Origin: Palaeococcus pacificus DY20341
GTDB lineage: Archaea > Methanobacteriota_B > Thermococci > Thermococcales > Thermococcaceae
Length of the DNA: 64,000 nucleotides
Direction: 5' to 3'
Assembly (NCBI RefSeq): GCF_000725425.1
Contig: NZ_CP006019.1
Coordinates: forward strand, 1,524,480-1,588,479
A model generated the notes under the pieces. It searched no databases. It was not told the DNA's origin and saw only the letters and a list, made by a program, of their open reading frames with translations. This document shows, in pieces, positions 1 through 64,000 of this stretch. Both the position numbers and the translations under genes were made by a program. Numbering within the stretch: position 1 is the stretch's first letter; each line of letters starts with the position of its first letter.

Positions 1-2640
<2,640 letters not shown>

Positions 2641-2758
2641 ACTATGGAGGCTGGGCAGTTTTTTGGGTTAGTCTGCCTGTGCACGGCCCTCATCGCGGGA
2701 GTTATTCACTCCCTCAGACCCTTCACCCCCGAGCTCTGCTCGGGAGTTGCACTCTTCG

Positions 2759-2835
2759 TGGTGGACCGGCCGGGATTTGAACCCGGGGCCTCCGGCTTGC
2801 AAAGCCGGCGCTCTCCCAGGCTGAGCTACCGGCCC
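2759..2835 (-). tRNA. tRNA-Ala (anticodon TGC)
   Basis: The complement folds as a cloverleaf. The acceptor strand GGGCCGG (2829-2835) pairs with CCGGTCC. The anticodon loop contains CTTTGCAAG with anticodon TGC, the T arm has GGTTCAAATCC, and CCA is encoded at the 3' end (2759-2761). It lies in the 16S-23S spacer, the usual place for tRNA-Ala in euryarchaeal rRNA operons, and must be co-transcribed with both rRNAs. Confidence 0.97.
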
Positions 2836-2841
2836 ACGATT

Positions 2842-2875
2842 GACAGGCCCAACACCCCTATAACCCCCCGGACGG
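2842..2875 (-). repeat. 16S processing stem, 3' arm (bulge-helix-bulge)
   Basis: This segment between the 16S 3' end and tRNA-Ala is complementary to 4393-4426 upstream of 16S. In the transcript a 17-bp outer helix (2842-2858 with 4410-4426) is followed by a 4-bp AACC/GGTT helix (2862-2865 with 4406-4409) and a 10-bp inner helix (2866-2875 with 4393-4402). Two 3-nt bulges (2859-2861 and 4403-4405) sit on opposite strands. That is the canonical bulge-helix-bulge cut by the archaeal tRNA-splicing endonuclease during pre-16S excision. Confidence 0.9.
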
Positions 2876-2887
2876 ATTTCCTGCGTT

Positions 2888-4361
<1,474 letters not shown>

Positions 4362-4392
4362 TGGGAGTCGGCCGCGATGTGAAAATCGCATT

Positions 4393-4426
4393 CCGTCCGG
4401 GGTTTGGTTGGGGTGTTGGGCCTGTC
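4393..4426 (-). repeat. 16S processing stem, 5' arm (bulge-helix-bulge)
   Basis: This is the upstream partner of 2842-2875. It begins about 30 nt before the 16S 5' end and pairs with the 3' arm over 17 + 4 + 10 bp. The plus-strand TTT at 4403-4405 is an AAA bulge in the RNA, and GGTT at 4406-4409 forms the 4-bp central helix. See the 3' arm for geometry. Confidence 0.9.
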
Positions 4427-4891
4427 TTACTCCCGAGGGTTCCCCCGGTTGGGGTTTTCCTCGAGAGCGCATTGTGTTGTGCCCTTGGTTGGAGGGCGGG
4501 GTTCATTGTGAGGGCTTTGCCCTCGCTCCCCTCGACGCCGCCGTCTTGGCACCAGGGCTTTGGGCCCCCTGTTCGGGGGCTCCACCCAATAACCCCCAAC
4601 CCCCACAATACAAAATAATTGCAAAAAGAAAACATAATTGCAAAAATCACTCAAAATCCATAAACAAAATATCAATTTTTAACATAAAAACAGCAAGATA
4701 AATTGGAGCCCCAAACTCAAAGAATGGGCGTTCAATATGCCCTCAGCATCTCATGTCAATATCCAATATTAACACTAAAAACGCAAAATATGTATATATT
4801 AGCACAAGTCTTGCTGTAAATTCGTTCAAAAAACTCTTTTAAGCCTACTTAAACTCTTAGGTGTTCCAAAAAAAATGATGAGGTGATAGCA
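4427..4891. promoter_or_regulatory. rRNA leader and promoter region; divergent promoter for the PQ-loop gene
   Basis: This is a non-coding divergent region. The part adjoining 16S (to about 4605) is G+C-rich transcribed leader. It switches abruptly to A+T-rich DNA at 4606-4810, where the rRNA promoter probably lies, although no textbook BRE/TATA stands out. A 13-bp direct repeat, ATAATTGCAAAAA at 4615-4627 and 4634-4646 (19-bp period), may mark a tandem promoter or factor site. On the plus strand, ACTTAAACT near 4847-4855 is a plausible TATA element for the gene at 4892, and GAGGTGAT at 4880-4887 is its ribosome binding site. Confidence 0.5.
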
Positions 4892-5140
4892 ATGAACGGT
4901 ACATGGATAGGGCTCTTGGGCATGATACTCCTCGTGAGCTCTTGGGTTCCACAGACCATCGAGACAATAAAACAAAAAAAGTGCCCCCTAAATTTTAGGT
5001 TCGTCTTAATCTACGTTACAGCATCCTCCCTATTGACGATATACTCCTACTTCATAGGAGATTGGGTGTTTTTAACCCTCAATGGCCTAGCTGCTTTACA
5101 AAGTGCTGTAAATCTTTATGTAAAGCTTCGCTATGAGTAA
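4892..5140 (+). CDS. PQ-loop (SemiSWEET-like) three-helix membrane protein
   Basis: This is an 82-residue protein with three hydrophobic helices. The first carries SSWVPQTIETIKQKK, a classic PQ-loop motif (Pro-Gln near the end of helix 1), and the last ends in LNGLAALQSAVNLYVK, as in SemiSWEET and lipid-A-biosynthesis N-terminal-like half-transporters. Such single three-helix units act as dimers. Sugar transport is known for some, but the substrate here is not deducible. I use ATG 4892 because the GTG at 4883 is inside the ribosome binding site GAGGTGAT, which stands 4 nt before the ATG. The stop codon abuts the stop codon of the convergent DUF257 gene. Confidence 0.8.
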   Translation: MNGTWIGLLGMILLVSSWVPQTIETIKQKKCPLNFRFVLIYVTASSLLTIYSYFIGDWVFLTLNGLAALQSAVNLYVKLRYE

Positions 5141-5785
5141 TTAATCCACCCGAATGTCTCTCCCGCACATTTCTATTTTTGGGGACTTCGTAACTTTTAG
5201 AATCCACCCTTCCTCACTCTTTTCAACTTCTAAAACTGTGCTCGCTAGATCTTTTATAGTAGGCATTGCTACGGGTATTTCCTTTATTAAATCTCTATTT
5301 AGAAAATAAATAGCAGTACGTTTTTTGTTACCTATAAACTCCCGCAATGTCAACAAAACTCTATCCACATCCTCAGGAACAGCAGAATAAAATGCTAAGA
5401 GTTTATCGAAGCCTAAAATTATGTTAAACGCAAAATCAATATTTTCCATAACTTTATTAAACGCCTCATTATGATGGCGCAGATGAATGTTTACATCTAT
5501 ATCTAGAGGAATTCTCAAAAAGACTTTTCCGGCACTTGAGAAACCTCCAATTTTTAAAACGAGGGCATCTTCAAGAGGGGATGCATCAATCCCAAAGTAG
5601 TCCATGTTGGTTTTGTATACATGGAGCATGTCAAGAATATCCTCAATTACTATTGGAAAGTTCATTTCTTTAGAATATCTTAACAATGCTTCAAATGTAT
5701 TGTAAACAGCAGATATAGGGGGATAGAATACCACAACAGTCTCTCCAGGTTCAAGTTGCTTGAAAATCTCAAAAAGCTTTCTCAT
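5141..5785 (-). CDS. DUF257 family protein (copy 1)
   Basis: This 214-residue soluble protein belongs to DUF257, a family I know essentially only from Pyrococcus and Thermococcus. It shares with the upstream gene the opening pattern PGETVVVFYPP, a VIEDILDMLHVYK segment, a KIGG turn, an R-H-x-H region and the late GNKKRTAIYFLNRDLIKE segment. There are no signal peptide or membrane helices. The ATG overlaps the upstream stop by 4 nt and has GGGGTGG as ribosome binding site, so the two genes are translationally coupled. The function is unknown. The acidic DD/ED motifs and alternating strands could suit an alpha/beta nucleotide-binding fold, which is inference only. Confidence 0.8.
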   Translation of the reverse strand: MRKLFEIFKQLEPGETVVVFYPPISAVYNTFEALLRYSKEMNFPIVIEDILDMLHVYKTNMDYFGIDASPLEDALVLKIGGFSSAGKVFLRIPLDIDVNIHLRHHNEAFNKVMENIDFAFNIILGFDKLLAFYSAVPEDVDRVLLTLREFIGNKKRTAIYFLNRDLIKEIPVAMPTIKDLASTVLEVEKSEEGWILKVTKSPKIEMCGRDIRVD

Positions 5786-6483
5786 GACTTTCCACCCCGT
5801 AGGTAGTTAATTATATTATTCATATCGACTTTAAACCTCCTTCCGTCTAGCTGGGGAACAGGACTCTTTATGAAATTGATAGTTTCCCATCCATTTTTCT
5901 CCTCAAGCCTAACAACGCTTGTTGAGGTTTCCTCCAGAATTGATAAGGCCATTGAACACTCCTTCAAAAGTTCCACATTAACTAAGTACACAGCGATTCT
6001 TTTCTTGTTTCCTAAATAGTGTGCTCTATGTGCCAAAAAAAGAAATCTATCATATGGAGTTTTGGTCATTAAAAGTCTCCTTTCAAATCCCAAAACAATA
6101 TCTACAAAGAATTCTCCTCCTTCTAACACTTTACTAAAACTCTTCCTGTACATCTCTCGATGCACATAGAAATCACTAGCGAATTCGATACTCGAGACAA
6201 CATTACCTATCTTTCTATGCCCCCCAATTTTGATGACAGAAACTTTTTCATCATCCAGAAAATCCGTATTAAAACCTCCCATCTCCAGTTGGACCTTATA
6301 AAAATATAGTGTGTCTAATATGTCATCGATTATTATGTAGTTACCATTTTCAAGCGCGATTTTACTTATAAAATAAAACGCAATATGCGGCCATGTAGAG
6401 GGAGAATATTCCACCAAAATTGTTTCTCCAGGCACAACTTTCATTAAATGGTCCCTCAGTGTGGATAATGTGACGTAACTCAT
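5782..6483 (-). CDS. DUF257 family protein (copy 2)
   Basis: This 233-residue paralogue of the downstream DUF257 gene has the same order of conserved blocks: PGETILVEYSP, IIIDDILDTLYFYK, IKIGGHRKIG and GNKKRIAVYLVNVELLKE. It is the first gene of a two-gene operon. The ribosome binding site GGGGGGAG precedes the ATG, and a TATA-like TTTATAAAATTT lies at about 6533-6545 on the minus strand. The pair looks like a tandem duplication that has diverged. Function unknown. Confidence 0.8.
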   Translation of the reverse strand: MSYVTLSTLRDHLMKVVPGETILVEYSPSTWPHIAFYFISKIALENGNYIIIDDILDTLYFYKVQLEMGGFNTDFLDDEKVSVIKIGGHRKIGNVVSSIEFASDFYVHREMYRKSFSKVLEGGEFFVDIVLGFERRLLMTKTPYDRFLFLAHRAHYLGNKKRIAVYLVNVELLKECSMALSILEETSTSVVRLEEKNGWETINFIKSPVPQLDGRRFKVDMNNIINYLRGGKS

Positions 6484-6594
6484 TTAACTCCCCCCGTTTA
6501 TAACAAAAATATACATATTAGTACGTAGTTTAAATTTTATAAACATTATTGTGACTTTTATTCGGAATTCCAAATAATAAAAAGATAAAAAAGT

Positions 6595-7140
6595 TCATTT
6601 TCTCTCATAAAGCCCAATGAGTTCCCCTTTTTGGATAACATGACCTTCCATGGCTTTTTCCAATTCGCTTTTAGTGGCTCCAGAGCTTAAATCAAGCTTT
6701 GTGTCTAATACATAAACTTTGAAGTGGTAGTGGTGAATACCATGCCCCCTAGGAGGACAAGGCCCATTGTAGCCTATTCTTCCAAAGTCGTTTCTTCCCT
6801 GCACAACCTCAATGGGAGAGCTTAATTCCCTCAGCTTAGGAATTCCTTCTGGAATTTCTTCCATTGGAGGTATATTCCAAGCCACCCAGTGAACAAAAGT
6901 CCCAATAGGTGCGTCTGGGTCATCGACGATTATTGCTATACTCACAGCATCTTTGCTTAAACCTTCAAGCTTTAGCGGAGGACTTACATCGGCCCCTTCG
7001 CATGTATACTTTACGGGAATAACGTCGCCCTCTTTAAACACAGAGCTAACCTTCAGCTCCATAACATCCACCTCCTTTTGTGTACACCCCACTGCAAAGA
7101 CAACCAAGATTAACAAAATTAAAACCAAAACCCCTTTCAT
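6595..7140 (-). CDS. PEBP-family (YbhB/YbcL-like) lipoprotein
   Basis: This 181-residue protein belongs to the phosphatidylethanolamine-binding protein/Raf kinase inhibitor family. After a hydrophobic signal segment ending in the lipobox AVGC (Cys19), it shows the family blocks YTCEGADVSPPL, DDPDAP..FVHWVAWNIPP, GRIGYNGPCPPRGHGIHHYHF and YVLDTKLDL. It is probably anchored to the outer face of the membrane through Cys19. The ligand is unknown, although family members bind phospholipid headgroups or anions in the DPDAP/GPCPP pocket. It is a single gene with its own upstream region, divergent from the dehydrogenase gene at 7241. Confidence 0.88.
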   Translation of the reverse strand: MKGVLVLILLILVVFAVGCTQKEVDVMELKVSSVFKEGDVIPVKYTCEGADVSPPLKLEGLSKDAVSIAIIVDDPDAPIGTFVHWVAWNIPPMEEIPEGIPKLRELSSPIEVVQGRNDFGRIGYNGPCPPRGHGIHHYHFKVYVLDTKLDLSSGATKSELEKAMEGHVIQKGELIGLYERK

Positions 7141-7240
7141 GGTTAAGCTTTAGCTTTTAAAACGTAAAAATATTTTGGTTCATATATTGCGTTAGGCAAA
7201 TTTTTTAACGCTCAAGTTTTATAATTGTGTGGTGGTTTTC

Positions 7241-7963
7241 ATGGAGCTTAAGGGAAAAGTAGCTCTTGTGACGGGAGCCTCAAGAGGAATTGGGAGGGCA
7301 ATAGCAGTTGCATTAGCCCAAAAAGGAGCAAACGTTGCTATAAACTATGCTCATGATGAAGAAGGTGCAAAGATGACAGGAGAGCTATGTAAAGCCTATG
7401 GAGTTGAGGTGCTCTTAGTTAAGGCCGATGTCAGCAAGAGGGAGGAAGTGAGGGGAATGGTAAGCAACATACTCGAAAAGTTCGGTAGAATAGACATTCT
7501 AGTTAACAATGCGGGAATCCTAGGAAAAAACATAAACCCCCTAGAAATAACGGATGAAGACTGGGACAGAGTTTTAAGCGTTAATTTAAAAGGTGCGTTT
7601 ATAGTAACCCAAGAAGTGCTCAAACACATGAAAAAGGGCAAAATCGTCAACATAGCCTCAATAGCAGGCAAAGACGGCGGGACAGTTGGGGCACACTACG
7701 CTGCCTCAAAAGGAGGGCTAATTGCGCTGACGTTCAACTTAGCTAGACATTTAGCGCCAGACATTCTCGTAAATGCAGTAGCACCTGGGCCAGTTGATAC
7801 GGACTTAATAAGTCCAAAAATTAAGGAGAAGCTTAGAAAACTATCTCTAACTGAGAAAATAGCTAAACCAGAGGAAATCGCCCATGCTGTCATCTTCCTC
7901 CTAGAAAACGACCATATAACGGGAGAACTAATCGATGTAAACGGCGGAAGATTGATGGACTAA
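7241..7963 (+). CDS. Short-chain dehydrogenase/reductase (FabG-like)
   Basis: This 240-residue classical SDR has the cofactor motif VTGASRGIGRAIA near the N-terminus, the structural motif NNAG, a catalytic Ser in the IVNIASIAG segment, and the YAASKGG catalytic Tyr/Lys pair. It ends with the usual ITGELIDVNGG block. The substrate is not predictable, and 3-oxoacyl carrier reductase is only the closest generic label. The start at ATG 7241 is favoured because GGTGGT (7231-7236) is the ribosome binding site, while the GTG at 7229 overlaps it. It converges on pyruvate kinase with a shared terminator. Confidence 0.88.
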   Translation: MELKGKVALVTGASRGIGRAIAVALAQKGANVAINYAHDEEGAKMTGELCKAYGVEVLLVKADVSKREEVRGMVSNILEKFGRIDILVNNAGILGKNINPLEITDEDWDRVLSVNLKGAFIVTQEVLKHMKKGKIVNIASIAGKDGGTVGAHYAASKGGLIALTFNLARHLAPDILVNAVAPGPVDTDLISPKIKEKLRKLSLTEKIAKPEEIAHAVIFLLENDHITGELIDVNGGRLMD

Positions 7964-7964
7964 A

Positions 7965-8039
7965 GAGCTTTTATTCTTTTATTTTTCGTGTAGAAGATTA
8001 AAAGAGCCGCATAACGAAAACAAAAAAGAATAAAAGCTC
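7965..8039. terminator. Bidirectional terminator between convergent SDR and pyk genes
   Basis: A perfect 16-bp inverted repeat, GAGCTTTTATTCTTTT at 7965-7980 and its complement at 8024-8039, spans the gap between the two genes. Its outer ends touch both stop codons (7961-7963 and 8038-8040). Each strand therefore offers T-rich runs just after the stop, as expected for archaeal intrinsic termination, and the hairpin could terminate transcription from both sides. Confidence 0.7.
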
Positions 8040-9462
8040 AGGCCAAAGTGAATATCTTCATAGAGTTTGTTCCAACTTGCTTTTCAAGCTTTATCTCTTC
8101 AGTTAGCAAAACCGTGTCTCCACTTTTGGCCAAGTTGTGCTCCTTCACGAATCTCAGGATATTTCTGTCGTTCCTTTCTTCCATGTAGAATGGATAAACT
8201 CCATAGGAGAACATTAGTGTATTGCATACCCTCTTGTTGTCTGTAAATGCCAATATCCACTGCTTCGGTTTAAAGCGCGAAATCCTTCTAGCCGTTGCAC
8301 CGCTCCTCGTTTGAGCTAAAATATATTTGATCCTGAGCGTCCTTATAGCTTCCATTATGCTCAATGAGATAGCATCGACAACTTTCATCTTATGTGGATG
8401 CTGCCTTAAATAGCTCAAAACTTTGTTCTCTCCTAGTGAATTCCTATAGAACTCCACCACTTTTGCAATCCTTGCCATAGTCTTTACAGCCTCCACAGGA
8501 TACGCTCCAACCGCTGTCTCTTCTGAGAGCATAACTGCATCAGTTCCATCTAAAATCGCGTTTGCCACATCCGTCGCTTCTGCCCTAGTGGGTCTTATAT
8601 CTGAGGTCATTGACTCTAACATTTGCGTGGCAGTAATAACGGGTTTTCCCACTAGATTGGCCTTAAATATGAGCTTCTTCTGTATTATCGGGAGCTCCTC
8701 TATAGGCATCTCAACCCCCAAGTCTCCTCTAGCAACCATTATTCCATCCGCTACTTCTAAAATTTCGTTAATGTTCCTGACAGCTTCAGGCCTTTCTATC
8801 TTAGCTATTACAAATATATCCTTTCCTCTTTCTTTAACAAACTCCTTGACCTTTAAAACATCTCTAGCGCTTCTAACGAACGAAATACCGACTGCATCAA
8901 CATCGTGATCTAAAAGGAACTCCAAAATTTCGAAGTCTCTCTTTGTTGGGGTTTCTATTGGAATGTCCGCCTTTGGAATGTTTATACCCTTATGTGACGA
9001 CAGAACTCCTCCGACAATAACCCTACACTTTATGTCGCTTCCTTGAACGTCCTCAACCTTAAGCTTAATGAAACCGTCGTTCAGGTAGAGCTCATCCCCT
9101 TTGGAAAGGGCCTCTGGAAGGCGCTTAAACTCAACGGGAATAACTTCTTCATTTCCTCTAATATCACTCGTGGTTAAAACTATATCTTTTCCCTTCTCCA
9201 GAGTTATAGGCTCTTTTTCAAGCTCACCTATCCTAAGTTTCGGCCCAGGCAAATCACCTAAAATAGCTACTCTCCTATTCAGCTTCTCAGATATCTCACG
9301 CACAAGCTTAATTTTTCTCTCATGCTCCTCAAAGCTCCCATGGGCAAAATTTATCCTCGCAATGTTGAGGCCATATTTTATAAGCTCCTCCAGAACTTCC
9401 TTGGAGTCCGAAGAAGGCCCTATTGTTCCTACTATCTTCGTCATTTGGGATGGAAGTTTCAT
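8038..9462 (-). CDS. pyk: Pyruvate kinase
   Basis: This 474-residue enzyme converts phosphoenolpyruvate and ADP to pyruvate and ATP at the end of the modified Embden-Meyerhof pathway. The N-terminus TKIVGTIGPSSDS, the metal/PEP-site block VARGDLGVEMP, and the signature MLESMTSDIRPTRAEATDVANAI region are all intact, and the regulatory C-terminal domain is complete. The length is normal. The ribosome binding site GAGGTGAGAGC stands directly before the ATG, and a TATA element (GGTTATAAG) lies about 45 nt upstream on the minus strand. Confidence 0.97.
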   Translation of the reverse strand: MKLPSQMTKIVGTIGPSSDSKEVLEELIKYGLNIARINFAHGSFEEHERKIKLVREISEKLNRRVAILGDLPGPKLRIGELEKEPITLEKGKDIVLTTSDIRGNEEVIPVEFKRLPEALSKGDELYLNDGFIKLKVEDVQGSDIKCRVIVGGVLSSHKGINIPKADIPIETPTKRDFEILEFLLDHDVDAVGISFVRSARDVLKVKEFVKERGKDIFVIAKIERPEAVRNINEILEVADGIMVARGDLGVEMPIEELPIIQKKLIFKANLVGKPVITATQMLESMTSDIRPTRAEATDVANAILDGTDAVMLSEETAVGAYPVEAVKTMARIAKVVEFYRNSLGENKVLSYLRQHPHKMKVVDAISLSIMEAIRTLRIKYILAQTRSGATARRISRFKPKQWILAFTDNKRVCNTLMFSYGVYPFYMEERNDRNILRFVKEHNLAKSGDTVLLTEEIKLEKQVGTNSMKIFTLA

Positions 9463-9519
9463 GCTCTCACCTCTTTTAAAATGAACAATTCAAAACTTAT
9501 AACCATTACCACAAAGCCG

Positions 9520-9984
9520 TCAGCTGGCTATACGAATACCCAAACTTGGGAGCAACGTTATTGCCATACTCAATAAACCACCGATTATTAAGGCCGGTAT
9601 CGTCTTCTTTTTGTTCATCCCAAATATATAAGCAGCTAAACTTCCCGTCCAAACCCCAGTTCCCGGTAGAGGAACCGCAACGAAGAGTATCAAACCCAAG
9701 AAGCCCCACTTTTCAACATAAGGATGGGCCTTTTTTCTAACGCGCTCAACGTACCTCAAGTACATCTCAGCGAGCTTCCTTAAAAAAGTGTCCTCCAGCT
9801 TCAGCATAACCCAATCGATGAGAGGCAGAACAATAGGGAGCACTATAGATAAGAGCAAAACCCCAAGAGCCGCCGCTAATAACGTTTCCCGAACGGAATA
9901 TCCTTTCCCAATCCCGTAAACTATCGCATAGCGACCCTCAAACGTTGGAACCAGTGAAAGCAAAAACACATCAAACAGACCCAC
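9520..9984 (-). CDS. Small multidrug export-type membrane protein (COG2426)
   Basis: This is a membrane protein of about 154 residues with a short re-entrant N-terminal segment (SLVPTFEGRYAIVYGIGKG) and hydrophobic helices separated by a basic loop (YVERVRKKAHPYVEKWG). The C-terminal half carries VPLPGTGVWTGSLAAYIFG, typical of the COG2426 'small multidrug export' family, whose transport role is not established. I prefer GTG 9984, preceded by AGGTGG, over the ATG at 10008. The likely TATA box (TTTTTAAG, about 10018-10025) is too close to 10008 for that codon to be transcribed. It is a monocistronic gene between pyk and the glycerol operon. Confidence 0.75.
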   Translation of the reverse strand: MGLFDVFLLSLVPTFEGRYAIVYGIGKGYSVRETLLAAALGVLLLSIVLPIVLPLIDWVMLKLEDTFLRKLAEMYLRYVERVRKKAHPYVEKWGFLGLILFVAVPLPGTGVWTGSLAAYIFGMNKKKTIPALIIGGLLSMAITLLPSLGIRIAS

Positions 9985-10060
9985 GCACTCCACCTTTACT
10001 TTCTTCAAACACTCGACTTAAAAATGCTTTGCTGTTTTCGATGAAGAGCAGACCTGCAGG

Positions 10061-11569
10061 CTAGCTCATTTCAATAAGCTTTGTTATCCTCCTTTTCCAT
10101 TCTTCTTTGAGATTTTTATTTTCTCTCCTTGGAGCGAATTTTCCATCGAACATGGGCTGCTCCCAGGCAGTTATAACATCTTTCTTTTCATAAACCGCTT
10201 TTGCAAGCATGTACGCCCCATAAGCGGAGCCATTGAGATATATTGGCCTCAATATTTCCTTCCCGGAAAAATCCGCAATCAGCTGAAGGAGCTCATCACT
10301 CTTTGAGAGACCTCCATCGGCCACAATTGTACTCAATCGTATTCCGGAAATATTTTCTATGAACTCTATTATTTCCCCACAGCGCATTGCTATTCCCGTT
10401 ATCAGCCCCCTAATTATATCTTCCCTTTTCGTTCCTCTCGTTATTCCAAAAATAGCTCCCTTCACTTCAGGTTTGATGTGGGGCGTCCCCAACCCAGAGA
10501 GAGCAGGAATGAAAATTACTTCTTCGCCTTTGTGATCAAAGGCTTTTGAAATTTCTGAATAATCCCCCATTAAGCCAACACTAATGAGCCAGTCCACAGC
10601 CGAACCCGAAGTGAAGACGGAGCCCTCGAGGAGGTAGAGAGTTTTATTCCTAGTTCCTAAAGCCACCATAGGATATAGACCTCTATTCCCAGGATAGGGT
10701 CTCTCACCAACGTTTAGATCTATGAATGTCCCCGTACCGTTCGTCATTTTCGCAGTCCCTTTGGAGACGCCCGCCATATAAAGAGAAGCCTGCTGGTCAG
10801 CTATCGTAGTTAGAAGGGGCACATCATAGTCCTTTACTTCTCCGATAGGGGAGTCATTAGGGACAAAGCGTGGAAGAATGCTCCTTGGAATTCCAACGAT
10901 TTTCATTATATTGTCGCTCCACTTTAGGTAGAAGGGATCAAAAATACCCGTAGCACTTGCATTAGTGTAATCAGTCACGTGTTTTCCTGTTAAATTCCAA
11001 ACTATCCATGAATCAAGCGTGCCGAAGAATGCCTCTTTTCTTTGAACGGCACTTTTAACGCCCTCAACGTTGTCCATGAGCCAGCGAATATGCATTGAAG
11101 AGTGCGTTGTCCCAAAGCTTATATAAGCCAATGTGACGAGGTAGGCACCTTTCTTTGTGCGTTTTATGAAGGGGAGAGGCTTTGAGAGGAGTCTAAGGGT
11201 TTTTCCAAGAGCGTTTCCCAATCTTACCATGAACTGAGAAGAAAACTGCTCAACGAGCTCGTTCGTTCTCGTGTCCTGCCAGGTTATCATATTATAAAGG
11301 GGTTCTCCACTCCCTCTATCCCAGAGAATAGTAGAGCTCCTTTGATTCGTCAAAACCAATCCCAAAGGCTTTCCATACTTTCCTTCAACCTTTCCTATAA
11401 GCCTGTAGATTATCTCAATTACTTCTATGGGATCTTCCTCTACCCAGCCATGCTGAGGGTAGAGCATCTTAGGCTTTTCCTCAAGGCTCTCCAAGAGGTT
11501 TCCTTCCTTTGAAAACGCCAAAGCTTTAACATTTGTTGTGCCAACATCCAAGACCAAAAAATAGCTCAT
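10061..11569 (-). CDS. FGGY carbohydrate kinase, glycerol-kinase-like
   Basis: This 502-residue FGGY kinase has the actin-like ATPase opening LDVGTTNVKALAF, a substrate-domain block TNQRSSTILWDR and ITWQDTR, and the ATP-domain motifs TNGTGTFIDLNVG and VADGGLSKSDELLQ. It is somewhat divergent from bacterial GlpK, but TNQRSS and WQDTR match the glycerol-binding regions. It is the last gene of the operon with GlpA- and GlpC-like proteins, which supports a role in phosphorylating glycerol to glycerol-3-phosphate. The ATG overlaps the preceding stop by 4 nt. Another sugar as substrate is possible. Confidence 0.85.
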   Translation of the reverse strand: MSYFLVLDVGTTNVKALAFSKEGNLLESLEEKPKMLYPQHGWVEEDPIEVIEIIYRLIGKVEGKYGKPLGLVLTNQRSSTILWDRGSGEPLYNMITWQDTRTNELVEQFSSQFMVRLGNALGKTLRLLSKPLPFIKRTKKGAYLVTLAYISFGTTHSSMHIRWLMDNVEGVKSAVQRKEAFFGTLDSWIVWNLTGKHVTDYTNASATGIFDPFYLKWSDNIMKIVGIPRSILPRFVPNDSPIGEVKDYDVPLLTTIADQQASLYMAGVSKGTAKMTNGTGTFIDLNVGERPYPGNRGLYPMVALGTRNKTLYLLEGSVFTSGSAVDWLISVGLMGDYSEISKAFDHKGEEVIFIPALSGLGTPHIKPEVKGAIFGITRGTKREDIIRGLITGIAMRCGEIIEFIENISGIRLSTIVADGGLSKSDELLQLIADFSGKEILRPIYLNGSAYGAYMLAKAVYEKKDVITAWEQPMFDGKFAPRRENKNLKEEWKRRITKLIEMS

Positions 11570-11940
11570 TCCCCAACACGCTCCATATCCCTTTCCGCAA
11601 TCACAGGAATTCCAGTGTTTGCAACATCATCTAAAACAACTTGCCCTCTCTTAACAGGCGCTTCAATAACAACGCCCTTTAGAGCTTTAATTACATCCAT
11701 TATCTTATCCTTAGGCACTGGTTCGGCAGTTCTTACAGGCAAACGAGGATACATCGCATTCAAAATTTTAACTGTCGAGGTTACTATTCTCCTCGGATTG
11801 AGAAGCTCTTCCCGCCCGTATTTCTCTCCAAGGGGGCATTCATTTCCCTCTACTTTAATTTCATCATCCTTACGAACAACCTTTAAGCGGCAACCTTTAG
11901 GGCAGCGGATGCATAGAAACTCACGAGCGTCTTGAGACAC
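11566..11940 (-). CDS. DUF1667 protein, Cys-rich partner of the FAD oxidoreductase
   Basis: This 124-residue protein has an N-terminal cysteine cluster (CIRCPKGCRL, then NECPLG) that could bind an Fe-S cluster or zinc, followed by VTSTVKI and PVRTAEPVPK blocks. DUF1667 proteins are usually encoded next to GlpA/GlpB-like dehydrogenases, as here. It starts at a GTG preceded by GGAGGTG, and the gene begins 20 nt inside the upstream oxidoreductase gene. An electron-transfer or assembly role in the glycerol-3-phosphate dehydrogenase complex is inferred from context. Confidence 0.82.
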   Translation of the reverse strand: MSQDAREFLCIRCPKGCRLKVVRKDDEIKVEGNECPLGEKYGREELLNPRRIVTSTVKILNAMYPRLPVRTAEPVPKDKIMDVIKALKGVVIEAPVKRGQVVLDDVANTGIPVIAERDMERVGE

Positions 11941-13171
11941 TTAAGAACACCTCCCTAGAGCCATTTAAAACTTCTCTAGGAATTTCCAATCGCTCAAGCG
12001 TCGAAGGTCTGATATATCGTTTAAAGTATTTTTTCAGCAGGTTCCCCTCACCATCTCTTAGCTCTACAATGGCGTTTCCCATCTCTACAGCAGGTCTAAA
12101 GAAAGCCACGACGTTCCTCTCATCATTCCACTCAATCCTATGAGGAGTCAGCGTTCTAATGTTCTCACCCGGCTTCAATAATATCGGCTCCTTACGCTTA
12201 GGCTCCCCATTGAGGTACTTTTCCACGCCATTAGCAGCTATTTGAGCGCTCTCCACCGCGTCATCGACATAGTCAAATATCTGCACCAAGTTTCCAACGG
12301 CGAAAACTCCGCTCACGCTCGTCTCAAAGAATTCGTTTACCTCTGGGCCGCGCGTCCTAGGGTCTATCCTTGCTCCGAGCTTTTGAAGCTTCGCCGAATA
12401 TGGAATAAGACCAACTGAGAGTATCACCGTGTCGCATGGGTAAAACTCCTCGCTTCCTGGAATTGGATTCCATCTCTCATCAACCCTTACCAAAACAACA
12501 CCTTCGACCCGATTCTTTCCAACAATTTCCTTAACGATAGTGCGCGGCTTAAATGGAATCCCAAAGTCCAAAACACACTGCTGCACGTTCCTTGGGAGGC
12601 CCGCGAAGAACTCTTCGGGGAAGACAATTAAGATTTTTTCAACGCCTTCTAAATAGAGGTGCCTAGCCACTATCATCCCCACGTCTCCGCCGCCTACTAT
12701 AACGACGTTCTTTCCCGGAAGAACGCCGTAAAGGTTCACTAATCTTTGCACCATTCCCGCGGTATAAACTCCCGCTGGTCTCGTACCCCCAATTTTTATC
12801 TCGAATTGATGCCTTTCCCTGCACCCTAACGCATAGACTATCGTCTTCGTCTCGATGCGCTCAACTCCTCTCGGACTTACACTCACGATCTCCTTAATCC
12901 CATTTCTAACGCTGACGGACTTCACATAAGACTGGAATTGGACTTCAACACTAAGGGCTTTGACCCTATCGATGAAAAATCCTGCAAATTCAGGGCCTGA
13001 GAGAGCTTTTCTAAAGAGCTTTGTTCCAAAGCCGTCGTGGATGCACTGGTCAAGCACACCTCCCAACTCTTCCTTTCTCTCAATTAGTGCAACATCATAT
13101 CCCTTCTCCGCCAATTTTGATGCCGCTGCAAGCCCAGAAGGGCCGCCACCAATTACAACGACGTCCTTCAT
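11921..13171 (-). CDS. FAD/NAD(P)-dependent oxidoreductase of the glycerol operon
   Basis: This 416-residue two-dinucleotide-binding flavoprotein has an N-terminal FAD motif (VVVIGGGPSGLAAASKLAEKG) and a second Rossmann motif (NVVIVGGGDVGMIVARHL). Near the C-terminal third, FETSVSGVFAVGN is the usual FAD pyrophosphate-binding strand. It resembles NADH-oxidase/thioredoxin-reductase-like subunits found beside GlpA homologues and probably moves electrons between the dehydrogenase and NAD(P) or ferredoxin. The ATG overlaps the upstream stop by 4 nt, and GAGGTGAG is the ribosome binding site. Its physiological electron acceptor is not evident. Confidence 0.85.
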   Translation of the reverse strand: MKDVVVIGGGPSGLAAASKLAEKGYDVALIERKEELGGVLDQCIHDGFGTKLFRKALSGPEFAGFFIDRVKALSVEVQFQSYVKSVSVRNGIKEIVSVSPRGVERIETKTIVYALGCRERHQFEIKIGGTRPAGVYTAGMVQRLVNLYGVLPGKNVVIVGGGDVGMIVARHLYLEGVEKILIVFPEEFFAGLPRNVQQCVLDFGIPFKPRTIVKEIVGKNRVEGVVLVRVDERWNPIPGSEEFYPCDTVILSVGLIPYSAKLQKLGARIDPRTRGPEVNEFFETSVSGVFAVGNLVQIFDYVDDAVESAQIAANGVEKYLNGEPKRKEPILLKPGENIRTLTPHRIEWNDERNVVAFFRPAVEMGNAIVELRDGEGNLLKKYFKRYIRPSTLERLEIPREVLNGSREVFLSVSRRS

Positions 13172-14937
13172 AGGGCCTCACCTCTAACAGGCCCATTGAA
13201 GAGCTTTGCCTCATTGCTCTCCTTTACGACCTCATTAATTGGAACTCCAAGCTCCTTCGATAGAATGGCAGCTATTTTAAGAGTACAGTAACTCCCTTGA
13301 CACGTGCCCATTCCCGCTCTCGTACGCCTTTTTATCGCATCTATACTCTTAGCTCCTCGTTTTATTGCCTCCACAATCTCCGCCTCAGAGACCATCTCAC
13401 ATGTACACACTATATTGCCCCACCGTGGATCTTCCTTTATTTTAATATTAAGCTCCTCTAAGCTCATCTCCGCTGCAGAAGGCATGGGCTCTCTCTTGGG
13501 ATTGAAATTTGGATTACTCTCAAGTTTAAGGCCCATCTCCTTAAGCTTCTCAACAGCATACTCTGCTATCGCTGGTGCTGAAGCTAACCCCGGCGACTGA
13601 ATTCCCGCAACATGAAGAAAATTCCCAACCCACTTGGCTGGCCGTATTATAAAGTCTTCAGTAAACGTAGGTGCTCTAATACCCGCAAAGTACCTTATGA
13701 TTTTATCCCTCGGAAAATCAGACATTATCGGAGAGTAGCGCTTGAGAATGAAATCTATTTCCTCACGCTTAACGGTTGTGTCCTCCTTATCCGGCACCTC
13801 AACAGCCGTAGGCCCCCAAATCACGTTGCCGTGAACCGTGGGGTTTATTCCCCCACCCTTGCTCCGAGAATGCGAAGGAAACCTAAGTTCAGAGAGACAG
13901 TGATTAACTAACTCGCCAAGATCCTTGTGGAAGAGTAATTCCACCCCCTTCCTCGGGTGAATTGTGTACTCCCTCGCTCCTGCAAGCTCCGCTATTTCAT
14001 CCGCATAGACTCCAGCAGCATTAACTACATAGCGGCATAAAAACGTGCCCCTGTTCGTCACAACACCTTTAATTTCACTTCCCTCTTTAAGAAAACCAAC
14101 AACCTCTGTGTTTAAGTGAATATCAACGCCGTTCTCTTTGGCGTTCTCCGCCAGCGCAATGGTTAATTCATAAGGATCCAAAATCCCAGTTGAAGGAACA
14201 TAAACCGCTGCCACAGCCTCTCGAGTTGCATTGGGCTCCATCTCAAAAATTTTCCTCCCCCTAAGAATTTTAATTCCCTTAACGCCATTTCTCATACCCT
14301 TGAACTTAACAGCCCATGGAGCAATGTATTTTAAGACGAACATGTAGAGCGGTCCAGGGAGATATTTTTTGTAAGCTTCGAGCGTTCTCGGTGTTATAAG
14401 CCAGAGACTTCCAACGCGCTTGAAGCGAACCCCCAGCTCTCTACAAAGCTCGTCGTACATGGCGTTTCCTTTGATGTTCAGCTCTCTTTTGAGCGTATTC
14501 TTTGGAGGAGCAACTCCTGGGTGTATCATACCATTGTTCGCTCTCGAGGCACCTAAAGCAACATCAGGCCCCTTCTCGAGTAGGGCAACGCTAACTTTGT
14601 ACTTAGAAAGCTCCCTCGCAATTGCAGTCCCTATCACTCCTCCTCCAATTATTACAACCTCGTATTCTCCAACAATCTTCCTCTTGTTCTCTTCAAAAAT
14701 CCTTTTTCTCCTCTCCCATCTCTCTTTAACTCTATCTTCCGGATAGCCCTTCCACTTAATCTCATTCACCACCCCCTCGACACCTTTAATCTTTCCTACA
14801 GCAAGCCCTATTTCAACCCACTCTTCGTAGCTCCCCACTTTGCCGTAAAGGAATACTATACCATCCTTAATCTCAAAAGAAATTTCGTAGGGGAATTTCT
14901 TCAAAGTCTTAGCCACCTTCGATTCGAGCATCCTCAT
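13168..14937 (-). CDS. Glycerol-3-phosphate dehydrogenase (GlpA-like) with N-terminal BON domain
   Basis: This 589-residue flavoprotein oxidises glycerol-3-phosphate to DHAP. Residues 1-65 read as a BON domain (ISFEIKDGIVFLYGKV ... GVEGVVNEI), which is unusual for GlpA. The FAD motif EVVIIGGGVIGTAIARELSK follows at about 95, and then a DAO domain. The C-terminus has a BFD-like [2Fe-2S] domain with cysteines in CTCEM and MGTCQGSYC. ATG 14931 is an equally good start, since GAGGGATGAGG precedes it. The gene begins within the end of the GlpC-like gene. The BON domain suggests membrane or partner association, which is inference. Confidence 0.88.
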   Translation of the reverse strand: MRMLESKVAKTLKKFPYEISFEIKDGIVFLYGKVGSYEEWVEIGLAVGKIKGVEGVVNEIKWKGYPEDRVKERWERRKRIFEENKRKIVGEYEVVIIGGGVIGTAIARELSKYKVSVALLEKGPDVALGASRANNGMIHPGVAPPKNTLKRELNIKGNAMYDELCRELGVRFKRVGSLWLITPRTLEAYKKYLPGPLYMFVLKYIAPWAVKFKGMRNGVKGIKILRGRKIFEMEPNATREAVAAVYVPSTGILDPYELTIALAENAKENGVDIHLNTEVVGFLKEGSEIKGVVTNRGTFLCRYVVNAAGVYADEIAELAGAREYTIHPRKGVELLFHKDLGELVNHCLSELRFPSHSRSKGGGINPTVHGNVIWGPTAVEVPDKEDTTVKREEIDFILKRYSPIMSDFPRDKIIRYFAGIRAPTFTEDFIIRPAKWVGNFLHVAGIQSPGLASAPAIAEYAVEKLKEMGLKLESNPNFNPKREPMPSAAEMSLEELNIKIKEDPRWGNIVCTCEMVSEAEIVEAIKRGAKSIDAIKRRTRAGMGTCQGSYCTLKIAAILSKELGVPINEVVKESNEAKLFNGPVRGEAL

Positions 14938-16084
14938 CCCTCAGGAGGTCGTGAATAAACTCCACCAAATCTAGGACTTTTAAATCACCCACACCTTCAA
15001 GCGCCATTTTACATGTTGGACAGGCAGTTATAACCAGTTTAGCTTCCTCTCCAAGCTCATTCGCCCTTTCCCTAGCTATTTCATCAGCAAGTTTTGGATT
15101 TAGGCGCGATACTGCACTTCCACCATGGCCACAGCAGAATGTCTCTTTTCCGCTCCTCCTTGGAGCCGCGACCTCAAGTCCCTCCACTTTAGAGAGCACG
15201 TTCTTCAATGTGTCTGGCTTCTCAAGACCTATGGCAAGCTTGCACGGGTCGTGAAACGTCACAACACCCTCTGCTCTAATGTTCTCAAGGTTCTCCTCCA
15301 ACAACTCGGCAATGTGTACGACTTTTGGCTCGATCTTTACACCATACCTTGGATAGAGAACTCTATAAGCGTAGGCACAGGAGGGACACGAGACAACTAC
15401 GAGAGAAGCTCCGCTCGAATTTATCCTTTCCGCCTGCTCTTTAGCAAGCTTTTTGAAAAGCTCCTTATTGCCAAGGTTATAAGCTGGAACTCCACAGCAC
15501 TTCTCTTCGATAGTGAAAGCTTTATGGCCGAGCTTATCGAGAACGTAGAGCGCTTTATCTGTCAACGTAGGATAATTTTCCCTTATTGCACAGCCCCTCA
15601 GGTAGAGAACCTCACCTCTCGCTTTCCACACTTTTTCTTCCCTTGGCTCACCATAAACGTAGCCATGCTTTTCTAAGTTCTCAAACACCTCTTTGAACTC
15701 CTCAAAAGTCACTCCCTTCTCAACAGCCTCTTCTTTAATGGGCCTTATCAAATCAGCTACCGAGAACTCAAAGGGGCACCACTGGGAACAGGCATCACAT
15801 GAGAGACACATGTAAAGAGGTTCCAGGTTCTTTAGGTTAAGCTCAACTTTCCCTTCCCTTATTAAAAATGCCACCCTTGATTTTCCTGCAGGAGAAGTCG
15901 TTTCCTTTCCATCCACTATGCTTATTGGACAAGCATGGCGGCACATGTTTGGGCAGAGAGCACACTTTACTAAGTCATCTGGACCTGAGAGCTTGCCGCT
16001 TATGAACTTAAAAATCGTTGGAGCATTTCTAATGAGCCCAAAGCCTTTAACTTCATCACGGAGCCAGTCCCATTTACCGTGCAT
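14909..16084 (-). CDS. GlpC-like Fe-S / CCG-domain electron transfer protein
   Basis: This protein of about 391 residues has two [4Fe-4S] ferredoxin motifs near the N-terminus (CALCPNMCRHACP and CLSCDACSQWCP). Two CCG repeats follow, EEKCCGVPAYNLG and ETFCCGHGGSAV, as in GlpC and HdrB-type subunits that bind noncubane clusters. It most likely accepts electrons from the GlpA-like flavoprotein or from the alkyl-DHAP-synthase-like flavoprotein encoded on either side. ATG 16084 is used, because the GTG at 16090 is within the stop codon of the upstream gene. The downstream gene starts 29 nt inside it. Confidence 0.87.
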   Translation of the reverse strand: MHGKWDWLRDEVKGFGLIRNAPTIFKFISGKLSGPDDLVKCALCPNMCRHACPISIVDGKETTSPAGKSRVAFLIREGKVELNLKNLEPLYMCLSCDACSQWCPFEFSVADLIRPIKEEAVEKGVTFEEFKEVFENLEKHGYVYGEPREEKVWKARGEVLYLRGCAIRENYPTLTDKALYVLDKLGHKAFTIEEKCCGVPAYNLGNKELFKKLAKEQAERINSSGASLVVVSCPSCAYAYRVLYPRYGVKIEPKVVHIAELLEENLENIRAEGVVTFHDPCKLAIGLEKPDTLKNVLSKVEGLEVAAPRRSGKETFCCGHGGSAVSRLNPKLADEIARERANELGEEAKLVITACPTCKMALEGVGDLKVLDLVEFIHDLLRDEDARIEGG

Positions 16085-16086
16085 CC

Positions 16087-17508
16087 TCACACCCCCATGT
16101 CCCTTGGATTCATAACCTCTCGCTCATCAAGGGCTCTCTTTACTCTCCTAAGAAGCTCGAAAGCGCTCCCCAGTTCTTCCTTGAGCCACTTCCTCCTTTG
16201 CCGTCCAATCCCATGATGATGGCTTATAGCCCCTCCACTTTCGAGGGTAGCTTTCATGGCCGCGTTCCAAACGTCGTTATAGAACTCAGTTGGACTCTTC
16301 CCCCTTGGAGTGCTTGCGAAAGTGAAGTAGAAACATACTCCTTGCGGATAAAAGTGCGAAGCGTGCGCAGATGCAAAGAGAACGCCTTTAACAGAGCGCA
16401 TCGCATTGATAACATTATTATAAAGCTTTAATGCATTGCTCCAGTGGACAGAAACCTCAATTGTGTCAAAAACAACGCCCAGTGGAGCAAATTCGGAAGC
16501 TTCTTTAACGTTGAAGCGCGTTTTGAGCCAGCGTTTTACGAGCTCTTCCCCCAATGGCTTGCCTTTGAACTCCTCTTCCACAATTTTCCTCTCTGCGCTC
16601 GCTATGTTTGAGTCCCCTTCGATAATCATTACTGTGGCAACTTTTCCATAGGCCTCGTCAAACTTGTAAAAGTGCCTTTTAGTCTCGATTTTATCGTAAA
16701 TCCTGATTACTGCAGGTTTTGCTCCTCTCCGTAGAATACGACGCACTGAGAGTAGCGCATCCTCTAAACCTTCCGATGCAAATGAGAGCATGATTCTCTC
16801 TTCAGGATAGGGCCAAACTTTGAGCCACGCTTTTGTGACAACCCCTAACGTCCCTTCACTCCCTATAAAAAGCTTTTTCAAGTCAGGGCCCGTTGCACTC
16901 CTCGCATGAGGCTTCAATGTTATCACATCTCCCCAAGGAAGAACAGCCTCAAGTCCAAGCACCATATCCTCTATTCCACCGTATTTAGTAGAAAACTGTC
17001 CCGTCGCTTTCGTTGCTATCCATCCTCCTACAGTCGATGGATAGAGCGACTGCGGAAAGTGTCCTAGAGTATAGCCCTTTTTATTGAGGTATTTTTCGAG
17101 ATAGTAGCCATTCACTCCAGCATGTGCTTCTAAAAGCAGGTCGTCCTCATAAAGCTCAAGAGAGCGCATCCTCTTCAAATCGAGCACTATTCCACCATAC
17201 TCAGGAACCGCAGCACCTAAAACTCCTGAACCCCCACCATAGGGATAAATTGGGACTTTCTCTTCATAAGCAATCTTTACAACTTTTACAACATCCTCTG
17301 TACTTTCAGGCCAGACTACTGCGTTAGGAAGCGCGGGAACTTTTCCCTCAAGCATCCAGTGTAAAGTTATAGGCCAATAATCGTGGCTGTATGATAACAA
17401 GTCAACTTCCTTTGTGGATACCTTCTCATTTCCAAGAAGAGATGAGATTTTGCTTATCACAACCTCAAAATTCCCGTGGCCCCTTTTCATGACTTCTTCA
17501 AGCGGCAA
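16087..17508 (-). CDS. FAD-linked oxidase, alkyl-DHAP-synthase-like
   Basis: This flavoprotein of about 473 residues belongs to the VAO/GlcD superfamily. It has a PP-loop FAD domain (YPYGGGSGVLGA, YPSTVGGWIATKATGQ, GSEGTLGVVTKAW). Near the C-terminus, ISHHHGIGRQRRKWLKE matches the His-rich loop of alkyldihydroxyacetonephosphate synthases, which use DHAP esters. It is the first gene of the glycerol operon. No ATG has a proper site, but TTG 17508 is preceded by GGGGTGAT with a 3-nt spacer, and ATG 17490 is the alternative. It may equally be a dehydrogenase for a DHAP or G3P derivative. Confidence 0.82.
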   Translation of the reverse strand: MPLEEVMKRGHGNFEVVISKISSLLGNEKVSTKEVDLLSYSHDYWPITLHWMLEGKVPALPNAVVWPESTEDVVKVVKIAYEEKVPIYPYGGGSGVLGAAVPEYGGIVLDLKRMRSLELYEDDLLLEAHAGVNGYYLEKYLNKKGYTLGHFPQSLYPSTVGGWIATKATGQFSTKYGGIEDMVLGLEAVLPWGDVITLKPHARSATGPDLKKLFIGSEGTLGVVTKAWLKVWPYPEERIMLSFASEGLEDALLSVRRILRRGAKPAVIRIYDKIETKRHFYKFDEAYGKVATVMIIEGDSNIASAERKIVEEEFKGKPLGEELVKRWLKTRFNVKEASEFAPLGVVFDTIEVSVHWSNALKLYNNVINAMRSVKGVLFASAHASHFYPQGVCFYFTFASTPRGKSPTEFYNDVWNAAMKATLESGGAISHHHGIGRQRRKWLKEELGSAFELLRRVKRALDEREVMNPRDMGV

Positions 17509-17532
17509 ATGTATCACCCCAGAATACAAATA

Positions 17533-17544
17533 TGCATTAATGCA
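17533..17544. promoter_or_regulatory. Palindrome at the start of the glycerol operon
   Basis: The perfect 12-bp palindrome TGCATTAATGCA lies between a TATA-like element (TGTTATAACTC on the minus strand, about 17566-17576) and the ribosome binding site of the first glycerol gene. It would therefore overlap the transcription start. That position suits a repressor operator, but the binding protein is unknown. Confidence 0.45.
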
Positions 17545-17641
17545 AGATTATGTTATGTAGCAAAAGAGTTATAACATTTACGTATGTCTAAGTTGATTGA
17601 TGTTAAAAAGCAATCATGAGAAGAAAAACGACAATTAAAGA

Positions 17642-17839
17642 TCAAACTTCTTCAAGCTTTTTCTTGACCTCTTCGGTGTTTTTCTTTGTCTCTTCAAGAG
17701 AGTTCCTTAAGTTGTTGAGCTCTACTTTAAGCTCACTTAAAGTTTTGTTCATCTGGTAAAATGCGAAGACCATTATCACTATCAATATAAGCCCCAAGAC
17801 AATTGAAATCCATCCGCTTGGCGTTCCGCTATACGGCAT
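17642..17839 (-). CDS. Small single-TM protein with cytoplasmic coiled coil
   Basis: This 65-residue protein has one hydrophobic helix (about 10-30, WISIVLGLILIVIMVFAFY) followed by a heptad-rich charged tail rich in Glu, Lys and Leu, ending KKKLEEV. It lies 3 nt downstream of the ArsR-type regulator, with ribosome binding site GAGGAGTGAG. A protein of the same plan (23223-23444, ending NKILEEV) is encoded in the second half of this cluster, so the two are probably paralogues. No enzyme function is visible. A scaffold or accessory role is a guess. Confidence 0.7.
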   Translation of the reverse strand: MPYSGTPSGWISIVLGLILIVIMVFAFYQMNKTLSELKVELNNLRNSLEETKKNTEEVKKKLEEV

Positions 17840-17842
17840 TTC

Positions 17843-18139
17843 TCACTCCTCCTTCAGATTTTTTATAACATCATTATCAATCAAAATCCTAAAAGCTTTT
17901 GCCTTGTAGTACTTCTTAGCCCTCGGATCTCCAGGCTCTAAGCGAAGTTCGCTTTCAACCAAACTGGCCTTCTCAAGCTTTTTTAAATGGAGATAGAGCA
18001 GCTGGCGTGATATATTGAGTTCCTTGGCGAGTTCGTAGACATACCATTCCTTTTCGCTGAGCATCTTAAGTATTCTAATCCTTATTGGTGAGCTCAATGC
18101 TTCTCCTATTAGTGCCAGTTCGCCTATTGTCTCGACCAT
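17843..18139 (-). CDS. ArsR-type winged-helix transcriptional regulator
   Basis: This is a regulator of about 98 residues with the ArsR-family helix-turn-helix: ALSSPIRIRILKMLSEKEWYVYELAKELNISRQLLYLHLKKLEKASLVES, followed by a wing with GDPRAKKYYKA. There is no cysteine pair typical of metal sensors. I choose ATG 18139 (GTGAT 4 nt upstream). A longer frame reaches 18253, but a TATA-like AAAGGTTTTTATC at about 18203-18216 lies within it. The region before this start contains half-sites matching the operators at 19676 and 24906, so this is the best candidate regulator of the cluster. Confidence 0.8.
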   Translation of the reverse strand: MVETIGELALIGEALSSPIRIRILKMLSEKEWYVYELAKELNISRQLLYLHLKKLEKASLVESELRLEPGDPRAKKYYKAKAFRILIDNDVIKNLKEE

Positions 18140-18158
18140 AGTCATCACGTAGAAATTT

Positions 18159-18185
18159 GTTACATAAGACATCTTTTGGTTACAT
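18159..18185. promoter_or_regulatory. Direct half-site repeats upstream of the regulator gene
   Basis: GTTACAT occurs at 18159-18165 and 18179-18185, exactly 20 bp apart (two helical turns), around the expected transcription start of the ArsR-type gene. TTACAT is also the core half-site of the palindromes at 19676-19701 and 24906-24931, so autoregulation by the gene product is plausible. This is inference from sequence similarity. Confidence 0.5.
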
Positions 18186-18431
18186 GAATAAATGTTGAAG
18201 AAAGATAAAAACCTTTCCATCTGGGGGCACCGGTTCTGGCGGTATTCTGACATCCTTCATGCCCCCTAAGTTACCCCCTTATTCAGCGTTCTTTCAGTGG
18301 GACCGTTAAAGGTTAAGAGGGTATCCGAATACGCATTTGAATTGTTTTCTGTTGTTCTGATGGGAACGCTGGGGTGAGGGGGAAACTTGGGGAGCTCCGG
18401 GTGATGTTAAAACGATTATTCTGACCCCACG
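18186..18431. other. Intergenic region
   Basis: About 250 bp lie between the regulator gene and the next minus-strand operon end. It holds the regulator's TATA-like element near 18203-18216. I see no tRNA, no repeat and no open frame with a ribosome binding site in the remainder, where the composition is mixed and locally G-rich at 18367-18405. Confidence 0.4.
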
Positions 18432-18599
18432 CTATCTCTTAAAGAGTGCATATATCAGGCCAGCTATTAGGAGGAACGGCAGCAACAGGAAGGCCAGCCT
18501 AAAAAACAAAATAAATATCCAAAGGAATCCAAAGCCCCAAAAGGCCCAGCCAAAACCCCATCTCCTCCTTCCCATCATTGGCCCTCCAAATCCTCTCAT
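18432..18599 (-). CDS. Small hydrophobic membrane protein, Trp/Phe-rich
   Basis: This 55-residue protein begins MRGFGGPMMGRRRWGFGW. It then has two closely spaced hydrophobic stretches rich in Trp and Phe and ends YALFKR. ATG 18599 is chosen because GAGGTGAG stands 6 nt upstream, although a longer frame opens at 18656. It lies 10 nt after the 101-residue gene in the operon headed by the DUF2202 protein. It resembles the Gly/Met/Trp-rich tail style of its neighbours, and the function is unknown. Confidence 0.65.
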   Translation of the reverse strand: MRGFGGPMMGRRRWGFGWAFWGFGFLWIFILFFRLAFLLLPFLLIAGLIYALFKR

Positions 18600-18609
18600 A
18601 TTTCTCACC

Positions 18610-18915
18610 TCACTCAGGCAGATAAAGCCATCCCACGATTGTTTCTCCATAGTCAAGCGTCACTTTAACCCCAAAAGGTGTTTGATACGCACTTCCAATG
18701 CTCAGCTCATCAATGGAGTAATCACCAGCAATTTTCCCAATGTAGTGTCCATAACTGTCGCTGAGCTTTTGAACAATTCCTTTAGATGTTTTAAACTTCT
18801 CAATTTTTACCTTTTTGAGGACTTTTAGAGCATCTTCCTTAATTTCCTCAACATCAATCTCCTCAATTGGGAATTCGCCATATTCAACGAAGTGCCAAAC
18901 TTTAACAGCTTCCAT
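18610..18915 (-). CDS. Conserved protein sharing a domain with the 24411-24890 product
   Basis: This 101-residue soluble protein has a C-terminal half (GIVQKLSDSYGHYIGKIAGDYSIDELSI ... FGVKVTLDYGETIVGWLYLP) that aligns by eye with the C-terminus of the exported 159-residue protein at 24411-24890 (GITVQKLVYDGDYVGKIVGDYDLSELSI ...). It has no signal peptide, so it is probably the cytoplasmic paralogue. The ribosome binding site GGAGGAGGT precedes the ATG. It is encoded 43 nt downstream of a DUF2202 gene and is probably in its operon. Function unknown. Confidence 0.75.
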   Translation of the reverse strand: MEAVKVWHFVEYGEFPIEEIDVEEIKEDALKVLKKVKIEKFKTSKGIVQKLSDSYGHYIGKIAGDYSIDELSIGSAYQTPFGVKVTLDYGETIVGWLYLPE

Positions 18916-18958
18916 ATTTACCTCCTCCTTCTTTAAAGGTTAGAGAAAAAACGAAAGC

Positions 18959-19660
18959 TCATCTTCTACCTCCAAACCCTTTCATGCCTCTTCCCATTTG
19001 GCCTCTGCTCATTGAGCTTGAAACTATCTCTTGATATTGCTCCTCGCTGATAACTTGAGGCTCATAGCTCACACCATAAGTGCTCAACGTCCTTGTGAAT
19101 GCCCTTAAGTGGCTCTCTGAGCCGCTTATGAGGCTCTCGTAGACTTGGATTATATCCGCGTTGTCGGTCTTAGCTATCCACTCCTCCAGATCCTTAATGT
19201 CAACTTCCTCTATCAGTGCACCAACCTTCAAAGCGTCCTCTAATGACTGGCTTCCCTGAACGATTAACTGGTCGTAAAGCTCTTGGAGCTCTGGGTTTGT
19301 GAAGACTCCAACCTCGTCAACTGCCGGATCGGTGAGGTTGTACTTCTCAATGAGTGAGAGTATTGCATCGGTGTGCGTTTGCTCGCTTTGGGCAATGTTT
19401 TGGAATACTGGAAGACCGTACATCTCGTAGAGCGTTAGGTAAACGTCCCTCGCCAACTTCTCCTCCTCACGCATGTAGAGTAAGCCATCAATCTCCTCTT
19501 GGCTTAAACTGCTTGTCTCGTAGATTCCAATATATGGCCTATCTTCAACCGCTTGACCCTTATCCCATGTCTCTGCCCACCACGGCATCGCAGCTACGCT
19601 ACCAAGGATCACTCCAAAGAGGATCCCCAACAATCCAATTCCCAACAATTTTTTCCTCAT
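18959..19660 (-). CDS. Exported DUF2202 ferritin-like protein
   Basis: This 233-residue protein has a signal peptide (MRKKLLGIGLLGILFGVILGSVAAM) and a DUF2202 four-helix ferritin-like domain. Candidate di-iron ligands occur in helix order: Glu65-67 in REEEKLARD, Glu93/His96 in SEQTH, Glu151/152 in ALIEEVD and Glu182/His184 in SESHL. The C-terminus is Gly/Arg/Met-rich. ATG 19660 follows GAGAGGTGG, and the ATG at 19678 is part of that site. The promoter carries BRE/TATA CGAAAACTTTATAAA and a 26-bp palindromic operator. The role (metal binding, peroxide defence or surface redox) is unproven. Confidence 0.85.
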   Translation of the reverse strand: MRKKLLGIGLLGILFGVILGSVAAMPWWAETWDKGQAVEDRPYIGIYETSSLSQEEIDGLLYMREEEKLARDVYLTLYEMYGLPVFQNIAQSEQTHTDAILSLIEKYNLTDPAVDEVGVFTNPELQELYDQLIVQGSQSLEDALKVGALIEEVDIKDLEEWIAKTDNADIIQVYESLISGSESHLRAFTRTLSTYGVSYEPQVISEEQYQEIVSSSMSRGQMGRGMKGFGGRR

Positions 19661-19675
19661 GTTCTTCCACCTCTC

Positions 19676-19701
19676 CATATGTAAGTCTAATATTACATAT
19701 G
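19676..19701. promoter_or_regulatory. 26-bp palindromic operator (copy 1)
   Basis: Arms CATATGTAA (19676-19684) and TTACATATG (19693-19701) are perfect inverted repeats around an 8-bp spacer. The site lies about 10 nt downstream of the TATA box (TTTATAAA, near 19711-19718, minus strand) of the DUF2202 operon and runs into its ribosome binding site. A repressor bound here would cover the transcription start. A nearly identical promoter plus operator occurs at 24906-24960. Confidence 0.8.
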
Positions 19702-19770
19702 CATCAATAGTTTATAAAGTTTTCGGTTAAAGCACAAGGATTAAAAAGCGAGCAGTACTCACCTCGCGCC

Positions 19771-20841
19771 ATGAGAAGCGAAAAAACGCTCACAAGGATG
19801 CTCATCGAAGAATGGTTATTCTCCCTATCATTAATTGCACTATTTATAACTTCTTTGTATGCAAAAAGAATACCCTCGTATCCTCTAAACGACTTTAAAG
19901 TTGTCTTCACGCTGTTTGTGTTTTTAGTCATAATAAAAGGTTTAGAAAAGAGCGGCTTTCTAAAGGCTTTAGCATCAAGATTTGAAGGAAATCACATTGG
20001 AACAAGGCTTATACTTCTAACGGCTGTGCTTTCAATGTTCATAACCAACGATGTGGCCCTCTTAACAGTTGTTCCACTAACGCTTGCGCTGGAGATTGAA
20101 AACGTGGAGATGCTGATCATATTGGAAACAATAGCAGCAAATGGAGCCTCAGCGCTCACTCCTTTTGGAAACCCCCAAAACATTTTCATCTATTACCATT
20201 ACCACGTTCATCCAGCCGAATTTGTCAAAACAATTGCTCCATTCACATTCATGTCCATTGCATTTGTGCTCCTTCTCTCGTGGAAAAACACAAACATTCA
20301 GCATTTCAATGCCAATGTGGCTAAACTCCAAGAAAAGGCGTATCTCTATCTAACCTTTTTCTTACTTTTTATAATGGCAGTTTTGAGAATCGTTCCGCTG
20401 TTGATTGGCATAATCCCCATAGTCTACGCTTTTATTAAAGACAGAGAAGCTTTGAAGGTAGATTACTTCCTCCTCGGAACGTTCTTAGCGTTCTTTGGAT
20501 TCACTGACAACATGATGCATATAATCAGTCTCTCACTCGACTCACCTCAAAAAGTTTTTCTTACATCAGCGCTTCTAAGCCAAGTTATAAGCAATGTTCC
20601 CTCTACTCTCCTCCTAGCGGACTTCACTGAAAATTGGAGAGCTCTGCTCTGGGGCGTAAGTGTTGGCGGGTATGGCACACTCATAGGGTCTTTAGCAAGC
20701 TTAATCTCCTACAGGCTCTACAAAGCGAAATATGGAAACTCAAAAGAGTATTTAGTTAGGTTCCACATTTACAATGTTTTGGCATTTATAGTTGGGATTA
20801 TCACATGGTTCCTATTCGGCAACTGTTTAGCATGCAAATAA
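19771..20841 (+). CDS. ArsB/NhaD-superfamily ion transporter
   Basis: This 356-residue polytopic protein has about ten hydrophobic helices. The conserved ion-transporter blocks FITNDVALLTVVPLTLALE and ANGASALTPFGNPQN match the two re-entrant substrate loops of the ArsB/NhaD/SLC13-like superfamily. The C-terminal repeat has FFGFTDNMMHI and ISNVPSTLLLADFT. The substrate (anion, Na+/H+ or arsenite) cannot be told. No ribosome binding site precedes ATG 19771, but a TATA-like ATTAAAAAG lies about 27 nt upstream, so the mRNA is probably leaderless. It is divergent from the DUF2202 operon and shares its intergenic region. Confidence 0.8.
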   Translation: MRSEKTLTRMLIEEWLFSLSLIALFITSLYAKRIPSYPLNDFKVVFTLFVFLVIIKGLEKSGFLKALASRFEGNHIGTRLILLTAVLSMFITNDVALLTVVPLTLALEIENVEMLIILETIAANGASALTPFGNPQNIFIYYHYHVHPAEFVKTIAPFTFMSIAFVLLLSWKNTNIQHFNANVAKLQEKAYLYLTFFLLFIMAVLRIVPLLIGIIPIVYAFIKDREALKVDYFLLGTFLAFFGFTDNMMHIISLSLDSPQKVFLTSALLSQVISNVPSTLLLADFTENWRALLWGVSVGGYGTLIGSLASLISYRLYKAKYGNSKEYLVRFHIYNVLAFIVGIITWFLFGNCLACK

Positions 20842-20854
20842 AAAGAGAAAAGCA

Positions 20855-21598
20855 TCAGCCAGAATCCCCAGTCTCGATTGGGCTGTTTATTATCTCCTCA
20901 TACTCCTCTTTGCTTAAATATTGAGGCTCATAGGTAATACCGTAGTTCTTGAGATTTGATACAAATGACCTTAAGTGGTTCCTTGATCCCTTCATCAAGT
21001 TTTCATAGACCGTTATTATGTCCTGCTTATCGGTCTTTGAAATCCATTTTTGTAGGTCCACTATGTCGAGCTCTTCAATCATTGCCCCCACTGTGAGCGC
21101 ATCTTCAACGCTTTTGCTCCCTTTCTCAACGAGCTGGTTGTAGAGCTCTTGGAGTTCTGGATTGCTGAACTTCCCCACCTCATCAATAACTGGGTCTTCA
21201 AGGCCGTATTTATCAATTAAAAGCTTCACTGTATCCATATGTGTTTGCTCACTCTTAGCTATGTTATTGAATATCGGCAAATCCCATTTCTCGTAGAGTG
21301 TTAAGTAAACATCCCTCGCTAATTTCTCTTCTTCACGCATCCAAAGGATCCCTTGCTTTTCTTCATCCGTTAATGGAGACATGGGAACTGAGTCAATGTA
21401 ATCTTTGAGCGTCTGCACATCTATGGAAGTGCTACCATTTGCTCCAACGGATATTGCTATTGGCCCTTTTCCTTCGGGGGGACCTCTTTGTCCCTGAGTT
21501 GTAGAAGTCGTTGATGTTTCTTGAGTCTGACTTATACACCCCGCGGCAATACCCACCAATACTACCCCAATAATGGCAAAAACAAGTGCCGTTTTCAT
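20855..21598 (-). CDS. DUF2202 ferritin-like lipoprotein
   Basis: This protein of about 247 residues has signal sequence MKTALVFAIIGVVLVG with lipobox IAAGC, a Thr/Ser/Gln-rich linker, and a DUF2202 domain clearly paralogous to the 18959-19660 product (REEEKLARDVYLTLYEKW, AKSEQTH, MIEELDI, KGSRNHLRSF). The last block has Asn in place of one Glu. The chosen ATG 21598 begins the signal peptide, whereas a longer frame from 21643 would precede it with charged residues. It has its own upstream region and lacks the palindromic operator of its paralogue. Confidence 0.83.
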   Translation of the reverse strand: MKTALVFAIIGVVLVGIAAGCISQTQETSTTSTTQGQRGPPEGKGPIAISVGANGSTSIDVQTLKDYIDSVPMSPLTDEEKQGILWMREEEKLARDVYLTLYEKWDLPIFNNIAKSEQTHMDTVKLLIDKYGLEDPVIDEVGKFSNPELQELYNQLVEKGSKSVEDALTVGAMIEELDIVDLQKWISKTDKQDIITVYENLMKGSRNHLRSFVSNLKNYGITYEPQYLSKEEYEEIINSPIETGDSG

Positions 21599-21722
21599 GG
21601 CACCATTCCCCAAGAGAATATTTTCAAAAGGATTAATAAACATTATGTTTGAATTTAGTGAGTTGATTATATCATCTGCTTATTTTAGCCTTAGGAATGC
21701 TAAAAATAAGCTAGAAAAAAGA

Positions 21723-22895
21723 TCAAGGCTTTCCTTTTTTGCCTATAGGGGCTGGCTTATTCTCTCTCATCATTTCCTTTCCGTTCATGTAGCACGTCTT
21801 GACCTCATTCCTTAGCTTTACCATTAGCTCCTGGGCCAAGTCGTAGTCGCCGTTTTTAATCGCTGCCCTAACTTGTTCCATTATTTGAATAGCGACTGTT
21901 ACGTTTACACCAACTCTCTCCATTACCCTTATCTGTGCTTCAACTCTAACGAGCTCTCTTTCAAGTTTCATCTTTGTGTTATCCATTAATTGCTTCCTCA
22001 TATCTTCTCCAGCGAGCTTGATTATAACATCTGTCTTTGATTTTGCGGCTATTGCCAAACCATATGCTGAGCCATACTTTTCATTGCCGTATGCCTCCTT
22101 TGCATCCTCAAGCTGCTTCTCTGCTATTGCCAAAAGGGTCTCCACTGCAGGATTTGTAGTATTTTGGGCGAGTTCTTTGGCTAGGGCTATTTTCTCCTCC
22201 GCCAAGTTTATTGCCTCAAGCGCTCTCTCCGCAGTCATGTTAACTTGAACTCTCGTGCAGTTGCACTCAGGCTTTTCTTCAAGCTGCTCTCTAACTCTAA
22301 GCATTGTCTTGTTCATGTAAGGTGTCTCTATCATAGTGAACTCCTGCACCTTAACTTTTAACTGCTTAATAGTCCTTGTAATGTTCGTGTTTTGATTTAC
22401 AAAGACCATCATAGCCCTCCCTTGAATCGCCAGCTCCAGAGCTTTTTGTATTCCCATTGTGTCGTTGCCAACGGCTAAGATCACCTTGTTCTGCAGTTGA
22501 AGGTTGAACTTTAGTGTGACGTTGTTTATAACTGCTATATTCGTCTCGTACCTGTTCTCTCCCCACCATCTCTCGACTGTTATGCCTATGTTTTGCAAGT
22601 CTTCAACGTATTCCTCGGGTACGGCGACAGGTCCACCTAGGATTATCACTTCATCTGGCGCGTGGCTTATTATATCAGCAGTTATGTTTGGGTCGTAAAC
22701 TCCCCACGGTGTTTTTACAACGACAACATCGGTTAAGTTTGAAATGTAGTCAGCTAAGGCACAATCCGCTTCGTTGTCGCTTACTAATATTATCACGTTT
22801 ATATCAACGTTGGTGCTCTCGGCTTTGATGAGAGGCACTCCACTCGCTAAAACTAAAAGCCCGAACATTATTGCCAGGGCTTTTTTCCACACCAT
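21723..22895 (-). CDS. Exported protein with cell-wall-binding-repeat-2-like domain
   Basis: This 390-residue secreted protein has a signal peptide ending near VPLIKAES. Residues about 30-180 read as a CWB2-type repeat region: a DYISNLTDVVVVKTPWG strand-turn, VIILGGPVAVPEEYVEDL, then RWWGENRYETN, all hallmarks of that family in Thermococcales surface proteins. The rest is helical and charged (GEDMRKQLMDN ... RVEAQIRVMERVGV), with a Lys/Gly/Pro tail. There are many Asn-x-Thr sequons. The ribosome binding site GAGGTGATTAG and a TATA element (ACTTAAATAAG) are clear. It is probably S-layer or envelope associated; the function is not known. Confidence 0.8.
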   Translation of the reverse strand: MVWKKALAIMFGLLVLASGVPLIKAESTNVDINVIILVSDNEADCALADYISNLTDVVVVKTPWGVYDPNITADIISHAPDEVIILGGPVAVPEEYVEDLQNIGITVERWWGENRYETNIAVINNVTLKFNLQLQNKVILAVGNDTMGIQKALELAIQGRAMMVFVNQNTNITRTIKQLKVKVQEFTMIETPYMNKTMLRVREQLEEKPECNCTRVQVNMTAERALEAINLAEEKIALAKELAQNTTNPAVETLLAIAEKQLEDAKEAYGNEKYGSAYGLAIAAKSKTDVIIKLAGEDMRKQLMDNTKMKLERELVRVEAQIRVMERVGVNVTVAIQIMEQVRAAIKNGDYDLAQELMVKLRNEVKTCYMNGKEMMRENKPAPIGKKGKP

Positions 22896-23222
22896 ATCTA
22901 ATCACCTCACTTTATTCTTATGAAAAACTCTTATTTAAGTTTTTTTCACGAAATCGTCAACAAAAATTCACGTTTGTTCAAATTAGGGAAAATACGCAGG
23001 AGATCTTGACTCCTTATGTTTAATCACGTTCGTGAGGGTTTATCTTTGTTTAATTATACTTTTCTTTGCTTTAAATATTAAATGGGCACCTACTAGGGCT
23101 TAACAGCAGATTAGAACTGCTCCGAGTGTGTGTTGCTCACAATTTCGCTGGGACAGCCATTCAAAGCTAAGCAAATGGAAGTAAGGGAGCACATGATAAA
23201 GCCGCTAAGCCTTTTCATGATC
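22896..23222. other. Intergenic region, no gene seen
   Basis: These 327 bp contain the promoter of the gene at 22895 (minus-strand TATA about 22935-22945) and the 3' end of the upstream operon. I looked for a tRNA, a C/D-box RNA or a short frame with a ribosome binding site and found none that convinced me. The segment 23080-23190 is more mixed in composition than its surroundings and could hold an unrecognised small RNA. Confidence 0.4.
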
Positions 23223-23444
23223 CTACACCTCTTCTAGTATTTTGTTTATTTCTTCACTCTCATTCCTGAGCTCCTGAGCCACAGCGCTTATCTCTTTCAT
23301 TTCATCAGCTATAGCATCCAAATTCTTCTTCATGAGGTATACTGATACCGTCATTATTACGAGCAGCACTGCCCAAAAAGCCACGATTAAATAGTCAGTC
23401 CTTGTCATCTCACCATAAAAAGTTGGGAAGTAAGGGCCGGGCAC
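23223..23444 (-). CDS. Small single-TM protein with coiled coil (paralogue of 17642-17839)
   Basis: This protein of up to 73 residues has a hydrophobic helix (YLIVAFWAVLLVIMTVSVYLM) followed by a Glu-rich amphipathic helix ending INKILEEV, the same plan and ending as the 65-residue protein at 17642-17839. GTG 23444 is 1 nt after the stop codon of the DUF4405 gene. An internal ATG at 23408 is possible. It is the last gene of the operon led by the 159-residue exported protein. Function unknown. Confidence 0.7.
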   Translation of the reverse strand: MPGPYFPTFYGEMTRTDYLIVAFWAVLLVIMTVSVYLMKKNLDAIADEMKEISAVAQELRNESEEINKILEEV

Positions 23445-23445
23445 C

Positions 23446-24114
23446 TCAGCCGCCCTCCTTTACTTTAATTATTGCTTCAGCCAGCATGTCCTTAAACACC
23501 TCTCTATCAAGTTCATTCTTAATCTCTATGCTCTCCAATAGCTCATCTGCTTGGGCCTCAATACCATAGTCCTCATTAAGAACCCGTATGAGCTCATCCA
23601 CAGGGACATCGTAGAGCTGGGCAATCTGCTCTAAAGTGTAGCTCTTCAACATGCTCCCGGTAATTTCAATGGTGGTGTTGTCGTAGCTCACCGTGGTGTT
23701 GGTATCCTCATAAGTAATCTCGGAGGTGTCCTCTTCTCCCTCTATTGAGTTCCATGTGTAAGCCACCGCTCCTCCAATGAGCACCATCACGACGAGGATT
23801 AGCCCTAATGTGGCCTTCACATTTATCGACTTGGTCTTCCTATCCCTGATCATGGCTTTAACTTGATTTACAAGGGGAGCTAAGTTTACCACTATGTGAA
23901 TCCCTACTAAAGGAACCATTGCAATTCCAAAGTATATGTGCAAAGCGTCCCATAATGCTCTGCTGATTCCTAAGAACGTCCATCCTGTCACTTCCGCAAT
24001 CCTACCGCTTGGAGCGAAGTATAATGCAATTCCCGAAAGTGCTGCTACAATAAAGTCAATCGTCAGCAAAACATCGATTGTGGGTCTAACCCACCTCGGC
24101 AACTTCATGGCCAT
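23446..24114 (-). CDS. DUF4405 cytochrome-b-like membrane protein with extracytoplasmic tail
   Basis: This protein of about 222 residues has three N-terminal helices of the DUF4405 (cytochrome b561-like) type. His59 in DALHIYFG and His73 in VGIHIVVN are placed as potential heme ligands. A fourth helix (LGLILVVMVLIGGAVAYTW) leads to a Thr/Glu-rich segment and a helical C-terminal domain (LEQIAQLYDVPVDELIRVLNEDYG ... VFKDMLAEAIIKVKEGG). ATG 24114 shares its A with the upstream TGA; ATG 24108 is also served by GGTGAT. A transmembrane electron-transfer role is inferred. Heme content is untested. Confidence 0.75.
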   Translation of the reverse strand: MAMKLPRWVRPTIDVLLTIDFIVAALSGIALYFAPSGRIAEVTGWTFLGISRALWDALHIYFGIAMVPLVGIHIVVNLAPLVNQVKAMIRDRKTKSINVKATLGLILVVMVLIGGAVAYTWNSIEGEEDTSEITYEDTNTTVSYDNTTIEITGSMLKSYTLEQIAQLYDVPVDELIRVLNEDYGIEAQADELLESIEIKNELDREVFKDMLAEAIIKVKEGG

Positions 24115-24269
24115 CACCCACAATCAGCTTTCAAACATTCTGCTTCCTCGTTTTTGTAATATTCCTTGAAATATGCCCCAACTATAAAAAACATAACCAC
24201 AAAGAACAATACCACTAAAGTAAATCCTCCTATGAGCACGAACTCTGGTCTTACAAATCCTTCCATCAT
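24114..24269 (-). CDS. 51-residue single-TM microprotein
   Basis: This short frame reads MMEGFVRPEFVLIGGFTLVV, then a Phe/Val-rich membrane helix, then a short tail with two cysteines (AECLKADCG). Its TGA overlaps the ATG of the DUF4405 gene (TGATG), so the two are likely translationally coupled. AAGGA lies just before the start. Two cysteines in a short tail beside a putative b-type cytochrome suggest an accessory subunit. That is a guess, and expression is unproven. Confidence 0.6.
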   Translation of the reverse strand: MMEGFVRPEFVLIGGFTLVVLFFVVMFFIVGAYFKEYYKNEEAECLKADCG

Positions 24270-24376
24270 TCCTTATCCCTCCAGTCTACAGGAACTGCCG
24301 AAGCGACATTTTTCACACTATCCCCATTATCTACAATTAGTAAAAGCAACATTTTAATTTTATTCCAAATTTTCAC
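24266..24376 (-). CDS. Possible 36-residue microprotein
   Basis: A frame from GTG 24376 (6 nt after GAGGTG) reads MKIWNKIKMLLLLIVDNGDS and ends VPVDWRDKE, overlapping the next start (ATGA). It has a basic-hydrophobic N-terminus like a minimal signal anchor. The ribosome binding site and coupling to the next gene are the only support. It may instead be untranslated operon sequence. Confidence 0.35.
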   Translation of the reverse strand: MKIWNKIKMLLLLIVDNGDSVKNVASAVPVDWRDKE

Positions 24377-24410
24377 TTTCACCACCTCAAAAAAGAAAAA
24401 AGTGGAAGGT

Positions 24411-24890
24411 TCAGGCCATCCTGAAAAAGCCTACTATTTGATCACCGTAGCTTAGGAATACTTTAATGCCGTTGACTGTCTCGTAGGCCTTGTAGATGCT
24501 GAGCTCGCTTAGGTCATAGTCACCGACTATCTTGCCGACGTAGTCGCCATCGTAGACGAGTTTTTGAACTGTAATTCCCCTTGGGTTTGTAAACTCTTCA
24601 ACGCTGAGCTGGCTCAAGTACTCTTGCACTTCACCGCTGTCAACGTCAACTTCTTCCAAGTACTGACCGTTTACTCCAAGTCCCATGTATTGGCCCCTCT
24701 CCTCAGCTCTCATTCCATGACCATGGCCCTTCATAGCCATAGCCTGAGCTCCAGCTTGCATATCCTCTTGGGCATAAAGCATTGCATCAGGGTTTGGCCC
24801 TGGCTCTCCTTGATACGCTGCCACTACCCCAAACACTAGGCCAAAGAGGCCCAACATTAACAACCCAATTCCTAATATTTTCTTTCTCAT
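24411..24890 (-). CDS. Exported protein with the domain shared with 18610-18915
   Basis: This 159-residue protein has a signal peptide (MRKKILGIGLLMLGLFGLVFGVVAA) very like that of the DUF2202 protein at 18959-19660. A Met/His/Gly-rich stretch follows (AMAMKGHGHGMRAEERGQYMG). The C-terminal domain (GITVQKLVYDGDYVGKIVGDYDLSELSI) also occurs in the 101-residue product. GAGAGGTG precedes the ATG. Its promoter and 26-bp operator are nearly identical to those at 19676. The His/Met stretch could bind metal, which is inference. It heads an operon with two microproteins, DUF4405 and a coiled-coil protein. Confidence 0.78.
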   Translation of the reverse strand: MRKKILGIGLLMLGLFGLVFGVVAAYQGEPGPNPDAMLYAQEDMQAGAQAMAMKGHGHGMRAEERGQYMGLGVNGQYLEEVDVDSGEVQEYLSQLSVEEFTNPRGITVQKLVYDGDYVGKIVGDYDLSELSIYKAYETVNGIKVFLSYGDQIVGFFRMA

Positions 24891-24905
24891 GTTCCTTCAC
24901 CTCTC

Positions 24906-24931
24906 CATATGTAAGTTCAATATTACATATG
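24906..24931. promoter_or_regulatory. 26-bp palindromic operator (copy 2)
   Basis: Arms CATATGTAA (24906-24914) and TTACATATG (24923-24931) flank an 8-bp spacer differing at two positions from copy 1. The TATA box (minus strand CTTATAAAC, near 24938-24946) and the CGAAAA BRE are also the same as in copy 1. About 60 bp of promoter are thus nearly identical at loci 5.2 kb apart, indicating co-regulation or a recent promoter duplication. Confidence 0.8.
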
Positions 24932-25003
24932 CATCAATAGTTTATAAGCTTTTCGGTTCAAAAAAGCTAAAAGGAGAAACGCATAACAAGAGGAGGGATG
25001 CTT

Positions 25004-25753
25004 ATGAGAATCTACAAAAACTTTGCATATTTCTATGTAAAGGGTCGTTATTCTCGATTTAGCGAAAAAATGGCCGAAATACTCCCCACAATACTTGAAA
25101 AGTTTGATGCAAAACCGCAGAAGATTTTAGATATAGCCTGTGGAGAAGGCACATTTGCAGTTGAAATGGCCAAAAGAGGTTTTCAAATTGTTGGTGTGGA
25201 CATTTCCAGAGAAATGTTAAAGTTTGCTAAAGAAAAAGCCAAAAAAGAAAATGTGAATGTGAAGTTTATTTGTCAAGATATGCGCTCTCTGAATTTTGAT
25301 GAGGAATTTGACTTAGTTACCTGTTGGTTTGACAGCCTAAACTACTTGCTGACTTTAGAAGATTTGGAAAAAGCCTTTGCTGGAGTATACAGAGCACTCA
25401 AGAAAGGAGGACTTTTCATTTTTGACATGAATACAAAATATGGCTTAGCAGTTGGATGGACACGTTATCCGTGTTATATCGAACAGGATACTCCAGATCT
25501 TTTTGAAATCCACTGTGCAAGTTACGATTTTGAAAAAGATATAGCCACCCTAAAAATTACTGGATTTATTAAAGAAGGGGAAAGATGGATCAGAATCGAT
25601 GAAGAACATAAAGAACGGGGTTACACCATAAGGGAGATTAGAGAATGCTTAAGAAAGGCAGGCTTTAAAGAGCTCGCCTGTTGGGGAAGTATAAAAGACA
25701 TGAGTGAGCCTCAACCAGACACCCGTAGGGTATTCTTCGTTGTTCAAAAATAA
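25004..25753 (+). CDS. Class I SAM-dependent methyltransferase
   Basis: This is a methyltransferase of about 249 residues with motif I ILDIACGEGTFAVEMAKRG, acidic motif II IVGVDIS, a CQDMRSLNFDEEFDLVTCW block, and LKKGGLFIFDMN before strand 5. The C-terminal half has a beta-sheet insertion typical of small-molecule methyltransferases. The substrate is unknown. ATG 25004 is preceded by GAGGAGGG at 6 nt, and the ATG at 24998 abuts that site. It is followed 11 nt later by a small conserved-looking frame. Confidence 0.85.
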   Translation: MRIYKNFAYFYVKGRYSRFSEKMAEILPTILEKFDAKPQKILDIACGEGTFAVEMAKRGFQIVGVDISREMLKFAKEKAKKENVNVKFICQDMRSLNFDEEFDLVTCWFDSLNYLLTLEDLEKAFAGVYRALKKGGLFIFDMNTKYGLAVGWTRYPCYIEQDTPDLFEIHCASYDFEKDIATLKITGFIKEGERWIRIDEEHKERGYTIREIRECLRKAGFKELACWGSIKDMSEPQPDTRRVFFVVQK

Positions 25754-25764
25754 GGTGTGGGAGC

Positions 25765-25965
25765 ATGATAAAGGAGATTTTAACTGCGATTCCACCTAAT
25801 GAGCTCATGGAGATCTTGAAGAAAGCAAATGTCAATTTGAATGCTCTAATTGAGGAAAGTGAGCCCTTCCACGGCATGCCCAGGTGGAAAGTAACCTTAG
25901 AGGGCAGTGAGGAAGAAATTGAAAAGTTCATGGAAGTCCTTAGACTGGCAAGAGCCGGGGGTTGA
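25765..25965 (+). CDS. Small hypothetical protein
   Basis: This 66-residue acidic protein reads MIKEILTAIPPNELMEILKK ... WKVTLEGSEEEIEKFMEVLRLARAGG, predicted alpha-beta-alpha. It begins 11 nt after the methyltransferase stop, with GGTGTGGGAG as ribosome binding site, so it is probably in the same operon. I do not recognise the family. The GSEEEIEKFMEVLRLA ending resembles small ferredoxin-like-fold proteins, but this is weak. It converges on the 45-residue frame at 25969. Confidence 0.6.
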   Translation: MIKEILTAIPPNELMEILKKANVNLNALIEESEPFHGMPRWKVTLEGSEEEIEKFMEVLRLARAGG

Positions 25966-25968
25966 TGG

Positions 25969-26106
25969 TTATTTTTCTCTCAACATCCTTCTCTCCAAGT
26001 ATCGCTCAAGCAAAGCTTTAACTGTAAAGAGGAGCAAAAATAGAAGTACTAACATTAGCACATTTCTATACGAAACTCCTCCAGGGACTGGTATCGGGGC
26101 TACCAT
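25969..26106 (-). CDS. 45-residue single-TM microprotein downstream of the radical SAM gene
   Basis: The frame reads MVAPIPVPGGVSYRNVLMLV, then a Leu/Phe-rich membrane helix, then a basic tail (LERYLERRMLREK). It starts 1 nt after the radical SAM stop (TGACATG) with GGTGGGATG upstream and ends 3 nt from the convergent gene. The tight packing and classic N-out/C-in charge pattern support a real gene, but homology is unknown. Confidence 0.55.
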   Translation of the reverse strand: MVAPIPVPGGVSYRNVLMLVLLFLLLFTVKALLERYLERRMLREK

Positions 26107-26107
26107 G

Positions 26108-27160
26108 TCATCCCACCATGGTGTTTTTCAATTCGAACTCCCTCACAAGCTCGGCAGCTTTGAGCATTTCCTCATAAGTCAAAGCTCTGTTTAATTCTTT
26201 GTACTCTCTCGCTTTATAATCTGGGTGGTACTGAAACATGACGTTTACCCTAACTTCTTTTCCCAGATTCTTGCTTATCCACTCCAAGATAGGCCTTGTG
26301 CAGCATTCTAAATGGTCTGGAATAATAAGGTGTCTTATCAAAAACTCTGCATTATAGTGGTTCTTCGCTAAGAGAAAGTTCCTCGTTATAATTTCCCAAT
26401 ATTTTGGAGCTTTTGAATACCTCAATGCACAATCGTTATTTCCCCACTTAAAATCCCCGAGATAAACGTCAACCACTCCATCCAAAAGTTTCATTGCTTT
26501 CTCGCTCATATACATGTTGGAATTCCACACTACGGGAATTGGCACTTTGACATGGCGGAGTGCCTGAAGGATGAAGGGCAGGTTTGGAGTAGGTTCGCCT
26601 CCAACGAAGTTCACATTTTTAGCTCCCCTTGCATAGGCAACCATTATCTTATTTGCCAGCTCTTTAGGGGTATGGTGAACTCCAACGCGGTGCTGGCTTA
26701 TGTCCCAGTTCTGGCAGAAAACACAGCGGAAGTTGCACCCGCTGAAGAAAATCGTATAAGAAGGGACTAGTTCAGGTTCTTCACCTAAGTGCAAGAAATC
26801 GCTTGCAATTAAGCTCTCTTTAACACGACAGTAGCCAATGCTCTCTTTTCTATTTACATGACATTTAACCTCACAGAGCTCACACTTCTCGAGGATTCTA
26901 TCCGCTATTAGTGCTTTCAAGTCAAGGAGGCTCTTTTTGGGAGCTTCGCTGAAGTCATCATTTCTAAGCTTCTCCATGCCCTCTTCATGGGCCTCCCAAA
27001 GCTCCTCAAGAGAAGCATTCTCATCAAAGTTGACTTCAACTTTTCGTGCATAAAAGAAGTTCGGCTTTTCATCTCCCTTGATGATTGAGAAGTAGTGGGG
27101 CAAAGCCTGTTTGGCTTTTTTAATCTCTTCAATATCAACACGCTTGAACCACATAGGCAT
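26108..27160 (-). CDS. Radical SAM protein, PflX-like (COG1313)
   Basis: This 350-residue radical SAM enzyme has the cluster motif CNFRCVFCQNWDIS, the SAM-binding block FVGGEPTPNLPFI and a WNSNMYMSEKAM strand. A second cysteine set precedes it (CELCEVKCHVN ... GYCRV), as in PflX/COG1313 proteins, where it may bind an auxiliary cluster. Enzymes of this group resemble activases for glycyl radical or AMMECR1-linked systems, and the target here is unknown. ATG 27160 has no ribosome binding site and may be leaderless (TTTTTAGG about 25 nt upstream). ATG 27154 is an alternative. Confidence 0.87.
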   Translation of the reverse strand: MPMWFKRVDIEEIKKAKQALPHYFSIIKGDEKPNFFYARKVEVNFDENASLEELWEAHEEGMEKLRNDDFSEAPKKSLLDLKALIADRILEKCELCEVKCHVNRKESIGYCRVKESLIASDFLHLGEEPELVPSYTIFFSGCNFRCVFCQNWDISQHRVGVHHTPKELANKIMVAYARGAKNVNFVGGEPTPNLPFILQALRHVKVPIPVVWNSNMYMSEKAMKLLDGVVDVYLGDFKWGNNDCALRYSKAPKYWEIITRNFLLAKNHYNAEFLIRHLIIPDHLECCTRPILEWISKNLGKEVRVNVMFQYHPDYKAREYKELNRALTYEEMLKAAELVREFELKNTMVG

Positions 27161-27397
27161 CAATAGAAATTAGGTTATCTCCTAAAAATCGTTTTTGGCT
27201 TGGCATCATTGCAACGGACCGTTCAGATATTGTTCGATTTTGAGCATTAGGGACTGTAAACTATTCGCCATGCCCATTTTAAATCATTAAATCCTTCGAA
27301 AATTTTTGATAAACAGAAAAACTTATTTGGGCAAATCTCGTTAAATGATAGTGTTTTCGCAAATTAGGAGGGTTAAAACGTTTTGTGAACTCAAAGC

Positions 27398-27436
27398 TTT
27401 TATAGAATTTCATCTCTATGAAATACGGTGGTTTCT
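27398..27436 (+). promoter_or_regulatory. Promoter and ribosome binding site of for
   Basis: A TATA-like CTTTTATAG at about 27398-27407 and the ribosome binding site GGTGGT (27428-27433) precede ATG 27437. The rest of the 27164-27397 gap is A+T-rich non-coding DNA with no further feature that I can support. Confidence 0.55.
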
Positions 27437-29296
27437 ATGAAAGGCTGGTGGGGAAGAATTTTAAGAGTCGACTTAACTAACAACAAAGTTTGGGTGCAGG
27501 AGTATTCTCCCGATGTAGCACAGCTCTTCATCGGTGGTAGGGGTTTAGCTGCGAAGATTCTATGGGATGAAGCAAAGGGTGTTGATCCATTAGGCCCAGA
27601 TAACAAGCTCATATTTGCTGCTGGTCCATTCAACGGACTTCCAACCCCAAGCGGTGGTAAATTAGTTGTTGCCGCTAAGAGCCCACTCACCGGCGGTTAT
27701 GGTGATGGTAACCTTGGTACAATGGCTACTGTTCACTTAAGGAAAGCCGGTTACGATGCCATCGTTGTTGAGGGTCAAGCTAAGAAGCCCGTCTATCTTT
27801 ATATCGAGAATGATAACGTTAGCATTTTGAGCGCCGATGGTCTTTGGGGCCTCGATACCTTTGAAACCGAGCGCAAATTAAAGGAAATACACGGTAAAAA
27901 CGTCGGTATTTTAAGCATAGGACCGGGTGGAGAGAATCTAGTTAGATACGCCGTTGTTATGTCTCAAGAGGGAAGAGCTGCGGGAAGGCCCGGTATGGGT
28001 GCGGTAATGGGAAGTAAAAAGCTCAAAGCCGTCGTAATTAGAGGAACGAAGGAAATCCCAGTTGCAGATAAGAAGAAGCTTATGGAGCTCTCAAAGGAGG
28101 CTTATGATAAGATTCAATCCTCCCCAGCATACGGCTTCTGGCACAGACAAGGGACAATGGCTGCTGTTGAGTGGACAAACGAGAACAGTGCTTTACCAAC
28201 GTGCAACTTTAAAGATGGAACATTTGAGTTCGCAAGGAGCATAGATGGATACACCATGGAGGGAATGAAGGTAAAGCAGAGGGGATGTCCCTATTGTAAC
28301 ATGCCCTGTGGAAACGTCGTCCTCGACGCTGAAGGTGGAGAGAGCGAGCTCGACTACGAGAACGTTGCACTTCTCGGCTCAAACCTCGGAATTGGAAAGC
28401 TCAATGAAGTTTCCGTCCTCAACAGGCTCGCCGACATGTACGGCCTCGACACAATCTCTCTCGGTGTCTCCATAAGCTTCGTGATGGAAGCTGTTGAGAG
28501 GGGACTCCTCAAAGAAGGCCCAACCTTCGGAGACTTCAAAGGAGCGAGACAGCTCGTCGAGGATATTGCTCACAGGAGGGGAGAGCTTGGCAATTTTGCC
28601 GCTGAAGGTGTCATGAGAATGGCCCAAAAACTCGGCGATGACAGCTTCGCCATGCACGCCAAGGGACTTGAGGTCAGCGGTTACAACAGCTACATATATC
28701 CAGCTATGGCCTTGGCATTTGCCACCAGCTCCATCGGTGCCCACCACAAGGAGGCATGGGTTATAGCATGGGAAATTGGAAGCGCGCCGATTGAGGGTGA
28801 GCAGACCAAGAAGGTTGAGTACAAGATTACCTACGACCCAGAGAAAGCAGCAAAGGTCATAGAGCTCCAGCGCCTCAGGGGTGGTCTCTTCGAGATGCTC
28901 ACCGCTTGTAGGCTACCATGGGTTGAAGTGGGATTAAGCCTTGACTACTATCCAAAGCTCCTAGAGGCAATAACAGGCGTCAAATACACATGGGACGACC
29001 TCTATAAAGCAGCTGATAGAGTTTACGCCCTCATAAGGGCTTACTGGATTAGGGAGTTCAACGGCGAATGGGACAGGAAGAAGGACTATCCACCGAAGAG
29101 GTGGTTCATCGAGGGTCTTAAGAGCGGAAAGTACAAGGGAATGCACCTCGAAGAGGACAAATACGACGCTTTGCTCAGCGAGTATTATAAGCTCAGGGGC
29201 TGGGATGAGAGAGGTATTCCAAAGAAGGAGACACTTAAGGAGCTCAGCTTAGAGGACGTTGTCCCGGAGCTTGAGAAAGTTACGAAGCTCGAATGA
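27437..29296 (+). CDS. for: Formaldehyde ferredoxin oxidoreductase (tungsten enzyme)
   Basis: This 619-residue member of the aldehyde ferredoxin oxidoreductase family oxidises short aldehydes with ferredoxin as acceptor, using a bis-pterin tungsten cofactor and one [4Fe-4S] cluster. The N-terminus [20 protein letters not shown] and the length match the Pyrococcus furiosus FOR I know. Cluster ligands are CPYCNMPC plus a distant Cys in MLTACRLPW, and pterin-binding blocks [10 protein letters not shown] and [17 protein letters not shown] are intact. The GTG at 27428 lies in the ribosome binding site and was rejected as start. A MoaD-like gene follows, consistent with tungstopterin synthesis. Confidence 0.95.
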
Positions 29297-29398
29297 GCTT
29301 TTTGCCCTTTTGTTTCTCCTTTTCATTGCCGTATTTGAACTCAAAGGAAACCCAATAAATTTTTAGTATAAGACTAAATCACTAATGGGGTGGTGGAA

Positions 29399-29629
29399 AT
29401 GGTCAAAATCAAGCTTATGGGGCTCATGGCACACCTGGCTAAGGCACGCGAGCTGGAAGTCAAGCTCGATGGGCCAAAAACAGTTGATGAGCTTTTGAGG
29501 GAGGTTATACCGCGCTACGACGAGCTACACGATAAGATAATCCTCGTCAACGGCGTGTCGGCCAAAGGGAATTATGTCTTAAAGGACGACGATGAAGTAA
29601 AGGTGATGCCTGTCTTGAGCGGAGGTTAA
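29399..29629 (+). CDS. MoaD/ThiS-family sulfur carrier protein
   Basis: This is a 76-residue beta-grasp protein (MVKIKLMGLMAHLAKARELE ... DDDEVKVMPVLSGG) ending in the Gly-Gly needed for adenylation and thiocarboxylation. It probably donates sulfur to molybdopterin/tungstopterin, because it lies about 100 nt downstream of for. Other sulfur-carrier roles are possible. ATG 29399 is chosen after GGGGTGGTGG. Its stop overlaps the convergent ABC ATPase stop by 4 nt. Confidence 0.88.
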   Translation: MVKIKLMGLMAHLAKARELEVKLDGPKTVDELLREVIPRYDELHDKIILVNGVSAKGNYVLKDDDEVKVMPVLSGG

Positions 29630-30366
29630 ATTGGGACGACGACGGGAATACCCCTAACGTGTTCTATGTGGGCATCTACCCCATAAACCTCTTTTATGAG
29701 CCCAGGTGTTATCACTTCCCTCCCGCCGCTGGCTATTATTTCACCGTTTTTCATCACCAAGAACTTGTCCGCATACCTCAAAGCTAGGTTAACGTCGTGC
29801 ATTACCACTATTGATATAACTCCTTTCTCCTTTGAGATTTGCCTGACCAGCCTCATTACCTCGTGCTGGCTCTTCAAGTCAAGGTTATTTGTGGGCTCAT
29901 CCAAGAGCAGGACTTTAGGTTCCTGAGCGAGGGCTCTCGCTATCACAACTTTTTGAAGCTCCCCACCACTTATCTTGTTGGTCATCTTTAGGGCAATCCG
30001 CTTAAGCCCCATAAGGCCGAGTACTTCCTCAACTATCTGTAAGTCCCTCTCATTGGGCCTTAGTCCCATATGGGGTTTTCTTCCTAAGAGCACAGCATCG
30101 AAGACTGTCATAAAGTTCCCACCGCTCTTTTGGGGCACGTAACCAAAAACTTTGGCAACGTCTCCCCCAACTGTCTTCCCATCGACAAGAACAACTCCTC
30201 TTTTAGGCTTTAAAATGGCGTTTATACACCTCAAGAGCGTGGACTTCCCAGCACCATTAGGACCGAGAACAGCGACAACATCTCCAGCCTCTGCCTCAAA
30301 GGTTATGCCCTTCAGCACGGCCGAGCCGTTGTATGAAAACTCCACGCCATCGACTCTTAGCTTCAT
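29626..30366 (-). CDS. ABC transporter ATPase, FecE/BtuD type
   Basis: This 246-residue ATPase has Walker A GPNGAGKST, Q-loop YVPQKSGG, signature ISGGELQKVVIARALAQ, Walker B VLLLDEPTNNLD and switch VMHDVNLAL. It energises uptake with the adjacent FecCD-type permease, whose stop codon overlaps its start by 4 nt. The family imports iron-siderophore, heme, cobalamin or related metal complexes. It is the last gene of a four-gene operon with FmdE. Confidence 0.92.
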   Translation of the reverse strand: MKLRVDGVEFSYNGSAVLKGITFEAEAGDVVAVLGPNGAGKSTLLRCINAILKPKRGVVLVDGKTVGGDVAKVFGYVPQKSGGNFMTVFDAVLLGRKPHMGLRPNERDLQIVEEVLGLMGLKRIALKMTNKISGGELQKVVIARALAQEPKVLLLDEPTNNLDLKSQHEVMRLVRQISKEKGVISIVVMHDVNLALRYADKFLVMKNGEIIASGGREVITPGLIKEVYGVDAHIEHVRGIPVVVPI

Positions 30367-31409
30367 GCTCTCCCCTCCATCTTCACGAGGAGGTAAACAA
30401 AGAGTGGAGCTCCTAGGAAAGAGGTTATCACACCAACGGGGAGTATCATGGGAGCAATTATCGTCCTAGCCAAAGTATCTGACAGCAAGAGCAAAAGCGC
30501 TCCCAAAAGAGCTGAGCTCGGCAGTAAAAACCTGTAGTCACTCCCAATTATAAGCCTAACGAGATGAGGGCATATGAGGCCAACGAAGCCTATTATTCCA
30601 ACAAAGGCTACACTCACAGCTGTTATAAGCGAAGCTAGCAGCGTCCCAAAGAGCCTAACTCTCTCCACACTAACTCCAAGGGACTTAGCAACTTCATCTC
30701 CAGCCTCGAGGGCGTTGTAGTCCCATCCCTTGAAGAAGAAGTAGAGCAGTGAGGGGACGAGTGTTAGGGCTATAAGAAGGAGTTCCTCCCAAACGGCTCT
30801 TCCCAAGTCGCCAAAACTCCAGTAGACCATTGCCGCTAGTTGAAGCTCATCAGCAAAGTACTGGACGAGGGTTGTCGATGCAATAAAGAGCGAGCTCATA
30901 GCTACACCAGCCAAAATCATCGCCTCTGGACTTAGCCCTTTAAGCTTGGCGAGCGTTAGGACAACCGCAACAGCTAATAGAGAGCCTAAAAATGCAAAAA
31001 CAACAACCACATTAGGGTCAACTATAACAATTCTGCCACTGCTCTCGGCACTTCCAGCACCAAGAAGGATAGCTAACGAAGCACCAAACATTGCACCGTG
31101 AGAGATGCCCATAGTGAATGGGCTCGCCAGGGGATTCCTAAGCAAAACTTGCATAACAGCGCCCGAGATGGCCAAACCAGCACCAACGAGTAAAGCTGCG
31201 ATAGCTCTCGGGAGGCGCACATTCCAGACAACTACACTCGCTTTCGAGGAATCCATGCCCAACATAGCTCTAACGACAGAGCCAAAGGGAATTTTATATG
31301 AGCCCACACTTAGAGAAAAAACAAATGACAAGAATAGAAGAAAAAGTAAAATAGTCCCAAAGACTGCTTTCCTCTTTACATAGCTAGAGTAGCTGTGGGT
31401 TATGTTCAT
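30363..31409 (-). CDS. FecCD-family ABC transporter permease
   Basis: This 348-residue polytopic permease has family blocks VRLPRAIAALLVGAGLAISG, QVLLRNPLASPFTMGIS, LGDLGRAVW and GFVGLICPHLVRLIIGSDYR. The last is the coupling-helix region that contacts the ATPase. There are about ten transmembrane helices, complete in length. GGGTGGTAGC precedes ATG 31409. Its substrate follows that of the binding protein upstream (iron chelate, cobalamin or another metal complex). Confidence 0.92.
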   Translation of the reverse strand: MNITHSYSSYVKRKAVFGTILLFLLFLSFVFSLSVGSYKIPFGSVVRAMLGMDSSKASVVVWNVRLPRAIAALLVGAGLAISGAVMQVLLRNPLASPFTMGISHGAMFGASLAILLGAGSAESSGRIVIVDPNVVVVFAFLGSLLAVAVVLTLAKLKGLSPEAMILAGVAMSSLFIASTTLVQYFADELQLAAMVYWSFGDLGRAVWEELLLIALTLVPSLLYFFFKGWDYNALEAGDEVAKSLGVSVERVRLFGTLLASLITAVSVAFVGIIGFVGLICPHLVRLIIGSDYRFLLPSSALLGALLLLLSDTLARTIIAPMILPVGVITSFLGAPLFVYLLVKMEGRA

Positions 31410-31418
31410 GCTACCACC

Positions 31419-32546
31419 CTAAGGTGAAGTGGGCAAGGAATACTCAACACTGCCATTCTCAAGGTCAATCTTTCCAAAGCCTCCGAACTGTTTGATCAGC
31501 TCATTATAAACAGGCTTTCCGACGAGGAATGTGTATATCTCATCGGCCTTTTCAGCTGGATCCACGTCTTCAAAGCGCTCTGGATAGAGCACTTTACCTA
31601 TAAAGTACGCATCAGCGAGGGCAGTGCCTATGTTGGTGGTGTAAAAGTTGTAGGGCAGTATACCGTAGACATTGCCATTTTTAAAGGCCCTAAGTGAGTT
31701 GTAGAACTCCTTGTTCTTCGAGTAGTCATCCTTTACCAGCGAAAGTCCTCCATCATCAATGAAAATTACCTCTGGATCCCACTCTAAGAGCTTCTCCTTG
31801 TCTATGAACTTGTGCCCATCTCCAAGCTTGTCGGCAACGTTCTTAGCATGAACAACAACAAATGGCGGGTACTTTGCCTCAGTGCTCTCGATGCCATGAG
31901 CCCCTTTATAGCCTATTCCGCCGACGTAAACGGTTGGGCTCTCTACACCCTCCGTCCTCTTTATCAAGTCCTCTTGAGCATTTTTAATGAACGCTATTAC
32001 TTCCTCAGCCCTCTCTTCCTTTTTAAGTATTTTACCTGCGAGTCTGAGCGAGTTAAAGAGCTCTTCATCGTCAAAAGTAGCCAATTGACCGTAGCTCAAG
32101 ACCACAACTGGAATACCCGTTTTCTCTTGGATTTCGTCTGCAGTCTTTGCGTCAACATAAGTCATAAAGATAACATCGGGCTTGAGCTCTATCAATGCCT
32201 CTAAATTGGGGAGCTTTCCGGGACCGCCAGGCCCTATTGAGGGTAAATTTCTAAGTTCGGGGTGAGCTATTGCGTAAGGCCTACCATAAGGATAGTTCTT
32301 TTCAAAGTCCTCAACTCCAACCACCATACCGCTCGCGTTGAGATACACAATTAGCCTTAAGGCACCGGGCCCAGCACACACTACTTTTTCAACGCTCTTA
32401 GGGAGTTCAACGCTCCTCCCCAACGCATCTACGACGCTCAGCGAAGTGTTAACCTGTGTACTTTCGTTGATGCACCCGCTTAAAGAAGCCACTACGAGGA
32501 AGACGCTGAGCAGGGCAAAGAGCTTTTTAAGCTCCACCTTGACCAC
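31419..32546 (-). CDS. Metal/cofactor-binding lipoprotein of an ABC importer
   Basis: This 375-residue class III periplasmic binding protein has lipobox SLSGC, then [33 protein letters not shown] and [14 protein letters not shown]. It lies upstream of its FecCD permease and ATPase. GTG 32546 lies 20 nt inside the FmdE gene, and the in-frame GTG 32537 ([10 protein letters not shown]) is equally likely. The ligand is unknown. Proximity to for, a MoaD-like gene and FmdE makes a metal-cofactor precursor tempting, but the family mostly binds siderophores, heme or cobalamin. Confidence 0.88.
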
Positions 32547-33198
32547 CCTCCACTATACCCCTGCCTACAACTGCATAGTACTTTTCACCCGCACATTTGA
32601 GGCAGTAGGGCTTTTCATTAATATACACAACACGCGTGGCCATAGCGAGTTCGCCGCACCTAGAACAGCGAATACTCTCAAATATTGGGGCCTGTTCGAT
32701 TGGCTCCACCTCAACTCTCTCAATTTTAAATGCCTCCTTCGGCAATTCGAGCATTTTATATGCCAACTCTTCCCATAGCTCAGCCATTCTTTTTCTATCT
32801 TCCTCAGTCCCTTCTCTCCTCTTAATCACCTTGTCAAAGAGCTCGTGCGCTTCCTTGGGGAAGTACTTAGTGCGGATTTTTTCAGAGTCGACGTAAATCC
32901 TGACTCCCTCCCACGTGCCACGCTTAACGAGGGTAAATGCGTTCTTGCCTAGGTCAACATAAATCAGCGAATTGTTCCCTAAAGTGCATCCAGTAGCAGC
33001 TTGGACACCATCTGTAAAACAGTTGTTTGTCTCCACGATAGCCAAAAGTCCCTCGTCAACGCTCTCTTTTAGGCCAGCCTTCCCAACACCAAGTTCTTCC
33101 ATAGCTATAAGCGAAGCTTTAACTCCTAAAGCAAGATATGGACAAACATGCCCGTGAAGCTTCTTAGCAAACTCTAGCAATGACTTTGGATCTTCCAT
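32527..33198 (-). CDS. FmdE-family protein with C-terminal zinc ribbon
   Basis: This 223-residue protein has the FmdE/TraR-like domain motif [15 protein letters not shown] and a second block [21 protein letters not shown], whose cysteines and His could bind a metal. It has a C-terminal ribbon (CSRCGELA ... YCLKCAGE). FmdE is encoded with molybdenum formylmethanofuran dehydrogenase in methanogens, but this organism has no such enzyme here. ATG 33198 follows GGTGATACAA, which excludes the longer frame from 33228. It is the first gene of the ABC importer operon, so a metal-handling role linked to uptake is inferred. Confidence 0.87.
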
Positions 33199-33280
33199 TT
33201 GTATCACCACTTTAAAAAACCGTAGCACATTTTATAATAATTTTTTCAATCTAGTGTTATTAACCAAAGGTTTAGAAAAA

Positions 33281-33294
33281 TGTGCATATGCACA
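33281..33294. promoter_or_regulatory. Palindrome between FmdE operon and NifX-like gene
   Basis: The perfect 14-bp palindrome TGTGCATATGCACA lies in the divergent region. It sits immediately upstream of the TATA element (GATTTATATG, 33296-33305) of the NifX-like gene and about 45 bp upstream of the FmdE TATA (TTATTATAAAA, minus strand). It is a candidate operator shared by both promoters. The factor is unknown. Confidence 0.5.
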
Positions 33295-33336
33295 AGATTT
33301 ATATGAAGTGGTGTTCATGTTATACTGGTGATAGCT

Positions 33337-33711
33337 GTGAGAATTGCGATTCCATCAAAGGATAATAAGGGCTTAGAAAGCGAAGTTAGTGAGCACTTTG
33401 GAAGGGCAAAGTACTTCACCTTCGTAGATATCGAGGGGAATGAAATCAAAGGTGCGAAAGTTGTTGAAGTGCCCTTTGATGAACACCAGCCAGGAGATTT
33501 ACCAAACTTCATAAAAGAACACGGTGGGCAGGTGGTTTTAGCCTACGGCATGGGACATAGAGCCGTTCAATACTTCAACTCCCTCGGAATAGAAGTCGTC
33601 ACAGGTGCATATGGAAGAGTTAAAGACATCGTCGAGGCTTTTATTCATCAAGTGCTCGAAGTTGATGAAAATTGGAGAGAAAAAGGGGACTTTGGAAAGC
33701 ACGAGCATTAA
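33337..33711 (+). CDS. NifX/NifB-C-terminal-like (COG1433) protein
   Basis: This 124-residue protein belongs to the dinitrogenase iron-molybdenum cofactor family: MRIAIPSKDNKGLESEVSEHFGRAKYFTFVDIEGNEI at the N-terminus, then LAYGMGHRAVQYFNSLGIEVVTGA. Stand-alone members in non-fixing archaea are thought to carry or sense Fe-S/Mo-type clusters. The C-terminal tail is His-containing (KHEH). GTG 33337 follows GGTGATAGCT, and the GTG at 33328 is inside that site. It is divergent from the FmdE-ABC operon with a palindrome between them. Confidence 0.85.
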   Translation: MRIAIPSKDNKGLESEVSEHFGRAKYFTFVDIEGNEIKGAKVVEVPFDEHQPGDLPNFIKEHGGQVVLAYGMGHRAVQYFNSLGIEVVTGAYGRVKDIVEAFIHQVLEVDENWREKGDFGKHEH

Positions 33712-33753
33712 AGTTTCTTCAAAATTTCTTTGCTGCTTTTTTCCACTTAAGAA

Positions 33754-35670
33754 CTACTTTTTATAAGCTACATAGATATCTGCCTCTATGATTTTCATAT
33801 CTTTTGTGACATAATGATGCACAAAATATAAGTTCCCCTGCGCATCCAGCACCGGCTCCCCAGCAAAGTTAGAGACTATTTCTTCTGGCTCACTCCACCC
33901 ATCTTTTGTTTTCAAAGATCTAAATATTGCAGGGCCGGGATATCCAAGCCGACTTTGCCCGGTGAACCATAATTCATTGCCATCTGGAGTTATGAAAGGC
34001 TGATCCTCATTAAGTTCACTATTTATATTCGGGACCTTCCTCGGATTCACCCATGACCCGTTTACATAATCCATCATGCATATGTCCCCACCACATCCAT
34101 AATACATCGTCTTCCCGTCTGGACTGATACACAGCTCCCCCACATCATAGACGGCATTCAAAAGCTCTCCTGCATTCTTAACATCCGTCCATCTTCCATT
34201 TCTAAATTTTGCTGTATATATGTCAACTTCTCCATAATTTCCGCGCCTAACAGAGGCGAACCACATGGTGTCGTTTAAAATAAAAACTGCCCCATCGAGG
34301 GATTCACTGCTCCCCAATACAATCCTCATGGGTTTGCTCCATTTTCCATTGATTTTCTTTGACCACCATATGCCAGTAACACCATCAATGAGCTGTTTTT
34401 GTGGAGGTACATTGACATCCGGAGTGAAGAAAAAGTAGAGATTCTTTCCATCTGGTGTCACAAATGGAGAATCCTCCGCTCCGGCTGTGTTTATTGGCCC
34501 CTCTAAAGGCACAGGTTTGCTCCACTCGTCAGAATGGAGGATGGGTGGGAATACATCCATTTCTGGCATTATTTTAATGGCATTTTTAGGAATAGTATCT
34601 TCCCGAATTGTCGGCATCGCCCTCTTTCCTAGCCGTGATATGCTCACCCAAACATTATAAGCTAGCTTTTCTTTACCGTCTCTGGTTATAAGGCCAAGAT
34701 GGTCATTTTCATTCAAATCATGGAGCCATGCCCAGCCGAGGAGGTGCAGATTGACACCCTGCTCTTTGGTGAGGCGACCCGTCACTTCGAGTATAAAATC
34801 AGTTTGCCCCTGTTCACCTCCAAATGCCTCAATTGATGGCCATCCAATCTCAATCAAACCAACGGGTTTTCCCGGCATGTATTTGAGCGCGCGGGAGTAG
34901 TAGTCATCCGGGATATCGCGGGGGCGGTTTATGCCCCTGACAGCATAAGGATAGCTCGTAAAGACGAGGAGATCCATCTTATCAGGATTAAAAAGTGAAA
35001 GAACTTCAAGATTCGCTTCTCGATTTTCAGATACAATCTCTCGAGCAAATGTACAGAAAACTTTGGTCTCAGGTGATAGCTCTTTTACAGCATCGTATAT
35101 CTCCTCATAAAGGCTAACATAGTGCTGAAAGCCATTAGGATCTCCCTCTTTAGCTCCATATTTTTCATACCATCTATTAACTTCATTGCCCAAAGAGAGA
35201 TAAAGCGGCCTTGAGATTTTTACTACATCGAGGACGGCCTTTTTATATGCCTCCCTCCACTTGGGGTCGCTGAGAGTTGCATTTTTCATATTTGGAGGTG
35301 TTATGAGCGTTATGTTTGGTCCTATAAATGAAACATGGATAACCGGAAACATGCCGTTTTTTCTTATGTAGCCCTCCACAAACGTTTGCCCCCACTCTCC
35401 AGAGAGTTCACTTGCAAGGAAATAAAATGGAGTGGGCCTCCCCCATACAGGGGAAAACTCGACATACTCAGCTGCCTGTGAGTATGCTTCCTCAAAAGTT
35501 TGTCCTTTTGCAGGAGTTGGGAGAACTCCCATGAAAAATCCTCTCTCGGGAAGTTCCGGAGAGTCTGCAGGCGTTATTATTTGCTCTGCGGGTGGGGTTT
35601 TATTAACACAGCCAGAAAGAGGAATTAAAAATATCATGACCATAATAAAGGCAGGTAAAATTCTCCTCAT
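33754..35670 (-). CDS. Lipoprotein with glycosidase-like TIM barrel and C-terminal beta-propeller repeats
   Basis: This 638-residue protein has a signal peptide and lipobox LSGC (Cys21). Residues about 45-345 look like a clan GH-A barrel, with SLGNEVNRWY (Glu163, acid/base position) and VGLIEIGWPS (Glu274, nucleophile position). From about 370, blade-like repeats follow (SPFVTPDGKNLYFFF, CISPDGKTMYYGC, PFITPDGNELWFTG), as in PD40/TolB-type propellers. It is probably surface-anchored and glycan-active; the substrate is unknown. The ribosome binding site GGAAGGTG is clear. The fusion is uncommon. Confidence 0.75.
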   Translation of the reverse strand: MRRILPAFIMVMIFLIPLSGCVNKTPPAEQIITPADSPELPERGFFMGVLPTPAKGQTFEEAYSQAAEYVEFSPVWGRPTPFYFLASELSGEWGQTFVEGYIRKNGMFPVIHVSFIGPNITLITPPNMKNATLSDPKWREAYKKAVLDVVKISRPLYLSLGNEVNRWYEKYGAKEGDPNGFQHYVSLYEEIYDAVKELSPETKVFCTFAREIVSENREANLEVLSLFNPDKMDLLVFTSYPYAVRGINRPRDIPDDYYSRALKYMPGKPVGLIEIGWPSIEAFGGEQGQTDFILEVTGRLTKEQGVNLHLLGWAWLHDLNENDHLGLITRDGKEKLAYNVWVSISRLGKRAMPTIREDTIPKNAIKIMPEMDVFPPILHSDEWSKPVPLEGPINTAGAEDSPFVTPDGKNLYFFFTPDVNVPPQKQLIDGVTGIWWSKKINGKWSKPMRIVLGSSESLDGAVFILNDTMWFASVRRGNYGEVDIYTAKFRNGRWTDVKNAGELLNAVYDVGELCISPDGKTMYYGCGGDICMMDYVNGSWVNPRKVPNINSELNEDQPFITPDGNELWFTGQSRLGYPGPAIFRSLKTKDGWSEPEEIVSNFAGEPVLDAQGNLYFVHHYVTKDMKIIEADIYVAYKK

Positions 35671-35733
35671 TTTTTCACCTTCCTTTAATTTCGCGGCAAT
35701 AATGTATAAATATCTTGCCCGGCATTTTAGTGT

Positions 35734-36657
35734 ATGGATAGGAAAATTAAGTCCGCGTTAACCCTTTCGCTGTTGTCGCCCTTCTTCGGTGAAGTTATGA
35801 GTGGATCAACTCCACCTCTGGAAATCATAAATCCATTCAGCTTCCTCTTTTTATGGGCTTTTTATGGAGGAGGCGTCCTTTTAGTGAGGGAGCTTTGGGT
35901 GAGATGGGGAAGGGGTTATTTACGCTTAATGCTTCTTGGTTTGAGTTATGGCATAATTGAGGAGGGGCTAGCGGTTAAGTCTTTCTTTGACCCCCAATGG
36001 GCGGACTTAGGGGTTCTAGCAACTTACGGCAGAGTTTTTGGAGTCAACTTGGTCTGGGCAGTCTGGCTATCTATTTTTCACGCTATTTTCAGCATATCCG
36101 TTCCAATATTGCTAATTGATATATTCTATTCAGAGCTCAAAGAAATGCCCCTATTAGGAAAGAAGGGATTAAAAATAACGCTTGTGGCATTTATATCAGC
36201 TCTGCTGATCACATTCTTTTTATTAAATCGCTATCCTCCCCCACCAGTCCAATACTCCATTGCTTTTTTGATTACAGTTCTTTTAGTCCTTAAAACAAAG
36301 ACTCTAAGGACTGCTCCTCCCAAGTTAATGTCAGCCTTTACGCTGAAGCACCCTATGAGTTACGGCACTCTTTTCACACTCTCGCTTTTCATACTCTACA
36401 TGTTCATTCCAAATACATCAGTCCCCTTTGTGATCCCAGTAACTTTAGGTCCACTGTTTACAGTTCATTTATATTCCCAAATGGAAAAACTACCCGCTCT
36501 CGGCAGATTTGCCCTAGTTATCGGTATTCTAAGCCCTTTCCTGCTTTTCTACGATATGATCCTCGAGCTCAATAATATATTTGGAATGTCTGCAGTAGGA
36601 GTAGGAACTTTTATAGTGCTTCTCTGGAAGTACCGAAGAATGAAAAGCCTAAGCTAA
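35734..36657 (+). CDS. Polytopic membrane protein of unknown function
   Basis: This 307-residue protein has about nine hydrophobic helices. Polar residues inside the membrane region stand out: YGIIEEGLAVKSFFDPQWADLG and a later SIFHAIFSISVP. An EE pair plus a His in separate helices recalls CPBP/CAAX-type intramembrane proteases, but the full motif set is not evident. There is no ribosome binding site. TATA ATGTATAAATATC at about 35703-35715 is 25-28 nt before the ATG, so the mRNA is probably leaderless. It overlaps the convergent ArsC-like gene by 9 nt. Confidence 0.65.
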   Translation: MDRKIKSALTLSLLSPFFGEVMSGSTPPLEIINPFSFLFLWAFYGGGVLLVRELWVRWGRGYLRLMLLGLSYGIIEEGLAVKSFFDPQWADLGVLATYGRVFGVNLVWAVWLSIFHAIFSISVPILLIDIFYSELKEMPLLGKKGLKITLVAFISALLITFFLLNRYPPPPVQYSIAFLITVLLVLKTKTLRTAPPKLMSAFTLKHPMSYGTLFTLSLFILYMFIPNTSVPFVIPVTLGPLFTVHLYSQMEKLPALGRFALVIGILSPFLLFYDMILELNNIFGMSAVGVGTFIVLLWKYRRMKSLS

Positions 36658-37098
36658 AGAAAAGAACCCTCTCGTGATTATATCTTCTCTGCTCTTTCCA
36701 GCCTCCAAATCCTCTATCAACTTCAAAACTTTTCTCTTTATTTCGTCTCTGACTTCTCTGTATTTCTCTATTGGTTTCCCATAGGGATCCTCTAAGCCCC
36801 AGTCCCATGTCTTCTCCGGCGGAGCATAGGGACACTTGTCTAGGCAGCCCATAGTTATGACAATGTAGGCTTTATCGGCCATTTCTTCAGTGTAAAGCTT
36901 TGGATACTGTTCATTTAAAAGTATTCCAACCTCTTCCATAACTTGCTCGGCTAATGGATCTATGTGTTCAGCGGGTTCAGTCCCTGCACTCATAGCTTTG
37001 AACTCGGGATTCTTATTAAAGTAGTTAAAGAATGCCTCCGCCATTTGGCTCCTCGCGGAGTTTTTAACGCAAACGAAGAGGATTAGCTTTTCTCTCAT
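36649..37098 (-). CDS. arsC: Arsenate reductase (thioredoxin-type) / low-MW phosphatase
   Basis: This 149-residue protein has P-loop CVKNSARSQ (Cys-x5-Arg) and a later resolving pair in TMGCLDKCPYAPP, followed by WGLEDPYGK. This is the three-cysteine arrangement of thioredoxin-coupled ArsC enzymes that reduce arsenate to arsenite. A plain protein tyrosine phosphatase would lack the extra cysteines. ATG 37098 follows GGTGGT, and the upstream GTG is part of that site. It is divergent from the ACR3-type exporter with a shared palindrome, which supports arsenic resistance. Confidence 0.85.
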   Translation of the reverse strand: MREKLILFVCVKNSARSQMAEAFFNYFNKNPEFKAMSAGTEPAEHIDPLAEQVMEEVGILLNEQYPKLYTEEMADKAYIVITMGCLDKCPYAPPEKTWDWGLEDPYGKPIEKYREVRDEIKRKVLKLIEDLEAGKSREDIITRGFFSLA

Positions 37099-37165
37099 TT
37101 TACCACCCACAAAGGGTTAAAGATGATGTTTAAAGAAGTTTCTCACATAGAAAATTGAGAATACA

Positions 37166-37181
37166 GATGAAAATTTTCATC
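37166..37181. promoter_or_regulatory. Palindrome between divergent arsC-like and ACR3 genes
   Basis: The perfect 16-bp palindrome GATGAAAATTTTCATC is centred between the two promoters. The minus-strand TATA (CTTTAAAC) is near 37128-37135 and the plus-strand TATA-like TTTAAGAA near 37199-37206. Both lie on the far side of the palindrome, so a factor bound here would sit upstream of each TATA box. The factor is not known. Confidence 0.45.
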
Positions 37182-37244
37182 TTTCTTTTCACTTTTGGTT
37201 TAAGAAAATCTTATTAGTTGTAACACGTTTTCATATGAACAGTG

Positions 37245-38345
37245 ATGAAAATGAAGAAGGGATTAAGCTTCTTTGAAAAGTATCTCTCACTTTGGGTTGC
37301 GCTGTGCATACTCGGTGGAATACTCCTCGGAAAGCTTGCACCAACTATCCCTCTAGTACTCTCAAAGTTCACGATTGCTCAAGTGAACATCCCAATAGCG
37401 ATCTTAATTTGGTTCATGATATATCCAATGATGGTTAAGATAGACTTCTCGGCGATTAAGAGAGCACCCAAGAACCATCTTTTTAAAGGATTGGTAGTTA
37501 CTTGGGTCGTTAACTGGTTAATCAAACCGTTCACTATGTTTCTATTTGCGTCATTGTTTATAGGCATGGTTTTCTCCCAAAAGCTCGGCTTAATAGAGCC
37601 AAGCTTAGCGAAGGAGTACATCGCTGGAGCCATATTGCTTGGCGCGGCACCCTGTACGGCAATGGTCTTCGTTTGGAGCTACTTGGCCGATGGAGATCCT
37701 CTCTACACACTCATCCAAGTTGCAACGAATGATTTAATAATTCTCTTCGCATTTACTCCAATTGTGGGTGTTTTAATGGGCTTAAATAATATTCCAGTTC
37801 CTTACGACACGCTCTTGCTTTCAGTCTTTTTATTTGTAGTCATCCCACTTACTGCTGGCTATCTCTCAAGGCGCTATATCTTGAGGGCTAGGGGTTACGA
37901 ATGGTTTGAGAAAGAGTTTCTTCCAAAGCTAAGCGCAATTTCAATAATTGGATTGCTACTGACTTTAATTCTATTGTTCTCCTTCCAGGGAGAGATAATC
38001 CTCAGGAACCCGCTTCACATTCTTTTAATTGCAATTCCCCTAACAATCCAAACATACTTTATATTTGCCATAGCCTACGGATGGTCATGGTTTTGGAAGC
38101 TTCCGCACAAAATTGCTGCACCGGCTTCATTTATCGGCGCGAGCAACTTCTTTGAGCTTGCAGTAGCAGTAGCAATAGCTCTCTTTGGTCTTGAGAGCGG
38201 AGCCGCGTTAGCAACGGTAGTTGGTGTTCTAGAAGAAGTTCCAATAATGCTGAGCTTAGTGTGGATAGCGAACAAAACAAGAAGTCTTTTCACAACAAAA
38301 ATTGAAATGGAAAAGAGCACTACAGGGGGAGAACCAAAGCTTTAG
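37245..38345 (+). CDS. arsB: ACR3-family arsenite efflux transporter
   Basis: This protein of about 366 residues has ten helices and the ACR3 hallmarks GAAPCTAMVFVWSYLADGDP (the conserved Cys in helix 4) and ATNDLIILFAFTPIVG, plus FIGASNFFELAVAVAIALFG near the end. It exports arsenite, or antimonite, using the proton gradient. The start is uncertain among ATG 37245 and ATG 37251. It works with the divergent ArsC-like reductase. The stop overlaps the convergent thioredoxin-like gene by 4 nt. Confidence 0.92.
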   Translation: MKMKKGLSFFEKYLSLWVALCILGGILLGKLAPTIPLVLSKFTIAQVNIPIAILIWFMIYPMMVKIDFSAIKRAPKNHLFKGLVVTWVVNWLIKPFTMFLFASLFIGMVFSQKLGLIEPSLAKEYIAGAILLGAAPCTAMVFVWSYLADGDPLYTLIQVATNDLIILFAFTPIVGVLMGLNNIPVPYDTLLLSVFLFVVIPLTAGYLSRRYILRARGYEWFEKEFLPKLSAISIIGLLLTLILLFSFQGEIILRNPLHILLIAIPLTIQTYFIFAIAYGWSWFWKLPHKIAAPASFIGASNFFELAVAVAIALFGLESGAALATVVGVLEEVPIMLSLVWIANKTRSLFTTKIEMEKSTTGGEPKL

Positions 38346-38653
38346 CCTTTCAATAGCTGTTTTATCCTCTCCTCTACTTCCTCCTTTCTCCTAATTAAGT
38401 TCTGCCTGTCAACTTCTCTGCCTTCCTTTAGATAAACCAATGTTGGAACATTTAGGATGTCAAACTTCTGGATGAGTGCTAAGTGCTTATTTATATCGAC
38501 TTCCCAGAACTCCACGTTTTCATACTCCTCGCTCAGCTCATGCATGAAGGGCTCAATCATTCTGCATGGAGGACAGCCAGGAGAGGAAAACCAAAGGAGG
38601 GCATATTTTGCCCTCTCAACTTTTTCAAAGTCTCCATCAAACTCTCTAATCAT
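38342..38653 (-). CDS. Thioredoxin-like protein (CPPC)
   Basis: This 103-residue single thioredoxin fold has active site FSSPGCPPCRMIEPF, a cis-Pro block FDILNVPTLVYLKEG, and no signal peptide. CPPC is unusual relative to the classic CGPC. It lies 10 nt downstream of copA, with ribosome binding site GAGGCGG, so it may be co-transcribed with the copper ATPase. It could also serve as reductant for the neighbouring ArsC-like enzyme. Confidence 0.88.
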   Translation of the reverse strand: MIREFDGDFEKVERAKYALLWFSSPGCPPCRMIEPFMHELSEEYENVEFWEVDINKHLALIQKFDILNVPTLVYLKEGREVDRQNLIRRKEEVEERIKQLLKG

Positions 38654-38663
38654 CTTGACCGCC

Positions 38664-41069
38664 TCAAATCTTGGCTTTCTTCAAGAGCAGCGAGTTCGTT
38701 ACGACGCTTACACTGCTCAATGACATTGCCCCAGCTGCCCACTCGGGCCTGAACTGAATCCCAAGGAGGATGTACGCTAATCCTGCAGCTATTGGAATTA
38801 GGATTATGTTATAAATCATCGCCCAGAAGAAGTTCTGCTTAATCTTTGAGAGCGTCTTTTGGCTGAGCTTTATTGCTTTAACGACGTCTCTTATGTCGTT
38901 CCTCATGAGGACTATTTCTCCGCTCTCCATAGCTATGTCGGTTCCAGAGCTTACCGCTATACCTATGTCTGCTTGAGCTAAAGCAGGGGCGTCGTTAATT
39001 CCATCTCCAACGAAGATGACCACTTCTCCCTTTTCTTGGAGCTTTCTAACCTCATTAGCCTTATCTTGAGGCAGGACTTCAGCTAAGACATAGTCAACTC
39101 CTAATTGCTTTGCTATTGCATTCGCAGTCCTCTTATTGTCTCCAGTAATCATGCCTACTTTCTTGCCCATTTTGTGCAGTTCCTCAATAGCTTCCTTTGC
39201 ATGCTCCTTTATTGTGTCCGCAATTCCGATGACGCCGACTATCTCGCCGTCTATAGCTATTATTATAGCCGTTTTCGCCTCATCTTCGAGCTTGTGGAGC
39301 GTCTTTTCAATGCGCTCTATTGAGTATCCGTTCTCTCTTAACAGCTTTCTATTCCCCGCTAGGACTTCCCTTCCACGCACCTTAGCCTTAACACCTTTTC
39401 CAGTAATTGCCTCAAACTGTTCAGGCTCTTCCAACTCCAAGCCAAGCTCTTGGGCTTTTCTAACGATTGCTTCTCCCAAGGGGTGCTCTGAGCGCTTTTC
39501 AGCAGATGCTACCAATTCTAATAGCTCCTTCTCGTCTATGCCAAAAGTCACTACATCCGTAACCTCTGGCTTTCCTTTCGTTAGGGTTCCTGTCTTGTCA
39601 AAGAGCACTACTGTAGCCTTTCTCGCTATCTCAAGCACTTCACCGTTCTTAATTAAAATTCCCATCTCAGCCCCTTTGCCCATTCCCACGGTTAGGGCCG
39701 TTGGAGTTGCCAGTCCGAAGGCACATGGGCATGCTATCACTAAGACGCTGATCAGCGTGGTGAATGCAAAGATAAGCGGCTGCTTTGCTATGAATCCCCA
39801 ATACGCAAAGGAGATTAGGGCGATTGTTAAGACTACTGGAATGAAGTACGTTACTACCTTATCGGCTATCCTCTGTATCGGTGGTCTTGTGTTCTGGGCT
39901 TCCTCAACGAGCTTAATTATTTGGGCTAAAACCGTATCTCCTCCAACTCTTTTTGCCTCAATCTTTAAGACGGAGTTCTTGTTTATGGTTCCGCCGATTA
40001 CCTCATCGCCTTCCCTCTTTAAGTTTGGAATCGGCTCTCCTGTAATCATTGACTCGTCAACGTAGCTCTCCCCTTCAAGCACTATACCATCAACGGGTAT
40101 CTTTTCTCCAGGCTTGACAATCACAATGTCTCCAACTTTAACCTGGCTTACAGGTATCTCAATTTCCTTTCCATCCCTGATTACAGTTGCTTTCTTGGCC
40201 TGCAGACCCATAAGCTTCTTAATTGCCTCGCTCGTCCTTCCCTTTGCTACGTGCTCCAAATACCTGCCCAAAAGCAAGAATGCCAATAAGAGCACACTCG
40301 CTTCATAGAAATTGTACTCTCTGGGCAAAATACCAACTGTTGCAAGCACGCTAGCAATGTACGCTGAGCCTACACCCATTGAGTACATCACGTCCATGTT
40401 GAGCGTCTTATGTCTCAAAGACCTAACGGCTTTTAGGAACATTTCTTTTCCCGAGTACGCTATGACTGGCGTCGCTAAGGCAAACTGTATCCAGAGCATG
40501 TACGGAATCTCAAAGTCAAAGCCCAAAAGCCATCTGTAAGTCATTAGAGTTATTATTCCCCCGAACGTCCAAGCGACGATAAGCTTCCTTTTCATGTCCT
40601 TTAGGTGCCTTTCTCTTGCTTCTTTTTCTATGTCAATGCTCTCCTCGCCTTCGACGCCCAAGAATTTATAGCCAAACTCCTCTATAGTCCTTTGAATGTC
40701 TTCCATATCAACTAGGGTTGGGTCGTAGCTGACGGTTGCCTTCTCAGTGGCAAGGTTTACTTTAACATCCAGTACTCCTGGCAGCTCCTTTAATGCAACT
40801 TCTATCGTTTTTACACATGATGCACAGGTCATGCCGCCGATTTTAATTATTGCATCCCTTTTTTCTCTAACGACGCCGTAGCCAACGCTTTCTATCGCCT
40901 TAATGATCTGGGTTATGCTAATTTTTGACTCATCAAATTTAATGTAAGCACTTTCTGTCGCCAAATTCACTTTAGCATCCTTTACGCCATTCAACTCTTT
41001 GAGAGCGACTTCTATGGTTTTAGCACATGAAGCGCAGCTCATTCCGGTAATTTTAATATTCACTTCCAT
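38664..41069 (-). CDS. copA: Cu(+)-exporting P1B-ATPase CopA
   Basis: This 801-residue P-type ATPase has two N-terminal heavy-metal-binding domains (GMSCASCAK near residue 9 and GMTCASCVK near 75). Its ion-path motif is CPC ([16 protein letters not shown]), with phosphorylation site [13 protein letters not shown] in [10 protein letters not shown] and the hinge [11 protein letters not shown]. The CPC motif and HMA domains indicate export of Cu+ or Ag+. GAGGTGAG precedes the ATG. It is transcribed divergently from copR, with a candidate operator between. Confidence 0.96.
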
Positions 41070-41112
41070 GAGGACTCACCTCTGTTATGTATTCTGTTAA
41101 GGAGGATTATTG

Positions 41113-41160
41113 AAGTTATTTTTTGACAAAATGTAAAGCTGTACAGGAAAATTTTTATAG
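41113..41160. promoter_or_regulatory. copA/copR divergent promoter with candidate CopR operator
   Basis: The imperfect palindrome TGTAAAGCTGTACA (41132-41145, 12 of 14 positions symmetric) stands immediately upstream of the copR TATA (AATTTTTATAG, 41150-41160). It is also just upstream of the copA TATA-like CAAAAAATAAC (minus strand, about 41115-41125). On the minus strand CATTTTGT followed by AAAAAAT resembles the inverted repeat before copB (54653-54672), so CopR may recognise both. Confidence 0.5.
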
Positions 41161-41194
41161 TTTGAAAATCCAATGGACATATGGAGGGATTCAA

Positions 41195-41797
41195 ATGGTA
41201 AAGCTCGATGATATCGACCTAAAGCTAATCTACTTATTGAGAGATAACTCACGGCTCAGCATCTCAGAGCTAGCAGAGCTTTTGGGAATAAGCAGGCCAA
41301 CTGTAAAATCAAGGATAGAGAAGTTGGAGAAAGAAAGAATAATTAGAGGATACACCATAAAAATCTCCCCAGAGCTTGAGAGAGCAGAAAATGTAGTGAT
41401 AATGATTATAAAAACCGAAACTCCTGAGAACCTCGAAGAGTTTAATGAGATTATTGAGATTAACAAGTTCACGAGCAAAAAATATGTCATAAAAGTTGCC
41501 GTTAAGGATATGGAGCAGCTAAGACAAGTTATTGAAGGAGCTGGATTCGAGGTAATTGAGATAATGCCCGTACTCGAAATGAGAGAAAAGGAAAGACCTA
41601 TTAAAATAAGGGTTCCATTTAAATGCGACTACTGCGGAAAGGAAATCGTTGAAGAGCCAATAGTTTACAAATACCGCAACAGGGTTTATTTCTTCTGCTG
41701 TGAAACTTGCTTCAGAGAGTTCAAAAAAACGAGGGAAAACATAGAGAAGTTCAAACTGTCAGAGAAGCAAGAGGTAGAGCACGCTCACGAGCACTAA
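41195..41797 (+). CDS. copR: Copper-responsive regulator CopR (Lrp-type HTH + TRASH domain)
   Basis: This 200-residue regulator has N-terminal Lrp/AsnC helix-turn-helix (LSISELAELLGISRPTVKSRIEKLE), a short RAM-like middle, and C-terminal TRASH metal-binding domain with CDYCGKEI and FFCCETCFREF, ending in His-rich EHAHEH. CopR of this architecture controls copper ATPase genes in Thermococcales. ATG 41195 follows GGAGGGATT; frames starting at 41123 would run through the promoter. Its 3' end overlaps the convergent CcdA-like gene by 39 bp. Confidence 0.93.
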   Translation: MVKLDDIDLKLIYLLRDNSRLSISELAELLGISRPTVKSRIEKLEKERIIRGYTIKISPELERAENVVIMIIKTETPENLEEFNEIIEINKFTSKKYVIKVAVKDMEQLRQVIEGAGFEVIEIMPVLEMREKERPIKIRVPFKCDYCGKEIVEEPIVYKYRNRVYFFCCETCFREFKKTRENIEKFKLSEKQEVEHAHEH

Positions 41798-42502
41798 AAC
41801 AACACCCATTGCCAGCTCTCCCCGTCCACTCATTTTTGAAAGCTTATTGACTGCTCCGCCAAGCTTAGCATATTTATTCCCATAGTGAAAGCCTAAAGTC
41901 ACTAAAGCCAGAGGAAGGACGGATATCCCAACAAATATGCCTAAAAGGGCAGCTCTAATACTAAAGGAGAACCCATCAGATAACAGGGATGTCACTAAGA
42001 GATATGAAGGTAGAACACATGAGAGGGAGAGAAATGACATTACACCTCCAACTAAGAAAGCACTTGCTGGTGAAGTAGCCTTTTCAAGAATCCTGTTGCT
42101 TTTTTCTCTTAGTGGATTGCTTGTAGATATCTTTACGTATCCGAGGGAAGAGAGTATCTTATACAGTCCTACCGCAATTCCAAAAGCCACAACAAAATAT
42201 CTTAAGAACAAAAATCTTCCGTGGAGGTTCATCAAAGCAGAGGCTATAACACTGTATCCAAGAAAAGCACCTGCTGTAAATGAAAATCCAACTTTGAGAA
42301 CTCTATTTTCATCAACTAGGGCTATCATTGAGAGAAGGAATACTATCATCAGGAAGATGGATGGTCTCAATGCATTTAAGATTCCAAGAGCTATCACTGA
42401 AAGTGCCGTCAAACCTGTAAACTCCGTGAACTCAGAGATAGGCTCAGCGAGAGCATTTTTAGCCATCAGACTGAACAAGAGTGGAGTAAAGGCCTTTTTC
42501 AT
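41759..42502 (-). CDS. CcdA/DsbD-like transmembrane protein
   Basis: This is a polytopic protein of about 247 residues with family-like repeats ALGILNALRPSIFLMIVFLLSM and VMSFLSLSCVLPSYLLVTSLL, each opening with a Pro-containing re-entrant segment as in CcdA/DsbD and related thiol or metal transport proteins. Only one clear Cys is present (LSCVLPS), so canonical thiol relay by a Cys pair is doubtful. ATG 42502 follows AGGTGATAAT. Location beside copR and a Met/His-rich exported protein suggests metal or redox homeostasis outside the membrane. The function is inferred. Confidence 0.65.
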   Translation of the reverse strand: MKKAFTPLLFSLMAKNALAEPISEFTEFTGLTALSVIALGILNALRPSIFLMIVFLLSMIALVDENRVLKVGFSFTAGAFLGYSVIASALMNLHGRFLFLRYFVVAFGIAVGLYKILSSLGYVKISTSNPLREKSNRILEKATSPASAFLVGGVMSFLSLSCVLPSYLLVTSLLSDGFSFSIRAALLGIFVGISVLPLALVTLGFHYGNKYAKLGGAVNKLSKMSGRGELAMGVVLVLVSVLYLLLL

Positions 42503-42530
42503 TATTATCACCTAATTTTGTGATGAGCAA

Positions 42531-42884
42531 TCAATGCTCCATTGAAGGCCTGCTTGTACGGATGATTTTCACTGTTGAATTGTTTTTCATAGATATATTA
42601 ACGTTATCCCCTTTGGAAAGGCATGGTACCTCTATGGGATGTGTGTAGCGCACCTTCAAAATCTCCCCATTAGCATTGATTATTGCAGTACAGGTGAGCT
42701 TTGTATAATCATTATTTGGTATGCAGTCTGTATCTGCCAAAACCAGCGCTTTTTGGACATTAAGGACTTTACCTTCTACTAAATAACCAGTAAAAACATC
42801 TCCTTCCTTAGGAGTTAAAGAAAAATAGTATGATAAAAATAGCAAAAACAGAAGTAAAACTCCAAAAAAGAGGGACTTCCTCAT
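42531..42884 (-). CDS. Membrane-anchored small protein of unknown function
   Basis: This 117-residue protein has an N-terminal anchor (MRKSLFFGVLLLFLLFLSYYF) and a beta-rich extracytoplasmic domain (FTGYLVEGKVLNVQKALVL ... LSKGDNVNISMKNNSTVKI) that could be an OB-like fold. Three cysteines are present (DTDCIP, KLTCTA, VPCLS), possibly a disulfide. It is 28 nt upstream of the CcdA-like gene in the same direction, so an operon is likely. A disulfide-containing partner for CcdA is a reasonable but untested idea. Confidence 0.6.
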   Translation of the reverse strand: MRKSLFFGVLLLFLLFLSYYFSLTPKEGDVFTGYLVEGKVLNVQKALVLADTDCIPNNDYTKLTCTAIINANGEILKVRYTHPIEVPCLSKGDNVNISMKNNSTVKIIRTSRPSMEH

Positions 42885-42927
42885 AATATCAGCCCCTTAA
42901 AAACATAAATGAAAAGGATTATGGAAT

Positions 42928-43284
42928 TCATTCATTCTCTTCCTCTTCTTCAATTCCCATAGCCCTCTCGCAGTATTCGTGCATCTCTTTCCAGTCTTCG
43001 CCCATGTACTTCTCCATTATAGGCTCCATCTCTTCTTCCATTTCCTCATGCATTTCAGCAAAGTCCCCGCTCTCCATGTACTTCTCCATTTCCTCGTGCA
43101 TGTCTTCATCCATCATGCCGTAGCCCATCATACCCATTCCATGCCCTGTACCCATCATTGGGCCAAAGCCTCTCCAAAAGCCCCCGTTTTCATCACTACC
43201 AAATGATCCTGAATGTGCTAGACCGTATGGAATTGCTATGAGTGCTCCAATTATAAACCCTATTAACAGAGATTTCCACTCCAT
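42928..43284 (-). CDS. Met/His/Glu-rich exported protein
   Basis: This 118-residue protein has an N-terminal membrane anchor (SLLIGFIIGALIAIPYGLA) followed by PMMGTGHGMGMMGYGMMDED and a helical region with repeating HEEME/YME units. Methionine and histidine clusters of this kind bind Cu+ or Ag+ in other exported proteins. Position next to the copA/copR region and a CcdA-like gene makes copper binding outside the cell a fair inference. AGGTGATGT precedes the ATG. An 18-bp element shared with two other genes lies 47 nt upstream. Confidence 0.68.
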   Translation of the reverse strand: MEWKSLLIGFIIGALIAIPYGLAHSGSFGSDENGGFWRGFGPMMGTGHGMGMMGYGMMDEDMHEEMEKYMESGDFAEMHEEMEEEMEPIMEKYMGEDWKEMHEYCERAMGIEEEEENE

Positions 43285-43330
43285 TTACATCACCTTTTTT
43301 GTTGTTTTCATAGTACACTATAAGTCAAAT

Positions 43331-43348
43331 GCTAATAGGCTTATTATT
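43331..43348 (-). promoter_or_regulatory. Shared 18-bp promoter element (copy 1)
   Basis: GCTAATAGGCTTATTATT (plus strand) begins 47 nt upstream of the ATG of the Met/His-rich gene. The identical 18 bp occur at 63322-63339, also exactly 47 nt before the DUF302 start, and a variant at 50881-50900 precedes the SHOCT gene. A possible TATA (GACTTATAG) lies between the element and the gene, so the element is probably an upstream activator site or part of a special promoter. Confidence 0.6.
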
Positions 43349-43437
43349 TGCAACATGAGAACTAATTGTGAAGCAATTTACCAAAGTGTAAGGATAAATC
43401 TAATTGAAAGTTTGCATAACTATAAAATGTGAGGAAA

Positions 43438-44085
43438 ATGGCTGGTGCTGCTAAAAAATATGATAGGTTTTCAAAAATTTACGACCTCTTCGAGAGCCCA
43501 ATGGAAATGAGGGCTTTTTCAAAATACAGAAAGAAAGCGTTGAGCTTAGCTAAGGGCAAAGTTCTTGAAATAGGTATTGGGACAGGGAAGAATTTGCCCT
43601 ACTATCCCAAGGATGTTGAGGTAGTTGGCATAGACTTCAGCAAAGGGATGCTCGAAAAAGCCGAAAAGAGGAGAAAAGAGCTCGGTTTAAAAAATGTTAA
43701 GCTTCTCCTTATGGATGCTCAAAATATGGAATTTGAGGACAACACTTTTGACACTGTTGTGAGCACTTTTGTGTTCTGTACAGTCCCAGATCCTATTAAA
43801 GGGTTGAAAGAAGCGTATAGAGTTTTAAAACCTGGAGGGAAGGCGATATTTTTAGAGCATATGAAAAGTGAATCAAGGCTTTTGAACATTCCTCTTTACA
43901 TCATGGATCCGATAATGAGAACACTGGTGGGCACTTCAATGCTCAGAGAAACCCAGAAGAACATCGAAAAAGCTGGCTTTAGGATAGAGAAGGTCGAGAA
44001 TTTATTCTTTGATATTGTGAGACTCATAATTGCTACAAAGCCTTCAGGTGATTGCGATGATAGCGAGGAAAAACCTATTTCATGA
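43438..44085 (+). CDS. Class I SAM-dependent methyltransferase (UbiE/Opi3-like)
   Basis: This methyltransferase of about 215 residues has motif I VLEIGIGTGKNLPYYPKDVEVVGIDFS, a STFVFCTVPDPIKGLKEAYRVLKPGGKAIFLEH block, and a C-terminal LFFDIVRLIIATK strand. The LEHM ... MDPIMRTLVGTSMLRETQKNIEKAGF pattern is like phospholipid N-methyltransferase or menaquinone-type enzymes, but the substrate is not known. Gene order (upstream of an ABC exporter that overlaps its 3' end by 29 nt) implies coupled expression. Confidence 0.85.
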   Translation: MAGAAKKYDRFSKIYDLFESPMEMRAFSKYRKKALSLAKGKVLEIGIGTGKNLPYYPKDVEVVGIDFSKGMLEKAEKRRKELGLKNVKLLLMDAQNMEFEDNTFDTVVSTFVFCTVPDPIKGLKEAYRVLKPGGKAIFLEHMKSESRLLNIPLYIMDPIMRTLVGTSMLRETQKNIEKAGFRIEKVENLFFDIVRLIIATKPSGDCDDSEEKPIS

Positions 44086-45178
44086 TAAGGGGAGGGTCGT
44101 GATAAGTGTAGGCGGAGTCGCCCTCTCCGTAACGCTGGTTATAATACTCCTTGGAGTGTACTATGGAATGACGACCCTCGGCACGAACTACATCGTGCAC
44201 ACAAACGCCGACCTCTGGGTAGGGCAGGAAGGGATCCACGACCTCTGGCATACCTATTCCCTTCTCCCAAGAGGACTTGCTGATGAACTTAAAGGTGTGG
44301 ATGGCGTCAAGAGTGTCCACGAACTCATAGGGAGAGCAGTTCAGATAGAAGTCCCCGAGACAGGAGGTAAAAAGACCGTGTACATAGTGGGCTTCGACCC
44401 GGCGAGCGGGGTCGGTGGTCCCTGGGACATCATGAAGGGCAGCAGGGAGATAAAAAATGGAGAAGCCATCGTTGACCATGTCTTCTTTGTCAGGAACAAT
44501 TTAAAGCTCGGCGACACAATTAAGGTGGGAGACAAGGAGCTTAAGATAGTCGGGGTTTCAAAGGGGACGTTTGCGGTTGTTTACCCATATATTTTTGTTA
44601 CCACCGAAGATGCCGCGGAGATATTTGGAACGTCCCAGTATGTGAACTACTATCTGGTGGAGCTCTCGGGGGACAGAGCAGCGGACGAGGTGGTAAAGGA
44701 CATCACGGATAGGCTGAAGAAGAAAGGAGTACCTGTGGAGATACTGACGAAGGAGAAGTTCATACAGAACCATAAAGATGTGATAAACGAGAGCTTCAAC
44801 TCCATACTCTTCCCGCTGGTGTTCATAGGCTTTATAATTGGAGCGGCGGTCATAGGGCTCACACTATACACGATGACCATGGAGAAAATGAGGGAATACG
44901 CGATACTGAAGGCAATTGGGGCACAGAATAAATTTTTGAGGAAGATCGTCTTCCAGCAGGCGGTTATGATAACCTTCCTCGGATTTGCCGTGGGTATAGG
45001 GCTCTCCCTGCTTGCGACTACCTTCGTCCCGAGGTTTGCCCCAGAGTTCTTTGTGGAGATGAACTCTGCCACGGTTGGAATAACCTTCGCCGCCGTCGTT
45101 GGTATGGGGCTTCTCGCACCGCTAATTCCCATAAGGAGGCTCAACAAAGTTGACCCGGTGGTGGTCTTCAATGCCTGA
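44057..45178 (+). CDS. MacB/LolC-type ABC transporter permease
   Basis: This 373-residue permease has one N-terminal helix, a MacB-like extracytoplasmic domain (about 45-245), and three C-terminal helices ending in GLLAPLIPIRRLNKVDPVVVFNA, the FtsX-family signature. ATG 44057 has the ribosome binding site AGGTGATT, inside the end of the methyltransferase gene. This gene and the next look richer in G+C than their neighbours, hinting at a different origin. Substrates of such transporters include lipoproteins, peptides and hydrophobic compounds. Confidence 0.88.
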   Translation: MIARKNLFHDKGRVVISVGGVALSVTLVIILLGVYYGMTTLGTNYIVHTNADLWVGQEGIHDLWHTYSLLPRGLADELKGVDGVKSVHELIGRAVQIEVPETGGKKTVYIVGFDPASGVGGPWDIMKGSREIKNGEAIVDHVFFVRNNLKLGDTIKVGDKELKIVGVSKGTFAVVYPYIFVTTEDAAEIFGTSQYVNYYLVELSGDRAADEVVKDITDRLKKKGVPVEILTKEKFIQNHKDVINESFNSILFPLVFIGFIIGAAVIGLTLYTMTMEKMREYAILKAIGAQNKFLRKIVFQQAVMITFLGFAVGIGLSLLATTFVPRFAPEFFVEMNSATVGITFAAVVGMGLLAPLIPIRRLNKVDPVVVFNA

Positions 45179-45959
45179 AATTTTAATTAAAGCCGCCAAT
45201 TTGACGAAAATCTATGGCTCGGGGAGGACAACGGTTAAAGCGGTGGACAACGTTTCATTAACCCTAAGAAGAGGGGAAGTCGTTCTGCTCATGGGTCCTT
45301 CGGGTTCCGGAAAAACGACCCTCTTAACTCTGCTGAGCGGACTTTTAAGGCCCACCTCCGGAAGCATAAGGATATATTCGTCATTCCATGCATCACGTAA
45401 GGTGTTTCAGTTCCCGATTTCGGCACATGGATGGCTCGAGCTGACCGAATTGAGCCAGGATGAGCTCGCAAAGCTCAGGCTGGAAAAGATGGGCTTCATA
45501 TTCCAGCACTTCAATTTGCTGTCCTCACTGACGGCGCTGGAGAACGTCATGGTGCCCCTCTTAATCAAGGGAGTGAATAAGAAGGAAGCCAAGGAAAGGG
45601 CAAAGCGTCTGCTCGTTGAACTTGGGTTGGAGGACAGATTGAACAGCAAACCGGAGAAGCTTTCGGGAGGGGAGCAACAAAGAGTTTCCATCGCGAGGGC
45701 ACTTATAACAGATCCGGACATCATAATAGCGGACGAGCCGACGGCAAACCTAGACTCCACGAACGGAAGGGAGGTAATAGAACTAATCCACGACAGGGCA
45801 AAGAGAGATGGCAAAGGGGTCATAATAGCCACACATGATCCAAGGATAGTTGACTTTGCTGACAGAATACTCTACATGGAGGATGGAAAGATATACGAGA
45901 AGGACAACTCACAGGCTAAGAAACTGCTGCTGTTCACAAAGGAAAAGCCAAAGGAATGA
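45171..45959 (+). CDS. MacB/LolD-type ABC transporter ATPase with unusual insertion
   Basis: This 262-residue ATPase has Walker A GPSGSGKT (about 42-49), Q-loop FIFQHFNLL, signature LSGGEQQRVSIARAL, Walker B IIIADEPTANLD and an ATHDP switch. Between GSIRIY (about 69) and LTELSQDELAKLR (about 91) there is an extra run of about 20 residues (beginning SSFHASRKVF) where relatives normally continue directly with a short G-x-D turn. It overlaps the permease by 8 nt. With the permease it forms a mechanotransmission-type exporter. Confidence 0.9.
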   Translation: MPEILIKAANLTKIYGSGRTTVKAVDNVSLTLRRGEVVLLMGPSGSGKTTLLTLLSGLLRPTSGSIRIYSSFHASRKVFQFPISAHGWLELTELSQDELAKLRLEKMGFIFQHFNLLSSLTALENVMVPLLIKGVNKKEAKERAKRLLVELGLEDRLNSKPEKLSGGEQQRVSIARALITDPDIIIADEPTANLDSTNGREVIELIHDRAKRDGKGVIIATHDPRIVDFADRILYMEDGKIYEKDNSQAKKLLLFTKEKPKE

Positions 45960-45968
45960 GGTGCGTTT

Positions 45969-46613
45969 ATGCAGAGGGAACACAGGGCACTGGTAATATC
46001 AGGGGAGCTTTTGATTTTTGTTACTCTACTTACTCTCTTGTCAGGATTTTTCACGACCAAGAACTTTTTAGTGGGCAAATGGATAAGCTATTCCTCTGCC
46101 TACAGAATTCACACAATTATACTCCCAATAATCTTTATTCCCCTCCTTTACGTCCATTCCCTTGCCGGCATTTTGATAGCTATCGAGAGAGTGAGAGCTT
46201 TGAACAAGGGCACAATAAGGAAAACCATAGTGGTAATCTGGACGCTCATATTTATGGGGTTGCTAGTACTTTACCTTGCTCAACCTGAATCAATAAGCTC
46301 TGAAAATAACAGCGGAAGTATTTTAGCTCAGACTGCAGCTTCTCCCAGCATAGATGCCGAAAAAGAGGGAATAATCTTAACTCTCGAAGAGGTGTCAAAA
46401 CATAACCAATCAAATGACTGCTGGATCATTGTAGAAAACAAAATTTACAACGTAACAAGCTTTCTAAATATTCATCCTGGAGGGGAAGATGCCATAATTC
46501 CCTACTGTGGAACAAATGCGACCGAGGTATTTTTCAGCAAACACGATCAAGGAGCTTATGAAACATTACAACAATACTACATCGGGAGAATTGGAGACAT
46601 AATTAAAAGATAA
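45969..46613 (+). CDS. Cytochrome b-type membrane domain fused to cytochrome b5 domain
   Basis: This 214-residue protein has three hydrophobic helices. His48 and His63 flank the second (RIHTIILPIIFIPLLYVHS), the same spacing style as in the DUF4405 protein at 23446-24114. After a Ser-rich linker, residues 137-212 form a cytochrome b5-like heme domain: LTLEEVSKHNQSNDCWIIV, the axial-ligand motif HPGG (His169) and a second candidate ligand His192 in FFSKHDQGAYE. GAGGTGCG precedes the ATG, 9 nt after the ABC ATPase stop. A membrane electron carrier is inferred. Cytochromes are unexpected in Thermococcales. Confidence 0.8.
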   Translation: MQREHRALVISGELLIFVTLLTLLSGFFTTKNFLVGKWISYSSAYRIHTIILPIIFIPLLYVHSLAGILIAIERVRALNKGTIRKTIVVIWTLIFMGLLVLYLAQPESISSENNSGSILAQTAASPSIDAEKEGIILTLEEVSKHNQSNDCWIIVENKIYNVTSFLNIHPGGEDAIIPYCGTNATEVFFSKHDQGAYETLQQYYIGRIGDIIKR

Positions 46614-46791
46614 TGCCTAACATTCTCTTTCTCTAATTTTTTGAGAGTTTGAGTTTTGAATTTAGGTTATAGCACTTTAATCAGACAAAAGTTCATAATA
46701 ACAACAAAATGTTAAAAACCTTTTATTTTAAACCTTTTGTTAAAACAAAGCCGAATTATTTTCGATTTTTCAAAAAGCAGCTTTGCCACAA

Positions 46792-46841
46792 CCGAAAGAT
46801 ATATATGCATTTTTATTCATCTTTGAGTAGGTGAGGGCTAA
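46792..46841 (+). promoter_or_regulatory. Promoter of the sulfur amino acid operon
   Basis: CGAAAGATATATATG (about 46793-46807) is a strong BRE/TATA combination, about 25 nt before the expected start of transcription. AGGTGAGGG is the ribosome binding site of the first gene. The preceding 46614-46790 stretch is A+T-rich, non-coding, and shows no other clear feature. Confidence 0.7.
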
Positions 46842-48011
46842 ATGGTAGAAAATTACACAGAATTGGGTATTTATGAAGACATAGTAAAAGTCATTGGAAA
46901 GACGCCGTTAGTGAGGCTCAAAAAAATAGAGCGATATTTTAGCATTGAAAGTGAGCTCTACGCCAAAATAGAGTTTTTCAACCCTGGGGGAAGCATAAAG
47001 GACAGAATAGGTAAGTACATGATTGAAGGTGCCAAAAAAGAGGGGAAGATAACTGAAGGTGCTGTTATAGTTGAGCCCACCTCAGGCAACACTGGAGTTG
47101 GCTTAGCTTTAGTTGCTGCAGATGAAGGCTACAAGACAGTATTCACGATGCCGGACAAGATGAGCATTGAGAAGGAGCTTCTTCTTGAAGCTTTGGGTGC
47201 TTTTGTGATCAGAACTCCCACAGCTGTTGCCCCAAGTGATCCCAACTCATACTACAAAGTGGCTGAGGCTGTGAGGAATCTCATCTGGAAAAAGAAGAGA
47301 CCAGTGAGCAGGGAAGAGCTTAAAGAGATAGTTAATTATGTGCAAAGGCTTGTTGATGAAGAGAGGCTTGATGAGCTTAGGAGTATTCTTGAGGAAGAAG
47401 TTGAGGAAACACCCTATGCGTATATTCCAAATCAGTACTTTAACAAGTACAACCCAATAGCCCACTATGAAACAACTGCTAAAGAAATTTGGGAGCAGAC
47501 TAAGGGAGAGATAGACTATCTTTTCGCAGGAATAGGCACTGGCGGAACTATAACTGGAATTGGACGCTATTTAAAGGAAAGGAAAGACGTCAAGATAATA
47601 GGCGTTGATCCAGTTGGCTCAATATACAATCTCGTGAAGAAGGGAATGAGTCTAGAGGAGGCTGTGAAAAAAGCTCATCCTTATTTAGTGGAAGGAATAG
47701 GAGAAGATTTGCTCCCAGAGACCGTTGATTTGAGCCTAGTTGATGATATAGTTGTTGTCAATGATCAGGAAGCTTTTGCAATGACACGCTTCTTGGCAAG
47801 AAAAGAAGGAATTTTAGTTGGAGGTTCTTCAGGAGCGGCGTTATATGGAACAATAAAATATCTCAAAGAGAACGAAGTAAAAGGAAAGAAAGTCGTTATA
47901 ATATTCCCAGACACTGGAAGGAACTACCTAACAAAGATATTCAACAATAAATGGCTTCTTGAGAACGGTTTTGAGACTGATGATGAAAAAGTTCTGGAGG
48001 GATTGAGATGA
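46842..48011 (+). CDS. PLP-dependent cysteine/cystathionine beta-synthase family enzyme
   Basis: This 389-residue fold-type II PLP enzyme has the cofactor lysine in FFNPGGSIKDRIGKYM, substrate loop EPTSGNTGVGLALVA, phosphate-binding GIGTGGTITGIGRYLK and the Ser loop GGSSGAALYG. An insertion of about 55 residues (NLIWKKKRPVSREELKEIV ... ETPYAYIP) separates the halves, as in long archaeal O-phosphoserine sulfhydrylase/CBS-like enzymes. It may make cysteine or cystathionine. Co-transcription with cystathionine gamma-synthase/lyase points to transsulfuration. Substrate identity is unresolved. Confidence 0.88.
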   Translation: MVENYTELGIYEDIVKVIGKTPLVRLKKIERYFSIESELYAKIEFFNPGGSIKDRIGKYMIEGAKKEGKITEGAVIVEPTSGNTGVGLALVAADEGYKTVFTMPDKMSIEKELLLEALGAFVIRTPTAVAPSDPNSYYKVAEAVRNLIWKKKRPVSREELKEIVNYVQRLVDEERLDELRSILEEEVEETPYAYIPNQYFNKYNPIAHYETTAKEIWEQTKGEIDYLFAGIGTGGTITGIGRYLKERKDVKIIGVDPVGSIYNLVKKGMSLEEAVKKAHPYLVEGIGEDLLPETVDLSLVDDIVVVNDQEAFAMTRFLARKEGILVGGSSGAALYGTIKYLKENEVKGKKVVIIFPDTGRNYLTKIFNNKWLLENGFETDDEKVLEGLR

Positions 48012-49165
48012 GGTTTTCAACTAAAGCTATCCACGTTGGTGAAGATCCAATGGAGATGCAGCATGGGGATGTGGTTTCCCCAATCCACCTCTCAACCACT
48101 TTCGCAAAGAAAAGCATGAAGGAAGTTGAGGAAGGCTATGTTTACTCAAGGAGCGGCAACCCCACGAGGGATAACCTTGAGAAAAAATTAGCGGCACTTG
48201 AAAACGCTAAGTATGGGTTGGCTTTTTCTTCGGGGTTAGCGGCTGAATCTACAATACTCCTGGCTTTACTAAAGAAAGGAGATCATGTCGTAGCTTTCGA
48301 CGATCTCTACGGTGGCACTAAGAGGCTGTTCAATCAAGTTATGGAGCGCTTTGGGATTGAGTTTACTTACGTGGATGCGAGAGAGCCTGAGAATGTTGGA
48401 AGTGCAATAAAAGAGAACACAAAGATGATTTGGCTCGAAACACCAACAAATCCCCTCTTAAAGCTTGCTGACATCAAGGCAATATCTGAGATTGCTCATG
48501 AGAGGAATTTAATCGTGGTTGTGGACAACACATTTGCGAGTCCCTACTTCCAAAATCCCCTTGACTTAGGTGCTGACATAGTTCTCCACAGCGTCACTAA
48601 ATACCTAGGAGGTCACTCCGACGTTGTCGGAGGAGCCGTGATGGTAAATGACAATGATATCTATGAAAAGCTAAAGTTCCATCAAAACGCAGTCGGTGCA
48701 ATTTTGTCACCCTTTGACTCCTGGCTCGTTATGAGAGGCATTAAAACGCTTGCTGTTAGGATGGAGAGGCACGAGAAGAACGCTATGAGGATTGCGAAGT
48801 ATTTAGAGGAACATCCATTAGTTGAGAGGGTTTACTATCCGGGCTTGCCTTCACATCCACAGCACGAGCTCGCAAGGAGGCAGATGCACGGCTTCGGAGG
48901 AATGCTCTCATTCGAGCTTAAAGGAGGGTTGAAAGAGGCAGTAAAGTTCGTAGAGAGCTTGGAGATTTTTGCACTGGCTGAAAGCTTGGGAGGAGTGGAA
49001 TCACTAATTGAGCTCCCGGCAATCATGACCCACGCATCGGTTCCGAAGGAGGAGAGGGAGAAAGTTGGCATAAAAGACTCCCTTATCAGAGTTTCAGTTG
49101 GAATAGAAGACGTTGAGGACTTGATTGAAGACTTGGAAAAAGGCTTCAGGGGGATAAAGCAATGA
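48008..49165 (+). CDS. Cystathionine gamma-synthase/gamma-lyase family enzyme
   Basis: This 385-residue fold-type I PLP enzyme has the cofactor lysine in LHSVTKYLGGHSDVVGG, an N-terminal STKAIHVGEDP ... PIHLSTTF block, substrate-site YSRSGNPTRDNLEK and the C-terminal LGGVESLIELPAIMTHA. Family members interconvert cystathionine with cysteine or homocysteine. It overlaps the upstream PLP gene by 4 nt (ATGA), which argues for coupled function in sulfur amino acid metabolism. Synthase versus lyase direction cannot be decided from sequence alone. Confidence 0.93.
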   Translation: MRFSTKAIHVGEDPMEMQHGDVVSPIHLSTTFAKKSMKEVEEGYVYSRSGNPTRDNLEKKLAALENAKYGLAFSSGLAAESTILLALLKKGDHVVAFDDLYGGTKRLFNQVMERFGIEFTYVDAREPENVGSAIKENTKMIWLETPTNPLLKLADIKAISEIAHERNLIVVVDNTFASPYFQNPLDLGADIVLHSVTKYLGGHSDVVGGAVMVNDNDIYEKLKFHQNAVGAILSPFDSWLVMRGIKTLAVRMERHEKNAMRIAKYLEEHPLVERVYYPGLPSHPQHELARRQMHGFGGMLSFELKGGLKEAVKFVESLEIFALAESLGGVESLIELPAIMTHASVPKEEREKVGIKDSLIRVSVGIEDVEDLIEDLEKGFRGIKQ

Positions 49166-49893
49166 TACCGAGCATCAGTGAGGTTAAAGAATTCTTGAAA
49201 AAGCTCGGCTTCGATGAGAGCTCAGCTAATGGGCTTATAGAGCAGATAGAATACTTTGAAGGAGAAGCACCCCAGAGGGACGACATTGTGAGGGACTACC
49301 TTAGGGAGGAGTGCATAGAGACAATAGTTGACGACATAGTTGAAGAAATCCTAAAGCTAAACAAGGAAAGCATTAAGCTTCTTGACGTCGCAGCTGGCTC
49401 AGGGTTCTTCACGGAGAAAGTCAAGAGAAAGCTTGAGGAGAGAGGAGTCAAAGCAGATGTGTATGCCTTGGATATAACGCCAAGCATGCTGAAAAGGCTT
49501 AATGAAAAAGGAATAACACCCATTTGGGGAGTTGCCGAGAAAATTAGGGAATCCATTGAGATTGCCAATAAACACTACGGCATAAATGTTCCAAAAGAAT
49601 TCGACGTCGTGCTCTCCACTCTGGCGTTCCACCACTTTCTGAAGCCTGAGAGAGTACTAAAAAGCATGAAGAGCGTTTTAAAAGAAAGCGGTAAGGTGAT
49701 AATAGTTGACGTCCTCAAACACGAACATGAGGAGCTCAAAGAAACTTTGAAGGACACTCACCTTGGGTTTTCACTGGAAGAAATAAAAGAGATGGGCTCA
49801 AAGATATTCAAGGAAGTGAAAGCCAGCTATATGGATGTGTACTGTGAAGTCGGCGACATCATAGTCGGCCTTTATAAGGCAGTGTTTGCTTAA
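49162..49893 (+). CDS. Class I SAM-dependent methyltransferase of the sulfur operon
   Basis: This 243-residue methyltransferase has motif I LLDVAAGSGFFTEKVKRKLEERG, VYALDIT, a WGVAEKI segment, VVLSTLAFHHFLKPERVLKSMKSVLKESGKVIIVDV, and a C-terminal strand. It overlaps the cystathionine enzyme gene by 4 nt, so SAM-dependent chemistry is coupled to transsulfuration here, perhaps to feed homocysteine recycling. Substrate unknown. Its stop overlaps the convergent gene by 4 nt. Confidence 0.85.
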   Translation: MIPSISEVKEFLKKLGFDESSANGLIEQIEYFEGEAPQRDDIVRDYLREECIETIVDDIVEEILKLNKESIKLLDVAAGSGFFTEKVKRKLEERGVKADVYALDITPSMLKRLNEKGITPIWGVAEKIRESIEIANKHYGINVPKEFDVVLSTLAFHHFLKPERVLKSMKSVLKESGKVIIVDVLKHEHEELKETLKDTHLGFSLEEIKEMGSKIFKEVKASYMDVYCEVGDIIVGLYKAVFA

Positions 49894-50444
49894 CTAGAGC
49901 TCTTTTTTTCTGCCACTTCTTTTAGCTTTAAGTGAGCTTTTAAAAGCCTCTTTTTGATGATGCGCTCTGCTATGAAGAAGTTCAAGATTCTCCCTAGAAA
50001 ACCATAGCGAAGGGAGTAATATACGCTCTCAATACTTAAGGTCATACCATCTGCAGGAATGAAGTAGTGTTCATACCGCAATTTCTTTAAAAATGTGTCC
50101 TCTTCCAGCATCTCCCCGGAATAGAAGTAGTTTTCTTTAAAGTCAACAATCCGGTATTTTACCCACTTTTCTGCCCCTTTTTCACGGGTGTAGTATATTA
50201 GCCCTTTCTTCAATTTCCCGTCATTTTCAGATTTAAACTCATACTTCGGCCAGAACAGCATGTGATTGTTGATGTTGGATACGAGAGAAAAAACTTCCTC
50301 CACTCTCGCGTCAATAATCACTGCTATCTTGACACAATGAGAGAAACCCCGCGGTGGTTTACACTCTAAAAACTCAACCTGCATATTTTTAAGTCTCTTA
50401 ACAATTGCACGAATCTCCTGCTGGTTGTATCTTTTCGAGTTCAT
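49890..50444 (-). CDS. SRPBCC (START-like) domain protein
   Basis: This 184-residue protein reads as a helix-grip fold: a first strand with HCVKIAVIIDARVEEVFSLVSNINNHMLFWP (the entry loop of polyketide cyclase/coenzyme Q-binding families), then EKWVKYRIVDFKENYFYSGE, IPADGMTLSIESVYYSL, and a long C-terminal helix. Such proteins bind hydrophobic ligands or lipids. GGTGGGAA precedes the ATG. It is a single gene convergent with the sulfur operon. The ligand is unknown. Confidence 0.65.
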   Translation of the reverse strand: MNSKRYNQQEIRAIVKRLKNMQVEFLECKPPRGFSHCVKIAVIIDARVEEVFSLVSNINNHMLFWPKYEFKSENDGKLKKGLIYYTREKGAEKWVKYRIVDFKENYFYSGEMLEEDTFLKKLRYEHYFIPADGMTLSIESVYYSLRYGFLGRILNFFIAERIIKKRLLKAHLKLKEVAEKKSSS

Positions 50445-50543
50445 TTCCCACCGCCTTCATCCATCGAGCGGATTCGTCTATATTCTTGTAAAATTAGAGG
50501 AATAACTTAAAAAATGTAAAAATATGCAAACAAATGGAAGGGA

Positions 50544-50849
50544 CTAACCTTCTAGAAGCTTCCTCTTTCTTCTCTCGTATTCTTCGTCATCTATTTCTCC
50601 CCTTGCATACTTCTCGTCAAGTATCTCAAGCGCTCGATTTTTTGATGTCTTTGTAGTTCCAGTTGAGCTCTGCTCGATTATCCACTTAATGAACCATACT
50701 ACTCCAACTATTATCGCAACCCAGAATAAGAGCATGAATATTGCTCCGAAAATTCCAAAGTAGCCAAATCCCATCATATCATGCCACCCCCATTCAAATT
50801 CTCCACTGTGGACTAAAAATCCCCCAGCGTTAATATTTCCAAACATCAT
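50544..50849 (-). CDS. Membrane protein with C-terminal SHOCT domain
   Basis: This 101-residue protein has one or two hydrophobic segments (FGYFGIFGAIFMLLFWVAIIVGVVWFIKW) and ends in a SHOCT motif (ALEILDEKYARGEIDDEEYERRKRKLLE), a short oligomerisation element often in membrane proteins of unknown role. The N-terminus has Gly/Phe/His residues (HSGEFEWGWHDMMGFG). A variant of the 18-bp upstream element seen before the Met/His-rich and DUF302 genes precedes it. Confidence 0.75.
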   Translation of the reverse strand: MMFGNINAGGFLVHSGEFEWGWHDMMGFGYFGIFGAIFMLLFWVAIIVGVVWFIKWIIEQSSTGTTKTSKNRALEILDEKYARGEIDDEEYERRKRKLLEG

Positions 50850-50880
50850 TTTATTCTCCTCATAGTTCTTATGTGTAAAA

Positions 50881-50900
50881 GATTATAGGGTTTATTATTA
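50881..50900 (-). promoter_or_regulatory. Shared promoter element, divergent copy
   Basis: GATTATAGGGTTTATTATTA at 50881-50900 resembles GCTAATAGGCTTATTATT found at 43331 and 63322, with most positions conserved. It begins about 32 nt upstream of the SHOCT gene ATG rather than 47, so it is weaker evidence of the same regulon. Confidence 0.4.
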
Positions 50901-50992
50901 CCAAGATCAAAAATTTCTTTGAAGGATTTTCTCAGAACGCAAAAGAGTCGTTCCATTAATTATGATGTTTTGCAGGGGCAATGTTTAAAATT

Positions 50993-51014
50993 AAGTTATT
51001 AAAATTAATAACTT
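50993..51014. promoter_or_regulatory. Palindromic operator before thi4
   Basis: Perfect 10-bp arms AAGTTATTAA (50993-51002) and TTAATAACTT (51005-51014) are separated by 2 bp. A TATA-like GTTTAAAAT lies 4-10 bp upstream (about 50983-50991), and the ribosome binding site GGTGAT starts at 51015, directly after the palindrome. This is typical repressor-operator placement. A ThiR-type archaeal thiamin regulator is the natural candidate, inferred from the gene controlled. Confidence 0.65.
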
Positions 51015-51023
51015 GGTGATAGC

Positions 51024-51815
51024 ATGACTGCAAAGATATTGGCAAAGGTTAGTGAAAAAGACGTAACCTCAGCTATAGTCGATACTTTCTACGGTATGCT
51101 TAAAGAATACACAGAGTCAGATGTTATAATCGTAGGCGCAGGGCCTAGTGGATTAACCGCCGCTAAAGAGCTTGCAAAAGCAGGTAAAAAGGTCTTGGTT
51201 ATAGAAAGGAACAACTATCTTGGAGGAGGCTTTTGGATCGGAGGATTCTTAATGAACAAGATAACTGTAAGAGCACCAGCACAAGAAGTGTTAGAAGAAC
51301 TTGGTGTTCCATATGTGAAGTATACGGAAGGGCTTTACGTTGCAGATGGTCCTCATGCATGTTCAAAGCTCATTGGAGCAGCATGTGACGCGGGAGTGAA
51401 GTTCCTCAACATGACGAGCTTTGATGATGTTGTTATAAGAGATGGGAAAGTTGCAGGTGTTGTGGTTAACTGGACTCCAGTTCAAGCTTTGCCAAGACAA
51501 ATAACCTGTGTTGACCCGATAGCTCTTGAGTCAAAGATTGTAATAGACGCTACCGGACATGATGCCTTTGTTGCCAAGAAGCTCGAAGAGAAAGGGCTCC
51601 TGAAGACGAGAGGACACGGCTCGATGTGGGTTGAGGAGAGCGAAGACGCGGTTATAAATCACACGAGTGAAGTTTATCCAGGACTTATAGTTACGGGAAT
51701 GGCAGTTTCTACAGTTTTTGGGCTTCCAAGAATGGGACCAACCTTTGGAGGAATGCTCTTAAGCGGAAAGAGAGCTGCTGAAGTGGCTTTAGAGAAGCTC
51801 AAAGAACTGGAGTGA
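51024..51815 (+). CDS. thi4: Thi4-type thiazole synthase
   Basis: This 263-residue protein makes the ADP-thiazole precursor of thiamin from NAD and glycine. It has the flavoprotein-like motif [35 protein letters not shown], and the substrate block [16 protein letters not shown]. The residue immediately before the conserved VDP is Cys ([13 protein letters not shown]), the position that I understand to carry the sacrificial Cys of yeast Thi4 and His in sulfide-dependent methanogen enzymes. Complete and in frame, preceded by a palindromic operator. Confidence 0.92.
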
Positions 51816-51820
51816 TCCTA

Positions 51821-52474
51821 ATGAAGATTTACATTGAAGATTCCCTTTGGGACTCCTTTTCATTTTTTGAGGAGATTAGGAAGTTTTTCAAGTTCTCTGT
51901 AGAATTTAGTCCCTATAAATTTAGAGATCCCTATTTTCTAGCTTACATACGGGTTAGAAATCCAAATAAGAAGGAATTTTACGAACCCTTTCCGGTTGAA
52001 GTCGAGAATGAAAAGAAGGGTCTCATAAAAGGGGTTATCTATGATGGCGTGGAACTGCTGAAATATTTCTCTCGAGATGTTGATATCTCTGAGCCGACAG
52101 TTTTGATAACGAACAGGCTCATAGCCACATTTGGAGAAGATGGGCGATATCATCTTAGAATGATTGTAATGGGACCTGCAGCGATAATTTCGCTTAAGGG
52201 AGTACTCTATGCTCCAGCAAAGTTCCCTCAATATTATATGATGCATTCATTTGGATTTGATGAGAAAATCGATGTAAAGGTTGACAAAGTGTTGAAAATG
52301 CTCCTTCTTCAGTTCTATGCTTATTTTAAGCATGAAGAGATCTTTTGTGAGAATAGGGAATGCATGCTCCACAATTGCCATACAACAGAGGAGATAAAGA
52401 AAGTGAAAGGGTTGTGTGAAAAACATAAGGAAATGCTTGGAGACGTCGTAAATCTGAGTGCTTTAACAGTTTAA
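51821..52474 (+). CDS. Conserved archaeal protein, putative metallopeptidase-like (DUF6775-type)
   Basis: This 217-residue protein has no membrane segment. The C-terminal region has a Cys/His set, CENRECMLHNCHTTEEI ... GLCEKHKEM, suggestive of a structural metal site like that of archaemetzincin-type proteins. The middle (PTVLITNRLIATFGEDGRYHLRMIVMG) is beta-rich. I associate it with DUF6775 only tentatively, and no HExxH is visible. ATG 51821 follows GGAGTGAT, and its upstream GTG overlaps the thi4 stop. Co-transcription with thi4 is likely; function unknown. Confidence 0.6.
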   Translation: MKIYIEDSLWDSFSFFEEIRKFFKFSVEFSPYKFRDPYFLAYIRVRNPNKKEFYEPFPVEVENEKKGLIKGVIYDGVELLKYFSRDVDISEPTVLITNRLIATFGEDGRYHLRMIVMGPAAIISLKGVLYAPAKFPQYYMMHSFGFDEKIDVKVDKVLKMLLLQFYAYFKHEEIFCENRECMLHNCHTTEEIKKVKGLCEKHKEMLGDVVNLSALTV

Positions 52475-52488
52475 AAAAAGAAAAAAGA

Positions 52489-54609
52489 TCAAACTTTCAA
52501 AAACTTCGCGTTTATAGCAACTATAACTGTGCTCATGCTCATCAGCAAAGCACCTACTGCTGGGCTTAATAGTATTCCATAGTTGTAAAGCGCCCCTGCA
52601 GCTAAAGGAATTGCAAATGTGTTGTAGCCTGTTGCCCATGCCAAATTCTGCACCATTTTTCCATAGGTTGCCCTTGCAAGATGTATTGCCGTTATGACGT
52701 CTCTCGGGTCGTTCTTTACTAGGATTATATCGGCACTCTCTATTGCCACATCAGTTCCTGCTCCAATTGCTACCCCAACGTCCGCTTGAATCAAAGCAGG
52801 AGCATCGTTTATTCCGTCTCCAACCATTGCCACGATGAAGCCTTTTTCTTGAAGCTCCTTAACTTTCTCCGACTTTTGATGGGGCAAGACTTCTGCAAAG
52901 TAGCCATCTAAGCCAAGCTCCTCGGCAACCCACTTTGCAACTTTAGCGTTGTCTCCTGTGAGCATGTAGGCTTTAATTCCCATCTCATGGAGCCTCTTTA
53001 TAGCTTCTCTCGATTCTGGTCTTATCTTATCAGCTAAAGCTAAAGCACCAGCTAGCTTTCCATCGATAACTAAAAATACTACTGTCTTTCCTTGCTCCAA
53101 GACCTTATTAACACGCTCATCCTCTTTCCAGAGTCCGTTTTCCTTAAGAAAGCCAGGACTTACGACGAGAACCTCTTTGCCGTTAATAACTCCCTGAACA
53201 CCTTTGCCAGGTAGTACTTTAGATTGTTCAACCTCATAGAGCTCAAGTCCAAGTTCCTTTGCTTTTTCCACTATCCCCTGTGCTATTGGATGTGATGAAT
53301 GTCCCTCAAGGGCAGCTGCATATTTTAAAATCTCATTGTCTTCAAGTTCATCCAATGGAATTATATCCGTTACCTCAAACTTTCCTTCGGTCAAAGTTCC
53401 AGTCTTGTCAAAGACAACCACCTGAACATCTTTTGCCCTCTCAAAGGCTTCTCTGTTCCTAATTAGTATTCCCTTTCTCGCTGATATTGATGTTGAGACT
53501 GAGACCACTAAAGGAACAGCCAATCCCAAAGCGTGGGGGCATGTAATTACCATCACGGTGACCATTCTCTCGAGAGCGAACACAAAGGGCTTTCCTAAGT
53601 AGAGCCAAGTCCCTAAAGTTGCGCTTCCAGCAGTGATTGCAATGAGTGTGAGCCAAAAAGCTGCCCTGTTGGCTAAGTCTTGAGTTCTCGACCTCGTCTC
53701 TTGAGCCTGTCTTACAAGCTCGACGACCTGCATGAGATAGGTATCCTTACCCGTCTTCTCAATCCTTACTTTAATCGAGCCTTCTAAGTTTATTGAGCCG
53801 CCGATAACAATGTCACCTGGTTTCTTATAGACGGGCTTTGACTCACCGGTGAGCATTGCCTCGTTTACGCTCGTTTCGCCCTCAATTATGATGCCGTCAG
53901 AGGGTATCTTCTCGCCGGGCTTGACCAAAACTATATCTCCCTTCTTGAGCTCGCTCACTGGAACGTCTTTTATTCCCTCAGGAGTTATTAGGTGAGCATC
54001 AGTTGGCATGAGCTTTATTAGCTCCTCCAAAGCCCTCGAAGCACCGAGAACAGAGCGCATCTCTATGTAGTGACCTAAAAGCATGATGTCAATAAGCGTT
54101 GCAAGCTCCCAGTAGAAGGTCTTTCCGGGCAACCCAAAGGTCACAGCAACGCTGTAGAAGAACGCCACTGTGATTGCCAAAGCTATTAGTGTCATCATTC
54201 CCGGAGTTCTTTTCTTAAGTTCATCTTTCATCCCCGTTAGGAACGGCTTTCCGCCGTAGAAGTAGACCACTGTCGATAGCGCAAAGAGAACGTATCTATC
54301 GCCTGTGAACGTGAATGTGAAACCAAGGAACTTTTGAATTAGTGGAGAAAGGAGCAATATTGGAATTGTAAGTATAGCAGAAACTATAAATCTCTTCTTA
54401 AAGTCCTCCATCATCATTTTATGGTGCTCTGCATGCGAATGCTTGTGCTCGCCATGATCTTTATGTTCCATGTGTTCATGCTCTTTTCCCATTTCATGCC
54501 CTTCATGTTCCATATGTTCATGCATTTTGTGCTCTTCATGTTTGTGCATTTCCATCTCTTCATGTTCTTCATGGGTGTGCTTATTGTGCACCTTTTTTTC
54601 ATCTTCCAT
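52489..54609 (-). CDS. copB: Copper P1B-ATPase CopB (CPH type)
   Basis: This 706-residue P-type ATPase has a strikingly His/Met/Glu-rich N-terminus (about residues 5-65, with repeated EHE, HMEH, HKH units) instead of HMA domains. The ion-path motif is CPH (VITCPHALGLAVPLV), with DKTGTLTEG, LTGDNAKVAK and [16 protein letters not shown] with a His-rich tail defines the CopB (P1B-3) group, proposed to export Cu2+ or Cu+. ATG 54609 is preceded by GGTGG; the ATG at 54624 is too near the promoter. It lies 13 kb from copA but has a related inverted repeat upstream. Confidence 0.93.
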   Translation of the reverse strand: MEDEKKVHNKHTHEEHEEMEMHKHEEHKMHEHMEHEGHEMGKEHEHMEHKDHGEHKHSHAEHHKMMMEDFKKRFIVSAILTIPILLLSPLIQKFLGFTFTFTGDRYVLFALSTVVYFYGGKPFLTGMKDELKKRTPGMMTLIALAITVAFFYSVAVTFGLPGKTFYWELATLIDIMLLGHYIEMRSVLGASRALEELIKLMPTDAHLITPEGIKDVPVSELKKGDIVLVKPGEKIPSDGIIIEGETSVNEAMLTGESKPVYKKPGDIVIGGSINLEGSIKVRIEKTGKDTYLMQVVELVRQAQETRSRTQDLANRAAFWLTLIAITAGSATLGTWLYLGKPFVFALERMVTVMVITCPHALGLAVPLVVSVSTSISARKGILIRNREAFERAKDVQVVVFDKTGTLTEGKFEVTDIIPLDELEDNEILKYAAALEGHSSHPIAQGIVEKAKELGLELYEVEQSKVLPGKGVQGVINGKEVLVVSPGFLKENGLWKEDERVNKVLEQGKTVVFLVIDGKLAGALALADKIRPESREAIKRLHEMGIKAYMLTGDNAKVAKWVAEELGLDGYFAEVLPHQKSEKVKELQEKGFIVAMVGDGINDAPALIQADVGVAIGAGTDVAIESADIILVKNDPRDVITAIHLARATYGKMVQNLAWATGYNTFAIPLAAGALYNYGILLSPAVGALLMSMSTVIVAINAKFLKV

Positions 54610-54652
54610 ATCAACCACCATCATTAATTTCTAACTAACAAAAGATATTTAA

Positions 54653-54672
54653 CCATTTTTCATACAAAATGG
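54653..54672. promoter_or_regulatory. Inverted repeat upstream of copB
   Basis: CCATTTT (54653-54659) and AAAATGG (54666-54672) form a perfect 7-bp inverted repeat with a 6-bp spacer. It lies directly upstream of the TATA-like GTTAAATATC (minus strand, about 54643-54652). The minus strand reads CATTTTGT then AAAAAT, like the copA promoter, so a common copper regulator is plausible. Confidence 0.5.
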
Positions 54673-54727
54673 AAAATCCAAGCCGGACAGATGCACAAGA
54701 AATAAAGAGAAAAGTTGAGCTGATCCC

Positions 54728-55294
54728 CTATTCTCTCATCATGTTTTCTATTTCTTTCAATCTTTTTCCGGGTTCGAGTTCTCTTTCAGCCGAAGATATC
54801 ATAAGACCCTCTGCGGCTTCTATTGTCTCAACATCAAAGTTTCCAGTCAAAATACTCTCACTAGTCAAGTCTATCATGGTGTTAAGGGCTTCCTCAATGT
54901 TCTCAACCTTCCCCATCGCCTTCTCAAACTCTACCTGAATTTTCGCGACATCCTCTGCACCCGGTCCTTCCGCTATGCTCCGAACAACATCCTTGCTGAA
55001 CTGGATGAAATTGGCTGAAACTTTAACAAGCTCCCTTTGGATCTCAGCCTCTTCCATCAAAAGGAGCAAACGCTTTGCCTGTCTTATTCTCTGTTCTAAG
55101 GCGAGGTACTTTACAGCGCTTCTCTTAAGAAGGGCTTCATCCCCAAGCTTTGCCGCTTCTTTTCCCTGGAGGAAAATTTTCTGTTTTAAATTCTCGAGAT
55201 TGTTTATATACTGCTTGAGAGCCATCTTGGCTTTCCTCATCCTAACCTTCCGCTCAATCTCTTTCTCCTCTTTAGACTTCCAAAACCTAACCAT
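54728..55294 (-). CDS. ESCRT-III/Snf7-like helical protein A
   Basis: This 188-residue, highly charged, all-helical protein begins MVRFWKSKEEKEIERK. A long hairpin follows (KAKMALKQYINNLENLKQKIF ... LLKRSAVKYLALEQRIRQAKRLLLLM), then SANFIQFSKDVVRS and a central acidic helix FEKAMGKVENIEEALNTM, the order of elements in Snf7/CHMP proteins. The C-terminus (PGKRLKEIENMMRE) could be an MIT-interacting motif. It starts 8 nt inside the PP2C gene, downstream of kinase and Vps4-like genes. Assignment rests on pattern and context, not on a search. Confidence 0.65.
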   Translation of the reverse strand: MVRFWKSKEEKEIERKVRMRKAKMALKQYINNLENLKQKIFLQGKEAAKLGDEALLKRSAVKYLALEQRIRQAKRLLLLMEEAEIQRELVKVSANFIQFSKDVVRSIAEGPGAEDVAKIQVEFEKAMGKVENIEEALNTMIDLTSESILTGNFDVETIEAAEGLMISSAERELEPGKRLKEIENMMRE

Positions 55295-56087
55295 CTAAAC
55301 CACCCTCTCGAAACACTACAACAGTTACATTGTCCTTCGTAGCTTTGAGCGCCTCTCCAATCAACCTTTCTGCAATATCTTTCGGATCGCCATTTGATGC
55401 AATTTCTGCAATTCTATCCTCCTCAATATAGTCATGCAGCCCATCCGAGCTTAACAGTAGAACATCACCTTTCTCAAGCTTCCATTCGTAGAAATCAACG
55501 CCAAAGTCAATGCCAAGAGACTTCGTTATGACGTTCCTCATTGGGTGATGTTTGGCTTCTTCCTCCGTAATTGTTCCATTATCAAGTAGTTCTTGCACAA
55601 GAGAGTGATCCTTTGTTCTTTCAATTATCCTTCCATCACGTATTAGGTAAGCCCTGCTGTCACCAGTATTTGCAATTATTGCTTTGTTTCTCCTAACAAA
55701 AGCGGCCACAAGAGTCGTCCCCATACCTTCCCTTTCTCCAACGGCATTCTTCATTATGTGGTCATGAGCAAGTTTGTAAGCTTTCTCAAGGAGGGCTTTA
55801 ACTTCTTCCTTACTCATTCTCTCTTTGTATTCATCCTTAAGGACCTTTTTTAGGGTTTCAACAGCGATTTTTGAAGCAATCTCGCCAGCGTTATGACCGC
55901 CGAGGCCGTCGGCTACCGCGAAGAGATAAGCATCGGGGAGTTTGAGGAGGAGCATATTATCCTCATTGTTCTCTCGCCCTCCAACGTGGGAGATACCGCA
56001 GGCTTTCCCATCAATCTCGGTAGCTGTCTCCCATTCGCGCGCCCTGCTTACGACGTTGAGCAGCTTTCGAACAAATTGGACACTCAT
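55287..56087 (-). CDS. PP2C-family Ser/Thr protein phosphatase
   Basis: This 266-residue phosphatase has all metal-binding motifs: VGGRENNEDN, FAVADGLGGHNAGE, GTTLVAAFV, ANTGDSRAYLI, LLLSSDGLHDYI and KDNVTVVVF. It removes phosphate from Ser/Thr residues using two Mn/Mg ions. The ATG overlaps the stop of the Vps4-like gene (ATGA) and its end overlaps the ESCRT-III-like gene, so it is co-translated with both. It is soluble. The natural opponent is the kinase encoded two genes upstream. Confidence 0.93.
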   Translation of the reverse strand: MSVQFVRKLLNVVSRAREWETATEIDGKACGISHVGGRENNEDNMLLLKLPDAYLFAVADGLGGHNAGEIASKIAVETLKKVLKDEYKERMSKEEVKALLEKAYKLAHDHIMKNAVGEREGMGTTLVAAFVRRNKAIIANTGDSRAYLIRDGRIIERTKDHSLVQELLDNGTITEEEAKHHPMRNVITKSLGIDFGVDFYEWKLEKGDVLLLSSDGLHDYIEEDRIAEIASNGDPKDIAERLIGEALKATKDNVTVVVFREGGLDG

Positions 56088-57265
56088 CCCCCGAACTCCT
56101 CCGCCCACTTCTCATACCTCTCGATATCCCTCCTAGTCAGAGGGCTCTTAATCTTCTTGAACGCTTCCTCAAAATCCCTCATCTCCAAGGGTCTCGTCCT
56201 TAGAGACCTTTTGTTGAGCTCATGAAACGGCAAATTAGCCAGTTTGTACAGGTCCCTGTTCTCTTCTCTAATCATGTTCCATATCGCCTCTTGGCATAAG
56301 TTCCTAATATCCCTTCCCGAGTACAGTCGTCTAACGCTCTCTTCAGCAATTGCATCCAAATCGAGCTTAGAAATATCCAAACCCTTAGTATTGATCTTTA
56401 TAATCTCCCTCGTGGCCTTCTTATCTGGTAATGGAACATAAATCCTCTTTGGAAAACGCGAGAGAACGGCCTCATCCAAGTCCCACGGAGTGTTTGTTGC
56501 AGCCAACGTCAGCACGAGCACATCACTTCCCTTGTCGTAAAAACCCTCCAATTCAGTTAAAAGCGTTGAAAGCATTCTTCTCGAGGCCTCACTTGTATCG
56601 TTGGAGCGTTTTGTGGTTAAAGCATCAATCTCATCAATGAAGACTATGCTTGGAGCGTTTTTGCGAGCAACATCATAAATGGCTGTGATTATCTTGCTTG
56701 ACTCTCCGAAGTATTTGCTCAGGACGTTAGATGCCTTAACATTGAAGAAGGTGGCGTTTAAGCTTCCCGCCGCCGCTGAAGCTAAGAGTGTCTTGCCCGT
56801 TCCAGGAGGACCGAAGAGAAGGATACCCTTCCAAGGTTGGATTGCTTTGGGCCTTTGTAAGGCCGAGATCACTATCGTCTCCATCATCAGGACTTTTACT
56901 TCATCTAAACCACCGATGTCGCCCCAAGTGACGTTAGACTTTGCTATTAGATTCCTAGCGTACTCTTTAAACTGATCCTCCTCATCTTCATCCTGTTGGG
57001 TTCTTTTTCCTTCAGCGCTTACCACAGCTTTCTTACCATACTCTCCTTTCTCAATTTGTTCGGCCACTTTCTCCCACTTTTTTGCCTTCTTGAGGTAAAA
57101 TTCACTGTTATAGGGCACGTGCTTTGCAAGCTCCCTCAACAGGGAAGCACACTTCAGCGCTTTTTTTCTTGCGGTTTCTAAGTCATTTTGAGAGAGAGCC
57201 CTATCGAATTCCTTTTTCGTTTTTTCAAATTCATTTAATAATGGGCCTGATAAATCCACGGGCAT
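56084..57265 (-). CDS. Vps4/CdvC-type AAA ATPase with MIT-like N-terminus
   Basis: This 393-residue ATPase has residues 1-75 predicted as a three-helix MIT-like bundle (FEKTKKEFDRALSQNDLETA ...), then a charged linker, then an AAA domain. Its motifs are Walker A GPPGTGKT (152-159), pore loop SKYFGESSK, Walker B VFIDEIDAL and arginine fingers in LSRFPKRIYVPLP. The C-terminal ending DFEEAFKKIKSPLTRRDIERYEKWAEEFGG region matches the last helix typical of Vps4. Vps4 disassembles ESCRT-III filaments. ATG 57265 follows AAGGAGGC, 2 nt after the kinase stop. Confidence 0.88.
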   Translation of the reverse strand: MPVDLSGPLLNEFEKTKKEFDRALSQNDLETARKKALKCASLLRELAKHVPYNSEFYLKKAKKWEKVAEQIEKGEYGKKAVVSAEGKRTQQDEDEEDQFKEYARNLIAKSNVTWGDIGGLDEVKVLMMETIVISALQRPKAIQPWKGILLFGPPGTGKTLLASAAAGSLNATFFNVKASNVLSKYFGESSKIITAIYDVARKNAPSIVFIDEIDALTTKRSNDTSEASRRMLSTLLTELEGFYDKGSDVLVLTLAATNTPWDLDEAVLSRFPKRIYVPLPDKKATREIIKINTKGLDISKLDLDAIAEESVRRLYSGRDIRNLCQEAIWNMIREENRDLYKLANLPFHELNKRSLRTRPLEMRDFEEAFKKIKSPLTRRDIERYEKWAEEFGG

Positions 57266-57267
57266 TT

Positions 57268-58962
57268 TCAAGCCTCCTTAAAGCCAAGCTTTATTTTGTG
57301 AACGATGATCTCGGCCTTTTCAATAAGCTCGGGTGGAATGTCCAAGTTGTTCTCCAACCGGAGCTTGAGCTGTTCTTTCAGCTTTGAGAGTTCTTCTTTA
57401 ACGTCCCCTTTAGCGTAGTGGGTAAGGTCTTCCGCATATTTGATACTGTTAACTGAATCCCCGAGCTTTAGATAGAGTAGGAACAGCTCACCAGCGTAGT
57501 ATGCACTTCTCGAGAAGTCCCTAACCGAGATACTCTTGTTAAGGTTCTCCTTATAGTTAAAGCCCAAAATCTTTGCCAAATCTTGTTGAAGCTCTTCAAT
57601 GGACCGATAGCGTTTGTCTTTTTCCTTTTGGAGGCACTTCAATATAATTGGCTCCAGTACCTTCGCATCGGGGTTGATCTGGCTTGGGAGAATAACTTCC
57701 TCCAACGTGATCTTCGAGGCAATCTCCACGAAGTCCTCTCCCAAAAATGGGGGTCTTCCTGTAACCAGCTCATATAAAACAGCCCCCACCTGCCAAACGT
57801 CCGTTCTTTCGTCGGTGGTTCCGAATTTTCCGCTTATCTGTTCCGGAGCAGCATAGAGAGGAGTGAAGCTAACCGCTAAGGTAGTCTTGCTGTCCTTCAG
57901 TAACTTGCTCAGTCCCCAGTCGCTGATCTTTGCTTTTCCATTTTTGAGAAGGATGTTGGATGGTTTTAGATCCCTATGCACTATGCCCTTAGAGTGGGCA
58001 TATTTAAGCCCTTCACAAACATCGAAAATTATCTTTGTGGCTTTTTCAATGCTCACGGGCTTCTCAACTTTAGCCAAGCTCGTCTCGCAGTACTCCATTT
58101 CCAAATAAGGAACCGGGAAGATATTGTAATCATAGAGCTCAACGATGTTTGGATGAGTTAGGAGCGACCAGTTCCTGACCTCCTTTAAAAATGCCTTTCC
58201 TCCTTCTTCCGTCAGACTGATGGGAACCTTAATAGCGACCACGGTCCCATCCATTTTCTCCGCCCTGTAAACTCTCGCAAAGCCTCCCTCTCCAATGGGC
58301 TCAGCCTTCCGGTATCTGGAGAAGAGGGCCTCCAGCAGGGAAGATGATCCGTGATGGGCTGGAGTCGGGACTTCCGCAGGTGCTTCTTTCCTTTCAGGCC
58401 TTTCAAACACATTGGTGGTTACTTTCACCTTTGCACTCACGAGACCGGAGCGGACGATGACCTTAGCATTGACCTTTCCGCTCTTTCTCGGAACGATTTT
58501 AACAGTTCGAGAAACGTATTCGCCGGGCCTGATGTTCTGGAAGTAGAGCCTCGTCGGGCTGATGTCAAAGTACTTCCCGAGGTTTTCAAGGTCAACCTCG
58601 ACGTTTATCATTCCAAGGGTTCCGTTCCTGAACCCGACAGTCATGTAACTCTCTTCGCCGGCGTGGAGCTTTTTGGGTATATCAACTATGAGGGACTTTC
58701 TAAGGATGTCTTTCATGTCCTCTCTCGGTGCCCGTGGCGGCTGGGGCGGAATTTGTCTTGGCGGATACCTGCGTTTGTACTTATACGTTGACTTGAACGC
58801 GTCTTTGAGCAGATGCCTTATGAAGTGCCCGAACCACGCTAAGACTATTATAAAAACTATGAAACTGCTTGACCTGCCAAAGATGAACGATACAAACAGC
58901 ACTACAAGGAACAGCTTCACCAGACTTTCGACTATGTCATCGTCCATGAACCAGTGACCCAT
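57268..58962 (-). CDS. Membrane-anchored Hanks-type Ser/Thr protein kinase
   Basis: This 564-residue protein has two N-terminal transmembrane helices (about 12-50), a basic Pro-rich linker, an Ig-like/CARDB-type beta domain (about 90-188), and then the kinase domain (about 217-475). Kinase motifs are IGEGGFARVY, VAIK, HRDLKPSN, DWG in place of DFG, APEQ and DVWQVGAVLYEL. A helical tail follows. With a two-helix hairpin, both Ig-like and kinase domains would be cytoplasmic. ATG 58962 follows GGAG. A possible separate promoter lies in 58969-59107. Confidence 0.9.
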   Translation of the reverse strand: MGHWFMDDDIVESLVKLFLVVLFVSFIFGRSSSFIVFIIVLAWFGHFIRHLLKDAFKSTYKYKRRYPPRQIPPQPPRAPREDMKDILRKSLIVDIPKKLHAGEESYMTVGFRNGTLGMINVEVDLENLGKYFDISPTRLYFQNIRPGEYVSRTVKIVPRKSGKVNAKVIVRSGLVSAKVKVTTNVFERPERKEAPAEVPTPAHHGSSSLLEALFSRYRKAEPIGEGGFARVYRAEKMDGTVVAIKVPISLTEEGGKAFLKEVRNWSLLTHPNIVELYDYNIFPVPYLEMEYCETSLAKVEKPVSIEKATKIIFDVCEGLKYAHSKGIVHRDLKPSNILLKNGKAKISDWGLSKLLKDSKTTLAVSFTPLYAAPEQISGKFGTTDERTDVWQVGAVLYELVTGRPPFLGEDFVEIASKITLEEVILPSQINPDAKVLEPIILKCLQKEKDKRYRSIEELQQDLAKILGFNYKENLNKSISVRDFSRSAYYAGELFLLYLKLGDSVNSIKYAEDLTHYAKGDVKEELSKLKEQLKLRLENNLDIPPELIEKAEIIVHKIKLGFKEA

Positions 58963-59107
58963 GTGCAACTCCTATCCCTCCACTTCCTCTAATTCTTACC
59001 ACTTCGCACATCTGTTAATTCTTTTTAGTATCACTCTGCAGTTTTCTTGGGCAATACTTTTTAGTTCTGCAAAGTTTAAAGGGCAAGACTTTGACCAAAA
59101 TGGAAAG
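58963..59107 (-). promoter_or_regulatory. Gap within the ESCRT-like locus, possible internal promoter
   Basis: This is the only sizeable gap in the gene set. On the minus strand, TTTAAACTTTG (about 59071-59080) and ACTAAAAAG (about 59021-59030) are TATA-like and could start a transcript for the kinase-ATPase-phosphatase-filament quartet. No terminator hairpin is evident, so read-through from upstream is also likely. Confidence 0.4.
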
Positions 59108-59707
59108 TCACTCCACCTCGGTCTCCCTGGCCTTCTCCTTCGTGACTCTCTCGGCTGCAATTTCGGGTTCGAGCTCCCCTTCCTTAACGGCTTGAATTGT
59201 CCTTAAGATCTCTTGCAGCTCCTTATCTTCCACAAGCTCGACCCCCGCTCCCAATGCTTGGTCAGTGTACCCGAGCATCTTGTTGAGGTTCTCATTTATG
59301 TTTTGAGCATCAAGCTGCATGCTCACGAGGTGCTTCTCAAGTTCTTCTGGGGACATTTTCTGCAGAATCTTCCAAGTGGGGGTTTCCTTTAGGAGGGCCT
59401 CATTCTCCTTGATTATCAGAAGGTTGCTGACGAGCATGGCCTGCTTGTTCAGCTGGACGTGCGTGTTCTGCAAGCTCTGCTTTCTCTTGTTCAACGTTTT
59501 GATCTTCGTGGCTATCGTCAGCTCTTCACTCTTGCTCCTCGCTTTTTTGGCCTGTTCAAAGAGCAGTGCGATTTGTCTATCCATCTCTGCAATTTCGTCC
59601 TCAATCTTCTTAATCTGCATGTCCAGCTTTACCTGATTCTCCCTGAGCTTGTCTATGGGTATATCTAGAGGATTCTTTCGACCGAAAAATCTGGAGATAA
59701 GGCCCAT
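59108..59707 (-). CDS. ESCRT-III/CHMP-like helical protein B
   Basis: This 199-residue protein starts MGLISRFFGRKNP, a short basic-hydrophobic N-terminus like membrane-inserting CHMP/Snf7 proteins. A helical hairpin follows (LRENQVKLDMQIKKIEDEIAEM ... ATKIKTLNKRKQSLQNTHVQLNKQ), then KMSPEELEKHLVSMQLDAQNINENLNKML, strongly reminiscent of the CHMP central helix. An acidic tail (GELEPEIAAERVTKE) ends it. The ATG directly follows the upstream stop (TAAATG) with GGAGGA as site. A paralogue of the next upstream product. No database check was possible. Confidence 0.68.
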   Translation of the reverse strand: MGLISRFFGRKNPLDIPIDKLRENQVKLDMQIKKIEDEIAEMDRQIALLFEQAKKARSKSEELTIATKIKTLNKRKQSLQNTHVQLNKQAMLVSNLLIIKENEALLKETPTWKILQKMSPEELEKHLVSMQLDAQNINENLNKMLGYTDQALGAGVELVEDKELQEILRTIQAVKEGELEPEIAAERVTKEKARETEVE

Positions 59708-60304
59708 TTATAGTTCCTCCTCCAAGTCTTTTGGAAGTTCTTTTGAAGCTATTTTAGTCGCTACCTCATTTACGTCGGCTTCTCCTGTTTCTACCTTGGC
59801 CCATGCTTCCATTAGCTCCTTCTCTGTCTGGTCTTCTGCCGCTTCAAACTCGGCAATCTCCATTTCGAAAACGCGGTTCAAGCTGCTGACCATTTCATCG
59901 AACTCTTTCCCATCTAAGCTTACCTTCACGAGAACATTCTCAAGCTGTTCAGGCTCAACTTTGCTGAGCTTTTCCCATATTCCAATTCTCCTGAGCTCCT
60001 TCTCGTACTTCTTGACAACTATTAGATTCTTGACAAAAGTGTACTGCCTCTGGGCTGTCATAAAATCTCTTAGCTTAAGCTTCTGCTCCATATCAAGGCT
60101 TTTTATCTCCTGTGCGAGCATCTTCTTCTTTAGCACATCGGCCCCAATACCTTCTTGGAAAAGCTGTTTCTTTTTCTTTTCAATACTGTTTATTTCCTTC
60201 TTTGTCCGTTCCAACCTGTTTCTTAGTCGAATTTCTTCTTCCTGAAGCTCTCTTAGGGAGAGCTTTTCGATTGGGTTCTTCCTAAACCTATCTAATATCC
60301 TCAT
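59708..60304 (-). CDS. ESCRT-III/CHMP-like helical protein C
   Basis: This 198-residue protein is built like protein B: MRILDRFRKNPIEKLSLREL at the N-terminus, a highly charged hairpin (EEEIRLRNRLERTKKEINSI ... MLAQEIKSLDMEQKLKLRDF), IWEKLSKVEPEQLENVLVKVSLDGKEFDEM in the centre, and an acidic tail ending PKDLEEEL. B and C align by eye across WKILQKMSPEELEKHL/WEKLSKVEPEQLENVL. ATG 60304 has GAGGTG 6 nt upstream; the longer start at 60313 is that site. It is probably a co-polymerising filament subunit. Confidence 0.68.
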   Translation of the reverse strand: MRILDRFRKNPIEKLSLRELQEEEIRLRNRLERTKKEINSIEKKKKQLFQEGIGADVLKKKMLAQEIKSLDMEQKLKLRDFMTAQRQYTFVKNLIVVKKYEKELRRIGIWEKLSKVEPEQLENVLVKVSLDGKEFDEMVSSLNRVFEMEIAEFEAAEDQTEKELMEAWAKVETGEADVNEVATKIASKELPKDLEEEL

Positions 60305-60314
60305 GTTCAACACC

Positions 60315-62141
60315 TCACTTCCTCATCAATACCAGACCAAACCCGTCAATATACTTCACAAGATACTTGCCGTCCTTGGCCATTTCATAAAAGGCCCGTT
60401 TAATGTAGCTCTCATCTCCACAATCCAAACATTCGTTAAGCGGCAAGTAATCCTTGCCGGCGATTTTCTCTTCCACACATTTCTTTACTTGTGCATAAAG
60501 CTCTTCATCAAGCTCTAAACGCACCAGGGGGAGCAGTTCTTTGGCGTATCTGTCGTTGGGGTTGTAAATCAGCTCGCCGCTCTCCATATCAAGGAGGATT
60601 AAGGATACATTCTCAGAATAGAAGTTCTGGTGGAACTGGTCTGAGTTCACGTACTTTCTGATTTTTTCTTCGAACCCTAAAGGTGAAGCTATTAACAGGA
60701 TTGTTCTCCTGTCCTTTGAGGAATCCCTCGCGTCTACCAAGTACATATTTACATCGGCAAGTTCTAATGGGTCGGTATCAAACCCATATTCGGCCAGCTT
60801 ATCAACCCGTGTTAGATAACGAGCATTTACCAAAATCTTTTCCTTCCTTCCGAGGAGTTTTTTCTCTTTTAATGATATTTCAAGGTACCTGTTTTCGGGG
60901 AGATTCTTTAAGCTTCTTTCATCAAGCTTGTCAATAAATTTCGAGGTGTCTTCACCCTTCTTCTCCTCTATGCGCTCTACGACATATTTTTTACCCAAAA
61001 TCCTTATTTGTTTATTGAATTTGCTTTTTGTTCTGCCTAGGAAATTGAGCTCTTGGATTTTTGCATCTTCCCTTACAACCAAGCGAGAACCTTTCTCTAT
61101 GTTTTTAGATGCTCTAAGCACCTCTTCAATCTTCTTTTTGAGCTCTGCATCTTTGGCTGAGAGTTCTATCTCTTTTTTCCTGAGCTCCATTTCTTTCTGT
61201 TTCAATTCTAATCCCTTTCTTCTTATCTGCTCCTCTAGAGTTTTTACTTCTTTCATAATGTTTTCTCTGGCTCTTTCGAGCTCTTGTTTGAGTCTTTCTT
61301 GGAGTTCCTTATCTTTCAACTCGAGAAGTTTGTTAGTCAGAGCTTCTTTCTCCCTTTCAAATCTTTCTATAAGCTCTTGTTTTTCCCGTTCGAGTCTTTG
61401 TATCTCCCCTATGCTTGACATCGATATTTCTTCCGCTATCCTTCTCTTTTCATCTTCAAAAAATTCTATCAATTCCTTTATGCGTTTTTTAAGCTTCTGA
61501 ACTTTTTCCTCGTATACGAACTTTACCGCCTCAACTTCATCTGCTTTCTCCTTTTCCCAATCCTCGAGTAGTGTTCTAAACCAATTGTACTTGTTCGCTT
61601 CATTTATGGCTTCTTTGATCTTCTCTTTGTAGCCTCCCCATGTCCTTTTGAGATAATACCTAAGGGGCAGCTTTATTTCGGGATTTTCTAGCTGTTTTTC
61701 AATCCACTTATCAATTCCAAGATAGTAAGTCTTTAGTAGTTGAAGAACTTCAGGATCTCTTCTATAAAGCTTGGTTAGGAAATCTTCCTTTGTTGTTATC
61801 TCAAATACATTGTACTTTAGAATTTCATCTATTATCATCAATTCGTAGTCTGAGAAGCGTTTTTGTGCTGGCGGGAAGTCTTCGTTGTTCTTCTTAAAAC
61901 TCCACGCTAGTATTGCCAAAGAAGCTTCAAATTTTGCCCTGAATGCATTATCTAAATCTTCCAAAAAATCTCCACAGTGTCCATTTAGGTACTTTTCATA
62001 AGCTTCCGTTATCTCGTTCCAAAGCCTTTGTCTTGTATTAAACTCTTCTACCAATATATCCCTCCCCTGCCTCAGAACTCTCTCTGCCGGTCTTAGGAGA
62101 GCTTTAATGCATGAAATATCTCCTTCGTCAAAGATCACCAT
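60315..62141 (-). CDS. Long coiled-coil protein of the ESCRT-like locus
   Basis: This 608-residue protein has an N-terminal helical domain (1-185), a long coiled coil (about 190-370, rich in E/K/R/L heptads such as KQELIERFEREKEALTNKLLELKDK), then a basic alpha/beta region (LDERSLKNLPENRYLEIS ... DVNMYLVDARDSSKDRRTILLIAS). The C-terminal 65 residues look like a winged helix (YAQVKKCVEEKIAGKDYLP ... GFGLVLMRK). I recognise no family. It is the likely scaffold, as it sits 9 nt after the first gene and 10 nt before the filament genes. GAGGTGATTCT precedes the ATG. Confidence 0.75.
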   Translation of the reverse strand: MVIFDEGDISCIKALLRPAERVLRQGRDILVEEFNTRQRLWNEITEAYEKYLNGHCGDFLEDLDNAFRAKFEASLAILAWSFKKNNEDFPPAQKRFSDYELMIIDEILKYNVFEITTKEDFLTKLYRRDPEVLQLLKTYYLGIDKWIEKQLENPEIKLPLRYYLKRTWGGYKEKIKEAINEANKYNWFRTLLEDWEKEKADEVEAVKFVYEEKVQKLKKRIKELIEFFEDEKRRIAEEISMSSIGEIQRLEREKQELIERFEREKEALTNKLLELKDKELQERLKQELERARENIMKEVKTLEEQIRRKGLELKQKEMELRKKEIELSAKDAELKKKIEEVLRASKNIEKGSRLVVREDAKIQELNFLGRTKSKFNKQIRILGKKYVVERIEEKKGEDTSKFIDKLDERSLKNLPENRYLEISLKEKKLLGRKEKILVNARYLTRVDKLAEYGFDTDPLELADVNMYLVDARDSSKDRRTILLIASPLGFEEKIRKYVNSDQFHQNFYSENVSLILLDMESGELIYNPNDRYAKELLPLVRLELDEELYAQVKKCVEEKIAGKDYLPLNECLDCGDESYIKRAFYEMAKDGKYLVKYIDGFGLVLMRK

Positions 62142-62150
62142 AGAATCACC

Positions 62151-62672
62151 TCATAGCAGTAATGAAAGCTCCTCCCGGAGCTTTTTAGCCATATACTCAA
62201 CTACTTCTCCATACCCCACAAGCGAAATGACTATCTGGGTCTCATTAGTGCTTTTTTCATCTATTTCTATCCTAATCTCAACCCTTCCCTTTTTTGTGTA
62301 TGCTCCGTAAGTCATTGAGAGGTCATCTGAAGAAACGTAATATGCATTGCATTTGGATAGGATGTATCTAAGCAGCTTTCGCACAATCTGAGGATTTTCG
62401 TTCGTTATATACTCCAATTCTACTTTGTTAGGAGCCACTTTTGACTTTAGGTCTTCTTTTTTAACGTGGTACACTTCGACTTTATCTGACGAAGGAGGGT
62501 CAAGTTTTGACAGAAGCTCTTCAGCAAATTCGGAAACATTTTCTGTATCGATTATGAAGGTAATACCCCTTAGCTTTGAAATCTCGGCCCTTTCCGACCA
62601 CTTTTCAAGGAGGTATTCGATACGCTTTCTCTCAGCGTCGTTTCCATAGCTAATAATAAAGAGATGCGGCAT
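62151..62672 (-). CDS. Unknown alpha/beta protein heading the ESCRT-like locus
   Basis: This 173-residue protein opens MPHLFIISYGNDAERKRIEYLLEKW, with alternating strands and helices, and ends YGEVVEYMAKKLREELSLLL. No family recognised. ATG 62672 has GAGGTG 9 nt upstream. An in-frame ATG at 62738 lies about 25 nt from the strong TATA and could begin a leaderless longer form (22 extra basic residues). It is the first gene of the locus. Confidence 0.65.
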   Translation of the reverse strand: MPHLFIISYGNDAERKRIEYLLEKWSERAEISKLRGITFIIDTENVSEFAEELLSKLDPPSSDKVEVYHVKKEDLKSKVAPNKVELEYITNENPQIVRKLLRYILSKCNAYYVSSDDLSMTYGAYTKKGRVEIRIEIDEKSTNETQIVISLVGYGEVVEYMAKKLREELSLLL

Positions 62673-62758
62673 CGGAATTTTCACCTCGTTTGGTTTTTTG
62701 AACACTTGCTCTCTTCCAAGGTGTTTCTGCTTTTGCATATATTACTGCATTTGTGGAA

Positions 62759-62774
62759 CATATAAAGTTTTCGG
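62759..62774 (-). promoter_or_regulatory. Promoter of the ESCRT-like locus
   Basis: On the minus strand CCGAAAACTTTATATG is a near-ideal archaeal BRE plus TATA box, and transcription would start near 62738. Its strength suggests that the locus is well expressed. It shares the CGAAAACTTTATA core with the DUF2202 promoter at 19711, but not that operator. Confidence 0.75.
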
Positions 62775-62894
62775 CAAAATGGAGAAAATCTAATTTCTCC
62801 ATATAGTGAAGTCAACATTAGTTGGATCATTTGGATAATGAATTCATCATAAATGGAACATTCGTAAGTTCAAAAGATGGGAGGGGAGAGGAGT

Positions 62895-63275
62895 TTAAAC
62901 CCTATCAACAACCCTCTTTACTATCTCCTCAACCTGCTCGGCGACTTTCAGTAACTTCTCATTTTCTGCCACTTCCATAGCTTTCGTTGGTAGCATGGCA
63001 CTTACGTAAGTTTTTCCGCCTTTAATGTAAACTAAAATATTGCATGGTAAAAATGCCCCGCTGTCATAGTCGATTCCTATGAGCTGACTTGAGAATTTTG
63101 GATTGCATACACCTAAGATGACATACTCCTCCATGTCCAGACCAAGCTTCTCTTTAAACAGCTTATCAACTCTAATCTCGCTGAGCACCCCAAAGCCTTC
63201 CTTTTTGAGCTCTTCTTTGACTTTATCAACAGCTTTTTCAAAGCTCAGATTAGTCTCTTTCTTGTGGACATACAT
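62895..63275 (-). CDS. DUF302 family protein
   Basis: This 126-residue protein has the DUF302 pattern: FEKAVDKVKEELKKEGFGVLSEIRVDKLFKEKLGLDMEEYVILGVCNP, then SGAFLPCNILVY. The conserved Cys residues and a fold related to TbpA-type proteins are known, but the role is not. AGGTGATGT precedes the ATG. The 18-bp element 63322-63339 lies 47 nt upstream, exactly as for the Met/His-rich gene at 43284. It is adjacent to a metal ATPase gene in the same direction, so a metal-stress link is plausible. Confidence 0.85.
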   Translation of the reverse strand: MYVHKKETNLSFEKAVDKVKEELKKEGFGVLSEIRVDKLFKEKLGLDMEEYVILGVCNPKFSSQLIGIDYDSGAFLPCNILVYIKGGKTYVSAMLPTKAMEVAENEKLLKVAEQVEEIVKRVVDRV

Positions 63276-63321
63276 TTCACATCACCTACTTTATTGTTCA
63301 TGTTTACTTCTGATTTGAAAA

Positions 63322-63339
63322 GCTAATAGGCTTATTATT
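63322..63339 (-). promoter_or_regulatory. Shared 18-bp promoter element (copy 2)
   Basis: GCTAATAGGCTTATTATT is identical to 43331-43348 and is placed at the same distance (47 nt) from the start codon. The chance of both an 18-bp match and identical spacing is small, so a common regulator or promoter class is likely. Flanking sequences differ, which argues against a recent duplication. Confidence 0.6.
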
Positions 63340-63386
63340 ATCAAAATTGAAAGCAGAAAAGGGCAAAATTTTCAAAAATAAAAAAG

Positions 63387-64000
63387 CTACCTCAAAATCC
63401 TCATCGCGTTGAACACCGCTATCAGCGCAACTCCAACATCTGCAAACACTGCCTCCCACATTGTAGCCTCTCCAAGAATTCCAAGGCTTATGAAAGCCAG
63501 TTTAACCCCAAGGGCAAAGATTATGTTCTGCCACACTATCCTCTGTGTCTTTCTTGCGGTCTTTATGCCCATTGGTAGCTTTGAAGGCTTGTCGTCCATT
63601 ATAACTATGTCAGCCGTCTCTATAGCGGCATCACTTCCTAAAGCACCCATTGCAACTCCTACATCAGCCCTAGCTAAAACCGGCGCATCGTTTATTCCAT
63701 CGCCTACGAAAACTATTGTATCCTTTGGATCCTTTTTCTTTTCAAGCTCTTCAATAACCCTTACTTTGTCTTCTGGTAGCAACTCGGCATAAAACTCGTC
63801 CAATCCTATTTGTCTTGCTATCTCCTCTGCAACATCTTTGTTATCTCCAGTTACCATTACAACCTTTTTAACGCCTAAGCGCTTTAGCTCTCTCACGGCT
63901 TTTGGAGCATCTTCCTTTATCTCGTCAGATATAATTATGTAGCCTGCGTACTTTCCGTTAACGACCACATGAGCGACGGTTCCCTTTACGTGGCATGTAT
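63387..64000 (-). CDS. Heavy-metal P1B-ATPase, C-terminal part (5' end outside window)
   Basis: The frame is open to the window edge, about 204 residues being visible. It contains the end of the nucleotide-binding domain and the actuating hinge: [66 protein letters not shown]. Two final helices follow, the first with NIIFALGVKLAFISLG. The N+K segment NIIFALGVK and GALGSDAAIETADIV are typical of Zn/Cd/Co/Pb (ZntA-like) ATPases rather than copper ATPases. The CPx motif lies outside. The visible fragment is intact. Confidence 0.9.
   Translation of the reverse strand, partial: TCHVKGTVAHVVVNGKYAGYIIISDEIKEDAPKAVRELKRLGVKKVVMVTGDNKDVAEEIARQIGLDEFYAELLPEDKVRVIEELEKKKDPKDTIVFVGDGINDAPVLARADVGVAMGALGSDAAIETADIVIMDDKPSKLPMGIKTARKTQRIVWQNIIFALGVKLAFISLGILGEATMWEAVFADVGVALIAVFNAMRILR

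Follow-up and report, generated by a model that had tools for sequence, protein, structure and literature searches.

A palindromic operator of surface-protein operons in Thermococcaceae and its likely repression by a small ArsR-type protein encoded beside a membrane coiled-coil protein

Analysis of a 64,000-nucleotide stretch of the Palaeococcus pacificus DY20341 genome (contig NZ_CP006019.1, positions 1,524,480 to 1,588,479; hereafter the window, in whose numbering all coordinates are given) points to a 98-residue ArsR-type protein as the likely dedicated repressor of a regulon marked by the palindrome TATGTAA-N8-TTACATA, where it would block initiation of transcription until relieved through a small membrane protein, TMcc. 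The palindrome is the probable docking site of this repressor, as judged from its sequence, position and distribution.

Operators and target genes in the window

The relevant features are as follows.

17642–17839, minus strand: TMcc, membrane protein of 65 aa whose C-terminal coiled coil ends in KKLEEV; it accompanies the regulator as a conserved partner
17843–18139, minus strand: regulator, an ArsR-type winged-helix protein (HTH_20/HTH_5) of 98 aa that lacks Cys
18160–18185, minus strand: two TTACAT half-sites in tandem (18160–18165 and 18180–18185) within the promoter of the regulator gene; the conserved form is TATGNAA-N13-TATGNAA
18432–18599, minus strand: p53, small Gly/Met-rich membrane protein, operon 1
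18610–18915, minus strand: 101-aa protein without signal peptide, operon 1, a homologue of the folded EXP159 domain
18959–19660, minus strand: ferritin-like DUF2202 protein carrying a signal peptide, encoded by the first gene of operon 1
19676–19701, minus strand: operator 1, CATATGTAATATTAGACTTACATATG, belonging to the DUF2202 operon; the dyad falls on the predicted start of transcription
19711–19718, minus strand: TATA box of the DUF2202 operon, TTTATAAA, immediately preceded by the BRE ACCGAAAA
20855–21598, minus strand: lipoprotein-type DUF2202 paralogue, without operator here; homologues elsewhere carry the operator
23223–23444, minus strand: TMcc2, another TM protein with a coiled coil, encoded in operon 2 with its start codon at either 23444 or 23408
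23446–24108, minus strand: DUF4405 membrane protein with a pair of His in the same helix, 14 residues from each other
24114–24269, minus strand: small 51-aa membrane protein, operon 2
24411–24890, minus strand: EXP159, exported, first gene of operon 2
24906–24931, minus strand: operator 2, CATATGTAATATTGAACTTACATATG, ahead of the EXP159/DUF4405 operon
24941–24948, minus strand: TATA box CTTATAAA of the EXP159/DUF4405 operon

A preliminary description of this DNA had proposed that near-identical promoters with a 26-bp operator and the same BRE/TATA elements and spacing precede two operons, and palindromes identical at 24 of 26 bases were indeed located exactly at 19676–19701 and 24906–24931, with none expected from dinucleotide shuffles, the BRE ACCGAAAA common to both promoters and an identical 10-bp spacer between TATA box and operator. 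The two leaders agreed at 20 of 24 bases, and sequence comparison upstream of the BRE disclosed no notable likeness. The genome-wide search that the same description had suggested, conducted with CATATGTAA-N8-TTACATATG on the entire 1.86 Mb genome, returned exactly these two sites at up to three mismatches, and together these results ruled out a chance palindrome. The presence of the operator was upheld with a small correction of its position: rather than upstream of the promoter, both palindromes lie between the TATA box and the start codon, with the dyad coincident with the predicted start of transcription.

Both DUF2202 proteins exceeded the relevant Pfam cut-off (PF09968; 213.4 and 232.5 against 22 bits), and a four-helix ferritin-like fold in the predicted model confirms the label 'ferritin-like' applied previously. 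The best match to the model was MJ0754, a DUF2202 protein of Methanocaldococcus jannaschii (3Q4N, 3Q4R; sequence E 2e-63, TM-score 0.96), followed by weak matches to Dps-like proteins and bacterioferritins. A structure of MJ0754 with Zn2+ exists, and metal-ligand-like Glu/His positions are conserved; unlike MJ0754, however, the window DUF2202 members have signal peptides or lipoprotein signals and belong to the proposed operator-controlled regulon. The DUF4405 protein likewise matched its family (PF14358; 55.9 against 26.7 bits), among whose members the His-14-His spacing is kept, and the earlier term 'cytochrome-like' goes no further than this family match. EXP159 combines a disordered His/Met-rich N-terminal part with an alpha/beta C-terminal domain modelled at pLDDT >90, for which a structure search gave no significant PDB match.

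The regulator and its membrane partner

The regulator scored above the cut-offs of both winged-helix domains, with 47.5 bits for HTH_20 (cut-off 27) and 46.5 bits for HTH_5 (cut-off 22), and fell below that for the ArsR/SmtB metalloregulator family NF033788 (46.6 against 55 bits). Among 61 orthologues neither a Cys/His metal site nor any Cys is conserved, the only conserved His being located within the recognition helix, and the idea that the regulator senses metals or thiols on its own was set aside for want of conserved residues in this set. The TTACAT half-sites previously reported two turns apart in its promoter are exactly 20 bp apart, between TATA and ATG, in an arrangement conserved in relatives: of 44 promoters of related regulators, 19 agreed with TATGNAA-N13-TATGNAA at no fewer than 11 of the 12 positions, compared with about none of 2,200 shuffles, the tandem half-sites being weak or absent in about half of the promoters tested.

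The TMcc gene adjoins that of the regulator in 63/63 unique loci, and in all 25 Methanosarcinia loci. In the latter group it lies upstream of the regulator gene, whereas Thermococcales and Archaeoglobales have it downstream. TMcc proteins consist of 65–80 residues with one TM helix and a coiled coil predicted to be cytoplasmic, and the low Lys + Arg content of the N-terminal tail (1%) implies an N-out orientation. No Pfam cut-off was reached, coiled-coil matches being at chance level, and other ArsR genes taken as controls had no small TM neighbour at those of their loci that were read. What is new here is this constant adjacency, together with a regulator devoid of a conserved Cys/His sensor site. 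Gene adjacency is in itself no proof of contact between TMcc and the regulator.

In the mechanism proposed, the repressor would bind TATGTAA-N8-TTACATA as a dimer. Because the dyad coincides with the predicted start of transcription, the bound protein would obstruct RNA polymerase and not TBP/TFB. The products thus controlled would be mostly exported, comprising DUF2202, EXP159 (or PepSY), DUF4405 membrane proteins and N97, a protein of ~100 aa. The signal, which we infer to be envelope, metal or oxidant stress, would arrive through TMcc, with the short N-terminal tail outside and the coiled coil inside contacting or sequestering the repressor; autoregulation would operate via the tandem half-sites, or via placement of the regulator in a target operon.

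It is possible, though in our estimation unlikely, that the regulator binds the palindrome but senses a ligand directly (a small molecule, an oxidant, or a metal at a non-canonical site), with TMcc a mere output of the regulon such as an envelope-stabilising protein. The presence of TMcc genes within the regulated operon, of TMcc2 in the DUF4405 operon with no adjoining regulator, and of a Cys at position 28 in 36 of the 61 regulators would all accommodate direct sensing, but the invariant TMcc–regulator adjacency has survived changes both of gene order and of the other targets, paralogous ArsR genes retain a similar TM-coil partner with no surface-protein operon, and no Cys is conserved in the regulators. 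Activation rather than repression at the target promoters is distinctly improbable: activators in archaea typically occupy DNA on the upstream side of the BRE, whereas the operator here overlies the predicted start of transcription and follows a good BRE and TATA box. The precedent in its favour is that some archaeal ArsR-like regulators, including SurR, both activate and repress (PMC8595942).

Conservation of the operator and co-occurrence with the regulator

Throughout the Thermococcaceae, 53/53 distinct perfect core sites read were located directly upstream of members of five families: ferritin-like DUF2202 in two forms, one exported and one a lipoprotein; the His/Met/Gly-rich exported protein; DUF4405; and N97, a target in many Thermococcus species. 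Of the one-mismatch sites read, 36 of 39 adjoined the same families, but these were partly chosen, such that the perfect-site count alone, which covers part of the genomes, is near-unbiased. Widespread occurrence upstream of unrelated genes, which the preliminary description considered would count against a regulon, is thus at variance with the presence of target genes at every perfect site. The TATA box starts 18–20 bp ahead of the operator in four of the five target classes, and the half-sites are conserved across genera and unrelated targets, with spacer and flanks more variable; the 26-bp operator holds for the window pair, whereas what different species share is a 22-bp core, TATGTAA-N8-TTACATA. 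Operator pairs within other genomes (e.g. G086, G087, G092) are identical sites, which suggests copying or gene conversion. The small uncharacterised regulon of surface proteins envisaged initially is retained as a regulon but not as a merely local one, and N97 as a target and the membrane coiled-coil partner had both been missed.

Regulator and operator were both present in 53 of 74 good genomes and both absent from 17, with four exceptions (53/1/3/17), the equivalent values for regulator and DUF2202 being 51/3/2/18; the core gene cluster is linked, and Fisher values for these distributions ignore shared ancestry. Three good genomes have the operator with no regulator orthologue, namely G077, in which it precedes an ArsR paralogue, and the MAGs G047 and G057, in which the regulator gene is probably unassembled since a DUF4405- or DUF2202-type site lies close to a contig end. 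G030 has regulator and TMcc with no adjoining operator at up to two mismatches, and G028 and G040 have N97 without operator. Distant, unlinked operators of N97, lipoprotein DUF2202 and EXP159 genes, some hundreds of kilobases away, occur in regulator-bearing genomes, and G031 and G066, both without regulator, have strong N97 homologues without operator, observations which weaken the case for a linkage artefact.

The same palindrome heads the operon encoding the regulator in both Archaeoglobales and Methanosarcinia, in the latter at no more than one mismatch in 22/25 loci compared with 0.6% expected, and it directly precedes paralogous ArsR/TM-coil pairs (G077, Bathyarchaeota); in methanogens a PepSY protein takes the place of the EXP159-type His/Met/Gly-rich product. 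Together with co-occurrence, unlinked sites and the tandem half-sites, the palindrome ahead of the regulator's own operon elsewhere supports, at the level of sequence, the earlier nomination of the gene at 17843 as the likely regulator. That some other DNA-binding protein reads the palindrome, the ArsR gene being a passenger of the cluster, appears very improbable: clustered genes are inherited together, but this reading accords poorly with far-off operators in regulator-bearing genomes, siteless N97 genes in G031 and G066, palindromes at the head of the regulator's operon in each of three classes of archaea and before paralogous regulators in a fourth group, and half-sites within the regulator's own promoter. 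A cassette of promoter and signal peptide that was recently duplicated, devoid of regulatory meaning, would explain both the likeness of the window pair from BRE to start codon and the identical pairs in other genomes, but is scarcely credible, being already contradicted by cross-species sequence data in which half-sites are kept across genera and five unrelated families while spacer and flanks drift, and sites track the regulator.

Relation to known systems and biological meaning

The nearest solved relative of the proposed repressor is Phr, the Pyrococcus heat-shock repressor (2P4W; E 1.5e-7), both having an ArsR-type winged helix. Phr blocks initiation at the start site. It is described in PMC10746257 as a negative regulator reading a palindrome. 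However, Phr has ~200 residues including a C-terminal domain, whereas the 98-aa regulator matches only its N-terminal part, has a different operator and targets, is paired with a membrane protein, and scored 37.8 bits against a cut-off of 320 for the Phr family NF053602 (NCBIfam). SdpR and SdpI of Bacillus subtilis constitute a two-gene operon of a small ArsR-type autorepressor and a membrane protein, SdpI responding to an outside signal by sequestering SdpR at the membrane (PMC1626106). By way of contrast to TMcc, with its one TM helix and coiled coil, SdpI is polytopic and doubles as an immunity protein; the regulator scored 31.6 bits against a cut-off of 100 for the SdpR family, TMcc reached no Pfam cut-off that would mark it as an SdpI homologue, and repressor sequestration of the SdpR/SdpI type by TMcc would be a matter of analogy. 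The winged-helix regulators SurR and CopR of the same Thermococcales have defined motifs. SurR carries a CxxC redox switch and recognises GTTn3AAC (PMC8595942), and CopR contains a TRASH metal domain (PMC7830388); both features are lacking in the regulator described here, whose associated motif is TATGTAA-N8-TTACATA. A half-site of TATGTAA rather than GTTn3AAC and a regulator without Cys do not correspond to the SurR regulon.

The open-access literature searched yielded nothing on the regulator–operator system and no paper on DUF2202, COG4902 or MJ0754. The genes of the system are not mentioned in the searched passages of papers on T. onnurineus, T. barophilus and P. yayanosii, on T. kodakarensis iron stress, or on P. 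furiosus heat and copper responses.

We judge the chances to be evenly balanced that these components represent an undescribed signalling module across several archaeal classes, in which a minimal ArsR-type repressor, a dedicated single-span coiled-coil membrane transducer and one palindrome control surface-exposed ferritin-like and metal-binding-like proteins. The module would extend over Thermococci, Archaeoglobi and Methanosarcinia, and Bathyarchaeota would have paralogous pairs. Its carriers presumably include the genetically tractable Thermococcus onnurineus and T. barophilus. DUF2202, a widespread ferritin-like family, gains its first regulatory context, and further uncharacterised families join the same response. 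A repressor that has no obvious sensor site and is never parted from a tiny membrane protein points to a simple form of surface-to-promoter reporting in archaea, and suggests an undescribed way for these organisms to sense stress at the surface.

Probable operators and their target genes

The preliminary description had proposed that two operons of Palaeococcus pacificus share a nearly identical promoter and operator, with a nearby ArsR-type protein as the likely regulator; the relevant features are as follows.

17642-17839 (-), membrane coiled-coil protein TMcc
17843-18139 (-), 98-residue ArsR-type regulator
18160 and 18180, TTACAT half-sites in the regulator's promoter
19676-19701, operator 1, before the DUF2202 operon
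19771-20841 (+), CitMHS/ArsB-type transporter on the other side of operator 1, divergent to the DUF2202 operon
21723-22895 (-), between the two operons, 390-residue exported protein, weakly matching the cell-wall-binding family CWB2
24906-24931, operator 2, before the operon of EXP159 (an exported His/Met-rich protein) and DUF4405

Both operators match the palindrome CATATGTAA-N8-TTACATATG with 0 mismatches, and a search of the entire 1,859,370-bp genome allowing ≤3 mismatches returned only these two. Near-identity of the promoters was likewise borne out over the stretch that begins with the BRE and runs to the start codon: TATA box and operator are separated by the same 10 bp of sequence, and 24/26 positions agree in the operator and 20/24 in the leader. 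Further upstream than the BRE there is no such agreement. In both, TATGTAA begins 19 bp after the start of TTTATAAA or CTTATAAA, and over 63 sites of all five target classes the TATA distance is 18-20 bp in four of the classes. Since the archaeal TATA-to-start distance, counted from the TATA box centre, is usually about 26 bp, this spacing would place the dyad on the predicted start site of both promoters, where a bound repressor would be likely to hinder RNA polymerase rather than TBP/TFB.

The surroundings of distinct Thermococcaceae sites were read and each downstream gene sorted into families. The palindrome was not found widely before unrelated genes: all 53 distinct perfect sites read directly precede a member of one of five families, as do 36 of 39 one-mismatch sites, the remainder comprising one before a regulator paralogue, one at a contig end and one unexplained.

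Distinct perfect sites by target family (Thermococcaceae)
DUF2202 with signal peptide: 21
DUF2202, lipoprotein type: 11
EXP159: 10
N97: 8
DUF4405: 3

N97, an additional target not apparent from the window and approximately 100 residues long, gave no match in a Pfam search. The operator is present at nearly all clear N97 homologues of regulator-bearing genomes (those of G028 and G040 being without it) and absent from those of the regulator-less genomes G031 and G066. Given the great distance of the N97 sites from the regulator gene, the association of regulator and operator is not explained by linkage alone.

Several further observations concern these sites. The divergent transporter/DUF2202 pair recurs at loci L153, L232 and L233, and the transporter may thus be under the same control. 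Within a single genome both operators often have the same sequence, spacer included (G086, G087 and G092, at L156, L155 and L274), which suggests gene conversion between the two promoters. Broken DUF2202 genes with internal stop codons or frame breaks sit behind intact operators at L163, L164, L264 and L265 (G006 and G010), suggesting recent decay of targets ahead of their promoters.

Co-occurrence and probable autoregulation

Regulator orthologues were detected in 61 of 94 Thermococcaceae genomes, the operator (≤1 mismatch) in 65 and DUF2202 in 60. Among 74 good-quality genomes, regulator and operator agree in 70 (both 53, neither 17) and regulator and DUF2202 in 69; the corresponding Fisher values carry no correction for shared ancestry. 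Of the four regulator/operator exceptions, G077 has its site before an ArsR paralogue, two (G047, G057) are MAGs with fragmented assemblies, and G030 retains both regulator and TMcc but has no operator at ≤1 mismatch.

The half-sites previously noted in the regulator's promoter were confirmed, their spacing being exactly 20 bp. An equivalent tandem TATGNAA-N13-TATGNAA (11-12 of 12 positions) occurs in 19/44 regulator promoters from several Thermococcaceae genera and in essentially no shuffles, while in many other genomes the regulator lies inside a palindrome-headed operon; judged by these promoter sequences, autoregulation is general and takes either arrangement.

The membrane partner within and beyond Thermococcales

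A TMcc gene adjoins all 63 distinct regulator genes, coding for 65-80 residues: a single transmembrane helix and, at the C-terminus, a coiled coil whose last residues are in nearly all cases K-L-E/D-E-I/V or closely similar. Given the composition of the tail ahead of the helix (Gly, Ser, Pro, Met and Tyr-rich; Lys+Arg 1%), the tail is probably outside and the coil inside. Since regulator orthologues have no conserved Cys, and their only conserved His lies in the recognition helix, TMcc is proposed as the signal carrier, and would act much as SdpI does in holding SdpR, an ArsR-type autorepressor, at the membrane (PMC1626106). The likeness would be one of working and not of descent: the regulator scored below cut-off against the SdpR family, as did TMcc against all known membrane families.

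TMcc lies downstream of the regulator in Thermococcales and Archaeoglobales, and upstream in Methanosarcinia. In Archaeoglobales (L089, L095) the palindrome-headed operon codes for an exported His/Gly-rich protein, DUF4405, DUF2202, regulator and TMcc; an Archaeoglobaceae MAG carries a second perfect palindrome (L258:917) close to a small cupin-like gene that does not belong to the known targets. The regulator occurs in 76/199 Methanosarcinia genomes, where the operon comprises an exported PepSY-type protein, a small membrane protein, TMcc and regulator. TMcc again adjoins the regulator in 25/25 Methanosarcinia loci, and TRTGTAA-N8-YTACAYA is perfect in 19/25 loci with enough upstream sequence and within one mismatch in 22/25 (shuffles 0.6%). 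Paralogous regulators in Bathyarchaeota and G077 are immediately preceded by a palindrome of this kind and followed by a membrane coiled-coil gene. Paralogous ArsR genes at L235, L113, L115 and L116, each with its own palindrome and an adjoining membrane coiled-coil gene ending LEE, make up another subfamily with this pairing.

Regulon proteins and novelty

The ferritin-like assignment of DUF2202 is upheld by its close homologue MJ0754, for which structures are solved, one containing Zn2+; Glu/His positions fit for metal binding are conserved. EXP159 is modelled as a disordered His/Met-rich part plus a well-modelled domain, alpha plus six strands, with no match in the PDB, and a pair of His spaced 14 residues apart is conserved in DUF4405. 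The recurrence of exported Met-, His- and Gly-rich stretches suggests, as a guess, that metals or oxidants are handled at the cell surface. One operator-headed exported protein (L096:1760-2251) is extremely Met-rich (MMYMPMMYMMQWMPCM), a hint of soft-metal binding or oxidant scavenging. The gene of the 390-residue protein with the weak CWB2 match keeps its place behind DUF4405 and TMcc2, a second membrane coiled-coil protein, in several species.

No paper naming DUF2202, COG4902 or MJ0754 was found in the open-access literature searched, and the Thermococcales regulators described in it recognise motifs other than this operator. RegPrecise contains comparative-genomic regulons for P. furiosus, and an earlier description of the regulon is therefore possible. 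What may be new here is an ArsR-type regulon with an unusual and apparently obligatory membrane partner.

Follow-up and report, generated by a model that had tools for sequence, protein, structure and literature searches.

Palaeococcus pacificus DY20341T carries a genuine ESCRT-type cluster for membrane remodelling, in which filament proteins and a Vps4-type ATPase are encoded together with a kinase and a phosphatase of their own. We analysed a stretch of 64,000 nucleotides (the window, whose positions are used below) of its chromosome, which is one contig of 1,859,370 bp (PMC4574382). The reading that explains the locus best, and that we regard as likely, is a "Main-clade" euryarchaeal ESCRT system for non-divisional membrane remodelling gated by the kinase and phosphatase. 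This type of cluster, as well as one protein of P. pacificus, is already published: the text of Makarova et al. 2024 defines a "Main" ESCRT clade with Thermococcales included and proposes that it sorts phosphorylated cargo (PMC10936438). ESCRT-III neighbourhoods common to Thermococci and Methanococci had been noted earlier by the Makarova group and discussed from 2010 on (PMC4390880). An earlier note on the window, made from the DNA alone, had mentioned reports of Cdv/ESCRT genes in some euryarchaea; the 2024 description of the Main clade has P. pacificus included (PMC10936438).

The same note had placed eight genes on one strand at 54728-62738, and all eight open reading frames (ORFs) lie there on the minus strand. 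They are transcribed in the order U195, CC608, H201, H199, STK, Vps4, PP2C and ESC3a, with few-base overlaps or gaps between them; the sole exception is a 139-base gap between H199 and STK. The features are:

62760..62774, minus strand: probable archaeal promoter, CGAAAA + CTTTATA (BRE/TATA-like), about 25 bases upstream of U195, read from sequence
62151..62738, minus strand: U195, 195 aa, first in the operon, conserved as neighbour of CC608
60315..62141, minus strand: CC608, 608-aa coiled-coil protein with homologues in Thermococci, Archaeoglobales and Methanothermococcus
59708..60304, minus strand: H201, ESCRT-III-like, 198 aa from ATG or 201 aa from GTG at 60313
59108..59707, minus strand: H199, ESCRT-III-like, 199 aa, N-terminus MGLISRFFGRKNP similar to CHMP alpha-0
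58969..59107, minus strand: 139 bases separating H199 from STK; a TTTAAA element here, read from sequence, may be an internal promoter
57268..58968, minus strand: STK, membrane-anchored Ser/Thr kinase, Pkinase E 3.4e-47
56084..57271, minus strand: Vps4-type AAA ATPase, 395 aa, AAA E 2.8e-39, Vps4_C
55287..56108, minus strand: PP2C Ser/Thr phosphatase, Stp1 type, NF033484 231.5 bits (cut-off 230)
54728..55294, minus strand: ESC3a, Snf7-like ESCRT-III, 188 aa, C-terminal MIM1-like motif ELEPGKRLKEI

The cluster is not a chance arrangement, as the full set of eight genes, in unchanged order, is also present in eight further genomes that we retrieved (L037, L038, L043-L048). Homologues of the locus also occur in Methanothermococcus and Archaeoglobales.

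The ATPase is of Vps4 type. Its Vps4_C domain, the hallmark C-terminal helix of the earlier description, scores above the Pfam gathering score and is present in 12/12 homologues. We placed 61 AAA domains in one tree, and the Vps4-type sequences all split from Cdc48 and PAN with support 100/100; the tree was built without eukaryotic or crenarchaeal references and thus tells us what the window ATPase is not, rather than its exact placement. This phylogeny, proposed earlier as a check, shows no grouping with proteasomal or Cdc48 ATPases, and we rejected a Cdc48 or PAN identity on that basis. Thermococcales Vps4 members fall in the Main clade in a published tree, as described in the text of that paper (PMC10936438). 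Pfam called no MIT domain in the window ATPase or its homologues. In two relatives, the alignment to the NCBIfam CdvC model begins at model position 21-28, which is the evidence for a possible MIT-like N-terminus; the window ATPase scores 210 bits against this model, below the cut-off of 650.

We examined the three helical proteins, which the earlier note took to be ESCRT-III homologues, by sequence profiles and by fold. ESC3a matches Snf7 in 21/21 homologues (best E 4.5e-6; the window copy scores just below the Pfam gathering score), and 18 of these 21 carry a relaxed MIM1 pattern at the C-terminal tail. By these sequence features, ESC3a is an ESCRT-III protein. One ESC3a copy elsewhere, L041:1372-1983, has an altered C-terminal tail sequence, possibly through a frameshift. 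For H199 the Snf7 matches are weak and cover 15/20 homologues (best E 9.9e-4), and H201 has no Snf7 match in Pfam. These two proteins are paralogous (hhalign probability 98.7-98.9, E 1.3e-17), and no reliable hhalign match links either of them to ESC3a. All three proteins have a basic first half, or core, and an acidic tail; no MIM1 pattern was found in H199 or H201. Structure prediction, another check put forward earlier, gave a long alpha1-alpha2 hairpin for both members of the pair in AlphaFold (AF2) models (H199, pLDDT 75.6, helices 18-54 and 59-101; H201, pLDDT 69.7), with archaeal ESCRT-III filaments as the best PDB neighbours. Against 350,542 PDB chains, Foldseek ranks 1-5 for H199 are S. 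islandicus CdvB/CdvB2 (E ~0.1), and rank 1 for H201 is the CdvB2 filament (E 0.31), in a list that includes Vipp1; since E-values of 0.1-0.3 are not significant singly, the evidence for the pair is the ranking. The only PDB match of the H201 sequence profile is CdvB, at a non-significant E of 0.34-0.43, and the ESC3a and H199 profiles gave spurious PDB matches only.

These weak E-values, and the missing Snf7 match of H201, would also suit a reading that keeps ESC3a as the sole ESCRT-III and takes H199 and H201 for unrelated scaffolds of coiled-coil type. We consider this improbable, because CdvB/CdvB2 rank first for both proteins, H199 matches Snf7 in most homologues, and a Methanothermococcus locus (L093) has H199/H201 while ESC3a is absent within the 12 kb examined. 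Based on sequence and models, H199 is very probably ESCRT-III, and the fold model makes H201 probably so. The earlier inference therefore stands for ESC3a and, with weak Snf7 matches, for H199; H201, which lacks a Snf7 match, probably joins them by its Foldseek ranking and its paralogy with H199.

The remaining genes correspond to the Main-clade gene set, which in the published text comprises Vps4, ESCRT-III, arCOG09748, arCOG08177 and, often, a membrane STK with Ig-like and PCI-like parts and an STP (PMC10936438); the window has this content and order. We assigned arCOG numbers by matching the published locus description, not by an arCOG search. On this basis CC608 corresponds to arCOG09748, described as ESCRT-II-like, with N-terminal helical, coiled-coil, globular and C-terminal winged-helix parts; the arCOG09748 member from P. 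pacificus is the one that Makarova et al. 2024 modelled, as their text describes (PMC10936438). We infer that U195 corresponds to arCOG08177, for which the same text gives a Cas2-like and a TBP/adaptin-appendage-like domain (PMC10936438). U195 has no Pfam domain, and its homologues often begin about 22 codons later (MPHLF...). CC608 and U195 are the long coiled-coil protein and the unknown protein listed earlier, and the membrane-anchored kinase and PP2C phosphatase were likewise recovered. We also observed, at L096:5331-7322 in G019, a 663-aa ORF in which an H199-like ESCRT-III region is fused to a CC608-like N-terminal region; G019 has no Vps4 match at E 1e-60. This fusion ORF supports a putative physical association of H199 with CC608. 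The window kinase has a membrane segment at 12-30, a kinase domain at 213-470 and a helical C-terminus of about 95 aa, as judged from hydropathy and domain limits. It has no large ectodomain, several homologues have a second membrane segment, and an Ig-like region is reported for the STK family of the Main clade in the published text (PMC10936438).

We sampled 74 high-quality Thermococcales genomes for the distribution of these genes. The main Vps4 is present in 32/74 and absent from 42/74. H199/H201 accompany it in 32/32 genomes versus 1/42 genomes without it (p 4e-20), and ESC3a in 28/32, so that H199/H201 are the invariable companions of this Vps4 and ESC3a is an accessory component. Ten of the high-quality genomes, all with ESC3a, encode a second Vps4 paralogue (~60% identical), whose gene adjoins that of ESC3a in the islands that we read. 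The solo ATPases of Pyrococcus and Thermococcus form a third, related type (~51% identity), with no ESCRT-III or partner genes found nearby.

Sulfolobus divides by the same ESCRT-III/Vps4 core (PMC10117752), and the cluster could be imagined as an accessory, Cdv-like division machine. However, the P. pacificus genome encodes FtsZ twice along with one CetZ-like gene, in line with the FtsZ-based division assumed earlier, so division is not the expected role of the cluster; a Cdv system would be division machinery in place of FtsZ. The main-clade Vps4 is missing from most Thermococcales, and the text of Makarova et al. 2024 describes no CdvA for the clade (PMC10936438). We therefore rejected a division role, which we consider highly improbable. 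The CetZ-like match, at G000:C1:138921-139895 outside the window, contains an in-frame TAG.

The locus appears to be mobile. In G040, a member of another genus, it is 93% identical in DNA over window 52489-63376 and its Vps4 is 98% identical, whereas neighbouring matches are 80-83%, Cdc48 87% and a distant window region 67-76%; Vps4 of G001, from the same genus as the window, is only 80% identical. This comparison of sequences points to recent exchange of the locus between genera. The alignment to L037, from another genus, shows a block at 46702-63376 that is 91-93% identical, against 80-83% for neighbouring matches. The block includes the ESCRT locus as well as a P-type ATPase gene and was likely transferred horizontally in recent time. 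A DUF6775/DUF7001 probable metallopeptidase at 51812-52474 (plus strand) lies inside a stretch missing from the L037 alignment.

From the observed gene content, Vps4 type, ESCRT-III affinity, co-occurrence and FtsZ presence we infer how the filament polymerises, how Vps4 is recruited, what phosphorylation controls and what the output is. In this scheme the constant pair H201/H199, together with the accessory ESC3a, would polymerise at the cytoplasmic side of the cell membrane via N-terminal amphipathic segments. CC608 and U195 may be ESCRT-II/adaptor-like parts that position the filament or bind cargo. Vps4 would be recruited by MIT-MIM contacts, with the MIM1-like tail of ESC3a as best candidate partner, and would remodel and recycle the ESCRT-III filament; the membrane-anchored kinase and PP2C phosphatase may act as an on/off switch for assembly or for the binding of cargo. 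As output we favour, tentatively and at slightly less than even confidence, vesicle budding or membrane-protein sorting, and otherwise repair. We count in favour of a Main-clade system the Vps4_C domain and AAA tree, the Snf7 matches, the fold models with their Foldseek ranking, the H199-H201 paralogy, the charge pattern, the ESC3a tail, the co-occurrence, the G019 fusion, FtsZ and the published description. Against it we count the weak H199/H201 E-values, the missing hhalign link to ESC3a, the lack of a Pfam MIT domain and of MIM1 in H199/H201, and unpublished work cited in PMC10117752, in which each T. kodakarensis Vps4 homologue was disrupted and vesicle production was unchanged; those homologues are not necessarily main-clade.

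The cluster shares the ESCRT-III fold and a Vps4-type ATPase with the Sulfolobus Cdv system (CdvA, CdvB, CdvB1-3, CdvC), but differs in its kinase and phosphatase, its FtsZ-bearing host and an ATPase below the CdvC cut-off. With eukaryotic and Asgard ESCRT-III/Vps4 it shares the hairpin fold, the basic core with acidic tail and the MIM1-like tail, but it is kinase-coupled, shows no visible ubiquitin link and has very low sequence identity. According to two reviews on vesicles, ESCRT-III is missing from Thermococcales (PMC10117752; PMC6524685). The P. pacificus locus contradicts this statement, which makes the unresolved origin of the abundant Thermococcales vesicles testable again.

The compact eight-gene form has one kinase, whereas expanded islands in many Thermococcus genomes have several large ones. 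We observed expanded ESCRT islands with several receptor-like Ser/Thr kinases at L049-L060, L064-L074 and L082-L092 in other Thermococcales, and the loci that we retrieved encode 32 receptor-like proteins by our count, with ORFs taken stop to stop. Their topology, predicted from hydropathy only, runs from an N-terminal hydrophobic segment through an ectodomain of 140-1050 aa and a second such segment to the kinase and, finally, a C-terminal tail. One of them, L082:5563-9348, has an intracellular macro domain between membrane segment and kinase. For a comparison of ectodomains we took one syntenic position, the gene that immediately follows the main Vps4 on its 3' side, in ten loci whose Vps4 is 85-99% identical. 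The kinase domain is 86-94% identical among eight loci and 67-72% identical to the L068/L090 pair. The ectodomains are mostly at shuffled-sequence identity or unmatched past the first 20-40 residues; the propeller/PEGA ectodomains of G021, G022 and G049 show partial similarity, and close similarity is found only between L068 and L090. Pfam recognised PEGA repeats and propellers, SBP_bac_5 (oligopeptide-binding type), CARDB, TPR or nothing, and the kinases of two loci have hardly any ectodomain.

These ectodomains bear on two other readings. A PspA/Vipp1-like membrane-stress or repair device, in which filaments patch damage, a kinase monitors the state of the envelope and Vps4 does the recycling, would fit Vipp1 in the H201 Foldseek list, the patchy, non-essential distribution and the window kinase, which could sense the membrane itself as it lacks a large ectodomain. 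We consider this rather unlikely, as the solute-binding, propeller and PEGA ectodomains of the expanded relatives are better suited to an external ligand or to cargo than to lipid stress. Hypervariable ectodomains, recent transfer between genera and presence in 32/74 genomes would fit a conflict or antiviral system, with kinase, membrane remodelling and receptors that recognise viruses or neighbours. Yet PADLOC matches only generic kinase, AAA and phosphatase domains, on which ground we set a PADLOC-based defence classification aside, and we noticed neither defence genes nor mobile elements beside the locus in the regions inspected; we judge this reading unlikely.

Receptor-like kinases with interchangeable outer domains in Thermococcus ESCRT clusters are apparently new. 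The main text of the Main-clade paper makes no specific mention of them or of the H199/H201 pair (PMC10936438), and a literature search, with most subscription journals outside its reach, found no relevant report of receptor kinases in archaea that are tied to ESCRT or carry PEGA domains. One possibility, which we offer with some reserve, is that a set of transmembrane receptor kinases gates Thermococcales ESCRT, with ectodomains exchanged as cassettes while the signal peptide and kinase on either side stay conserved, and that specific external ligands, neighbours or viruses set off the remodelling. The variable receptor kinases suggest an external trigger for archaeal ESCRT, which would constitute an archaeal signalling-to-membrane pathway.
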